DNA from: a virus
Length of the DNA: 35,521 nt
Reading direction: 5' to 3' (one strand)
IMG/VR virus record: IMGVR_UViG_3300023096_000013
Coordinates: 1-35,521 of that record
The translations under genes were made by a program, and so were the position numbers. Each line of letters opens with the position of its first letter. Position 1 is the first letter of the stretch. This document shows, piece by piece, positions 1 through 35,521 of this stretch. The notes under the pieces are model-generated. The model was not told the DNA's origin, ran no database searches, and saw only the letters and a program-made list of their open reading frames with translations.

Positions 1-800
1 AGCCGCGATGATCGCCATAGCCCCAAGCATGGTGGTGAGACCCTTAGCGATTGCACCCCAACTCATAGAGCCAAGTTCCTGTAAAGCGTCCGCTACCTTA
101 CCAAGCGAAAGGGCTACAATAAGAACTCCTGCGGCAGCCAAAGGCGCCGTCGGTGGAATAAGCATTAGTGACGCTACGGCAATAGCCATAGCTCCGGCCA
201 TGGTGGTAAGGCCTCGACCAATTTCGTCCCAGGACAAACCGGCCATGTCTGACACTGCGCTTGCTAGGATTTTAATCCCTGCAGCCAGCAATAGAAGACC
301 AGCGCCTTGAAGAATTCCACCCTTGTTAGCGTCAGCAAACTTAGTAAACAGGCCTAGCGAAGCCAATATAGCCCCAACGCCTATAAGACCCTTACTAAGA
401 TCTTCCCAGCTTAATCCGGAAAGATCGCTAACAGCACTTACTAGAACTTTAATCCCTGCTGCGAGAACAAGAAGTCCAAGTCCCGTAGATATCATCCTTC
501 CGGGGTTGCCCATCAGTTGAGACACAGCGACTAGAGATCCGAGAAGGACCGTAGTCCCCGTCAATCCCTTTGCAAGCTCTTCCCAATCGAGAGAAGAGAG
601 TTTCTCAACGGCTGACGCAAGAACATTCACTGCTACCGCAAGAAGAATCATGGATGCAGCAACAAACGGCATCTTAGCAAATCCAGTAAAACTCGAGAAC
701 TTCTCGAAAATGAGCATGGCGCCCATAAGATTTGTGAAGATGTATGTGATTGCTGCCCCGGATCGAATAAGTCCTTCTTGGTCAATCCGAGAAAGCTTAT
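1..800 (-). repeat. Tandem 57-65 residue modules in the tape measure
   Basis: Five copies of a module occur in the tape-measure coding sequence. The pattern is roughly hydrophobic LxxA..(A)VxxLSxLSWExLxKGL. Copies read KLSRIDQEGLIRSG, KLSSLDWEELAKGL, DLSGLSWEDLSKGL, DMAGLSWDEIGRGL and ELGSMSWGAIAKGL. The Trp codons of the last four lie at 583-585, 406-408, 229-231 and 58-60. Spacing is 59, 59 and 57 codons. The Gln codon replacing Trp in the first copy (778-780) lies 65 codons before. More copies may follow outside the window. Each unit pairs a hydrophobic helix with an amphipathic one. Confidence 0.8.
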
Positions 801-2856
801 CCATTGCAACCGCAAGAATAAGAACTGCTGCGGCAATCTGCAGTAGAGTTGCCGCTCGTAGCGTATTCTGCATAGCTCCAAGTGCGCCAGTAATATTCTC
901 AAACCCATCACTGATGGTGTCCAGAATTCCACCCGCGCCTCCGCCACCAATGAGATTTCTCAACATCAGAGCAATAGCAGCAAAGATACCTGTGTTGACG
1001 CCCGCGAGAACATCCTTAAAGTCGATGTTGCTAAGCATCGAAGAAATATCGACGCCGAGTTTGGAGAAGAAACCATTAACCCATCGTCCGAACGTCTGCA
1101 TCTTACCCCATACTACGGTAAGAATGCTTGCTACTTTATCCCATGCGGTAGATGCGAGAGTACCAATCTTTGCCAAGGGGGAAAGATTAACATCAATATC
1201 AGCAGCCTTACCGGCGAGCATCCCTATGAACCCGACGATACCCTTAATAAGCTTGATTGGTACAGCAAGGACTTTACCCAAGCCTTGGAAGAAGGTGCGA
1301 AGACCTTCGCCATTCTTTACCGCATCGCGCATTCTAACTGCGAAATCGCCAACACGTCCTGTAAATTCGAGGAACCCACCAGAACCGTCAGTAGCAACGC
1401 CGAGCAATCCAAGAATAGTTTTAGTGAATTCCTTGAGAATCATCCATCCGATGTCCACAACTGCAAAGAAACCAGCGAAGGTTCGCTTAAGATTGTTTGC
1501 GGTTGTCCCTCCTATTTTGAGGTTCTGAGTGAACCTTTCAATGGATTTAGACATATCGGCCAGTTGCTTACCGGTGGTTGCCGGGAAAATCTGTCGGAAA
1601 GCATCTCGGATAGGCTTTACCACCGCTAACAGCGCGTTAAACGAATTACTGATGGCGTTGATAAGTGCGGTTCGACCACCAAGGGCCTTCCAATCAGCAA
1701 GAACCTTATTTCGCGCATCGGCAGAAGCACCAATGAAACCACCGATAGAATTGCTGACGTTGGTGAACAAAGTCTTAGCTTCAGGGAAATCACCAAAGAT
1801 AGTCTTCCAGGTTTGGGACCAACCAGAACCTGCGGACTCCTTAAGAGTCCCCATAAGCTGAGAGAGAGTCTTAACTTCGGTGGCAGCAGCCTTAGCCGTT
1901 GCTGCCTGCGCCTGAATAGCCCGGATCTGCGCCTTATCGAAACCCATAGCGGCCAGTTCAGCGTCTTTAAGATCGCCGGTGAACTGCGCCAAGGTCTTGG
2001 TTAGAACCTCAGATGTTAGCCATGATTCCTGACCAGGCTTAGCAGTGATTGATTCGCGGAAGGACTTACCCTCAATCGAGACGTTCTTCATTGCCCCCTT
2101 AAGCTTAACTGCGCCCTTATCGAGAGTCCCCATCTTCTCGGCGGTCAGAGCCAGAGCTCGCTGGAATACGGTACCGCCCATACCTGCATTAACAACCGAG
2201 TTCCAGTCCTCGAGTGAAACGCGCCCAGAGGAAATAGCTTGGGACAACTGATACATAGCCCCAGAAGCCTGCTGCGAGTTTGACCCCGATAATGCTGCTA
2301 GGTTAGCAATACCCTTAATGGCGGAAGCAGCAGGCTTAAGCCCAACGCCCGCTGCGGTGAACGTACCAATGTTTTTCGCCATCTCGGCGAAGTTGTAAAT
2401 CGTCTGGTCCGAGTAATGGTTGAGCTCATCCAGAATATTGGTAACATCTTTGAGTTTTACACCCGAGGCCTGAGTGTTAGCCAGAATAGTCTGGATCGAG
2501 TTCATATTCAACTCGTACTCGCGGAAACCTTGCATGATTGGTTCCACGGTCAACGACTTGACTAGGTTCTGCCCTGCAAATACGGCTTGATTGGTGATGT
2601 TAGAGAGCGCAGCCATTCCAACAACGCCCATCGTCTTAAAGCGATCCGAAATATGCTGAACATTCTCGGCAAGCTTGGACAAGTGGGTCGACTGTCGTTG
2701 AGCAGCGGCGCCAACACCCTCTAGGCCTTTGGTGCCCTCCGACATCTTCATCTTCTGATTAAATTGTTCGAGTTTCTGAAGACTCTTATCGATTCCGGCC
2801 AGGAACTGTTCGCCCTGGAACTTCATTGATACGACGCGTTCTTCGATGGTGGTCAT
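1..2856 (-). CDS. Tape measure protein (C-terminus beyond window)
   Basis: The frame is open from the ATG at 2856 to the left edge, giving at least 952 residues. This scaffold sets tail length and lies in the tail lumen. The N-terminus is hydrophilic and helical. Residues about 70-330 carry features usual in tape measures: the phrase QNLVKSLTVEPIMQGF, then AEMAKNIGTFTAAGVGLKPA and SGRVSLEDWNSVVNAGMGG. From about residue 690 the protein becomes hydrophobic and repetitive (separate entry). The start overlaps the stop of the upstream gene as ATGA, so translation is probably coupled. The product is clear. The full length and C-terminal domains cannot be seen. It is the last tail gene in the window; minor tail genes should lie further left. 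Confidence 0.93.
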   Translation of the reverse strand, partial: MTTIEERVVSMKFQGEQFLAGIDKSLQKLEQFNQKMKMSEGTKGLEGVGAAAQRQSTHLSKLAENVQHISDRFKTMGVVGMAALSNITNQAVFAGQNLVKSLTVEPIMQGFREYELNMNSIQTILANTQASGVKLKDVTNILDELNHYSDQTIYNFAEMAKNIGTFTAAGVGLKPAASAIKGIANLAALSGSNSQQASGAMYQLSQAISSGRVSLEDWNSVVNAGMGGTVFQRALALTAEKMGTLDKGAVKLKGAMKNVSIEGKSFRESITAKPGQESWLTSEVLTKTLAQFTGDLKDAELAAMGFDKAQIRAIQAQAATAKAAATEVKTLSQLMGTLKESAGSGWSQTWKTIFGDFPEAKTLFTNVSNSIGGFIGASADARNKVLADWKALGGRTALINAISNSFNALLAVVKPIRDAFRQIFPATTGKQLADMSKSIERFTQNLKIGGTTANNLKRTFAGFFAVVDIGWMILKEFTKTILGLLGVATDGSGGFLEFTGRVGDFAVRMRDAVKNGEGLRTFFQGLGKVLAVPIKLIKGIVGFIGMLAGKAADIDVNLSPLAKIGTLASTAWDKVASILTVVWGKMQTFGRWVNGFFSKLGVDISSMLSNIDFKDVLAGVNTGIFAAIALMLRNLIGGGGAGGILDTISDGFENITGALGAMQNTLRAATLLQIAAAVLILAVAMDKLSRIDQEGLIRSGAAITYIFTNLMGAMLIFEKFSSFTGFAKMPFVAASMILLAVAVNVLASAVEKLSSLDWEELAKGLTGTTVLLGSLVAVSQLMGNPGRMISTGLGLLVLAAGIKVLVSAVSDLSGLSWEDLSKGLIGVGAILASLGLFTKFADANKGGILQGAGLLLLAAGIKILASAVSDMAGLSWDEIGRGLTTMAGAMAIAVASLMLIPPTAPLAAAGVLIVALSLGKVADALQELGSMSWGAIAKGLTTMLGAMAIIAA

Positions 2857-3230
2857 GCGGAGGTCACCGCCTTTCGTACGTTCTTCTCAATAAGGTCAAA
2901 TATGGGTTTTATTGCAGGGTTGATATAGTCTCGTCCCTGAATATAACCGCCGGTCCCGGTAGCGTATCCGTACTGAAGCATGATAGCTACCGGGAAGCCA
3001 TTTTCGACGTCGGAGTTAGTCCATGTAATTGTATAATTTCCACCGGCTGACGTTACAACATAATTCCATGAGTTAGCAGCTAACCCGGATTCGATGGGCG
3101 AAGCACGCTCTAAAGCGGCAACACCCGCTCGACCCTGACTTTCCAGTATAGATCTAATGTTTAATCTGGAAAGATTACGAAGATATGACTGCGTCCTCTT
3201 AAAGGAGCCATTACTCGACATGGACAACAT
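2853..3230 (-). CDS. HK97 gp10-like head-tail/tail completion protein
   Basis: The 125-residue protein has the pattern of the HK97 gp10-like neck or tail-completion family. It has a basic N-terminal helix, ALERASPIESGLAANSWNY, a beta-rich middle, then a conserved tail AIMLQYGYATGTGGYIQG followed by RDYINPAI. The start at 3230 has a strong Shine-Dalgarno, GAAAGGAG, 6 bases upstream. The stop overlaps the tape-measure start by 4 bases. In HK97 this gene lies between head closure and tail terminator. Here it sits directly upstream of the tape measure, after the tail tube and lysin genes, so it may act at tail completion. The family call is moderately sure. Confidence 0.75.
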   Translation of the reverse strand: MLSMSSNGSFKRTQSYLRNLSRLNIRSILESQGRAGVAALERASPIESGLAANSWNYVVTSAGGNYTITWTNSDVENGFPVAIMLQYGYATGTGGYIQGRDYINPAIKPIFDLIEKNVRKAVTSA

Positions 3231-3262
3231 ATAAGGCTCCTTTCAAGAATTAGATTGTATTG

Positions 3263-4918
3263 TTAGAAACGGCGAGCCACTCGAAAACGGGTGGCGTACA
3301 AACCCGATCCGGACAACGAAGAAGCACCGCCGGTCTTCGAGAAGGAAGGACCATCGGGAGTCTTTCGGCTAGACACAAACAGGGGGTCACCCTCAGTGCT
3401 AAGACCAATATAGATTCCTACGTGGTCAATTTGACCCGACGTAGCTTCCCCCGAATCGGCGTCAAATCCCACAACATCTCCTGGTTGTAGATTAGCGATG
3501 TCAGTGGGCGAAGGCGTTGTGTCTGGTACGTTCGGAATAAGCTCAACGCCGAGAGACGTAGTAGCCATTTGACTATACGAAACCTTAGTGAGATTTACCC
3601 CATCGCCTACGGTGACGCTTGAATGCAGGAGGCCTAGGCCGAGACCCATAGGGCCGTATACCATTCGAACAAATCCTGAACAATCAAGCGCACCGAGCTG
3701 AGATTCTTCATTAGTATCGATGCCACCGGAACCGTAGTCCCAGTCAACCCCCATATAATCATTAAAATCAGAACCTTCGATTCGAGAGCCATCGAAAGTT
3801 GCAGGATCTGAGCCTAGTGGACCATAGTGAGAGTCGCCGCGAACCTTAACTCCATGCTCATCGAACTGAGCTGCTGCTCCGGGCATAAACTGCATGAAAA
3901 TATCGTACATGTCTTCTGGGGCTGACGACTTTGCTCGGACGGCCAACCAAGGAAGATCGATTGGGCCGTTTGGATCATGTGGGGAAGGAAGCATATACAC
4001 CCGACTGCGAGTCACCACGGTGGTGGGGTTGACTACGGTTCCTTCGGCAGTGAAGTTAGAGAATGAATATGTCGCCGGGGTCGTTCCTTCGGCAGAGTTA
4101 TGAGAGGCGAATAGCCCCATACGCCCGCCGTCAGTAGAAAATGACGTATTGGTGGTCGTCACCGTGGGAGATACGGGCGGGGTTTGTCCGTCCTTCCACG
4201 CGTACATATCAATAACCCCAGAGGAACTAACTTCGCCCTTGATCCAGATACTATCCGTAGCAACCAGTCCGACTAGTTGTACTTCAGTCAGTTGAGAAAT
4301 AGTTCCCGCATTATTAAGGGTGATGCGCGCATAGACCGAACCCGTTGTTCCGACTCGAATATGCAACCGATAGTGATTGTTATTGTCCACACGACACATA
4401 ACCAAGCCGTAGCTTAAACCACCCGAAGCGACGGACGTCCGGCTAGACTTGACTAAGACCATCATCTTTTGACTAGTCCAGTTATAGCTGCCGAGAAATG
4501 CATGGCGAGTGACCAATGCCGTATCGACGTAGATTTGACCAAATCCAGGAGTCACAGAGTAATTGGCTGGATCAGAACCACCAGTGTGATTCCAAGTACC
4601 CGTACCACCCTCAGATAGACCCCAGCCAGTCGAAGGACGAGTGCGGCTGAAAGTATCCGACGAATATCGATCTAGCTGAACAAGGGTTCGTTCAAGGAAC
4701 GCGCCTCCAGATCCCGAACGACCAGTAAGGCATACCGTTCGAGCATTATCGGTTAGAACAGCCTGTCCCCACGTCGCTTCGATAACCGTGCGATTGGGGT
4801 TAGAGAGTCTGCGAAGAAGATATGTTTCGGCTGGCTTCTCAATACCACCCTGAAGCACACCGGTAGCCACAGAGGGCGTTTCAACCCCTGAAAGGAGTGC
4901 GGAAATATCAATAGACAT
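3263..4918 (-). CDS. Tail-associated lysin: lectin-like domain plus NlpC/P60 peptidase
   Basis: The protein has 551 residues if the ATG at 4918 is used; a TTG lies one codon before. Residues about 85-300 are beta-rich with alternating Ser, Thr and Gly (NYSVTPGFGQIYVD, NHYRLHIRVG, MGLFASHNSAEG). This looks like a LamG/concanavalin-type carbohydrate-binding fold. The C-terminal part is an NlpC/P60 cysteine peptidase: ALDCSGFVRMVYG gives nucleophile Cys about 413, LQPGDVVGFD is typical, and IDHVGIYIG gives His about 499. The likely role is local cleavage of peptidoglycan during DNA entry, from the tail tip. It lies upstream of the tape measure, which is unusual. The start shares a base (TGATG) with the stop of the 55-residue gene before it. 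Confidence 0.82.
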   Translation of the reverse strand: MSIDISALLSGVETPSVATGVLQGGIEKPAETYLLRRLSNPNRTVIEATWGQAVLTDNARTVCLTGRSGSGGAFLERTLVQLDRYSSDTFSRTRPSTGWGLSEGGTGTWNHTGGSDPANYSVTPGFGQIYVDTALVTRHAFLGSYNWTSQKMMVLVKSSRTSVASGGLSYGLVMCRVDNNNHYRLHIRVGTTGSVYARITLNNAGTISQLTEVQLVGLVATDSIWIKGEVSSSGVIDMYAWKDGQTPPVSPTVTTTNTSFSTDGGRMGLFASHNSAEGTTPATYSFSNFTAEGTVVNPTTVVTRSRVYMLPSPHDPNGPIDLPWLAVRAKSSAPEDMYDIFMQFMPGAAAQFDEHGVKVRGDSHYGPLGSDPATFDGSRIEGSDFNDYMGVDWDYGSGGIDTNEESQLGALDCSGFVRMVYGPMGLGLGLLHSSVTVGDGVNLTKVSYSQMATTSLGVELIPNVPDTTPSPTDIANLQPGDVVGFDADSGEATSGQIDHVGIYIGLSTEGDPLFVSSRKTPDGPSFSKTGGASSLSGSGLYATRFRVARRF

Positions 4919-5085
4919 CAAGACACCCGTACAATCACCGTATTATCCTCAGTTCCCGACGGAATAGGGTCGGCTGCACCGAGAACAATATAGTTCGACG
5001 GGGGGACGGGCTCAGGGATACTTTCCACAACGCCGGCAACAATCGCATCGACCTTGTCGGCAGAATATACAGTCACGGACGCCAT
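4918..5085 (-). CDS. Small tail-region protein, 55 residues
   Basis: The ORF begins MASVTVYSADKVDAIVAGVV, with GAAAGG 7 bases before the ATG at 5085. It ends by overlapping the lysin start (TGATG). It has an N-terminal helix, a Pro-rich turn (ESIPEPVPPSNY) and a beta-rich end (DNTVIVRVS). Similar short proteins often accompany tail-tip lysins or fibres as adaptor pieces, but I do not recognise a named family. Tight spacing on both sides supports translation. Confidence 0.65.
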   Translation of the reverse strand: MASVTVYSADKVDAIVAGVVESIPEPVPPSNYIVLGAADPIPSGTEDNTVIVRVS

Positions 5086-5097
5086 GTGACGACCTTT

Positions 5098-5889
5098 CTA
5101 TGAGTAAACGATAGTGTAAGTGTTTCCATCGATGTCCTCGACACTGGAGTGGTCGATGATAAACCTGCCCGCACCAATATCAGTAACGATGTCGTCTGGT
5201 GCTTCTACCAGATAACTACCGTCGCCATTATCGAACACGGTGAACTCAAGCGGGGTGTCAAATATCGCAATGAGCTCTTCGGGTGTAGGTAGGCTTGACA
5301 CTTTCGAGTCGCTGCCATAAAGAGTATCTTCAATGGACGCCAGAACGGTAGGGTGGGTGTATCTGGAATCGATAATAACGTGTGCGGTGGAATTATACCC
5401 GTCGATTAATCGGGATTGTGTGGTTAGATTCCAACTAAAATCGGTTGCGTCTGTCGTTTCTCCACGAGTAGAAGCCGAACGAGACGAAGGGGTGGCAAGA
5501 GCGTTGTACACCAAATGGATCTTATAGCCGTGCTGGATACCAGCAGTATCATTACCGACCATAGTCCTGTACGAAAACCCAAAAGGCTTTCGCTTTTGTT
5601 GACCAAAGAACAAACCCGGGCGAACCCTTATGGTGCCGTCACATTCAGAAAATTCAAGCGGATATGTATAAGCGGTGATGGTTGCTTCGAATTCCTCGGT
5701 ATTCGAGACGTTCAAATACTTAATACCATCGAGATAATACGGCTTTGCTTCGCCTCCACTGGGAGCCTCATCGACCGAAATAAGACCGACCCAAGGCACG
5801 CCAGCAAGGGCATCGACGTAAAGAACACCTCGATCGACGCCGGCCTCGTACGTGCGAGAGCCAGCAACGTTCCAAGCTATGCGCCCCAT
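5098..5889 (-). CDS. Second tail-tube-like protein, paralogue of the major tail protein
   Basis: The 263-residue product aligns along most of its length with the major tail protein encoded at 6454-7332. Shared blocks include W(N/D)..G.RTYE(A/T)GVD.GVLY, IKYLN, TYP.EF.ECDG, FG.SYRT.VGNDT and GYK.HLVY. The C-terminal end differs and lacks the Ig-like domain of the main tube protein, ending instead GRFIIDHSSVEDIDGNTYTIVYS. The start at 5889 follows AGAGGATAGC. The stop of the chaperone gene is adjacent. A likely role is a tail-tip hub or distal ring built on the tube fold, or a minor tube subunit. A recent simple duplication is less likely because the copies have diverged and are separated by the chaperone gene. 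Confidence 0.8.
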   Translation of the reverse strand: MGRIAWNVAGSRTYEAGVDRGVLYVDALAGVPWVGLISVDEAPSGGEAKPYYLDGIKYLNVSNTEEFEATITAYTYPLEFSECDGTIRVRPGLFFGQQKRKPFGFSYRTMVGNDTAGIQHGYKIHLVYNALATPSSRSASTRGETTDATDFSWNLTTQSRLIDGYNSTAHVIIDSRYTHPTVLASIEDTLYGSDSKVSSLPTPEELIAIFDTPLEFTVFDNGDGSYLVEAPDDIVTDIGAGRFIIDHSSVEDIDGNTYTIVYS

Positions 5890-5890
5890 G

Positions 5891-6436
5891 CTATCCTCTA
5901 GTTCCCCATTGTGCCTGACGCTGAGCGTTTAGGGCAGCTTGTTGTCTGGCGGCTTCACCGCGTCCCATCTTCTTGGGCGGCTTACTTTGTTCATTGCACA
6001 CTTTAATAAGCGTTAGAAGCTCGCTAAGATGCCAGTTCTGCGTAGGCTCGAACGGGATCCTTAAAGCAACCATCAGTCCATAAATAACACCGGATGTAAG
6101 AATCTGCTGTGGTCCTGGGCGATCTTTCGGTTCATTAAACCAGGTAGCAGTACGCTTCGCGTTGATGTATTGTTGTATCTGGGTATAGTTGTCTTTAGAA
6201 AATTCCTGGAAAATTTCTTCCGGGGGATTTTTCGTAAGAAGCATACACTCTCGAATGTAAAAAAGAGTCTCTTCCACCGTCTTCTCCTCTTTGCTGAGGA
6301 ACGGTTTTTCGTAACGCGACTCCCATTTTGACAGCGAAACCAGAGAGTGCTCAAGATCTAGTTCATACCCGTTAGTGATAAACGTGTTCGTTGCCTCATC
6401 AAAACTTTCAGGTAACGGAACGGTAATAGTGAGCAC
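5891..6436 (-). CDS. Tail assembly chaperone
   Basis: The 181-residue protein follows the tube gene in the usual chaperone position. HSLVSLSKWESRYEKPFLSK and a following EETLFYIRECM are typical of this chaperone class, as is a basic tail rich in Arg and Gln (KKMGRGEAARQQAALNAQR). Chaperones of this kind bind the tape measure during tail assembly. The start is GTG at 6436, with AAGGAGGAG upstream. I saw no second overlapping frame or slippery site that would make the usual G/GT frameshift product, so this appears to be a single-frame version. Downstream lies the tube paralogue, not the tape measure. Confidence 0.75.
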   Translation of the reverse strand: MLTITVPLPESFDEATNTFITNGYELDLEHSLVSLSKWESRYEKPFLSKEEKTVEETLFYIRECMLLTKNPPEEIFQEFSKDNYTQIQQYINAKRTATWFNEPKDRPGPQQILTSGVIYGLMVALRIPFEPTQNWHLSELLTLIKVCNEQSKPPKKMGRGEAARQQAALNAQRQAQWGTRG

Positions 6437-6453
6437 TCTCTGGCTCCTCCTTT

Positions 6454-7332
6454 CTAGAAAGTGTACTGCCAGTCCACATCCGTGTCGGCCGGGAACTTGT
6501 AGCCAGCCAGCGTGCGAGCCTTAACGATGGTGTTCTTGGTGATGGTAACCGTACCAGTCTTAACAACACCATCGATCGTGTACTGAACGCCCGTGACCGT
6601 CGGAATGGTAATGACCTTGGTCGTAGAGTTGTACGTGGGGACCGTCGGAATAGCTTCCGAAACGGTACCTTCGAACATAGCAATAACCTCAGCCGGCAAC
6701 GGCAGCGACGGGTCAGTACCAGAGGTTCCGTACAGAAGATCCTCAAGATCGGCGAGGGTATCCGCGTCTACCTTCGTCGAATCAAGGGTCAGAGTAGCCG
6801 TCGGGGAGTACTCCTTGCCACCGATCGTACCAACCTCAACCGGATTGGTCGTAAACTCCCAGCTAAAGGTGATCGGCTCCGGCGAATCGTTCACCGTACC
6901 GTAAGCTCGCTCCGACGGCGAAGCCGAAGCACCATATACCAGGTGCAGCTTATAGCCATAGTTGTTACCGACAGTGTCGTTACCCACCTTGGTCCGGTAA
7001 GACAAACCGAACGGACGGCGAGATTGCTGACCGACGGAAATACCGCCCTGGAAAATGGCCGAACCATCGCACTCCGCGAACTCGTTCGGGTAAGTGAATG
7101 CCTCAATCGTACCGCCGAACTCTTCGGCAGAGACGAGGTTGAGGTACTTGATGTTATCCGCATACTGCGGGTTGGGCTCAGCGCCAGACGGCGACTCGGT
7201 AACGGTAACCAGACCATTCCAGGCGAATCCACTGTCGTAGACACCCATCGGGCTGGGCAGGTAAAGAACGCCATGGTCCACGCCGGTCTCGTACGTCCGC
7301 TGACCGACCTGGTCCCAAAGGAGCTTGGTCAT
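6454..7332 (-). CDS. Major tail tube protein
   Basis: The product has 292 residues. The tube fold covers residues about 1-225 (RTYETGVDHGVLYLPSP, then SRRPFGLSYRTKVGNDT). A C-terminal Ig-like module follows at about 228-292: TKVITIPTVTGVQYTIDG and, near the end, AGYKFPADTDVDWQYTF. It polymerises into the tail tube. The start at 7332 has GGGGAAATAA just upstream. It lies directly after the tail-terminator gene and before the chaperone, the standard siphovirus order. The C-terminal module resembles the C-terminus of the major capsid protein in this window (see findings) and is probably exposed on the tail surface. Confidence 0.9.
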   Translation of the reverse strand: MTKLLWDQVGQRTYETGVDHGVLYLPSPMGVYDSGFAWNGLVTVTESPSGAEPNPQYADNIKYLNLVSAEEFGGTIEAFTYPNEFAECDGSAIFQGGISVGQQSRRPFGLSYRTKVGNDTVGNNYGYKLHLVYGASASPSERAYGTVNDSPEPITFSWEFTTNPVEVGTIGGKEYSPTATLTLDSTKVDADTLADLEDLLYGTSGTDPSLPLPAEVIAMFEGTVSEAIPTVPTYNSTTKVITIPTVTGVQYTIDGVVKTGTVTITKNTIVKARTLAGYKFPADTDVDWQYTF

Positions 7333-7341
7333 TTATTTCCC

Positions 7342-7647
7342 CTAGAAATATAGCGTGAATACGCTGTGATAAAGATTACTTGCCGTATACTGTCTGTCAA
7401 AGACAGCTGATTCAAGATATGCAATGCGATTAGGGATAGGGCTATCTGGATCCCGATCGATTACAGTGATTTGATACCGCTTCGTATAAATATACGGCTT
7501 ATTGCCAGCGAACTCAGTACGAGCGTCATCTATCTGATAGACGATGCACGGATACTTCATTGCCAAAGTGGCCGGTGGTTGAAAATATACATACGCAGAA
7601 CCAAGAACCGCCTCAAGAAGACTCTGCAACTCCAGACGTTGGCCCAT
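7342..7647 (-). CDS. Tail terminator-like protein
   Basis: The 101-residue protein begins MGQRLELQSLLEAVLG. It contains YPCIVYQIDD and YTKRYQITVIDRDPDS, matching the pattern of tail terminator/minor neck proteins that cap the tube and join head to tail. Its start overlaps the end of the head-closure gene by 35 bases and the tube gene follows 9 bases later. The position supports the role more strongly than the sequence. Confidence 0.72.
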   Translation of the reverse strand: MGQRLELQSLLEAVLGSAYVYFQPPATLAMKYPCIVYQIDDARTEFAGNKPYIYTKRYQITVIDRDPDSPIPNRIAYLESAVFDRQYTASNLYHSVFTLYF

Positions 7648-7954
7648 TGTAAATACCTCCCAACCGCAACAAAAGGCGAGGGCGCACTACTTCAACCTCT
7701 TGGATCTTCCATAGTGCGCCCTGCCACTTGATATAGCGCATGGCAAAGAAATGTTCACGGGCATATGCATCGGCGATGATACTAATAGAGTTTCCCACGG
7801 AAATATCATCGTTAACGCTGTTTCCGTTTTCCAGTTGTCTGGTATTACGGACGACGTCACCGTAGTAAAAATACTCGATGACGTCGTCCACCCAAACACC
7901 TGGACTTACCTCTACAGTTACGCCGTAGCCAACTTCACCGTAGAACCTTGCCAT
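7613..7954 (-). CDS. Head closure / head-tail connector protein
   Basis: The protein has 113 residues. The pattern MARFYGEVGYG, PGVWVDDVIEYFYYGDVVRN, ISIIADAYA, MRYIKWQGALWKI and RPRLLLRLGGIYNGP is a conserved head-closure family seen in many HK97-type phages. Such proteins form the ring between connector and tail terminator. The gene lies just downstream of the capsid gene and overlaps the terminator gene by 35 bases. The ATG at 7954 follows the capsid stop by 15 bases. Confidence 0.8.
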   Translation of the reverse strand: MARFYGEVGYGVTVEVSPGVWVDDVIEYFYYGDVVRNTRQLENGNSVNDDISVGNSISIIADAYAREHFFAMRYIKWQGALWKIQEVEVVRPRLLLRLGGIYNGPTSGVAESS

Positions 7955-7969
7955 GGTGAATATCGACTA

Positions 7970-9943
7970 TCAGGCCGCCGGCCGCTTGAACGGCCAGGAG
8001 TCCTCCGCGGTGTTGGCGAAGTAGTAACCCGCCGCCGGAACCGAGTAGACCGTGGTAGAAGCACCGGCCGCCAGAGCGGTCTGTGCACCCGCGGACAGCG
8101 TGGTAGTGCCATCGTTACCCTTGTAAACCACGCCGGTCACGTTCGGGATCGTGACAACACCCGTGCTGGCCACGAAGGTCGGCTTGAGCGGAGCAACCAG
8201 AACATTGGCCGCTGCGGTCTCCTTGATAACCAGAGCCGACTTGATCTTCGTCAGAGCACCCGACAGACGAGTCTCCAGCAGGTACTTGTGCTGGTTGTAA
8301 TCGATGTCGAAGTCATCGAACGAGGTGATCTCTCCACCCTTGTTGGTACCCAGGTTATAGTCCTGGAGGTTAACGATAATACCGATCAGACCAGCAACCT
8401 CATTCATCGGCTCCACGGTGACGATCCGAGAAACACCCAGCGCCTCGGCAACCTCGGCGTTGTTGTTGTAGATCCGACGGCCCATGCCGTCCTTGGCCTT
8501 CTTGAACTTGTTAAGCTGCTTGACCGTGGTGTAGAAGGTCGGAGTACCGGTACCCTTGTAGAACTCCATACCGTCCATAACGGCGTCGACGACCTCTTCG
8601 TAGTTCGACTCAGCATCCGCAACATTCACGAAGAGAGTAGTCACGAAGAGCTCGTGGTCGTTCAGGATCGAACGAATACCGGTACCGTCAGAAGCGCCCA
8701 ACGGGTCCTTGATCTTGTCCTCGGCGCCAACACTACGACCGTCACTGATCAGAATCGCTCGACCGAGCTCCTCCTCAAGCATGAGCCGCATCTCAGCCAT
8801 GAGCCATGCCACGACATCGAAGTCGGTGATGTCCAGAAGATCATCCCGGTCCAGCTTCTGCTTCTTGTAGACCGTGGTCGGGCTGGTGGTCCGCTTGGTA
8901 ACGCCGAACCACTCTTCCAGCTTGTAGTTGCCCTTGATGTAGCCCTTGGCGCGAGCCTCATCCTGAGTAATATCCGCCGACAAAGTCTTGATCTTAGCGA
9001 ATGGGGTCTTGTGAGTCTCGGCGAGAACCGAAGCCACCCACTCAGTGCGCCGCTTCTCGAACTCCGGAGTGTTGGAGATCGCCTTGGCGTCGGGGAAAAG
9101 GACCTCGATGTTGGTGATACCGTGCGCCAGAACGTAGTCCTGCACAGCCTCCTTGAACGAGCCTCGCTTCACGCCCTCGGCAAAGATAGCCTGAACATCC
9201 GAGTGAGAGATAACGTGCTGGGTCTCGGTCGAGGCACCGCCCTGGCTTTCGAACAGGTTGCGGGTCATGTCGTCATTTCCTTCCTGGTGGGCGATGCCCT
9301 GGTCGTTGTCAGAGTGCTCGGCGGAACCGCCGCTTTCCTCGAGAGCCGCGCCGATCATGTAATGAACGACGTTCTTCTCTGCTTCGGACATGTTGTCGTA
9401 GATTTCCTTAACGGTAACATCCTCGTCCATGTCGTCCTCATCATCAGCGTGCTCTACGGCGTCGTCTTCGTCTTCCGGCAACTCAAGGCTGAGACCCGTG
9501 TGAATAATGGCCTCTTCCTCAAGCTCAGTAACGTCATCCGGGTCGCTGCTGTGCTGAATCCGAACCTGGTCAATCTTGGCGCCAGGGTTAGCACCAGAGA
9601 GAACGAGACTTACTTCCTTGATGCTGCCGTGAGAGACAACCTTGTTCATCTCCTTGAGCTGATTGGCGTAAATCGACAGCGACTCAAGATCGCCGTGCTG
9701 AACTGCCAGCTTGGCCGACTGGCCATTCTTCGAGTTGTTGAAGAAACCGTATGCATATACGCCATCGGGACGAGCTTCGAGAAGGGCATGGCCCAGAACA
9801 TTGTCCATGCTAGTGTGACCATGCATGTAGACGAGCGGTACCTTCTTGCGGTCCATGTGCTGGAAAGCCTGAGGCTGAATGACTCGTCCGTCGGTGCACT
9901 TGAGACCAGCCTTGGTGGCGTACCCGCCGAAATCGGGTTCCAT
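7970..9943 (-). CDS. Prohead protease - scaffold - major capsid protein fusion
   Basis: One 657-residue frame joins three units. Residues about 1-125 are an S78-type prohead protease: PLVYMHGH gives His 41, LESLSIYAN gives Ser 90 and IKEVSLVLSGANP gives Glu 110. Residues about 130-225 are acidic and scaffold-like (ELPEDEDDAVEHADDEDD). Residues 226-580 are an HK97-fold capsid protein, with ISHSDVQAIFAEG, DITQDEARAKGY, TVYKKQKLDRDDLLDITD and EEELGRAILISDGRS. The end, about 585-657, is an Ig-like decoration domain (TGVVTIPNVTGVVYKGNDG to GYYFANTAEDSWPF). The start at 9943 follows AGAGGAGAAC. An internal start at 9268 could make capsid protein alone. Confidence 0.92.
   Translation of the reverse strand: MEPDFGGYATKAGLKCTDGRVIQPQAFQHMDRKKVPLVYMHGHTSMDNVLGHALLEARPDGVYAYGFFNNSKNGQSAKLAVQHGDLESLSIYANQLKEMNKVVSHGSIKEVSLVLSGANPGAKIDQVRIQHSSDPDDVTELEEEAIIHTGLSLELPEDEDDAVEHADDEDDMDEDVTVKEIYDNMSEAEKNVVHYMIGAALEESGGSAEHSDNDQGIAHQEGNDDMTRNLFESQGGASTETQHVISHSDVQAIFAEGVKRGSFKEAVQDYVLAHGITNIEVLFPDAKAISNTPEFEKRRTEWVASVLAETHKTPFAKIKTLSADITQDEARAKGYIKGNYKLEEWFGVTKRTTSPTTVYKKQKLDRDDLLDITDFDVVAWLMAEMRLMLEEELGRAILISDGRSVGAEDKIKDPLGASDGTGIRSILNDHELFVTTLFVNVADAESNYEEVVDAVMDGMEFYKGTGTPTFYTTVKQLNKFKKAKDGMGRRIYNNNAEVAEALGVSRIVTVEPMNEVAGLIGIIVNLQDYNLGTNKGGEITSFDDFDIDYNQHKYLLETRLSGALTKIKSALVIKETAAANVLVAPLKPTFVASTGVVTIPNVTGVVYKGNDGTTTLSAGAQTALAAGASTTVYSVPAAGYYFANTAEDSWPFKRPAA
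9266..9285 (-). promoter_or_regulatory. Internal ribosome binding site for separate capsid protein
   Basis: Inside the fusion frame, AGGAAGGA lies about 9 bases before an in-frame ATG at 9268. The product would start MTRNLFESQGG and have 432 residues, matching the usual N-terminus of unfused capsid proteins of this family. It falls exactly at the scaffold-capsid junction. The placement suggests that free capsid subunits are made in excess over the protease fusion. Confidence 0.6.
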
Positions 9944-9961
9944 TTTGACCGTTCTCCTCTC

Positions 9962-11290
9962 TTACTTAGTAGATGATGTACTGGCCCCGACGGAGCCGGT
10001 CTTTAGCGCTGGTTTACGTGTAGGCGGTTGATCGATGGCTATTTTATCTGTTTTTACCAATTCACCATCAATTGTTTTAAGATTAGACGGGGGTAGTTGG
10101 CCTGCAGATTGAGGCATGTTACTGTTAATAAGTTGATCTGCTTTGGGGTCCTTGGCGGGTTTAATACCCATGAATTGCCGCATCTCGTTCGCAGTAACAA
10201 TTTCGTTACGAGCAAGCTTATCGGCAATCTCAGCAAGGTCGCTGATGGGGACCATCTTGAACGGATCACGAAAGGACATGATAGACTGCTTTTGTGAGCG
10301 AGCGGTCTTAGTGATGAACTTCCGCTTCATCTCTTCAACAAGGGCGGCAATAATCGGCTCGATCGTGCGGTTATGATAGTTCTTCATGGTTGCTTCGTCC
10401 GCGGTACCGTTCATTACCTCGGGCGTTAGACCAAGCTGTGAATACAATTGTGCGGTAAGCCACTCAACCTGCTTTAGCAGGTTGTTTTCGACTGGGCGAT
10501 TAAGCTGCGTGATCTTCTCGGTACCATCGGTGTAGGCGATACCGTACTTGCTTCCACGAAGTTGACTTTCAATTTCCGTTCGACGACGATCAGCATCTTT
10601 TCTACGAGCATCAGTTTTGATGACGTATGGAAGCTGAATGATCATGTCGAGCTTACCCGAACTAACTTGCTCGTCCATGGAATCAAGAAGGCTGAGCTTG
10701 CGAATGAGTCGCTGAAGAGTTGAGTTGGGTTCATTCATTACGGTATAGAGAGGGTTCTCTACGATCGCGACGAATTTCTTGTCAAGGGTTACCTCTTGAC
10801 GCTTTCCTTCGTTTTCGTTGTATACCTCAACTCGTACCTTCGTGGGGTGCCAGCCAACAATATGACCGACGCGCATGGTCTTAATGTCGAAGCTTCCCGA
10901 CGCGTTCGGATTGATAGTCGTGTCTACTGGAACGACAGCCACGACTCCTCGGTCGAACATAGTCATAACAACATCTTGTCGGAAAGCCCGAGCTGCCTGA
11001 TCCATATTAGCTTCGACGGTAAGACAGTTATTCAGTCCGCTATCGACGTCGCCTATGTATCGCTTTTCATCGTCCAGTCGAACATGAAGAATATCAATAG
11101 CGGCGCTATCGAGTGCCAATCTGTTGTAGATCGACGAAATAATCGAACGCTCGTTACCAAAAGTCATTCGCGTTCGATCTGGACGAGTACTGCCATACGA
11201 CATTGGTCCGTTACCAAACGCAAAGTCGTTTCGAATTTCTAGACCAATAAAGGCATTCCAAGCGTGCTTTAGTCGGTCAACGATTGGCAT
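9962..11290 (-). CDS. Portal protein (HK97 type)
   Basis: The 442-residue product contains typical portal elements: ERSIISSIYNRLALDSA, a beta-rich wing (VRVEVYNENEGKRQEVTLD), SSGKLDMIIQLP, then the clip/stem helices EWLTAQLYSQLGLTPEVMNG and MKNYHNRTIEPIIAALVEEM. IVTANEMRQFMGI is the usual C-terminal helix. The tail is long, Pro- and Lys-rich and probably disordered. The ATG at 11290 is preferred over a GTG two codons earlier because AAAGGGGGTG lies 3 bases before it. It lies between the tagged minor capsid genes and the capsid fusion. Confidence 0.9.
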   Translation of the reverse strand: MPIVDRLKHAWNAFIGLEIRNDFAFGNGPMSYGSTRPDRTRMTFGNERSIISSIYNRLALDSAAIDILHVRLDDEKRYIGDVDSGLNNCLTVEANMDQAARAFRQDVVMTMFDRGVVAVVPVDTTINPNASGSFDIKTMRVGHIVGWHPTKVRVEVYNENEGKRQEVTLDKKFVAIVENPLYTVMNEPNSTLQRLIRKLSLLDSMDEQVSSGKLDMIIQLPYVIKTDARRKDADRRRTEIESQLRGSKYGIAYTDGTEKITQLNRPVENNLLKQVEWLTAQLYSQLGLTPEVMNGTADEATMKNYHNRTIEPIIAALVEEMKRKFITKTARSQKQSIMSFRDPFKMVPISDLAEIADKLARNEIVTANEMRQFMGIKPAKDPKADQLINSNMPQSAGQLPPSNLKTIDGELVKTDKIAIDQPPTRKPALKTGSVGASTSSTK

Positions 11291-11303
11291 GTTCACCCCC
11301 TTT

Positions 11304-11966
11304 CTACTTCATTGTAGTGATCTTGAACGCGCCACGAGCTGCCTTGGCGTACTTCAGCTTAGAGGCTACGGTCCCAATAGCCTTTGGGGCCTGGGAAGCT
11401 GCGCGAGCAGCATTGCGATTGGCGCCGGCTTTCATAATAATTCGAGCCGAAGCCTGCTTTCCTGCATATGAAAGAATGGCAGGAGACATCAATGCTCCCG
11501 TAACGGTTAGCGCTCTAGCCGTCTGCGCGCCGATTCGTTTCTGGACTGGCTTGTTAGAGGCCTTATTATATGCACCCGTAGCTTGCTTGTATTCAATTAC
11601 TTTGGACGTGATCGCCGTTCCGGCAATAGTGCCCGCAGTTACGCCGACGCCGAAGCCGCTAGACGTAAACATGGCTGCGGCAATCTTTTCGCCGGTCGTC
11701 ATTCGCGCAGCAATAACTCGGTCTGGGTTCTTCAAATATTCTTGATGCCGATCGCGAAGGTTCTTCTCAAGCTTTGCTCTCGCCTCCGAACCGGCGGCGG
11801 ACTTCTCGTATTTCTTATAGTCCTTGCGATATGCCGAACTTTCAGATCGTAGGCGTCTTCGTGCAGAAACGATCTGAGAACCTGTGGCTTTTCGGTGCCC
11901 CCACTTCATACCTTTGACGCCGAAGTGAGCAAGCTCATCCAAAGGAGGCTTGTCTGGCTCGATCAC
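11304..11966 (-). CDS. Tagged minor capsid-type protein (HFGVKGMKWG), 220 residues
   Basis: The N-terminus KPPLDELAHFGVKGMKWGHR (from residue 6) carries the recurring motif. The rest is a basic helical segment (ARRRLRSESSAYRKDYKKYEK) and then a Gly/Ala-rich region with hydrophobic stretches at about 96-115 and 150-175 (FGVGVTAGTIAGTAITSKVI). This looks like a membrane-active or pore-like part. Proteins with this N-terminal motif are common next to terminase and portal genes in phages and are presumed to be structural. No enzyme motif is visible. The start overlaps the upstream stop as ATGA. A role as injected or inner capsid protein is inferred. Confidence 0.7.
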   Translation of the reverse strand: MIEPDKPPLDELAHFGVKGMKWGHRKATGSQIVSARRRLRSESSAYRKDYKKYEKSAAGSEARAKLEKNLRDRHQEYLKNPDRVIAARMTTGEKIAAAMFTSSGFGVGVTAGTIAGTAITSKVIEYKQATGAYNKASNKPVQKRIGAQTARALTVTGALMSPAILSYAGKQASARIIMKAGANRNAARAASQAPKAIGTVASKLKYAKAARGAFKITTMK

Positions 11967-12622
11967 GACATACCCATGTTCTTGAGAAATTCAGAAGCAG
12001 ACATTCCTGCTCGCATAGCATTCTTACCACGAATATCGCGGTAGGCCTTCTTACCGGCGTTAACCACAACCTTATCAATGCCCGTCTTATGTACCGCGGC
12101 CCCTGCCACAAATAAACCAGCAGCAAGCGCAGAGGCATACTGAGTGTTGCCACGCAGCATATGACTTACGCCTCGAGCGGTTTTAGTGGTGGTATTTTTT
12201 ACATCCTTGCGCCTGCGCTCAGAACGAGCCTTGTCCGTATGCTTAGACATGTCCTGAGAAGCAAGATGGTGATCAAAGGCCTTTTTGTAGTTTGGGTCTT
12301 TCTTACTCTTACCCTCGACGGTACCCTTGATCAGTTTCCGACGATTACCAGCGCCTTCGCCGTAGAATTGCCTAGCCCGAGCAAACTCCTTAGCATCCCT
12401 GGCAGCGTCTCGGCTGACCTTTCGAGAAACTCCAGGAATATCGCTTTTGCGAACCCCCCACTTCATGCCCTTGATACCGGCGTGCTCGATAACGTCTTCA
12501 TCATCAAAGTCAGAAAATTCGAATGGAGTAAAACCGTAATCTTCGTTGAGACGGCGAAGATTCTTTTCGGCCTCCTTAAAGCCACCAGCTGACGGGACAA
12601 TAAACCCCGGAGTCCTAAACAT
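11963..12622 (-). CDS. Tagged minor capsid-type protein (HAGIKGMKWG), 219 residues
   Basis: The motif IEHAGIKGMKWGVRKSD is at residues 45-61, further in than in its neighbours. It is followed by a very basic helical region: FARARQFYGEGAGNRRKLIK and KHTDKARSERRRKDVKNTTT. This region looks nucleic-acid-binding. A hydrophobic segment at about 163-185 (YASALAAGLFVAGAAV) follows. The basic block is a conserved phage family that I have seen near portal genes but cannot name. It overlaps the next gene by 4 bases and follows the zincin-like gene by 2. It may be packaged with DNA, given the charge and the motif. Confidence 0.7.
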   Translation of the reverse strand: MFRTPGFIVPSAGGFKEAEKNLRRLNEDYGFTPFEFSDFDDEDVIEHAGIKGMKWGVRKSDIPGVSRKVSRDAARDAKEFARARQFYGEGAGNRRKLIKGTVEGKSKKDPNYKKAFDHHLASQDMSKHTDKARSERRRKDVKNTTTKTARGVSHMLRGNTQYASALAAGLFVAGAAVHKTGIDKVVVNAGKKAYRDIRGKNAMRAGMSASEFLKNMGMS

Positions 12623-12624
12623 GT

Positions 12625-13362
12625 TTACCGCTTCTCTCGGAATGGGGTGTCGTCGACTCCCAGTTCATTATGAAGAGTTTTCCCCCACTCTTGTACGAAT
12701 TTTGGCGGGTTCGGACTCCAGTGATATTGGGAAAATAGCTCAGCCTCTAGTTCTTGCCGATTACCAGATGATTGAGCGTAACCGGAAACCTTAGCTACGA
12801 AGTTGCTTCGCGAAACACCATCTTTTTTAGCTGCCTTAACTGCTACTTTAAGTGCTTTATCACGAGCCTGAATATTAGCGCCAACAAGTTTAGGCGCAAG
12901 AAAACCTGTTTTTAGCTTGTCGTCGACATGAAAGATTGCATGTGCCGATTCATGTGTGAGAAAAGCTTTTGTGTTCCCGCAACCTTCACCGAGCCAACCA
13001 ACATGCTCGCAGTGCTTTAGATCCTTATGAGGATCCTTTGTACCTACGTGGATAACCGCGCCTTGTCCACGAACCCCCGGTTTCACATACCCAACCATGT
13101 CCGGACTATAGCCTGGCTCTTTTGGATCCATCAGCCTAATATCGCTGATGTGAAAACCGTACCGCTTATCCATCAGTGAAGCTACTTCTTTCGCAGCAGC
13201 CTGTGTTGGTTTAGGTACTTTTGGATCAATAGTCAAGGATTTCGACGCTTGAAGTGCCAGTATTCCGGTAGGCTCATCTTCCTTACGAATACCCCACTTC
13301 ATCCCTTTGACACCGAAGTGAGCAAGCTCATCCAAAGGAGGCTTCTCTTGTCCAACTATCAT
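12625..13362 (-). CDS. Tagged protein with HExxH metallopeptidase-like motif
   Basis: The 245-residue protein starts with EKPPLDELAHFGVKGMKWGI, nearly identical to the protein encoded at 11304-11966. The body contains KAFLTHESAHAIFH, a zincin HExxH site (His 137, Glu 138, His 141). A candidate third ligand is in the acidic helix RQELEAELFSQYHW (about 202-215). An additional Cys/His cluster, HCEHVGWLGEGCGN, lies just before the motif. It may cut a capsid, host or cell-wall substrate after packaging, but no substrate is visible. The start overlaps the terminase stop (ATGA). The HExxH reading is clear; the family is not identified. Confidence 0.68.
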   Translation of the reverse strand: MIVGQEKPPLDELAHFGVKGMKWGIRKEDEPTGILALQASKSLTIDPKVPKPTQAAAKEVASLMDKRYGFHISDIRLMDPKEPGYSPDMVGYVKPGVRGQGAVIHVGTKDPHKDLKHCEHVGWLGEGCGNTKAFLTHESAHAIFHVDDKLKTGFLAPKLVGANIQARDKALKVAVKAAKKDGVSRSNFVAKVSGYAQSSGNRQELEAELFSQYHWSPNPPKFVQEWGKTLHNELGVDDTPFREKR

Positions 13363-15101
13363 TCAAAGGCCTCCTTGTTAAGCTTGTATGCAATGTAAGC
13401 GTCCATGAGGGCAGCCACGTTATCGATTTTATCTTGGTATCGAGTCTTAAGCAGTTTGCGGTTACCGTTAGTGTCTTCAAGTGTAATAGCGTTACCCATT
13501 GCAAACTGCATAAGGTCTTCGTCGAAGAAGAGTTGCCTTTCGCCAGACAAAATCTTCAACTCACCAAGAGGTACCGATTCGGTTCGCGATCCCTGAAGAA
13601 CCTTCTCGATACCGTACGGACCGTTCTCTTGTTCCCATCTAGTTACGAATTCTTTAGCATTATAAGGGTCATAACCAAAGGATCGAACATCATACTCATG
13701 GGTTTGAATATGACGATCAAGATCGTCATACACATCCATCATGTCAAGAACAGAGCCCTCGAGAACGTGAAGACTACCTTCTTGCATAAACTCTTCGTAC
13801 TTTTGGCGCATAGCGCTTGGAAGCTTGGCTAGCGTTAGACTTGTAATGTAGCTGCGCGTCTTTACTCCGAACCCATTCCTTACAGGAAAGAGGAAGGTGA
13901 ATGCACAGAAGTCATCGCCCTGCGATAGGTCCGCACCCATCGCACACGGCATTCCGTCGAAGTGTTGGCGCCGGAAAGGAATCGTCTCTTCGTAGGTGAA
14001 GAAGTACGTATAACCCTCCATCGGAATTCCGAAGCGCTTGGCGAGAATGTCATTCCTTGACGCAGGCGCTTTCTCGGCACGTTCAACATCTAATTGGTAG
14101 GTGTCATACGTTACCGTCTTTCCCAGGTTCGGGTTAGCCTTAAGCCACATCCGAGGATCGTTTACTTCATCGATTTTATCTAGCTTATAATGCCAGATAG
14201 AGATGTGTGGTGCCTGATAGTCGTTTCTGAGGATAGAAGCAAGTTCCATTTTGATGGTATCGCCAGAACCATTGCGAACGGTTCCCTCAGAGCTGACAGC
14301 CACGATGAGATAGTCATCAAGTTTGGAGGCGCCTTGCTCAATTGCTCCGATGACGTCTTCGCGGAGATCTCCAGACAACCATTCATCTACTGTGGCTACT
14401 TTTGTTCGAAGGCCCTGAAGCTTATTGATTGACATTGGGCGAACTTCGAGCAAAGACCCGGTCAAGAAATTTTCGACGCCCTTCTTGGTGGCGGCGAGCT
14501 TGACTCGATTGGCTTTAGAGCCCGTGGTGTTCTGTAGAGAGCCGTCAGTCAAGAATTTGAACAGTGGTCCTCGACTTCGAGTAACCGCAGTTCGAATCGG
14601 AGACATGACTTCTTCAGCCTGCTTCATCGTTGGGGCCGTGGTGATCTGATGCGTCGTATGCGTGTCAACGTTCAAAAAGTAACTTTGAATGCATGATTCA
14701 TACACCGACTTAGCAGCACCTCGGGCAACAATAAGATACTGCTTGACCGTCAAACGCTTTTTAATGGTTCTTGTTACGTACGTTCCGCCCAGGTTATCTG
14801 GATCCGGCTCATACACACTACGATCAGTAAAGTACCACCAACCAAAAATCTGCTCTGCCCAAAGCTTGAAGGAAGGCAGTAAGTGTAGATCAGATCCGTC
14901 AGTTAGTGTTAACTCGTTTTCGCAATAGAGAATAAAGCCGTTGATAGCTTCGTCATCGTAATAAAAGTTGGGGTTGGCGATGAGGCTATCGATGCGGTTC
15001 ATCTCCAACGAAATCTCTTCATTAACAGGGATCTCTCCACGGATGACCGCTTCGCGGAACATACCGTAGTAATAAGGTGTTGCCGTGTTTGACAACGCCA
15101 T
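13359..15101 (-). CDS. Terminase large subunit
   Basis: The 580-residue HK97-type terminase pumps DNA into the procapsid and cuts it. The start at 15101 is chosen because AAAGGAGG lies 6 bases upstream; the frame is open for 28 codons before it. The ATPase has a variant Walker A, VARGAAKSV (about 125-133), and Walker B VATVDEW (Asp 239, Glu 240). The nuclease domain begins MGADLSQGDD (Asp about 391). FGYDPYNAKEF and KIDNVAALMDA supply later acidic residues. The small-subunit candidate and HNH partner lie 2.9 kb upstream, separated by the lysis and anti-defence genes. Confidence 0.93.
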   Translation of the reverse strand: MALSNTATPYYYGMFREAVIRGEIPVNEEISLEMNRIDSLIANPNFYYDDEAINGFILYCENELTLTDGSDLHLLPSFKLWAEQIFGWWYFTDRSVYEPDPDNLGGTYVTRTIKKRLTVKQYLIVARGAAKSVYESCIQSYFLNVDTHTTHQITTAPTMKQAEEVMSPIRTAVTRSRGPLFKFLTDGSLQNTTGSKANRVKLAATKKGVENFLTGSLLEVRPMSINKLQGLRTKVATVDEWLSGDLREDVIGAIEQGASKLDDYLIVAVSSEGTVRNGSGDTIKMELASILRNDYQAPHISIWHYKLDKIDEVNDPRMWLKANPNLGKTVTYDTYQLDVERAEKAPASRNDILAKRFGIPMEGYTYFFTYEETIPFRRQHFDGMPCAMGADLSQGDDFCAFTFLFPVRNGFGVKTRSYITSLTLAKLPSAMRQKYEEFMQEGSLHVLEGSVLDMMDVYDDLDRHIQTHEYDVRSFGYDPYNAKEFVTRWEQENGPYGIEKVLQGSRTESVPLGELKILSGERQLFFDEDLMQFAMGNAITLEDTNGNRKLLKTRYQDKIDNVAALMDAYIAYKLNKEAFE

Positions 15102-15121
15102 CGCCAACCTCCTTTCACTTT

Positions 15122-15616
15122 TTATGAACCAATTGCTCGTCGAGGGCTCTCGATTGCCGAAGCGAAGTTTTGGCCGGTAGTCCAAGATTCAGCACGAAGG
15201 GGTCCGGTGTTTCCGCCCCCATTTGCGAAAGGATTTCGCAGCCAAGAAACCGTGACGTCCCTGAGTACATCGTTAACGAACTGGCCAGCCCACTTCTTGC
15301 CGGCGTTATGCCATTGTCGTTCGCCGTATAGCTCTTTGTATTCGCGTTCCAATTTCATCCGATTAATAACCAAACGCATCTCATGATTGTTGAGATTCTG
15401 AACGCCACCAAGCTTCGCTCGAGCCATGTATACATGAGACTTTTTCGCATCTTGCGACGGTTGATACGCCGTTTTAACGACCTTACCTCCGGCGCGACCG
15501 GCTGATGCTACTTTATCTCGAATAACGCCCCACTTCATACCTTTAACACCATAGTGCTGAATAACAGCGTCATCAACTACGGGGTTAGCAGTACGACTGT
15601 GACCGGTTCTGGCCAC
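15122..15616 (-). CDS. Tagged minor capsid-type protein (HYGVKGMKWG), 164 residues
   Basis: VIQHYGVKGMKWGVIRD lies at residues 18-34. It is followed by a basic linker and helices (LNNHEMRLVINRMKLEREYK, then HNAGKKWAGQFVNDVLRD). The C-terminal 35 residues are Gly/Asn-rich. This is the first tagged gene in the order of transcription and lies between a connector gene and the large terminase. It overlaps the connector gene by 40 bases. It probably belongs to the same inner-capsid class as the genes after the terminase. Confidence 0.68.
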   Translation of the reverse strand: MARTGHSRTANPVVDDAVIQHYGVKGMKWGVIRDKVASAGRAGGKVVKTAYQPSQDAKKSHVYMARAKLGGVQNLNNHEMRLVINRMKLEREYKELYGERQWHNAGKKWAGQFVNDVLRDVTVSWLRNPFANGGGNTGPLRAESWTTGQNFASAIESPRRAIGS

Positions 15617-15954
15617 TGTGCCACCTCCCGCGCGGTGTAGATTCGGTACTCCAGCTCTTTAGCCTGATTCTCAATCGCAGCGATAGCGAACGACGTTGCA
15701 GGTGGATCAAAGAGCATTCGGACCTTGAGATATACAAAGGTTTTTACGTTGTTCAATCGAGGGTCGGTGCCGAGGAAGGATTCCCACGTAGCCGTATTGT
15801 CCTCGATCTGAAAACCGTTCTCAGGACCGACACCAATCTGATTCAGGTTAGCCAGAACTGAATTGATGAAGAGAAGAATATCGGTATCGAAAGACGCATC
15901 GTCTTCAACTAAACCAAGACTCTTCTTCACAGTCGTGAGGATACTAACATCCAC
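15577..15954 (-). CDS. Head-tail connector (gp6-like)
   Basis: The 125-residue protein starts with ILTTVKKSLGLVEDDASFDT. It continues DILLFINSVLANLNQIGVG, the N-terminal helices of gp6-like connector proteins that bind the portal ring. NVKTFVYLKVRMLFDPPATS is also typical. The GTG start at 15954 has GGAAGGGGA upstream. In most phages it follows the capsid gene; here it precedes the terminase, so the head genes are rearranged. Confidence 0.78.
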   Translation of the reverse strand: MDVSILTTVKKSLGLVEDDASFDTDILLFINSVLANLNQIGVGPENGFQIEDNTATWESFLGTDPRLNNVKTFVYLKVRMLFDPPATSFAIAAIENQAKELEYRIYTAREVAQWPEPVTVVLLTP

Positions 15955-15969
15955 GTGGAAATCCCCTTC

Positions 15970-16245
15970 CTAGTTAGTAGGAACAACCTGCCAATCTTCG
16001 GCGAGAATATCAGTTTGCGAAGCTACCCATGGAACAAATTCAGCGTCCACAGTTCGCATCATAAGATAGGGTCGGAACACACCAACCCCACCATCGATGT
16101 CGGCAGCAATGGGTTTGGAAAATACTCGATCGCTGGTCAACATAAACCCCGGCGAGAGAACAATCCACATACCCCGCCCGTTCCATCCCGCACGAGAAGC
16201 TCGGTGGTTTGCCTTAAGCGCTTCAAGCGCTTCGCCGAAATTCAT
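15970..16245 (-). CDS. tad2: Tad2 family (DUF2829) anti-Thoeris protein
   Basis: The 91-residue sequence is a full-length Tad2/DUF2829 match by pattern: MNFGEALEALKANHRASRAG, GWNGRGMWIVLSPG, the MRTVDAEFVPWVASQTD block and the end ILAEDWQVV. Tad2 proteins bind and hold cyclic ADP-ribose-type signals made by Thoeris ThsB, so the effector is not triggered. Some members also bind CBASS nucleotides. The start shares one base with the endolysin stop (TGATG), giving strong translational coupling to a highly expressed late gene. It could alternatively be a DUF2829 protein of other function, but length and conserved core fit Tad2. Confidence 0.85.
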   Translation of the reverse strand: MNFGEALEALKANHRASRAGWNGRGMWIVLSPGFMLTSDRVFSKPIAADIDGGVGVFRPYLMMRTVDAEFVPWVASQTDILAEDWQVVPTN

Positions 16246-16979
16246 CAGAAACGATACCCGTACGAACGCATTTTTGCAAGGGTGAGTGGACCAACCTCAC
16301 CGTCCTGCTTCAGCTTGGTTCGCTCCTGGAACTCCTTGACCCAGGCCTCAGTCTGAGCACCAAAGTCACCATCCACCGAAATAACCTGACCGCGCTTGAC
16401 GGATACCTCGTTACGGTAGCCGGGAAAGACCCGACGGAAGAAGTCCTGAATGTGAATGACTACCTGGCCTTTAGCACCCTTCTTGACAACCAACGCCGCG
16501 GGGGGCTTAGGGGTCGGGGGCTTAGGCGGAGTAGTAACGCCCTTACACTTCTTCGCAATCCGAGCGACCTCAGAAGCGTTCTTGTTGATCTCGTAGTGCA
16601 TCTCATCGATGCGACCAGAGTAGTCTCCGCCCCAACGAATAACGCCCTCGTAGAACTTCAGCTGAGCACGAATCTTCTTAGCCTGTGCGGCGGTGAAAGT
16701 ACCCTTCTTGCCCATAGGGTGCTTGTTCCACCGGAGATCTGCAGCGGTACCAGAAGCGTGGTTACTCAGTACGTTGGTGCCTTCGATGTTCTTCGGGTTG
16801 TAACCGCCAGTGTCCGTCTTGGTCAGTGGCTCGATGTTCTGGTCATACCACCGCGCAAAGTGGAGAAGAACGACCGAAACATCACCCTTGCGAAGGCTGA
16901 TCTTGACATCTCGCGCGATGATGTAACTAGCGATGAGACTGTAGTTGTTTGCCTCATAGCCGTTCTGAGACTTAGCCAT
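16245..16979 (-). CDS. Endolysin: M15-type L,D/D,D-carboxypeptidase plus peptidoglycan-binding domain
   Basis: The protein has 244 residues from the ATG at 16979; a GTG at 16994 is also possible. The N-terminal catalytic part has the VanY/M15 zinc motifs: NHASGTAADLRW, where His and Asp bind zinc, and IDEMHYEI, where Glu and His act. A Pro/Lys linker (TTPPKPPTPKPP) joins it to a peptidoglycan-binding domain with VDGDFGAQTEAWVKEFQER and GEVGPLTLAKM. It cleaves peptide cross-links of the host wall at lysis. I found no holin with certainty nearby; the many one-span proteins at 28-32 kb are candidates. Its gene lies between two predicted cyclic-nucleotide sponges. Confidence 0.9.
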   Translation of the reverse strand: MAKSQNGYEANNYSLIASYIIARDVKISLRKGDVSVVLLHFARWYDQNIEPLTKTDTGGYNPKNIEGTNVLSNHASGTAADLRWNKHPMGKKGTFTAAQAKKIRAQLKFYEGVIRWGGDYSGRIDEMHYEINKNASEVARIAKKCKGVTTPPKPPTPKPPAALVVKKGAKGQVVIHIQDFFRRVFPGYRNEVSVKRGQVISVDGDFGAQTEAWVKEFQERTKLKQDGEVGPLTLAKMRSYGYRF

Positions 16980-17148
16980 TGACACAGCACCCACTCTCAG
17001 AATCGATTACAGACGACTCATCATAACTGTTGTCAGGAAGCTCGGCCTGGCCCTGCTCGGAATCCACCTCGTCGTAGGACGGAAAGTCGTCGGGATTGGG
17101 AAAACTCAGTTCGAGCTGAGTACTTTCGGTCTGCTTTTCATCTGCCAT
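16972..17148 (-). CDS. Small acidic protein, 58 residues
   Basis: The ORF starts MADEKQTESTQLELSFPNPD and is strongly acidic (many Asp and Glu), ending ESGCCVNG. Its stop TAA lies inside the endolysin start (ATGGCTAAG), so the two are coupled. The start at 17148 has AAGGATCG upstream. It is probably disordered. No family is recognised. The compact position between the Acb2-like gene and the endolysin supports it as real. Confidence 0.55.
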   Translation of the reverse strand: MADEKQTESTQLELSFPNPDDFPSYDEVDSEQGQAELPDNSYDESSVIDSESGCCVNG

Positions 17149-17199
17149 TTTGACGATCCTTCACTTTTAGTGTGCCTTCTGTCCGGTCGCGGCTTGGGT

Positions 17200-17475
17200 C
17201 TAGGGGTTAGAGGTCGAGTCGTTGCGAGTGATAATGTTGTAGCGTCGCTTCTTCTCAAGTGGAGCCTGCTCTGCGATCGAAAAGTTTGCCCACATAGATG
17301 CCATCTGAAGGTTGGTAAGCGAATTTAACTTAGCTTCACTATCAGGTAGAACCTTGTCGAGAAACTCGGCGAAAGAGATGAACGCTTCTCGAACTCGCTC
17401 GTGTTGGGGGATGGTGGTGCTGGTTCCCGGGTGGAAGCCGAAACGATTACGAATCTCTTCGCGTCCGACCGACAT
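17200..17475 (-). CDS. acb2: Acb2/Tad1-type cyclic-nucleotide sponge
   Basis: The 91-residue protein fits the Acb2/Tad1 hairpin family by pattern: IRNRFGFHPGTST, HERVREAFISFAEFLD, LPDSEAKLNSLTNLQMA and SMWANFSIAEQ. Acb2 proteins form hexamers that trap cyclic di- and trinucleotides made by CBASS cyclases, and some trap Thoeris signals. The size agrees with single-domain Acb2 rather than the longer Tad1. AAGGAG precedes the ATG by 8 bases. Together with Tad2 about 1.2 kb downstream it suggests a small anti-signalling module near the lysis gene. The family is likely; ligand choice cannot be read from the sequence. Confidence 0.82.
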   Translation of the reverse strand: MSVGREEIRNRFGFHPGTSTTIPQHERVREAFISFAEFLDKVLPDSEAKLNSLTNLQMASMWANFSIAEQAPLEKKRRYNIITRNDSTSNP

Positions 17476-17539
17476 TAAAAGCTCTCCTTGACTGTAAAGC
17501 TGGACCTTGCTTCATAGATAGCGTAAACGCAATCAGACC

Positions 17540-17818
17540 TCAGTAAGGCTCGCTGTCGGGAACGACAACGTTCTCCCACTTCTTGTACGAGTCGATGTAG
17601 GTCTCCTGTCGATCCTTGTTGTAGGTGACCTCGTAATACATCCCGTCCGGGAGAGTCGTGCTCAGGAGGGCTTTCCAATTTCCTAGCACGAAAGAGAACC
17701 AAACCACGTAAACCTCGTCTTCCGAGAAAGTTACGTGGAGGTCGGTCTTCTCGAGATGAGTCTTGACGTGGGAGAAAACCAAAGTCTTCGCGCGATCTGG
17801 AAGATTCGTTTTGCTCAC
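17540..17818 (-). CDS. DUF6275 family protein
   Basis: The 92-residue protein contains EVYVVWFSFVLGNWKALLST, TLPDGMYYEVTYNKD and ETYIDSYKKWEN, the signature of DUF6275. The domain is widespread in phages and of unknown function. It is probably cytoplasmic, with a mixed alpha/beta fold. The GTG start at 17818 overlaps the stop of the 26-codon leader ORF (GTGA). An alternative frame over the same DNA (17475-17852) is Arg-rich and not credible. Confidence 0.75.
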   Translation of the reverse strand: MSKTNLPDRAKTLVFSHVKTHLEKTDLHVTFSEDEVYVVWFSFVLGNWKALLSTTLPDGMYYEVTYNKDRQETYIDSYKKWENVVVPDSEPY

Positions 17819-17895
17819 GAGAAGGCCTCCCAGCTATCGAAAGCGTCGACACGAACAGCCTCCTGCTGCTGCGACATGGTTCTACAGGGCTTCAT
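17815..17895 (-). CDS. Small leader ORF, 26 residues
   Basis: An ATG at 17895 follows AAGGAATAGTTT and opens a frame MKPCRTMSQQQEAVRVDAFD ending SWEAFS. Its stop is in the GTGA overlap with the DUF6275 start. It contains GGAGG near its end, the ribosome binding site for the next gene. It may serve mainly to couple translation. No family is recognised. Confidence 0.4.
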   Translation of the reverse strand: MKPCRTMSQQQEAVRVDAFDSWEAFS

Positions 17896-17909
17896 AAACT
17901 ATTCCTTCA

Positions 17910-17968
17910 TGATCGAAAAGGCAAAACAGGACAGCCCGTGTTTTCTCCGCTAGGGTATCTAACTCTCA
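17910..17968 (-). terminator. 59-bp repeat, copy 1: terminator-like element
   Basis: These 59 bases recur at 19074-19132 with a single mismatch. Read on the minus strand, they hold TTAGATACCCTAGCGG, then AAAACACGGGCTGTCCTGTT followed by more T. This is a short GC hairpin between an A-run and a T-run, the layout of a two-way intrinsic terminator. It begins at the HNH stop codon. Confidence 0.55.
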
Positions 17969-18376
17969 CCAAAGCTTTGTGTCACCAGGACGACGCACGA
18001 CAAGTTGGCGTCTCTTGAGTAAACTTTCATCGCCGTAGTGAATGGCATTATGTGTATCGTGGGTTACGCAAATCAAAAACTCAGGGTCAAGAATATCAAC
18101 GTTCGAATGTTTTATGTCGTCAGGTCGAATCGGGTTCATATGGTGCACGTATACCCGATTGTAGATCTCATGACCTTCTATACCAAGATCTCGGCCATAG
18201 TCTCGAGCAATAACGCTGTTTCGAGCACGTCGCCATAGGTTTGACTTGTAGAATTCTTGGTTCAAATAACGATCGTAACCAAACGTCGCGTTCCCTACAA
18301 AGCCACCAAGTTTAAGATAGGTAAAGCGTTCTTCGAAAGTACCAAGACTATTGAGTTCCGAATATGTCTTGATCAT
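17966..18376 (-). CDS. HNH endonuclease, likely packaging partner of terminase
   Basis: The 136-residue protein has a clear HNH fold: VYVHHMNPIRPDD supplies the first histidines, FLICVTHDTHNAIHYG supplies Asn and the last His. HNH proteins next to terminase genes in HK97-type phages are needed for specific cleavage of DNA concatemers. The gene overlaps the small-terminase-like gene by 4 bases (ATGA). It lacks NUMOD DNA-binding modules and so is less likely to be a homing nuclease than the gene at 24154-24684. Confidence 0.82.
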   Translation of the reverse strand: MIKTYSELNSLGTFEERFTYLKLGGFVGNATFGYDRYLNQEFYKSNLWRRARNSVIARDYGRDLGIEGHEIYNRVYVHHMNPIRPDDIKHSNVDILDPEFLICVTHDTHNAIHYGDESLLKRRQLVVRRPGDTKLW

Positions 18377-18726
18377 TCAAAGTCCTCGTCAGTCTCTTCA
18401 GAAGAAGATCCACCCTGATACGCACGCATGGCCTTGATTGCTTTTGCAAACAGCTCTTCCTGACGCTGCTGCCCAGCAATAGCCTCAGTCTTAGCTTTGA
18501 CTAATTGGGTCTCGAGCCCGATCTTCTCTTGCTCGAGTCTTTCGCGAGAGGAACCAAGCTTTAGATAGTGAGTGATAAGCTGAGAAGAAGCGGTACCGTC
18601 GCGCAACTGCCTTTCGGCTAGTTGGTCCGCCAGATCAATCATCTGAGCTTCTCGTGCATCAGGAGTTGAGGCCGGTCTGCGATGGGTTAGAGGTTCGCTC
18701 GGAGAAGTTTCCTTTCGCCTAGGCAC
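18373..18726 (-). CDS. Small terminase-like protein
   Basis: The 117-residue protein is helical. A basic N-terminus (MPRRKETSPSEP) is followed by MIDLADQLAERQLRDGTASS and QLITHYLKLGSSRERLEQEK. A coiled-coil segment and an acidic tail (SSSEETDEDFE) follow. The architecture and the position upstream of a packaging HNH gene fit a small terminase subunit that recognises the packaging site. A clear helix-turn-helix is not visible. The start is GTG at 18726 with AAAGGAG upstream. Confidence 0.55.
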   Translation of the reverse strand: MPRRKETSPSEPLTHRRPASTPDAREAQMIDLADQLAERQLRDGTASSQLITHYLKLGSSRERLEQEKIGLETQLVKAKTEAIAGQQRQEELFAKAIKAMRAYQGGSSSEETDEDFE

Positions 18727-18781
18727 GGTTTCAACTCCTTTCTAGTAGGTTTTTGTGGGGGAGATGGGGTGCGGGGAAGAG

Positions 18782-18815
18782 GGGGTCTAGCAAAATATCT
18801 CGGTAGACCCCGTCG
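18782..18815 (-). terminator. Hairpin downstream of the head-fibre-like gene
   Basis: GGGGTCTA and TAGACCCC form an 8-base-pair inverted repeat with a 14-base loop. It lies 13 bases after the stop of the gene at 18828-19052. The sequence after it is C/T-rich, not a pure T-run, so termination strength is uncertain. Confidence 0.5.
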
Positions 18816-18827
18816 CCCTCTCTACGC

Positions 18828-19052
18828 CTAAGAGATAACGCCTGCTGCTCGGAGCTTCACGAGAAGAGCGTTAAAGTCCGTCACGAGACCCGCAACGTCC
18901 GTGGCAGTACTGTTGGTCTGAGCAGCCTGCTTCTTGACAGTGCTGGCTGCGGTACCATCAGAGTTCAACAGAATAATTCGCTGAGACGTCTGATTAGGTC
19001 GAGCGGTTCCACCAGCAACAACCGTCGCTACAATTGGAGTTGACTTGGACAT
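18828..19052 (-). CDS. Head-fibre-like small surface protein
   Basis: The 74-residue sequence STPIVATVVAGGTARPNQTS followed by KKQAAQTNSTATDVAGLVTD and FNALLVKLRAAGVIS has the form of small phage head-fibre/decoration proteins: a beta-rich N-terminus and a C-terminal heptad helix suited to trimers. AAAGGAATC precedes the ATG. Its neighbour downstream is the small terminase-like gene. The assignment is by pattern only. Confidence 0.5.
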   Translation of the reverse strand: MSKSTPIVATVVAGGTARPNQTSQRIILLNSDGTAASTVKKQAAQTNSTATDVAGLVTDFNALLVKLRAAGVIS

Positions 19053-19073
19053 AGTGCAGATTCCTTTGCTAGG

Positions 19074-19132
19074 TGATCAAAAAGGCAAAACAGGACAGCC
19101 CGTGTTTTCTCCGCTAGGGTATCTAACTCTCA
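19074..19132 (-). terminator. 59-bp repeat, copy 2: terminator-like element
   Basis: This is the second copy of the element at 17910-17968 (58 of 59 bases equal). It lies just after the TAA of the cysteine-peptidase-like gene and before the head-fibre-like gene. Its place directly behind a stop codon in both cases favours a terminator. Near identity outside coding DNA suggests recent duplication or recombination. Confidence 0.55.
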
Positions 19133-19133
19133 G

Positions 19134-19763
19134 TTACCAGGCGCTCATTCCACCGCGGATGATGTCAGAGCGTCCGCAGAGGTGTTTGGTTAACATGCCA
19201 GGAGTAACCACCTGCGGACGCGTACCGCGAACGACGGTCTTACCCGTGAGCGTCCAAGCCTGCTCGGCAAGAACAGAGCAGATAGCCTCGACGGGAGCCA
19301 TTACTCTTGATTCGGAATCGAGGTTGGTAAGTGGCGCGTACTCTACATGTACCGCGTGACGTCGATCGATACGCCGGACAAGCCACTCTGACTTAATCCC
19401 AAAACGATAAGCTGCTAGGTAGACATATGACATGAATGAATAAGGCGTACCGATCATTGCCCGCGCCATGCTAGCTGCATAGAAGTGCTGGTCTGGGTAG
19501 TCCTCGGGTAGACGGAAGTACATGTGCTGAGGCGACCAGTCGGAGGCGCGGAGATCCCGCTCACGAGCGCCCGACGGCATGGCCTCAACAAGTTTTCCAC
19601 CTGGGGTCACGATGCCGGCGTGACCTGCCGCGAACTTACCAATACGGAACTGCTCGCCGATGATAAGCTGTCCCGCATAGACGAGCAGCTTGTTCGGTGC
19701 GGTAGACTGACCGGAGATCATGATGTCACCCGGTCGAAGGTCATCGAGTGACTCGATGGTCAT
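19134..19763 (-). CDS. YiiX/NlpC-P60-like cysteine peptidase-type protein
   Basis: The protein has 209 residues from the ATG at 19763, with GAAAGG upstream. DLRPGDIMISGQSTAPNKLL and FAAGHAGIVTPGGKLVEAMP give the beta-hairpin and His of a permuted papain fold. AICSVLAEQAWTLTG supplies a Cys on a helix, as in YiiX-type enzymes. Such proteins act on amide or ester bonds of lipids or the cell wall. It lies between an RNA-like intergenic region and the head-fibre-like gene. Whether it is a second lysin or a virion enzyme is not decided by the sequence. Confidence 0.6.
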   Translation of the reverse strand: MTIESLDDLRPGDIMISGQSTAPNKLLVYAGQLIIGEQFRIGKFAAGHAGIVTPGGKLVEAMPSGARERDLRASDWSPQHMYFRLPEDYPDQHFYAASMARAMIGTPYSFMSYVYLAAYRFGIKSEWLVRRIDRRHAVHVEYAPLTNLDSESRVMAPVEAICSVLAEQAWTLTGKTVVRGTRPQVVTPGMLTKHLCGRSDIIRGGMSAW

Positions 19764-19938
19764 GTCAATCCTTTCGAACAATAAGAGTTAGTAGTTCCTC
19801 CCACCCGTCCCGAACGCACCTCTCTCCCATACCTCAGAGATTCTATCGGGCTGCCTACTGGCCGTGCGATTTTCGAGTGGTAGCGCGCTCCTGATAGGCT
19901 TCACGTTTGTGGACTACCTTAAAAGGTACCGATCTCAG

Positions 19939-20014
19939 TGCCCCTTAGTGGATTCGAACCACCTGGCCCGACCCTTTTGGGATTGAGCTTTACCTTGACG
20001 GGACCCGCCGGGGC
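19939..20014 (-). tRNA. tRNA-like element, probably degenerate
   Basis: A 76-base unit starts GCCCCGG and ends with a perfect T-arm (GGTGGTTCGAATCCACT) followed by AAGGGGC and A. The outer five acceptor pairs form; the inner two are G-A mismatches. The D-loop-like AAGGTAAA is present. The anticodon arm cannot be folded with U33: the best fit has loop CCAAAAG. No CCA is encoded. It is therefore a tRNA remnant or a tRNA mimic, not a confident functional tRNA. Confidence 0.35.
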
Positions 20015-20074
20015 CTGAAAACTTTCTTCAAAAAGTCCCCCCGGAGGAAAAAATAGGAAGGCGGCGATGCAGGA

Positions 20075-20100
20075 GGGGGGTCTTTTTTGCGAGACCCCCC
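20075..20100 (-). other. Strong hairpin, 9 base pairs
   Basis: GGGGGGTCT and AGACCCCCC pair around an 8-base A-rich loop (on the minus strand, CGCAAAAA). There is no T-run after it on either strand. It could be an RNA stability element or an attenuator between the 20112-20192 ORF and the tRNA-like element. Confidence 0.55.
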
Positions 20101-20111
20101 TCCCCTATACC

Positions 20112-20192
20112 TTAAATACTAGAGCGCGTTCTCCAATAGCTCAAAGCCTCATTAAAGAACATCCTATTCTCTTCTACTATCTTACGCCGCAC
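20112..20192 (-). CDS. Small ORF, 26 residues
   Basis: A GTG at 20192 follows AAGGGATC and encodes VRRKIVEENRMFFNEALSYW followed by RTRSSI. It overlaps the upstream gene by 11 bases. It is basic and amphipathic. The good ribosome site and coupling support it, but the length makes it uncertain. Confidence 0.4.
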   Translation of the reverse strand: MRRKIVEENRMFFNEALSYWRTRSSI

Positions 20193-20478
20193 GATCCCTT
20201 GTGAGATCCGTGCTGCTTCCGGACTCCAATGTAGAAACTGCTTGCGAGTCTGCTCTGACCTTTGTATGTTCTCCAGAAACATTCTCGGTGACAATCTTAT
20301 CTATTGCCTCTTGAATGGCTAGTTCTTGATCAGAATCCGATAATTCGGACGATGTACGTACCACTCTAGCTAACAATGAATTACTATTGTAGTATCGCAT
20401 GTCCCATGCTAACCACTCATCATAGTGGGTTACAGGACTGTATGGATTGTCTGTAGTGGTAAGCATGTAATAGTCCAT
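20182..20478 (-). CDS. Conserved phage protein, 98 residues, unknown function
   Basis: MDYYMLTTTDNPYSPVTHYD continues EWLAWDMRYYNSNSLLARVV, a pattern I recognise from other phages without a function. The second half has SSELSDSDQELAIQEAIDKI and a Ser/Thr-rich tail. The start and the polymerase stop share one base, so the two genes are translated in series. Its fixed place after the polymerase gene may mean a related role. Confidence 0.65.
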   Translation of the reverse strand: MDYYMLTTTDNPYSPVTHYDEWLAWDMRYYNSNSLLARVVRTSSELSDSDQELAIQEAIDKIVTENVSGEHTKVRADSQAVSTLESGSSTDLTRDRAA

Positions 20479-23222
20479 TAGTCTCCTTCCCCACCTGATA
20501 CTGCATCCTTAATGGTAGACACAGAGACGCCTAGATCAGCAGCAATCTCAGCCCAAGTGTAGCCTCTTGCATGGAGGGCCTTAGCCTTAGCCGTATTAGT
20601 GGCAGTCATCTTAATGACTGTCTTGGGGGTGGCTAGTTCCTTAACCCTATCAAGGTCGGCATAGGTTAAGATCTGATCTAGTTTGTGAGATGTGATAGCA
20701 CCCGCTTGAATAGCGGCCCACTCAAGATCAGTAATCTCAAACTTCTGCTTATCAGCACCAGTTCTTGTACGTGCAGCAACAAGGGCCTGCGATTTAAGTC
20801 TTTTAAGTTCAGCCTTGTTGTCTTTCAACTTAAGGTCTGGATTAGCTTGAACCTTGAGTCGAATAGTAGCGGCTGCAATGACCTGGGCTTGTCTTTCAAG
20901 GGGGGCATTCTGGTGAGCTGTGGCTACTTTAGAATTAAGCGTTTCAACAGCAGAGCTATAGGCTTTTTTGGCGGCAGGATTATATTTTCGCGACTTAATG
21001 GTCACTAGTTCTTTACGCGCCTGGTTAGCCAACGCTTTCAATCGATTCGAATGATCAGCGTATATTGACTCGATGACCGTGCCCGAAGAAAGAGTATGTG
21101 CATCGTCCGTGTCTGCGAGCTTGTCTACTTCAGTTTTATTCTCGCGAACATGAGTTTTACCGTGTTCATCGATCCACGTTCTCGATTTACCGGTTTCCTC
21201 ATAGACTTTCTTTCCTGTTCTCGGGTCAATAGGCCCACCCTTGGCCGCACTTCGTTCTTTGCGCTCAGGAACTTTCTTTGGCGATGTTGCTCGTGAAATA
21301 AGAGTAGATGCACCACCCGTACTTCTACCCTGATACCTCGACATGAGCGCCGGGATACCATTATCCTGAGACGAACGACGGTAATCGAGGTTGTGTTTTT
21401 CTGCGTCAATCACGACCATCGAATGACGAACTGCTCGAGCAAGTTCTTCAGTATTCGCGCCGCGAATAGTCATGTCGGTGATGAGATTAGAAACCAATCC
21501 CATCTGCATACCTTTTTCCCGAGCCGTCATCTTCTTCATACCTTCATATGGAGGATATGAAGTTTTGGGGTCGAAGTTTCTCAGACCCTCAAGAGGGGGC
21601 GTAGTTCTTACCTTACCCAGATTATTGGGTACGACAAGCACCGTATCGCCATCGAAGTCCGCACCAGAAAGACGCTCAGCAACCTTAGGGTGAATACCAA
21701 TGGCATCTTGAGCGTCAAAGCCGAGGAGTCTCCTACCCGTTGGATTCTTGTTGTTTACCGTGAGCTCTGGAATTTCAAACGTTCCGCCATGGGGGAAACG
21801 AATAAGCGCTACACGCTCTCCGTCATTAAAACCAGGTGCGTACACTTCACCGGGTTTCATATCTTTGATCGGTAGAATAACCTGAGTCTTCTGTCGAGGA
21901 AGCGCGGCAGCCTTCAAGTGCACAGCAGATGAGTCGGCGCTATCTGCAAACGCTTCAAGCAACTTCCTACGAACCGATGGATTTGTAAGTCGCATAATGC
22001 CATCAAGTTCTGTTTTTTTCTTGTCGTACGTGAGCTGAAGTTGATCCTTAGCCAACGAACGGCTCTGTTTTGACAGCATCTGCGAAGAGAGGCTTCTAGA
22101 CCACTTATCCCAGTCACCCTCGTCGTTAACGATGTTCATCACTGAGGTGGGCTTAACGACTTTGGTGGTTCGTGGGTCGCGCTCACCAATTTGTCGACTG
22201 ATGCTAGCGCCGAAGGGATTGTCTTGATCGACTTCTCCGTCAGGCGTCTTCTTTAGTTCTTTCATAGCATCTAACTTGTTACCAGTATTTTTCTTGTTCG
22301 TGTTGAACAAGATGTCCACTCCGTCAGGCAGCTGCTTGCCATCAACCTTAATAGCCATACCTTTAAGATAATGGGTTCCATCAACCATTACTCGAACTTG
22401 GCTGTATCTCTTACCACCTAGAGATACATCATCAACGCCGTCTCGCACGTACATAACGCCATCGGCATCGCTTCCACCATCTTCGTCATAACGAATGCCC
22501 ACTCGCTTTGAACTGATGGATTTAGGTGGCGCCATACCGAGTACAGTTAGACCACCGTCGTTAGAGAACTCTTGAATTTGCTGGATCAGATGTCGATTCT
22601 TCTGGACATCGGCCCATGAAGTTCCCGGCTTGGCCAAGATTCGCATGTTCGTCTGATTATTAGTAGTAGCTTGCGGAATCTTGACTTCGCGTACAACGTA
22701 CCCTTCTTCTTTTAACTGCTGAAGTGCAGCGCGAAGCTTGGTACTAGTAACTTGCAACTGATACTCAACGCCCGAACCAACGTCAATATAACTTTTCTCA
22801 TCTACGGCTCTGCGAAGCGTATCAGTTACTGTAGTAAGAATCTTGGCTTTACGTTCCTGACTCGGGTTGAGCAAGGCACGAACTTGAGATTCTCCCGAGA
22901 CCTTATAACCTGCCTCTCGCATACGAGAGGCGATGGCTCCGTTTGAGAGGCCCTTTTCCTTCAGCTTCTGAGCCATGTGGATCTCGTCTTGCTTGCGTTC
23001 GTTACGAATAATAGTACGAGCATCGCGAAGCTGGGTGGTGGTGATGCCTAGACCACGAGCAATCTCGGTGTCGTTCAGACCCTCTTTTTTAAGGTCGTTC
23101 ACCATACCCAGAAAGGTCTGATTACGTTCGCCTTGGGTCTCCCCTGAACCCCAAGGATAGCGTCCTGATTTGCGAAGGATCCCGTAGTGGGCGAAGTGAT
23201 CTTCTTCTCGAATGGTAACCAC
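20478..23222 (-). CDS. Single-chain two-barrel RNA polymerase (YonO/QDE-1 type) with capsid-motif N-terminus
   Basis: The protein has 914 residues from the GTG at 23222, which follows GGAGGACTAAGA; a TTG seven codons earlier is open. Residues 12-27 are HYGILRKSGRYPWGSG. Two helix-turn-helix units (about 49-71 and 92-118) and a winged-helix-like part (to about 200) follow. First barrel: YLKGMAIK with Lys 287 and 292, then LPDGVDILFN, like the beta-subunit lysine pair and VDIVLNP. Second barrel: ERVALIRFPHGG, IGIHPKVAERLSGADFDGDT; the three Asp of ADFDGD (522, 524, 526) would bind the catalytic Mg. LARAVRHSMVVIDAEKHNLD resembles the trigger/bridge part of RDR-type enzymes. A C-terminal helix-turn-helix (887-908) completes it. 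No sigma or accessory subunit is seen. Confidence 0.82.
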   Translation of the reverse strand: MVTIREEDHFAHYGILRKSGRYPWGSGETQGERNQTFLGMVNDLKKEGLNDTEIARGLGITTTQLRDARTIIRNERKQDEIHMAQKLKEKGLSNGAIASRMREAGYKVSGESQVRALLNPSQERKAKILTTVTDTLRRAVDEKSYIDVGSGVEYQLQVTSTKLRAALQQLKEEGYVVREVKIPQATTNNQTNMRILAKPGTSWADVQKNRHLIQQIQEFSNDGGLTVLGMAPPKSISSKRVGIRYDEDGGSDADGVMYVRDGVDDVSLGGKRYSQVRVMVDGTHYLKGMAIKVDGKQLPDGVDILFNTNKKNTGNKLDAMKELKKTPDGEVDQDNPFGASISRQIGERDPRTTKVVKPTSVMNIVNDEGDWDKWSRSLSSQMLSKQSRSLAKDQLQLTYDKKKTELDGIMRLTNPSVRRKLLEAFADSADSSAVHLKAAALPRQKTQVILPIKDMKPGEVYAPGFNDGERVALIRFPHGGTFEIPELTVNNKNPTGRRLLGFDAQDAIGIHPKVAERLSGADFDGDTVLVVPNNLGKVRTTPPLEGLRNFDPKTSYPPYEGMKKMTAREKGMQMGLVSNLITDMTIRGANTEELARAVRHSMVVIDAEKHNLDYRRSSQDNGIPALMSRYQGRSTGGASTLISRATSPKKVPERKERSAAKGGPIDPRTGKKVYEETGKSRTWIDEHGKTHVRENKTEVDKLADTDDAHTLSSGTVIESIYADHSNRLKALANQARKELVTIKSRKYNPAAKKAYSSAVETLNSKVATAHQNAPLERQAQVIAAATIRLKVQANPDLKLKDNKAELKRLKSQALVAARTRTGADKQKFEITDLEWAAIQAGAITSHKLDQILTYADLDRVKELATPKTVIKMTATNTAKAKALHARGYTWAEIAADLGVSVSTIKDAVSGGEGD

Positions 23223-23224
23223 TC

Positions 23225-23797
23225 TTAGTCCTCCGCTTTCCAATAGGCAATCATCTTCGCGGCGGCCTTGATTTTACTCATAGTTAATATAATGTCCGAA
23301 GACTCGGGCAAGAATTCATCGATGGCATCGTTTTGATAAATTTTTAGAACAACCGATACATCTCTCGGATCGAAGAGATCCTCATACTCGAAAAAGAAGA
23401 TACCTGCATAAATAAGTAGCTGCTTCATACTTGCTGGGATGATGCCGGTCTTCAGATCACTAATTCGAAGAACGTATTTACCACGCTCATTACGAATACC
23501 AGCCGAATCAGCAGTACCAAAGCAATTTTCTGTATAATACAACGGAACTTCAGCTTCCATGCGGAAACCAATAGCGTCGTTGATATACATACTCATAGTG
23601 GTGTTGTTGTCAGCCTGCACGATACCAAGCTCAATTGCTTGCTGAGCATAGGCGTGCATTTTATCGCCTCGAGACGCTTGCTGTTTCTCGAAATACACGC
23701 GACGAAGTTTTTCTTCGTCGTAGTCGAGCCAATGATAATTACTCGGACTAAGAAATGCGTGCTGTCCGATGATTCTTGTATTCTTTTTCAAGCTCAT
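23225..23797 (-). CDS. Cas4/RecB-like PD-(D/E)XK exonuclease
   Basis: The 190-residue protein carries the nuclease core: RGDKMHAYAQQAI helix, MEAEVPLYY (Glu), GTADSAGIR (Asp), LRISDLKTGIIPAS (Asp-x-Lys) and KQLLIYAGIFF (the QxxxY helix). This order is that of RecB-family nucleases used in phage recombination or DNA turnover. The four-Cys cluster of Cas4 is absent. It overlaps the upstream nuclease gene by 50 bases and ends 3 bases before the polymerase GTG, so the three form one operon. Confidence 0.78.
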   Translation of the reverse strand: MSLKKNTRIIGQHAFLSPSNYHWLDYDEEKLRRVYFEKQQASRGDKMHAYAQQAIELGIVQADNNTTMSMYINDAIGFRMEAEVPLYYTENCFGTADSAGIRNERGKYVLRISDLKTGIIPASMKQLLIYAGIFFFEYEDLFDPRDVSVVLKIYQNDAIDEFLPESSDIILTMSKIKAAAKMIAYWKAED

Positions 23798-24083
23798 CTA
23801 GAACGGCCTCTTCGTTCTCGGGATGGATAAAAGCCGCGAAGCACCATCGACCGAACTTTTCTATATAGTACGGTTGATTCGGTTGTACATCTGCGGTAGC
23901 GCTGATCTTCGCTTCGAGGAAAGCCCAGAAGCCACCCTTGAAAACGACCAGTCGATCGGGATGTCCTTGGCGATTATCCAAGATGATGACCTCGCAGTTG
24001 TCTTCACCGAACCGCGCGTAGATCTTATCGGTCAACTTGGTCTTGTATCGACCTTCACCTTGTCGTGCCAAAGGATTATCCAT
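23748..24083 (-). CDS. VRR-NUC-like nuclease
   Basis: The 111-residue protein contains GHPDRLVVFKGGFWAFLEAK, with Asp and Glu-x-Lys of a PD-(D/E)XK site. QPNQPYYIEKFGRWCFAAFI follows as in VRR-NUC proteins. Stand-alone phage members are thought to cut branched DNA. It begins in KTKLTDKIYARFG. The downstream gene starts inside its last 17 codons. Confidence 0.8.
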   Translation of the reverse strand: MDNPLARQGEGRYKTKLTDKIYARFGEDNCEVIILDNRQGHPDRLVVFKGGFWAFLEAKISATADVQPNQPYYIEKFGRWCFAAFIHPENEEAVLDELEKEYKNHRTARIS

Positions 24084-24086
24084 TCA

Positions 24087-24145
24087 TCGCAGAAAAAACA
24101 CGGCTTATTCTATCCCTTCTATTATTATCCATGTTTTGCGAGCGT
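24087..24145. promoter_or_regulatory. Inverted pair of the phage promoter-like element
   Basis: The minus strand reads CTCGCAAAACATGGATAATA and the plus strand TCGCAGAAAAAACACGG with TTATTCTATCCC after it. Both match the element in front of the genes at 28-29 kb (see 28563-28596). The two copies face each other with about 25 bases between them. The minus-strand copy supplies a TAATAAT box before the VRR-NUC gene. Confidence 0.5.
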
Positions 24146-24153
24146 TAGGGTAT

Positions 24154-24684
24154 CTAATTTTCACGTGCATCACGGAAGATCTGACCGGTAGGCCAAACAT
24201 ACGTATTGTTGATCATAGCCACATAGATCTCCGAATCCAGAAGACCGTTGACTGTAGCGACGTGCATAGAGTTTTGATAGATTTCGCCGGACTCTACATC
24301 TTCAAGCGGATAGTCATATGTTTGATGCCCATCCGTGAACTGCTTTGCATACTGCCGAGCAAACCACAAAGGACGCCACATCAGATTGCGATAATGGTTA
24401 TTTACACGATCCCCGTCCAAATGGATAGGGGTATCGAAAACATCCCTATTATTAGGTCGTGGAACAAACTCAGTAGCAACCAACACAGAGACCGATCGCT
24501 TGTGCTGGATACCGTTCTTCATAAGACCTACGATACTAATACCTCGAGTGTTCTTCGTAGGCTTAATGTGATATCCGGTTCGAGAGTTGATGACGTTTCC
24601 CCAATTGCTAACTGAATATCCAGGGAAGTCGAACATCTCGACCCAGATCTCGGGTTCGTCGGAGAACGGCACAGTGCTTAGCAC
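24154..24684 (-). CDS. NUMOD4-HNH homing endonuclease
   Basis: The 176-residue protein starts at a GTG and holds a NUMOD4 module (EIWVEMFDFPGYSVSNWGNV, then SRTGYHIKPT). An HNH_3 core follows: HLDGDRVNNHYRNLMW. The C-terminal part (YPLEDVESGEIYQNSMHVAT) resembles a NUMOD1-like DNA-binding repeat. Such genes are selfish elements that cut DNA lacking them. It is free-standing between two regulatory regions and does not interrupt a gene, as far as I see. The stop overlaps a TTAGATACCC motif. Confidence 0.85.
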   Translation of the reverse strand: MLSTVPFSDEPEIWVEMFDFPGYSVSNWGNVINSRTGYHIKPTKNTRGISIVGLMKNGIQHKRSVSVLVATEFVPRPNNRDVFDTPIHLDGDRVNNHYRNLMWRPLWFARQYAKQFTDGHQTYDYPLEDVESGEIYQNSMHVATVNGLLDSEIYVAMINNTYVWPTGQIFRDAREN

Positions 24685-24733
24685 GTGAGGGGTGCTCTCT
24701 TTCTACTTGTACTAATCTGTAAAGTGGTTTTTA

Positions 24734-24756
24734 CCTAGATGTCCGTTTTGGTATAG
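24734..24756 (-). repeat. AAACGGACA motif, copy 1
   Basis: The minus strand reads CTATACCAAAACGGACATCT then AGG. It is the most divergent of three copies within 360 bases, and lies about 50 bases upstream of the homing endonuclease start. A likely role is an operator or promoter part. Confidence 0.45.
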
Positions 24757-24809
24757 CTAGGACAAAAACCAAAAATTTTGGGGGAAAACTTTTCTATATA
24801 TTGCTTATG

Positions 24810-24827
24810 GGTATCTAATTAGATACC
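24810..24827. repeat. Perfect 18-base palindrome
   Basis: GGTATCTAATTAGATACC is its own reverse complement. It lies at the stop codon of the small ORF 24819-25013. Half-sites (TTAGATACCC) occur also at 17950, 19115, 24148 and 33827. It could be a protein-binding site. Confidence 0.6.
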
Positions 24828-25013
24828 GTAGAGGGGTATATTAAAATAGTTTTTCGATTTTATTTTTGTTTTTGTCCAAGAAACCCTCACCAAGGCCTTA
24901 ATTTCTTCCGCCTCCCCAGTGAAATGTCCTAGTTTAGTACTACTTTCATATATCTGTACACCCCTAGCCCCAACTTGTCCGTTTACGTATACTATTGTCC
25001 TATTATTAGACAC
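24819..25013 (-). CDS. Possible small protein, 64 residues
   Basis: A GTG at 25013 opens NNRTIVYVNGQVGARGVQIY followed by a Lys-rich end (TKTKIKSKNYFNIPLYGI). There is only a weak ribosome site (AGAAA). Its first codons cover copy 2 of the AAACGGACA motif, which may mean the ORF is accidental or that the start is downstream. No family is recognised. Confidence 0.35.
   Translation of the reverse strand: MSNNRTIVYVNGQVGARGVQIYESSTKLGHFTGEAEEIKALVRVSWTKTKIKSKNYFNIPLYGI
24968..24992 (-). repeat. AAACGGACA motif, copy 2
   Basis: The minus strand reads GTATACGTAAACGGACAAGT followed by TGGGG. It matches copy 3 over about 20 of 24 bases. It lies between a promoter candidate (25034-25061) and the next gene. 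Confidence 0.5.
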
Positions 25014-25033
25014 TTTCTACGTATTAGGACGGG

Positions 25034-25061
25034 TATATAGAGGGTTTGGTATATCTGACAA
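25034..25061 (-). promoter_or_regulatory. Promoter candidate
   Basis: On the minus strand TTGTCA and TATATA are separated by 16 bases, close to a sigma70-type promoter. It lies between copies 3 and 2 of the AAACGGACA motif, so it could be controlled by a factor binding them. It would serve the 64-residue ORF and the nuclease-polymerase operon. Confidence 0.45.
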
Positions 25062-25068
25062 CTCCTGA

Positions 25069-25092
25069 CCCCAAGTTGTCCGTTTATGTACC
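25069..25092 (-). repeat. AAACGGACA motif, copy 3
   Basis: The minus strand reads GGTACATAAACGGACAACTT followed by GGGG. It sits 8 bases upstream of the promoter candidate's -35 box. Confidence 0.5.
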
Positions 25093-25114
25093 ATTATGTA
25101 TAAATATGTGTCAG

Positions 25115-25149
25115 AAGGGCTGACTCTCCTCACGAAAGAGTCAGCCCTT
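25115..25149 (-). terminator. Perfect 13-base-pair hairpin at the helicase stop
   Basis: AAGGGCTGACTCT pairs with AGAGTCAGCCCTT around a 9-base loop. The helicase stop TGA is inside the first arm. The T-run after it is poor, so it may slow exonucleases or act as a weak terminator. Confidence 0.6.
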
Positions 25150-27390
25150 GAACAGTCGTCGGAAAGCACTCTCGTTGAACGTTTCTTTCGCCTTCAATGA
25201 CCTCCCAATGGCCCTATCGATGAAGGAATCGGTCGTGAAATCGTAGTACCAGAGATCTTTGAATGGCGTGTTAAGCCGATCGATCCGCCCGTACGCTTGC
25301 TCGCAAACCTTCCATGAGTAGTTGCGGGAGTACATAATCATGGCATCTGTCTCGGTGCAATTCCATCCCTCGGCCCCAGCAGTATACTGGACTAGGTAGA
25401 GCCACCGGTCAGTCTTCGGTATTTGTTCGTGCTTATGACCGTTCCACTCGGCTATCGCTGAGGTTGATGCTGCGTCGACTATCACCTTCGATGATGTCGA
25501 GCCAGACAGACTGCCCTTCTTCTGGGTCACTTTCGTACTTGACAGATAAGGTAATTGAGGCATCCTTGTTGGATCTGAATCGTTCGACAAACCCTGCGAT
25601 CCATTCATCGAGGTTGTCGTTGAGGGCGTTCCACAAAGCTCTTTCGAATTCGCTAGTTCCATCAGAACGTCCGCGTGACACGCTAGAGGATGACACCAGC
25701 AAACCAAATCCTTTCCACGTAGCTCGTGCAGATCCTTCATCAAGTCCGACGACAGGATGTAATCCCGGAACATCGCAATGACTTGCTCCCGAGTCCCATC
25801 CTTACCAATCTCAAACGGGTTCCCCCACTTGGAGGGCCGCCCCACATAGATTTGATTGGAGTTAGAAACCGGCCCTACGTCTCGAGCATTGAATACTCGA
25901 AGGCCTTCATTCCTCTTCGATGTTTCGTCCATCAGGGATGTAGAAGACGGGGTCGACTTGGAACCATCGATAGATCTTGTCGCGATTATCGAATCCAAAC
26001 TCCCAAAGGATTCCGTTGTCGTCTTCGAACCATTGCTCTTCCCCGAAGAGCTTTGCGTCATCGGGATTGTACTCTGATCCGCCAGACTTCTTAAGAGCTC
26101 TAATTCGTAATTGAAGTTGTAGAACACGATCAGTTTCGGATGATTCTGCCATAGCTCCTGTACCATCTGTAGCCTGCTAGGATCGCTGTTGACGACCTTT
26201 CGACCTACACTAAACATCTCAGCTACGTCTCGTAAAGGACGGCCCTCATAGACGTTCCAGCGTCGTTTAAGAACCGTCTCCAGCAGTTCTTTATCGTAGC
26301 TAAGCGGCACCTCAACGATATGTCTATTTGTATGTCTCTCAAACGGCATATCCACAAGAAGACTCGAGCGCTGACGAATCAGTCGCCCAATGTTAATATA
26401 GCGATCCACCTTCGGGAACTTGGTGAAGGTGTTGTAGACAACGTGCTCGCGCTTGAACTCAGTGCGATTCTTGTAGAAATTGTTTGCTACGAAGACTGGA
26501 ATATAGTCCATCCAGGTGTCCCCTGGCGTGCCGCTTAGCAGAATCCACCGGTTGCGCTTGGCGATCCGAAGGAATTTCCGTGTCCAGTCACCCGACCCAA
26601 CGAGTCGTTGCTCATCGAAGATGAAGAAGGCTCCGGCAACATCAGCGTACTTGGCGATGTTATTCCAGGAGTCGACGGTGAGGACCCAGGGGTATTGTCC
26701 GGCTTTGTAAGACCCGCAGCCTCGCGTAGCTCTTCCTCCGAGTACGTCTTGTTCGCCTCGTCCAGAATCGTCCGAACTTCCTGCACCTGTTGGGTGAATG
26801 TCAATTCCCTGAAGCGAATTCTCTCCGCCTCCGGATCCCAGATCGGTTCTGGCCTCACACGTACAGATGCCTCTCGCAGGGACTCGACCCGCCTTGCCCT
26901 TTCCTGAATTCTCTCGTGATACGTTGGATTTCTGTCCAGTATGTCTTCCAGTTTCTGCATGTTCACCAACAGACCCGCTTGATCCTCGTTGGCCTCGATT
27001 ACAGTCGCAATAGGCACTGAGGGATCTTGAGTCACCACCATCTCGCGAACGATCATCTCTTCCATTTCCAACTCCCGTTCGAGACTTACCTCGCCCTTTA
27101 GCTGCTTTTTTGCCAACATAAGGAATCGACACAGGTCCCGACAAGGGTCCAATATCAAGTTGATAAAACTCTTCCTGCCAGTCGAAGGAGTCTCGCTTCT
27201 TGGCAGTGGTGATGACGTAGACATCTCTTGGTGCCTCGTATTCTTTGTAATAGGCTGCAGCTACTCGAGATTTACCCGAACCTGGTGCCCCACACAAGAT
27301 CTTGCCGTTGTTGAGTTTCTTGAATGCCTTGTACTGGTGGTCGCGTAGATATGTACGCAGTTCCTCATCAGTCATGTGCTGAGTGATCAT
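25141..27390 (-). CDS. SNF2-like DNA helicase with two odd-frame inserts
   Basis: The start at 27390 follows AAGGAG; the frame is open upstream but only as shadow of the preceding gene. The frame encodes 749 residues. Walker A is GAPGSGKS (34-41), motif II FFIFDEQRLVGSG (about residue 257), motif III LLSGTPGDTW (about 287). The C-lobe has LIVFYNFNYELELLRSLA, EWNGHKHEQIP, YTAGAEGWNCTETD and YGRIDRLNTP. This set matches actinophage SNF2-like helicases. Residues about 91-228 and 442-645 do not fit the family. They are Ser/Gly-rich low-complexity in this frame, whereas another frame of the same DNA looks like normal protein (next entries). Part of the second insert, a DUF4326 domain, is in this frame. 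Confidence 0.8.
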   Translation of the reverse strand: MITQHMTDEELRTYLRDHQYKAFKKLNNGKILCGAPGSGKSRVAAAYYKEYEAPRDVYVITTAKKRDSFDWQEEFYQLDIGPLSGPVSIPYVGKKAAKGRGKSRTGVGNGRDDRSRDGGDSRSLSAYCDCNRGQRGSSGSVGEHAETGRHTGQKSNVSRENSGKGKAGRVPARGICTCEARTDLGSGGGENSLQGIDIHPTGAGSSDDSGRGEQDVLGGRATRGCGSYKAGQYPWVLTVDSWNNIAKYADVAGAFFIFDEQRLVGSGDWTRKFLRIAKRNRWILLSGTPGDTWMDYIPVFVANNFYKNRTEFKREHVVYNTFTKFPKVDRYINIGRLIRQRSSLLVDMPFERHTNRHIVEVPLSYDKELLETVLKRRWNVYEGRPLRDVAEMFSVGRKVVNSDPSRLQMVQELWQNHPKLIVFYNFNYELELLRSLADQSTIPMTQSSSGKSNGSKTTTESFGSLDSIIATRSIDGSKSTPSSTSLMDETSKRNEGLRVFNARDVGPVSNSNQIYVGRPSKWGNPFEIGKDGTREQVIAMFRDYILSSDLMKDLHELRGKDLVCWCHPLACHADVLMELANSKELCGTPSTTTSMNGSQGLSNDSDPTRMPQLPYLSSTKVTQKKGSLSGSTSSKVIVDAASTSAIAEWNGHKHEQIPKTDRWLYLVQYTAGAEGWNCTETDAMIMYSRNYSWKVCEQAYGRIDRLNTPFKDLWYYDFTTDSFIDRAIGRSLKAKETFNESAFRRLFKG
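25433..25702 (-). CDS. Odd-frame coding-like segment in helicase insert 2 (third part)
   Basis: In the frame one base behind the helicase, FERALWNALNDNLDEWIAGF is followed by VERFRSNKDASITLSVKYES and EGQSVWLDIIEGD. This has normal protein composition, unlike the helicase frame here. The first 17 codons overlap the DUF4326 domain and are probably shadow. No good ribosome site is visible, so it may have been the C-terminal part of the DUF4326 protein before an indel. Confidence 0.4.
   Translation of the reverse strand: MLVSSSSVSRGRSDGTSEFERALWNALNDNLDEWIAGFVERFRSNKDASITLSVKYESDPEEGQSVWLDIIEGDSRRSINLSDSRVERS
25650..25930 (-). other. DUF4326 domain inside the helicase frame
   Basis: Within the helicase frame, RVFNARDVGPV, IYVGRPSKWGNPFEIGKDG, AMFRDYIL and LRGKDLVCWCHPLACHADVL form a complete DUF4326 domain. 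This small domain with a Cys/His cluster is usually its own phage gene. An ATG at the start of MDETSKRNEGLRVFNARD could begin it separately. The domain interrupts the helicase C-lobe before the NGHKHE motif. Confidence 0.75.
25907..26152 (-). CDS. Odd-frame coding-like segment in helicase insert 2 (first part)
   Basis: An ATG at 26152 follows ACAGGAG by 4 bases, a good ribosome site. Codons up to about 27 are shadow of the helicase. After that the frame reads EYNPDDAKLFGEEQWFEDDN, then GILWEFGFDNRDKIYRWFQV and DPVFYIPDGRNIEEE. This is normal protein composition. It stops just after the ATG of the DUF4326 part. No family is recognised. Confidence 0.45.
   Translation of the reverse strand: MAESSETDRVLQLQLRIRALKKSGGSEYNPDDAKLFGEEQWFEDDNGILWEFGFDNRDKIYRWFQVDPVFYIPDGRNIEEE
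26535..27119 (-). CDS. Odd-frame coding-like segment in helicase insert 1
   Basis: In the frame one base ahead of the helicase, an ATG at 27119 opens MLAKKQLKGEVSLERELEME. It runs as a charged helical protein: NMQKLEDILDRNPTYHERIQ, PEPIWDPEAERIRFRELTF, QQVQEVRTILDEANKTY, to about 26705. The rest to the stop is shadow of the helicase. Over the same DNA the helicase frame is Gly/Ser/Arg low complexity. It is either a nested gene or an inserted domain put out of frame. Confidence 0.4.
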   Translation of the reverse strand: MLAKKQLKGEVSLERELEMEEMIVREMVVTQDPSVPIATVIEANEDQAGLLVNMQKLEDILDRNPTYHERIQERARRVESLREASVRVRPEPIWDPEAERIRFRELTFTQQVQEVRTILDEANKTYSEEELREAAGLTKPDNTPGSSPSTPGITSPSTLMLPEPSSSSMSNDSLGRVTGHGNSFGSPSATGGFC

Positions 27391-27604
27391 CCACTCCTTC
27401 CCAAGGACCAATACCATCAATCTCAAGCCAGCACTCACGGCCACCATTATGACGCCACCGCCAAATGCTAAACCCTGGTCCACAGTGGTCGCATTCCTCG
27501 GGCGTTCTATCGGCGATATCGCCATGACTGTCTTTTACAGCCACTACAGTCATTGGTGGTTCTTCGGAAATAACACGCTCGCTAATCCATGGCGCCTCGT
27601 TCAT
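27368..27604 (-). CDS. Small zinc-binding-type protein, 78 residues
   Basis: The protein reads EECDHCGPGFSIWRWRHNGG followed by RECWLEIDGIGPWEGVDDHS. CxxC and later His and Cys residues could bind zinc. Its ATG directly follows the TAA of the DUF3310 gene. Its end overlaps the helicase start by 23 bases. The upstream extension of the helicase frame is only shadow of this gene. No family is recognised. Confidence 0.6.
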   Translation of the reverse strand: MNEAPWISERVISEEPPMTVVAVKDSHGDIADRTPEECDHCGPGFSIWRWRHNGGRECWLEIDGIGPWEGVDDHSAHD

Positions 27605-28195
27605 TTAACTGAGTGTTCCATTCAGCTCAGAGCCCGTACGATAGAACCGATCGAAAATACGCTTACCATGACCATCCGCGCATTGATAGGTAGTAATAGC
27701 TGCGTCTGGGGCAGGGACCAACGGTTCCGTACACACCGGGCACCGATAGACGTATGCTGGCGGTGGGACATTTGCAAGCTTTTGCTCAAAGTTGCAGTTT
27801 ATACACTTGTGCGTCTCAGACCCCTGATCATATTCAAGTGGACTATTATCGCCGTTAGGGCAACACCAACCGCGCGCTGAGTCCCACACAGCACCTAACT
27901 TAGCAGAGGCACTCTCCGTGGCGTTCATAATATCGGCCCGTACGAGCGATTGAGACTGTGCCTTCTTCAACCGCTCAATCTCAAGATGAAGATAGAAGCG
28001 AGCCTTCTCAAGATCTTCAATGTGATTGTCAGGGTTCTTCCACCCTGCACGAGCAATGTACTTGAACGCATTGCCGAGATTGAAGCCGCTCTTACCATCC
28101 GGACCAACTAGTTGAACGCAAACATCAATCACTTCGAACCCCTGATACTGGTTATAGTGACTGGGGTGCTTAACTTGTTCGCTCTTGTTTTCCAT
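27605..28195 (-). CDS. DUF3310 protein with C-terminal zinc ribbons
   Basis: The protein has 196 residues. The N-terminal part is a DUF3310 domain: KHPSHYNQYQGFEVIDV, NAFKYIARAGWKN and HIEDLEKARFYLHLEIERL. This small domain is found in phages and linked to nucleotide metabolism without proof. Residues about 105-196 hold two CxxC pairs (HKCINCNFEQK, YRCPVCTEPL) plus CCPNGD, likely zinc ribbons. AAAGG precedes the ATG by 5 bases. It follows a promoter-like AT-rich stretch. Confidence 0.72.
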   Translation of the reverse strand: MENKSEQVKHPSHYNQYQGFEVIDVCVQLVGPDGKSGFNLGNAFKYIARAGWKNPDNHIEDLEKARFYLHLEIERLKKAQSQSLVRADIMNATESASAKLGAVWDSARGWCCPNGDNSPLEYDQGSETHKCINCNFEQKLANVPPPAYVYRCPVCTEPLVPAPDAAITTYQCADGHGKRIFDRFYRTGSELNGTLS

Positions 28196-28289
28196 TATAA
28201 CCTTTGTATGAGATGAGTATAATGCGAATTATATACAATTTGGTCAATTTTAGAAAAACTAAAAACCATGTTTTGTTCAGCGAGCAAAG

Positions 28290-28317
28290 GCCGAACCCTA
28301 AGTTAATAGAGTTCGGC
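28290..28317 (-). terminator. Terminator-like hairpin after the 73-residue membrane protein
   Basis: GCCGAAC and GTTCGGC (minus strand) pair with a 14-base loop and are followed by CTTTGCTCGC. The T-run is short. It starts 8 bases after the stop of the gene 28325-28546. A worn copy of the promoter-like element (CTCGC, AAAACATGG) follows it. Confidence 0.55.
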
Positions 28318-28324
28318 GATGAGG

Positions 28325-28546
28325 CTACTTGTTAGGGTTACTCAGCTTGATCTGCTCGAGTATGCCAGCGCGCCTACCTTCGATTTTACCCTCGTCGTAT
28401 CCGACGAGGAACGAACTGTCGAACTCCAGCTTCAAGGCAGTCTCGTGGGACTTCTTGAGCTTGGCGATCTTCAGCTTGTAGTGGATGACGGTGGGGATAA
28501 TACCGATAGCAAGAGCGAGAATGGCAATCACGATGTACAGGAACAT
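28325..28546 (-). CDS. Small membrane protein, cassette 3
   Basis: The start at 28546 is set by GAAAGGA 6 bases upstream; the longer ORF reads through promoter DNA. The 73 residues begin with one membrane helix (MFLYIVIAILALAIGIIPTV), then a basic stretch (HYKLKIAKLKKSHETALKLE) and a soluble tail (VGYDEGKIEGRRAGILEQIK). The layout is an N-out/C-in anchor, like small phage membrane proteins. The cassette has its own promoter-like element and hairpin. Confidence 0.6.
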   Translation of the reverse strand: MFLYIVIAILALAIGIIPTVIHYKLKIAKLKKSHETALKLEFDSSFLVGYDEGKIEGRRAGILEQIKLSNPNK

Positions 28547-28562
28547 GATAAGTCCTTTCGTA

Positions 28563-28596
28563 GGGTTCTCATTATAACCCATGTTTTTCATGCGAG
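28563..28596 (-). promoter_or_regulatory. Promoter/operator element, cassette 3
   Basis: On the minus strand CTCGCATGAAAAACATGGG is followed by TTATAATGAGAACCC. GGGTTATAATGAGAACCC is an inverted repeat (GGGTT/AACCC) that contains TATAAT. The same design is at 28891-28924 and 29265-29297. The -35 region falls on the T-run of the terminator before it and is weak, suggesting an activator or phage polymerase. Confidence 0.65.
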
Positions 28597-28604
28597 AAAA
28601 AAGT

Positions 28605-28629
28605 GGAGCACCTTGTTTAAGGGTGCTCC
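28605..28629 (-). terminator. Terminator after cassette 2
   Basis: GGAGCACC and GGTGCTCC pair with a 9-base loop and are followed by ACTTTTTT on the minus strand. This is a standard intrinsic terminator 8 bases after the stop of the gene at 28638-28871. Confidence 0.8.
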
Positions 28630-28637
28630 TATAAGAA

Positions 28638-28871
28638 CTAACTAGCGATAAGCATGGTCTCGGGGTCGACCTTCTTCTTTTCCTTCATTGCAGCCTTACC
28701 GGCTGCAACGCCACGTTCAAACGCAGCCAGATTCAAGTCCATAGCCTGGTTGCGAAGCGCAGTGCGCGCGTCGGCCTTCAGGCGGCGAATCGTGGTAACG
28801 TGATAGTAGTATGCGGCGCCAGCAATAAGCAGAGCGACAAAGATAAGAAGGATAGCGAGGGGGGTAGACAT
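28638..28871 (-). CDS. Small membrane protein, cassette 2
   Basis: The start at 28871 follows GTGAAAGG. The 77 residues begin with a membrane helix (LAILLIFVALLIAGAAYYYH) and continue with a basic helical tail (IRRLKADARTALRNQAMDLN, then AAGKAAMKEKKKV). Its layout matches the next cassette: one N-terminal span and a cytoplasmic helix ending in a GR/GK-type repeat. The two are probably distant paralogues. Confidence 0.6.
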   Translation of the reverse strand: MSTPLAILLIFVALLIAGAAYYYHVTTIRRLKADARTALRNQAMDLNLAAFERGVAAGKAAMKEKKKVDPETMLIAS

Positions 28872-28890
28872 AATGGTACCTTTCACAGTA

Positions 28891-28924
28891 GGGTTCTCAT
28901 TGTAACCCATGTTTTCCATGCGAG
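28891..28924 (-). promoter_or_regulatory. Promoter/operator element, cassette 2
   Basis: CTCGCATGGAAAACATGGG is followed on the minus strand by TTACAATGAGAACCC. The inverted repeat GGGTT/AACCC holds TACAAT in place of TATAAT. It lies between a terminator T-run and GTGAAAGG of the next gene. Confidence 0.62.
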
Positions 28925-28931
28925 AAAAAGC

Positions 28932-28953
28932 GGAGCCCGTGTTACCGGGCTCC
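28932..28953 (-). terminator. Terminator after cassette 1
   Basis: GGAGCCCG and CGGGCTCC pair around GTAACA and are followed by GCTTTTT on the minus strand. It begins 6 bases after the stop of the gene 28960-29247. Confidence 0.82.
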
Positions 28954-28959
28954 TTTAAA

Positions 28960-29247
28960 CTACTTAGAGAGGAAGATAATGGCGTCGTTATTGGTTATGA
29001 AGCTGATACTGGCTTCCGTAGCTTCTCCGATTATGTCGTAGATCTTATTGATCTCGTCGACGCTCGACAAGTCGATGTTTCCACCGTTTCCTACAATAGT
29101 GTCTCGGATGGTCGTTGCGATGTTTCCATCTTTCAACGTCTTCACGACGACAACCACTGCGGTGGTCACGGTTGCGACTGCGACAGTCACTCCGATAATC
29201 TCGGGGACGTTACGGGAAATCTTATTCTTCAGATTCTTAAGGGTCAT
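28960..29247 (-). CDS. Small membrane protein, cassette 1
   Basis: The start at 29247 follows GAAAGG. The 95 residues have a short basic N-terminus (MTLKNLKNKISRNVPE) and one hydrophobic helix (IIGVTVAVATVTTAVVVVVK). A polar C-terminal half follows (IRDTIVGNGGNIDLSSVDEI). No family is recognised. It has its own promoter-like element and terminator. Confidence 0.58.
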   Translation of the reverse strand: MTLKNLKNKISRNVPEIIGVTVAVATVTTAVVVVVKTLKDGNIATTIRDTIVGNGGNIDLSSVDEINKIYDIIGEATEASISFITNNDAIIFLSK

Positions 29248-29264
29248 TATAAATCCTTTCGTAA

Positions 29265-29297
29265 GGGTCTCATAATAACCCATGTTTTTTCTGCGAA
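29265..29297 (-). promoter_or_regulatory. Promoter/operator element, cassette 1
   Basis: TTCGCAGAAAAAACATGGG is followed on the minus strand by TTATTATGAGACCC. The repeat GGGTT/GACCC holds TATTAT. It is the first of three serial cassettes. Confidence 0.62.
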
Positions 29298-29305
29298 GGC
29301 AAAAA

Positions 29306-29333
29306 GATAGAGCCCGTGTTACCGGGCTCTATC
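29306..29333 (-). terminator. Strong terminator before the cassettes
   Basis: GATAGAGCCCG and CGGGCTCTATC make an 11-base-pair stem with a 6-base loop, followed by TTTTTG on the minus strand. It ends the transcript of the small-gene operon 32-29.3 kb. Confidence 0.82.
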
Positions 29334-29356
29334 CCACTGACCTTTTTGATGCGTTG

Positions 29357-29644
29357 TCAGGCAAGAAGGCGGCTTTCTGCCACGCTATCGAACGTCATCT
29401 CGATATACTCGAGGAATTCATTGATGGCTTCGATGCGAAGCATCTCAAGGCGCCTCAACACCTCGTTCTGCGCTTCTTCGTGGGGGACAGGCTCCTCGAT
29501 GACGATTTGCTTAGCCGCCGTGTAGAACCCAGCCCTAACGACAGGGGAGTCGCTATAGCCGTTAGTCTGCAGGAACAGCCGATACGTCTCTTGGAAATCC
29601 TCGATGATATCGTGGGGGTTAACCGTCACCGCCTTGACAATCAT
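29357..29644 (-). CDS. Hypothetical protein, 95 residues
   Basis: MIVKAVTVNPHDIIEDFQET is followed by YRLFLQTNGYSDSPVVRAGF and an acidic helical second half (HEEAQNEVLRRLEMLRIEAI, NEFLEYIEMTFDSV). It is soluble and mostly helical. No family is recognised. The strong terminator lies 23 bases after it. Confidence 0.6.
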   Translation of the reverse strand: MIVKAVTVNPHDIIEDFQETYRLFLQTNGYSDSPVVRAGFYTAAKQIVIEEPVPHEEAQNEVLRRLEMLRIEAINEFLEYIEMTFDSVAESRLLA

Positions 29645-29679
29645 GTGCGGCCTCCGTTTTGGGGGATATGGGTCTGCTT

Positions 29680-29880
29680 TCAGTTCTTTTCCAAATATGC
29701 CATAAGAGCCATCGCGACAAAGCCAGACGCCCAGAATGCATTAACGAGCGCTATACGAGCCCACAATGGCACCTTATCGACTCTTTCATAGATGCTCTGG
29801 TACTTTGCTTTGTTGCGTAGAGGAAGACGCTCGGCGTGACCACTCTTCGAAATCAATAGGGTCGGACCACGGTCGCCCAT
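29680..29880 (-). CDS. Small membrane protein, 66 residues
   Basis: The start at 29880 follows GGAG by 9 bases and overlaps the preceding gene by 95 bases. MGDRGPTLLISKSGHAERLP precedes a C-terminal membrane helix (WARIALVNAFWASGFVAMAL). The large overlap makes the start uncertain; a later start would still keep the helix. Confidence 0.5.
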   Translation of the reverse strand: MGDRGPTLLISKSGHAERLPLRNKAKYQSIYERVDKVPLWARIALVNAFWASGFVAMALMAYLEKN

Positions 29881-29980
29881 TCTTACCACTCCACCCGTCA
29901 GCATCAAGAATGCGTGTGTCTGTGAGAATCTGCCACTCGTCTGGGGTGTGTAATTCATCGGGTGGGTAGACGTATGGCAT
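29786..29980 (-). CDS. Conserved phage small protein, 64 residues
   Basis: The start at 29980 follows GAAAGG. MPYVYPPDELHTPDEWQILT is followed by TRILDADGWSGKNGRPWSDP and IDFEEWSRRASSS. The DADGW...RPW.DPI.FEEW pattern is common in small actinophage proteins of unknown function. It is soluble and acidic. Confidence 0.65.
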   Translation of the reverse strand: MPYVYPPDELHTPDEWQILTDTRILDADGWSGKNGRPWSDPIDFEEWSRRASSSTQQSKVPEHL

Positions 29981-30014
29981 GGTGAACCTTTCGAAGGGTG
30001 TTAATATAATAGCT

Positions 30015-30401
30015 CTAGCGCCTGCTGAGAAGCACGTAGAGGACTCCTGCGGCCACAGCAAGGGGAATGGCTGGTCCGTGCTCCCACTTTCGTAGAAGGC
30101 CCTTCACAGGGTTCTTCACCAGATAGTCGTCCATGAAATCGTTCGGGTGATACGGTCCGGTCTCCTCGACCAGCTTAGCTAGACGTGCGGCCATCTCGTT
30201 CCACGCCCTTCCTTGCTTCACCGACCACTTGACTCGAATGGGTTTCTCGGCAGGGTTCCAGTTCCTGCCGAACTTCTGGTTGAAACGCTGTTGGGCTCGG
30301 TACATCTCTTTGGCCGCCTGGTTATAGCGCTCGGCCAACTTGTCGGAGATCTCGAACTTCAGAGGGCTTTCTTCACCAAACGAATAGATCGACTTAGCCA
30401 T
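30015..30401 (-). CDS. Hypothetical protein with C-terminal membrane helix, 128 residues
   Basis: The ATG at 30401 is chosen over one seven codons earlier because AGAAAGATCG precedes it. KLAERYNQAAKEMYRAQQRF and GRAWNEMAARLAKLVEETGP are helical and soluble. IPLAVAAGVLYVLLSRR is a C-terminal tail anchor. No family is recognised. Confidence 0.55.
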   Translation of the reverse strand: MAKSIYSFGEESPLKFEISDKLAERYNQAAKEMYRAQQRFNQKFGRNWNPAEKPIRVKWSVKQGRAWNEMAARLAKLVEETGPYHPNDFMDDYLVKNPVKGLLRKWEHGPAIPLAVAAGVLYVLLSRR

Positions 30402-30621
30402 GACGATCTTTCTCATCAGCAAGAATATCTTTTATCACGCTAAGAAGCTGCATCTGTACCTCGAGAAAAGTTCCAAGATTGCGAACTTCTTCCTGATTAA
30501 GAGTGAGCGTCTCCTTTCCCGTTGCGCGGTAGGCATCGAGGACCTCGAGAAAACTGGAAAGAAATTCTTGATTTTTCGGAAGACTACTAACTATTAGTTT
30601 TTCGATTTTTTCCTCAGCCAC
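30394..30621 (-). CDS. Hypothetical helical protein, 75 residues
   Basis: A GTG at 30621 follows GGAGGCGATTG and starts one base after the upstream TAG. VAEEKIEKLIVSSLPKNQEF and EEVRNLGTFLEVQMQLLSVI are amphipathic helices. It overlaps the next gene by 8 bases. Confidence 0.5.
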   Translation of the reverse strand: MAEEKIEKLIVSSLPKNQEFLSSFLEVLDAYRATGKETLTLNQEEVRNLGTFLEVQMQLLSVIKDILADEKDRHG

Positions 30622-30622
30622 G

Positions 30623-30916
30623 CTATTCAATCGCCTCCGATAACAATTCTGCAACTCGATCAGTTGCAGATAAGGGTAGCTTTTTTATAGCCTCATCTCG
30701 TTTCTTTTCAAGAAAGCTGATAACTTTGTTTTGAACACGCTCCTTGCTGTACGGAATCTTTCGCACCATCACAAGATACGAGAGGTAGTATACAACGACC
30801 TTCGCTCGATCTTCGTCGCTATCGGTAGGCCATAGACTTTCACCGGCCACATACCCATCACAGATCTGTGCGACTAATTGGTCTACAGTTATTGACGGAG
30901 TCCGGGTCGTAGCCAT
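30623..30916 (-). CDS. Hypothetical protein, first of two tandem paralogues (downstream copy)
   Basis: The 97 residues include DQLVAQICDGYVAGESLWPT, AKVVVYYLSYLVMVRKIPYS and VQNKVISFLEKKRDEAIKKLP. These align with the gene at 30919-31185: a short N-terminal helix, then W, a long helix with YYL, and a C-terminal helix ending in LP. No family is recognised. Confidence 0.6.
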   Translation of the reverse strand: MATTRTPSITVDQLVAQICDGYVAGESLWPTDSDEDRAKVVVYYLSYLVMVRKIPYSKERVQNKVISFLEKKRDEAIKKLPLSATDRVAELLSEAIE

Positions 30917-30918
30917 TT

Positions 30919-31185
30919 TTACGGCACCCTCGACGATAGATCGAACAGATCTTCTATGGACTCATTCGGTAGAGTACGAAATTCATCGTCAAGCCGATCA
31001 TTGATAAACTTGACGATTTTCGTTTGAACATACACCGCTTTGTGCGGTGTAGCCTCAACATCTCGCAAAGCACGAAGATAGAAAATGATGCTTGTTACTT
31101 TTTTATTGTAGTCACTAAATGACCAAATATCTTCGGCCTCTAAGTACGCGTTACAGATTCCTTCCGCTACTTCTTTTTCTGTCAT
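30919..31185 (-). CDS. Hypothetical protein, second of two tandem paralogues (upstream copy)
   Basis: The 88 residues include EVAEGICNAYLEAEDIWSFS, KVTSIIFYLRALRDVEATPH and VQTKIVKFINDRLDDEFRTLP. They share the VA..IC..Y...(E)S/DIW, YLR/S.L and VQ(T/N)K(I/V) pattern with the following gene. Identity is roughly one third by eye. Confidence 0.6.
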   Translation of the reverse strand: MTEKEVAEGICNAYLEAEDIWSFSDYNKKVTSIIFYLRALRDVEATPHKAVYVQTKIVKFINDRLDDEFRTLPNESIEDLFDLSSRVP

Positions 31186-31188
31186 TGG

Positions 31189-31395
31189 TCATCGGCCGAC
31201 GAGCCGCTTTAGCGTGGAGATGGACACCGCCGGTCGCGGCTCGGCGAGGGGCATCTCGCTCTTCTCCCACAGCTCACTGACGTCCTGATCGATGTACTGA
31301 ACCTTCTGCCAGACGATCAACGCTCCGACAGGAATCAACACCAGGTACGACAGAGCAACGAATCCGGTGACTTTTTCGAGCTTGAGCCTACGCAT
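31189..31395 (-). CDS. Small membrane protein, 68 residues
   Basis: MRRLKLEKVTGFVALSYLVL and IPVGALIVWQKVQYIDQDVS give a basic N-terminus and one membrane helix at about residues 9-29. The rest is a soluble tail with SEMPLAEPRPAVSISTLKRL. It is a possible lysis or membrane protein but no family is recognised. Confidence 0.55.
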   Translation of the reverse strand: MRRLKLEKVTGFVALSYLVLIPVGALIVWQKVQYIDQDVSELWEKSEMPLAEPRPAVSISTLKRLVGR

Positions 31396-31418
31396 GAGTA
31401 ATCAGTACTCTCTTTCTA

Positions 31419-31532
31419 CTAGTTCTTCTTGGGCTCAGGGGTAGGTTCTGGAGTGGGGTTTGGTGGTGGGGTCCGCGGTGGAGCAATTGGTTGCCATGGC
31501 GGATCCATGGGGTTGGGGTTGAAGATGCGCAC
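31419..31532 (-). CDS. Proline-rich small protein, 37 residues
   Basis: A GTG at 31532 follows TAAGGA and encodes VRIFNPNPMDPPWQPIAPPR followed by TPPPNPTPEPTPEPKKN. Pro makes up about two fifths of it. The stop of the upstream gene overlaps its ribosome site. No family is recognised. Confidence 0.5.
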   Translation of the reverse strand: MRIFNPNPMDPPWQPIAPPRTPPPNPTPEPTPEPKKN

Positions 31533-31540
31533 GTTAATCC

Positions 31541-31639
31541 TTACTTCAGAATACGGCTAACGACGAAGCCGATAACTACACCGATGACTAACGGTTTCTT
31601 GTTGGTCAGGACGTAGTCCTTGATGTCGTCGACGTTCAT
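31541..31639 (-). CDS. Very small membrane protein, 32 residues
   Basis: AAGGAG lies 6 bases before the ATG at 31639. MNVDDIKDYVLTNKKPLVIG followed by VVIGFVVSRILK has one hydrophobic helix and basic ends. It lies among other one-span proteins in the operon. Confidence 0.6.
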   Translation of the reverse strand: MNVDDIKDYVLTNKKPLVIGVVIGFVVSRILK

Positions 31640-31651
31640 GTACCACTCCTT

Positions 31652-31933
31652 CTAGAGAACGAAAATGTTGAGTAGGATCGCGAGCAAAATAACTGCTCCG
31701 TAAAACAACATTTCTTTCGCGGACAAGTTAGTAGGATCCGAAATCACAATACGTAAATTGGCGTTTCCGGTCTCCTTACTTTCCGTCAAAGTAAGCTCCA
31801 GGTGAAGTTTTTTATCCGTATACTTAGGGTTCTTATCGAGAAGGTCGGTAAGAATATCCTTAGCAACGTCAACGTGGTCTTTGTCGAGTCGTGGATATAA
31901 TGTCGTAGTAGACTCGTAAAGTTTTTTGGGCAC
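31652..31933 (-). CDS. Tail-anchored small protein, 93 residues
   Basis: A GTG at 31933 follows GGAGAATCC. The soluble part includes DVAKDILTDLLDKNPKYTDK and LHLELTLTESKETGNANLRI. A C-terminal membrane helix follows (LFYGAVILLAILLNIFVL). No family is recognised. Confidence 0.58.
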   Translation of the reverse strand: MPKKLYESTTTLYPRLDKDHVDVAKDILTDLLDKNPKYTDKKLHLELTLTESKETGNANLRIVISDPTNLSAKEMLFYGAVILLAILLNIFVL

Positions 31934-31969
31934 GGATTCTCCGGCTTAGATGCTATTTTGGGTAAATAA

Positions 31970-32007
31970 ATGCGTGGCAGGGACCTCGAAAGACCCCCGC
32001 CACGCAT
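31970..32007 (-). terminator. Terminator after the 151-residue gene
   Basis: ATGCGTGGC and GCCACGCAT flank a partly paired centre and are followed by TTATTTACC on the minus strand. It starts 10 bases after the stop of the gene 32018-32473. Confidence 0.7.
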
Positions 32008-32017
32008 CGTCGCATAA

Positions 32018-32473
32018 CTAGTTGGCGGTCTTAAAGCTAGCCGTCATATTGTTGCGCGGCCCCGGACCTGGGACCGGGAAATTACGCACGTTGCTTGCGG
32101 GCTCTGTGGCCGTAGTAGAGGGTGCCTCCCCAGACCCCTGCGTACTAATATCGTCATCGCCATCGGAACCCAGAAGATCTTCTTCAACCTCGAAGAATTG
32201 CTGAAGAAGCCACTCCTCCAGATACACCTTAAAGCTTCGGTGCAGACCCATACGATTGCGAATAACGGATACCACAATCCACGTACCGGGGTATGCCTCC
32301 GTCTGCCACCTCTTAGTGGGGTTATCCACAGGCACTCGAACAAACAAAGGCTTATCGTTGCCATCCGTGACAACTGTGCCTTGGCACCACTTCGCGAGGG
32401 AGTGCATGTTCTCTTCGGTAACCTTGTGGCCCTTCACAAAGAAAGGCTTACGCATGAACCGGGTGGCCTTCAC
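32018..32473 (-). CDS. Hypothetical protein, 151 residues
   Basis: A GTG at 32473 follows AGAGGAAA. MKATRFMRKPFFVKGHKVTE, LAKWCQGTVVTDGNDKPLFV and RWQTEAYPGTWIVVSVIRNR form a beta-rich domain. An acidic linker (EEDLLGSDGDDDIS) and a disordered Ser/Thr/Pro tail follow. The N-terminal domain is common in actinophage early regions but unnamed. The region 32474-32614 upstream has no gene; I see only a weak hairpin there. Confidence 0.6.
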   Translation of the reverse strand: MKATRFMRKPFFVKGHKVTEENMHSLAKWCQGTVVTDGNDKPLFVRVPVDNPTKRWQTEAYPGTWIVVSVIRNRMGLHRSFKVYLEEWLLQQFFEVEEDLLGSDGDDDISTQGSGEAPSTTATEPASNVRNFPVPGPGPRNNMTASFKTAN

Positions 32474-32614
32474 TTAACAATTTCCTCTCGCGGAAAGGAT
32501 AAATAGATGTGTATTGTCTATGTGTTGCTAACTCTTAACTACGCCGGCCCCCACATGCGCAAAAAGAGTGTATCACAGGCATTTCTGTAGCACCCTACTT
32601 TTGCTAACTTGTTG

Positions 32615-32821
32615 CTATGCTTCGTAGTACCAACGGATCTCGCCGTAGCAGAGGTAGTTTGGACGAACCCACCCAGGAAGAAGATCGGAATTTAGAACCG
32701 GCCAGCACCAATAGCCGGAACCCTTATCACTCCGTGCACCCACGACATTCTTCTCCACCAACTCCTCGATAGCAGCGAACTCTATAAGCGCTTCATCGTA
32801 TTCGGCCTCGGTAAGATCCAT
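32615..32821 (-). CDS. Hypothetical acidic protein, 68 residues
   Basis: MDLTEAEYDEALIEFAAIEE is a helical N-terminus. A Trp/Tyr/Cys-rich half follows (SGYWCWPVLNSDLLPGWVRP, NYLCYGEIRWYYEA). AGAAAGG precedes the ATG. It follows the single-strand-binding-like gene by 22 bases. No family is recognised. Confidence 0.55.
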   Translation of the reverse strand: MDLTEAEYDEALIEFAAIEELVEKNVVGARSDKGSGYWCWPVLNSDLLPGWVRPNYLCYGEIRWYYEA

Positions 32822-32843
32822 TGGTAAAATACCTTTCTATTGG

Positions 32844-33443
32844 TTAGTCGAAGTCTTCCCGGTATTCCCCCTCGATGATCTTCTCGTGGTCGATACCCGA
32901 CTCGAGAGCCTTACCGTCGCTGCGCCCGCCCGAACCACCCAGCTGCTGCTCGAGATGCGCGTACTTGGACTCGAGGTCGTCCTCGTACATAGTGAAGAAC
33001 ATCGACTGCAGATAAGCCGTACGACCGCTCGATCCATCGTCCCGCTTCCAATCGTGCGCCACGATGGTGAGGTCGATCAGAGCTGGCTCGAGCTTGTCCA
33101 ACATTCCAATTAGGTCTGGGGTAAGAAGCGTCTTGCTACGTCCGAGACCAGTCTCTGGGTCTACATTGCTAACTAGATATGCCCGCGGTGGACGGTTATC
33201 GAAGTTAACCTTAACCTTGAGGTGATATAGCTGCTGCTCGTCCTCTTCACGCCGCTTTAGAGGCTTAACGTTCCAGCCCCCCGCCTCGAGCCGATTGGCG
33301 TCCTCTTCGCCAATCATAACGCTGAAGTTGCGATCGCCCTGGAAGTTGTACCTTCGCTTTTCCCCTGCGAAGTTGCGGAAAATAATTGCCGTATCTTCGA
33401 ACGTAACGGTTTCTCGCCGTCGAGCCCTCAGTGCGCCAGACAT
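32844..33443 (-). CDS. Single-strand DNA-binding-like protein
   Basis: The 199-residue protein resembles the ssDNA-binding family of actinophages: FEDTAIIFRNFAGEKRRYNF, DRNFSVMIGEEDANRLEAGG, WNVKPLKRREEDEQQLYHLK and TAYLQSMFFTMYEDDLESKYA. It would coat single strands at the phage fork. The tail is acidic (KIIEGEYREDFD), as usual in SSB proteins that recruit partners. The start overlaps the stop of the upstream zinc-finger gene (TAATG). Confidence 0.75.
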   Translation of the reverse strand: MSGALRARRRETVTFEDTAIIFRNFAGEKRRYNFQGDRNFSVMIGEEDANRLEAGGWNVKPLKRREEDEQQLYHLKVKVNFDNRPPRAYLVSNVDPETGLGRSKTLLTPDLIGMLDKLEPALIDLTIVAHDWKRDDGSSGRTAYLQSMFFTMYEDDLESKYAHLEQQLGGSGGRSDGKALESGIDHEKIIEGEYREDFD

Positions 33444-33616
33444 TATACGGTATCCTTCAGTTGCTTGAGTTTTTTAAGTTTGTCTCGTCGAGCCGCGTGC
33501 CACTGGCCTAAAGGTATCTGTTTAATCCAGACCCGTGACCCTACCTTACCAACAACGCAGGGATGCGTGCCCGACCACCCGCAAACGTCGCAGGCGAAAG
33601 AGGTAGATTTGGTCAT
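33443..33616 (-). CDS. Small zinc-finger-like protein, 57 residues
   Basis: AAGGA lies 3 bases before the ATG at 33616. MTKSTSFACDVCGWSGTHPC gives CxxC plus a further His-x-Cys. A basic end follows (HAARRDKLKKLKQLKDTV). It is likely a zinc ribbon that binds nucleic acid. It overlaps the next gene as TAATG. Confidence 0.55.
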   Translation of the reverse strand: MTKSTSFACDVCGWSGTHPCVVGKVGSRVWIKQIPLGQWHAARRDKLKKLKQLKDTV

Positions 33617-33639
33617 CTGTCCTTGTATTGATTGACTTA

Positions 33640-33822
33640 TTAAGCTTGTTCGTATTCCGGCTTCAACAGTAATTCAACAGTCAAGCCATTTTCGGAGGCA
33701 AATTCGAGAAGTTCCTGGAAGCTCGTACTAACCTTGTGTATAACCACGGCAACTTCGTTTGTCTTCACGTCGAAAGTACCGACGTCTTCGTTACCTAAAA
33801 TAACAAGGCCGCGGATAGTCAT
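33640..33822 (-). CDS. Hypothetical protein, 60 residues
   Basis: AAGGAGG lies 11 bases before the ATG at 33822, followed by GTATCTAATTA. MTIRGLVILGNEDVGTFDVK, EVAVVIHKVSTSFQELLEFA and a short C-terminal strand give a beta-alpha-beta pattern. No family is recognised. Confidence 0.55.
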   Translation of the reverse strand: MTIRGLVILGNEDVGTFDVKTNEVAVVIHKVSTSFQELLEFASENGLTVELLLKPEYEQA

Positions 33823-33866
33823 TAATTAGATACCCTCCTTCTCTCCCGCTCTCATCCACCCACAAA

Positions 33867-33902
33867 GGCGACGGCGCCAGCTGTTAAGCCAACGCCGTCG
33901 CC
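33867..33902 (-). terminator. Strong terminator
   Basis: GGCGACGGCG and CGCCGTCGCC form the outer stem and wobble pairs extend it to about 15 pairs around TTAACA; TTTG follows on the minus strand. It separates the genes at 34-35.5 kb from the SSB operon. Confidence 0.75.
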
Positions 33903-34001
33903 TATCCGCTTACTTATATGGCCGATTCACGCAGCACCACGCACAATGCGTCCCGCCCTGGTGAATATGTCGCCACCGCCAAAAATGCCAGCAGGTGCGC
34001 A

Positions 34002-34307
34002 TTAGCTCGCGTTGGTGTTGCGAGCAACTTCCCAGTTCTCGACGAACATGTCGTTCTGGATAATCTCAAAGGTCGCGTCGTCGTGGCGCACGATCCAGTC
34101 GCCCATAGGGCAGAACTTCACGCCGTCCAGAGTCGGAAACTGAACACCAGCGGGGTGAATCGCGCCGCTCTCATCCCGAACATTGGTGTCGCTGGTGATA
34201 ACACGACCCATCAGGTTGAATGCAATCAGATTTGCCTGATCCTCGGTAACCTGAATCGCCTTGATTCGCTCGGAGACCTTCGGCTTGACCTTGTAAACAC
34301 GGAACAT
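34002..34307 (-). CDS. Hypothetical protein, 101 residues
   Basis: The start at 34307 follows GAAAGG; the longer ORF is shadow. MFRVYKVKPKVSERIKAIQV, TEDQANLIAFNLMGRVITSD, LDGVKFCPMGDWIVRHDDAT and FEIIQNDMFVENWEV form a compact beta-rich domain. The CPMGDWIVRHDD part is frequent in phage proteins of unknown role (resembling DUF-type PGDWI proteins). Confidence 0.6.
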   Translation of the reverse strand: MFRVYKVKPKVSERIKAIQVTEDQANLIAFNLMGRVITSDTNVRDESGAIHPAGVQFPTLDGVKFCPMGDWIVRHDDATFEIIQNDMFVENWEVARNTNAS

Positions 34308-34356
34308 GAGAGATGGAACCTTTCTGATTGTATGAATATAAATGGTCGAACGGGTG

Positions 34357-34536
34357 TTACTTGATCGAGGAGCCCTTGCGGATCTTCTTGCCCAACGACC
34401 GCCAGAACTTCTCCCGACGCTCTCGCTCCAGTGGGTTTTCCTCCCGCTTCGCAGCCGGGCCATACTTGATAACGCCATTCGTACCAAGCGTAGCCAGGAT
34501 AACGCGATTGCCGTCCGAGTCCAGAACCTTCTGCAT
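34357..34536 (-). CDS. Small basic protein, 59 residues
   Basis: The start at 34536 follows GGAG by 10 bases. MQKVLDSDGNRVILATLGTN is followed by GVIKYGPAAKREENPLERER and a Lys-rich end. It may bind nucleic acid. No family is recognised. Confidence 0.5.
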   Translation of the reverse strand: MQKVLDSDGNRVILATLGTNGVIKYGPAAKREENPLERERREKFWRSLGKKIRKGSSIK

Positions 34537-34595
34537 TACGGTTAAGCTCCTGTGCAATATAATGGGGGATGGTTGAGCATGTTCTATGTTACCAC

Positions 34596-34700
34596 TTACC
34601 GCGAATAACCATTACTGGTCCGACGGCGAACCCTCGAGGAATTCGCCGGAATATGGGGCGGAGGCGCCAGCTCCTCGAAAGGAACCAGCGCTGTCCGCAT
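34596..34700 (-). CDS. Possible small ORF, 34 residues
   Basis: The ATG at 34700 opens MRTALVPFEELAPPPHIPAN followed by SSRVRRRTSNGYSR. No clear ribosome site. It would fill the gap between the polymerase gene and the small basic gene. A GTG at 34717 in another frame is an alternative. Confidence 0.3.
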   Translation of the reverse strand: MRTALVPFEELAPPPHIPANSSRVRRRTSNGYSR

Positions 34701-34738
34701 TCTACGCCCATTCGCACCAAGATCCTACCGATCTAATT

Positions 34739-35521
34739 TTAGGAAAGGAACTCATCGACCGTACTAAAGCTACTACCCTCAACAAACTTCTCGAGGTTAG
34801 CAACAGCCTCAGTCACTAGGTTCTCGAAATAATCGAGATCGATAGCTTCTGCGGGCAACCCCAAACCAACGTTGGAATCCACCCACAGTCGGCCCTTAGT
34901 GCCCTGGACTGCATACGCCTTACCGTCCTTGACTCGCCACAGCTGACCTCCGCCGTAACCTTCCTTAACGGGGGTGAAGCGACCAGTCTTACCGACGAAG
35001 ATGAGGTTCTCAAGCGCTCGATCATAGATCTTAGCTTGCTCTACCTCAGATATACCAGTCTTCTTCATCTTCTTCATAATGGCGGTGGCGCGGTCGACCC
35101 AGCCACCCTCTACCTCGTCGAGAATTAGGTCGTCGCTATTATCTAGCGTTCCCCACGCTGCAACGCCGTCGCCATTCTCGTGCATTCCGAAATCGAGACA
35201 CAACGCGCTCTGCAGAACATGCTTCGTTTCGCAGAAATCGTTGTAGTTGATGTCGTCCGAATATCCGAACAACTTCTTGAAGACGTACGGGTGTTGGTAT
35301 TGCGAGCCGGTGGCGGACCAGCAGTTAGAGATGCACTCATCCTTCTTGGCCACATAGACCGCGTCGTTTACCAATCCGAGCTTGGCATACGTGACTTCGT
35401 GCTCCATATCGTAGCCGTACTTATCGGCAAAGAGCTTGACCTGCTCGATGATCTCCGGTGTTGCGTTGGGGATCTTGACCGAGTCGGTCTTAATATGAGC
35501 AACAGTGTAGCCCTGCTCTTC
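34739..35521 (-). CDS. DNA polymerase, family B-like, C-terminal part
   Basis: The frame is open to the right edge (261 codons). It begins inside the palm: VAHIKTDSVKIPNATPEIIE contains the TDS of motif C, with the catalytic Asp. FADKYGYDMEHEVTYAKLGL and VNDAVYVAKKDE match phage polymerases of this type. HPYVFKKLF and a thumb-like end (LENLIFVGKTGRFTPVKEGY, GGGQLWRVKDGKAYAVQGTK) follow. It replicates the phage genome. Exonuclease and finger domains lie outside the window. It is the most upstream gene seen in the transcription unit. Confidence 0.82.
   Translation of the reverse strand, partial: EEQGYTVAHIKTDSVKIPNATPEIIEQVKLFADKYGYDMEHEVTYAKLGLVNDAVYVAKKDECISNCWSATGSQYQHPYVFKKLFGYSDDINYNDFCETKHVLQSALCLDFGMHENGDGVAAWGTLDNSDDLILDEVEGGWVDRATAIMKKMKKTGISEVEQAKIYDRALENLIFVGKTGRFTPVKEGYGGGQLWRVKDGKAYAVQGTKGRLWVDSNVGLGLPAEAIDLDYFENLVTEAVANLEKFVEGSSFSTVDEFLS

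Follow-up and report, generated by a model that had tools for sequence, protein, structure and literature searches.

Single-chain two-barrel RNA polymerases of phages are the closest described systems to the locus presented here. The siphovirus P23-45 of Thermus encodes two such enzymes, a vRNAP (gp96), which is packaged and transcribes the early genes, and an nvRNAP (gp64; PMC10770324), while YonO of SPbeta is a comparable single-chain phage enzyme and a DNA-dependent RNA polymerase (PMC5467207). P23-45 (PMC10770324) is therefore already an example of a siphovirus that carries a two-barrel polymerase in its virion, and the siphovirus setting, which a first-pass annotation of the DNA analysed here had put forward as a departure from the known virion polymerases, has a precedent. 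The DNA in question, called the window below, is a linear IMG/VR virus contig of 35.5 kb, taken as a whole. We consider it probable that this phage encodes a virion-packaged single-chain two-barrel DNA-dependent RNA polymerase that would act on early promoters of its own. The fold, the catalytic residues, the conserved tag with its resemblance to capsid tags, and the sense-strand element in the lineage were computed in the present work.

Results

Gene Family and Genomic Context

The open reading frame at 20478–23222 (minus strand), which is open as far as 23243, is predicted from its family match and fold to encode a single-chain two-barrel RNA polymerase of 914 amino acids belonging to phrog_4291. 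The profile of this family matched the window protein with 1253 bits (E 0), covering residues 3–910 of 914, and homologs with 37–59% identity to the window protein were found in 250 of 50,697 phage records; the signal of this open reading frame is thus not due to chance. The hosts or sources of these homologs were Arthrobacter, Gordonia, Streptomyces, Lactococcus, Curtobacterium, Rhodococcus, Microbacterium, Faecalibacterium, and human samples. Further homologs occur in more than 500 viral contigs and in 138 bacterial genome contigs, many of the latter from Lachnospiraceae and other Clostridia, and some of the polymerase-bearing relatives are prophages. In several relatives (G003, G011, G018, G029, and G042) the polymerase match is split in two near residues 560–680, a break that may mark an insertion-prone site in the protein. 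The databases name phrog_4291 “RNA-dependent RNA polymerase” or “helix-turn-helix DNA-binding domain protein,” and RefSeq also uses an RNA-dependent name; a virion role, a tag, or a promoter is described for this family nowhere in the literature and annotation searched.

Genomic context analyses revealed that all recognisable genes of the window read leftward. Starting from the right, the early and replication genes are followed by the exonuclease, the polymerase, a small conserved gene, the lysis genes, a tagged protein, the terminase, three further tagged proteins, the portal, a protease-capsid fusion, the tail genes, and the tape measure, an order that is the same in Lactococcus phage 1706 and Streptomyces phage Scap1. 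Profile matches identified the exonuclease (phrog_3953; 23225–23797) immediately upstream of the polymerase gene, and the small conserved gene (phrog_4303, cf. orf76 of phage 1706; 20182–20478) directly downstream of it, both on the minus strand. The open reading frame upstream of the exonuclease (23748–24083, minus strand) was assigned by position to the place where relatives carry a VRR-Nuc/endonuclease gene. Profile matches also placed on the minus strand the terminase large subunit (13359–15185), the portal protein (9962–11296), the protease-major capsid fusion that is a hallmark of the lineage (7970–9943), and the tape measure protein of a long-tailed phage (1–2856), which is cut by the window end. 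A helicase open reading frame (25141–27525, minus strand) contains a DUF4326 domain and stretches of low similarity between its helicase parts.

Predicted Fold and Active Site

The AlphaFold model of the polymerase, obtained from an alignment of 116 rows, had a mean pLDDT of 88.9 and a pTM of 0.80. The top Foldseek match of this model was QDE-1 (E 1.1e-8), and RDR2 and the phage enzymes P74 gp62 and P23-45 gp64 were also among the best matches. Alignment to QDE-1 with VIA-align gave a Z score of 14.7 over 373 residues (rmsd 4.8), spanning residues 231–742, and gp64 of P23-45 was aligned with a Z score of 12.6. The protein is accordingly predicted to have the fold of a two-barrel polymerase closest to the RDR/QDE-1 enzymes and the phage two-barrel RNA polymerases, in agreement with the RDR-type two-barrel enzyme proposed in the first-pass annotation. 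The comparison with gp66 of crAss-like phages (PDB 6vr4), also proposed there, fared less well than that with QDE-1, as Foldseek gave a weak match (E 3.8e-3) and gp66 was absent among the VIA-align matches listed. When the PDB was searched with profiles built from the sequences of the entire family or of its core, only helix-turn-helix or chance matches and no polymerase came up, and the assignment thus rests on structure and motif.

The catalytic loop ADFDGD, which had been noticed after IGIHPKVAERLSG, is present at residues 521–526 (21645–21662, minus strand); its Asp triad D522/D524/D526 (DxDxD) and indeed the whole motif, together with K287 and G288, are invariant in all 116 homologs. The second motif pointed out earlier, LKGMAIK (residues 286–292; 22347–22367, minus strand) followed by GVDILFN, is also present, but of its two Lys only K287 (116/116) held up, since position 292 is Lys in the window and Tyr in most relatives, and K292 is therefore not the second catalytic Lys. 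The likelier candidate for the second active-site Lys is K310 (22293–22295, minus strand), which is conserved in 115 of 116 homologs; K321 is invariant (116/116). A helix-turn-helix near the C-terminus (residues 880–907; 20502–20585, minus strand) scored above the Pfam cut-off for HTH_23 and is a candidate promoter reader.

A Promoter-Like Element in the Phage Lineage

The first sign of a promoter-like element was a repeat common to the intergenic gaps of phage 1706 and Scap1. The element, which is new here, has a length of approximately 30–35 nt and reads TCGCAnnWWWWACAnGnCCTATAATGAGA, with TCGCA and ACA at fixed distances of approximately 14 and 5 nt, respectively, before the TATAAT-like hexamer. 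Text searches of the literature for the tag and promoter sequences gave no relevant paper among the matches listed, with a partial coverage that leaves novelty unproven. The strict motif of phage 1706, TTTACANNNNCTATAGT, does not occur in the window, where the version is AAACATGGGTTATAATGAGA. By weight matrix, the element was located on the minus strand upstream of the exonuclease-polymerase gene group (24113–24147; TAACGCTCGCAAAACATGGATAATAATAGAAGGGA) and before the early genes starting at approximately 28546 (28563–28597; TCTCGCATGAAAAACATGGGTTATAATGAGAACCC), 28871 (28891–28925), and 29247 (29264–29298). A weaker match over the start codon of the DUF3310 gene (28186–28220, minus strand) may be spurious. 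Terminator-like hairpins lie just upstream of the 28891 element (28932–28953) and the 29264 element (29304–29335), both on the minus strand. The segment 28325–29247 (minus strand) holds three consecutive small early genes with membrane-like N-terminal segments, each with its own promoter-like element. A likeness of CCCTATAGTGAG to the reverse complement of a T7 promoter was rejected, since TATAATG is found at most sites, the flanking bases do not agree, and the orientation would be wrong.

The distribution of the element was strongly oriented. In each of ten polymerase phages, a leave-one-out weight matrix detected 5–13 sites, all of them sense and none antisense, against 0 sites in the SPbeta stretch used as control. 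In Secretariat and Rima, respectively, 10 of 11 and 11 of 13 sites were wholly intergenic, while the rest touch an annotated gene end or start. Across 128 polymerase loci the element was found 162 times in sense and once in antisense orientation, and it often preceded the polymerase by approximately 900 nt, ahead of the nuclease-exonuclease-polymerase group. Exact matches of the short form in 16 polymerase contigs were all on the polymerase strand (52/52), as compared to 2 matches of the reversed pattern. When IMG/VR was scanned with the pattern TTACANGNCCTATARTGAGA, at least 120 stretches matched, and the reversed form had no match in 2.9 million contigs. Among 43 long contigs with the element, the polymerase was clear in 34 and the capsid gene of the lineage was present in the other nine, which are therefore probably fragments. 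A 44-nt consensus matched 154 of 50,697 phage records, including 55 of Gordonia and 54 of Streptomyces, the same numbers as for the polymerase; all but two of these records belong to polymerase-bearing groups, and the exceptions are two Clostridioides records, of which the one among the matches listed had a match of 17 nt.

These data on a conserved promoter-like element support a putative role of the polymerase in early transcription, and we regard as unlikely the alternative that the polymerase does not recognise the element, which would instead be a promoter for a host sigma factor or be bound by some other conserved phage regulator. This alternative draws on the TATAAT hexamer, a perfect bacterial −10, and on the fact that motif and polymerase are both lineage-wide, so that their co-occurrence is not independent. 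Phage records with the polymerase gene are nearly the same as those with the capsid gene, which makes the polymerase inseparable from the lineage, and since the element tracks this lineage, another conserved phage protein, or the host RNA polymerase with help, could read it. However, the consensus has no −35 hexamer at the sigma-70 spacing of 16–18 nt before the −10, the conserved blocks being TCGCA and ACA at the shorter distances given above. In addition, the element is the same in phages of hosts from two phyla, Actinobacteria and Firmicutes, with genomes of 33–61% GC, and no other gene with a role in transcription was seen to be common to all element-bearing phages.

The N-Terminal Tag

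Residues 1–34 of the polymerase had a pLDDT below 50 in the AlphaFold model and are predicted to be disordered. Within them lies a near-invariant tag, HYGILRKSGRYPWGSG (residues 12–27; 23142–23189, minus strand). The pattern HxG followed by SGRY..G[SAT][GS], in the form HxG...SGRYPWGSG, was kept in 159 of 162 homologs, and conservation of a segment predicted to be disordered is the mark of a linear motif. The first-pass annotation had compared this N-terminus with presumed inner capsid proteins, and the tag indeed resembles the HFGVKGMKWGHRK-type tags of four open reading frames around TerL and the portal. These four window proteins, beside the terminase and the portal, carry the DUF7211 tag HxGxKGMKWGxR. 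Tag search located them on the minus strand at 15122–15616, upstream of TerL and at the position of orf7 in phage 1706, and at 12625–13362, 11963–12622, and 11304–11966. The protein at 12625–13362 has an HExxH motif (HESAHAIFH) and is possibly a metallopeptidase cargo.

The Pfam DUF7211 model gave no match to the polymerase at E values up to 1. A profile of the capsid-module tag, built from 138 DUF7211-type tags of related loci, had its top placement at the polymerase N-terminus in 156 of the 158 homologs with a match, with a median score of 4.2 bits and a best score of 9.9, compared to a best score of −0.1 for shuffled sequences. Of 2240 other open reading frames, approximately two reached the 4.2-bit median, besides seven evident tag variants. 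With a profile built on the long GPPYP tag variant, polymerases and controls could not be told apart by score, and hhalign on the tags gave an E value of 0.0065 with a probability of 5.8; the relation between the polymerase and capsid tags is therefore to be read as resemblance and not as proven descent. The long variant, HHGIxGQKWGVRNGPPYPLGGGDYSxxQ, occurs in L142, L153, L157, L164, and others, and is similar in its second half to R.SGRYPWGSGDxPxQ, the tag of the polymerase. Among 53 DUF7211-tagged proteins (L022–L171 and the window), a papain-fold glutamine deamidase toxin domain was seen in three, CW_7 repeats in one, and DUF6883 in one. Occurrence on varied C-terminal domains is how a cargo tag would behave.

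The polymerase homolog of Lactococcus phage 1706, orf75, carries the deposited name “structural protein” despite its position outside the structural module. The tag was found in this phage on orf7 (twice) and orf75, the only tagged 1706 proteins found, and both are labelled structural, a label that is the depositor's annotation. Two more “structural proteins” of phage 1706 lie outside the structural module, orf62 and orf71 (L011, 45052–45330 and 49658–50011), and orf71 is near the polymerase operon. Of 55 loci in which 8 kb or more of sequence follow the polymerase, 54 had a tagged open reading frame, with 117 tagged frames downstream of the polymerase versus 6 upstream, and the polymerase gene adjoins the late module.

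Packaging of the polymerase in the virion, with head loading via the N-terminal tag, is indirectly supported. A different role would be that of an enzyme outside the virion: the host RNA polymerase would transcribe the operon early, the phage polymerase would serve middle or late genes like gp64 of P23-45, and the tag would have some other function. The polymerase gene does sit among replication genes, the closest phage structures are non-virion enzymes, and prophage relatives need host transcription at induction. We nevertheless find this role improbable, considering the structural label of 1706 orf75, the tag common to the polymerase and the capsid-module proteins, and the operon promoter, which falls into one class with those of the early genes. 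Sigma-70-like sites near the operon promoter, moreover, are at chance level (8 in the window at 23.7–30.1 kb versus 7.0 by chance).

Discussion

In the mechanism proposed here, the product of the window gene would be a single-chain two-barrel DNA-dependent RNA polymerase that is taken up by the assembling head by way of its disordered N-terminal tag and enters the cell together with the DNA. There its transcription of the early genes would start from a promoter of its own, TCGCA ... ACA-N4-YTATART-G/AGA, which is probably read by the helix-turn-helix parts of the polymerase itself, without a host sigma factor. Since this promoter also precedes the exonuclease-polymerase operon, the enzyme would bring about its own production as well, both to supply middle transcription and to be packaged into progeny. 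The presence of the element at both the early genes and the operon suggests that the first polymerase molecules come with the virion, unless the host RNA polymerase reads the operon too. A host-dependent route must exist as well, because prophage relatives have no injected enzyme at induction. It is very improbable that the enzyme is an RNA-dependent RNA polymerase copying RNA, as the phrog_4291 and RefSeq names have it and as the best fold match, QDE-1, with its RNA and DNA templates might suggest, since this is a DNA phage with a promoter-like DNA element, QDE-1 also accepts DNA, and the comparable phage enzyme YonO is a DNA-dependent RNA polymerase (PMC5467207).

The interpretation given in the first-pass annotation is, overall, supported. 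With somewhat less confidence, we favour the broader view that an entire siphovirus lineage of Actinobacteria and Firmicutes begins infection with a free-standing polymerase that is packaged and has its own conserved promoter, and that a single short N-terminal tag brings both this enzyme and varied co-cargo, some of it with papain-fold toxin domains, into the head. If true, more than 240 sequenced phages would use a sigma-independent enzyme for early transcription that is annotated as DNA-binding or RNA-copying, and Streptomyces, Gordonia, and Lactococcus would gain a compact orthogonal polymerase whose promoter is known. The enzyme would also reveal a new route by which phage heads take up cargo and add a further branch to the evolution of two-barrel polymerases. 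Since both phages and hosts are available as cultured isolates, each step is directly testable.

Comparison with known systems places the window polymerase among several relatives in part. QDE-1 and plant RDR2, the best fold matches, with both barrels, are eukaryotic RNA-interference enzymes and have no tag. The DUF7211 tag (HxG...WG) marks the N-terminus of proteins from the capsid module in the polymerase-bearing phages, whereas the polymerase carries the version SGRYPWGSG, which the Pfam DUF7211 model does not recognise. YonO is likewise a single-chain two-barrel phage RNA polymerase, of approximately 100 kDa, but by-eye inspection showed FDNDGD and no tag, compared to ADFDGD and a tag in the window polymerase, and the SPbeta stretch is without the promoter-like element of the window lineage. 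The crAss-like phi14:2 gp66 (PDB 6vr4) is, according to the PDB entry name, a single-chain virion two-barrel RNA polymerase, whose solved chain has 2166 residues, as compared to 914 for the window polymerase. Finally, P23-45 offers a likeness in the fold of gp64 (Z 12.6), while its virion enzyme is part of a fusion with the tape measure protein, in contrast to the window enzyme, which is free-standing and has a short N-terminal tag and helix-turn-helix parts.
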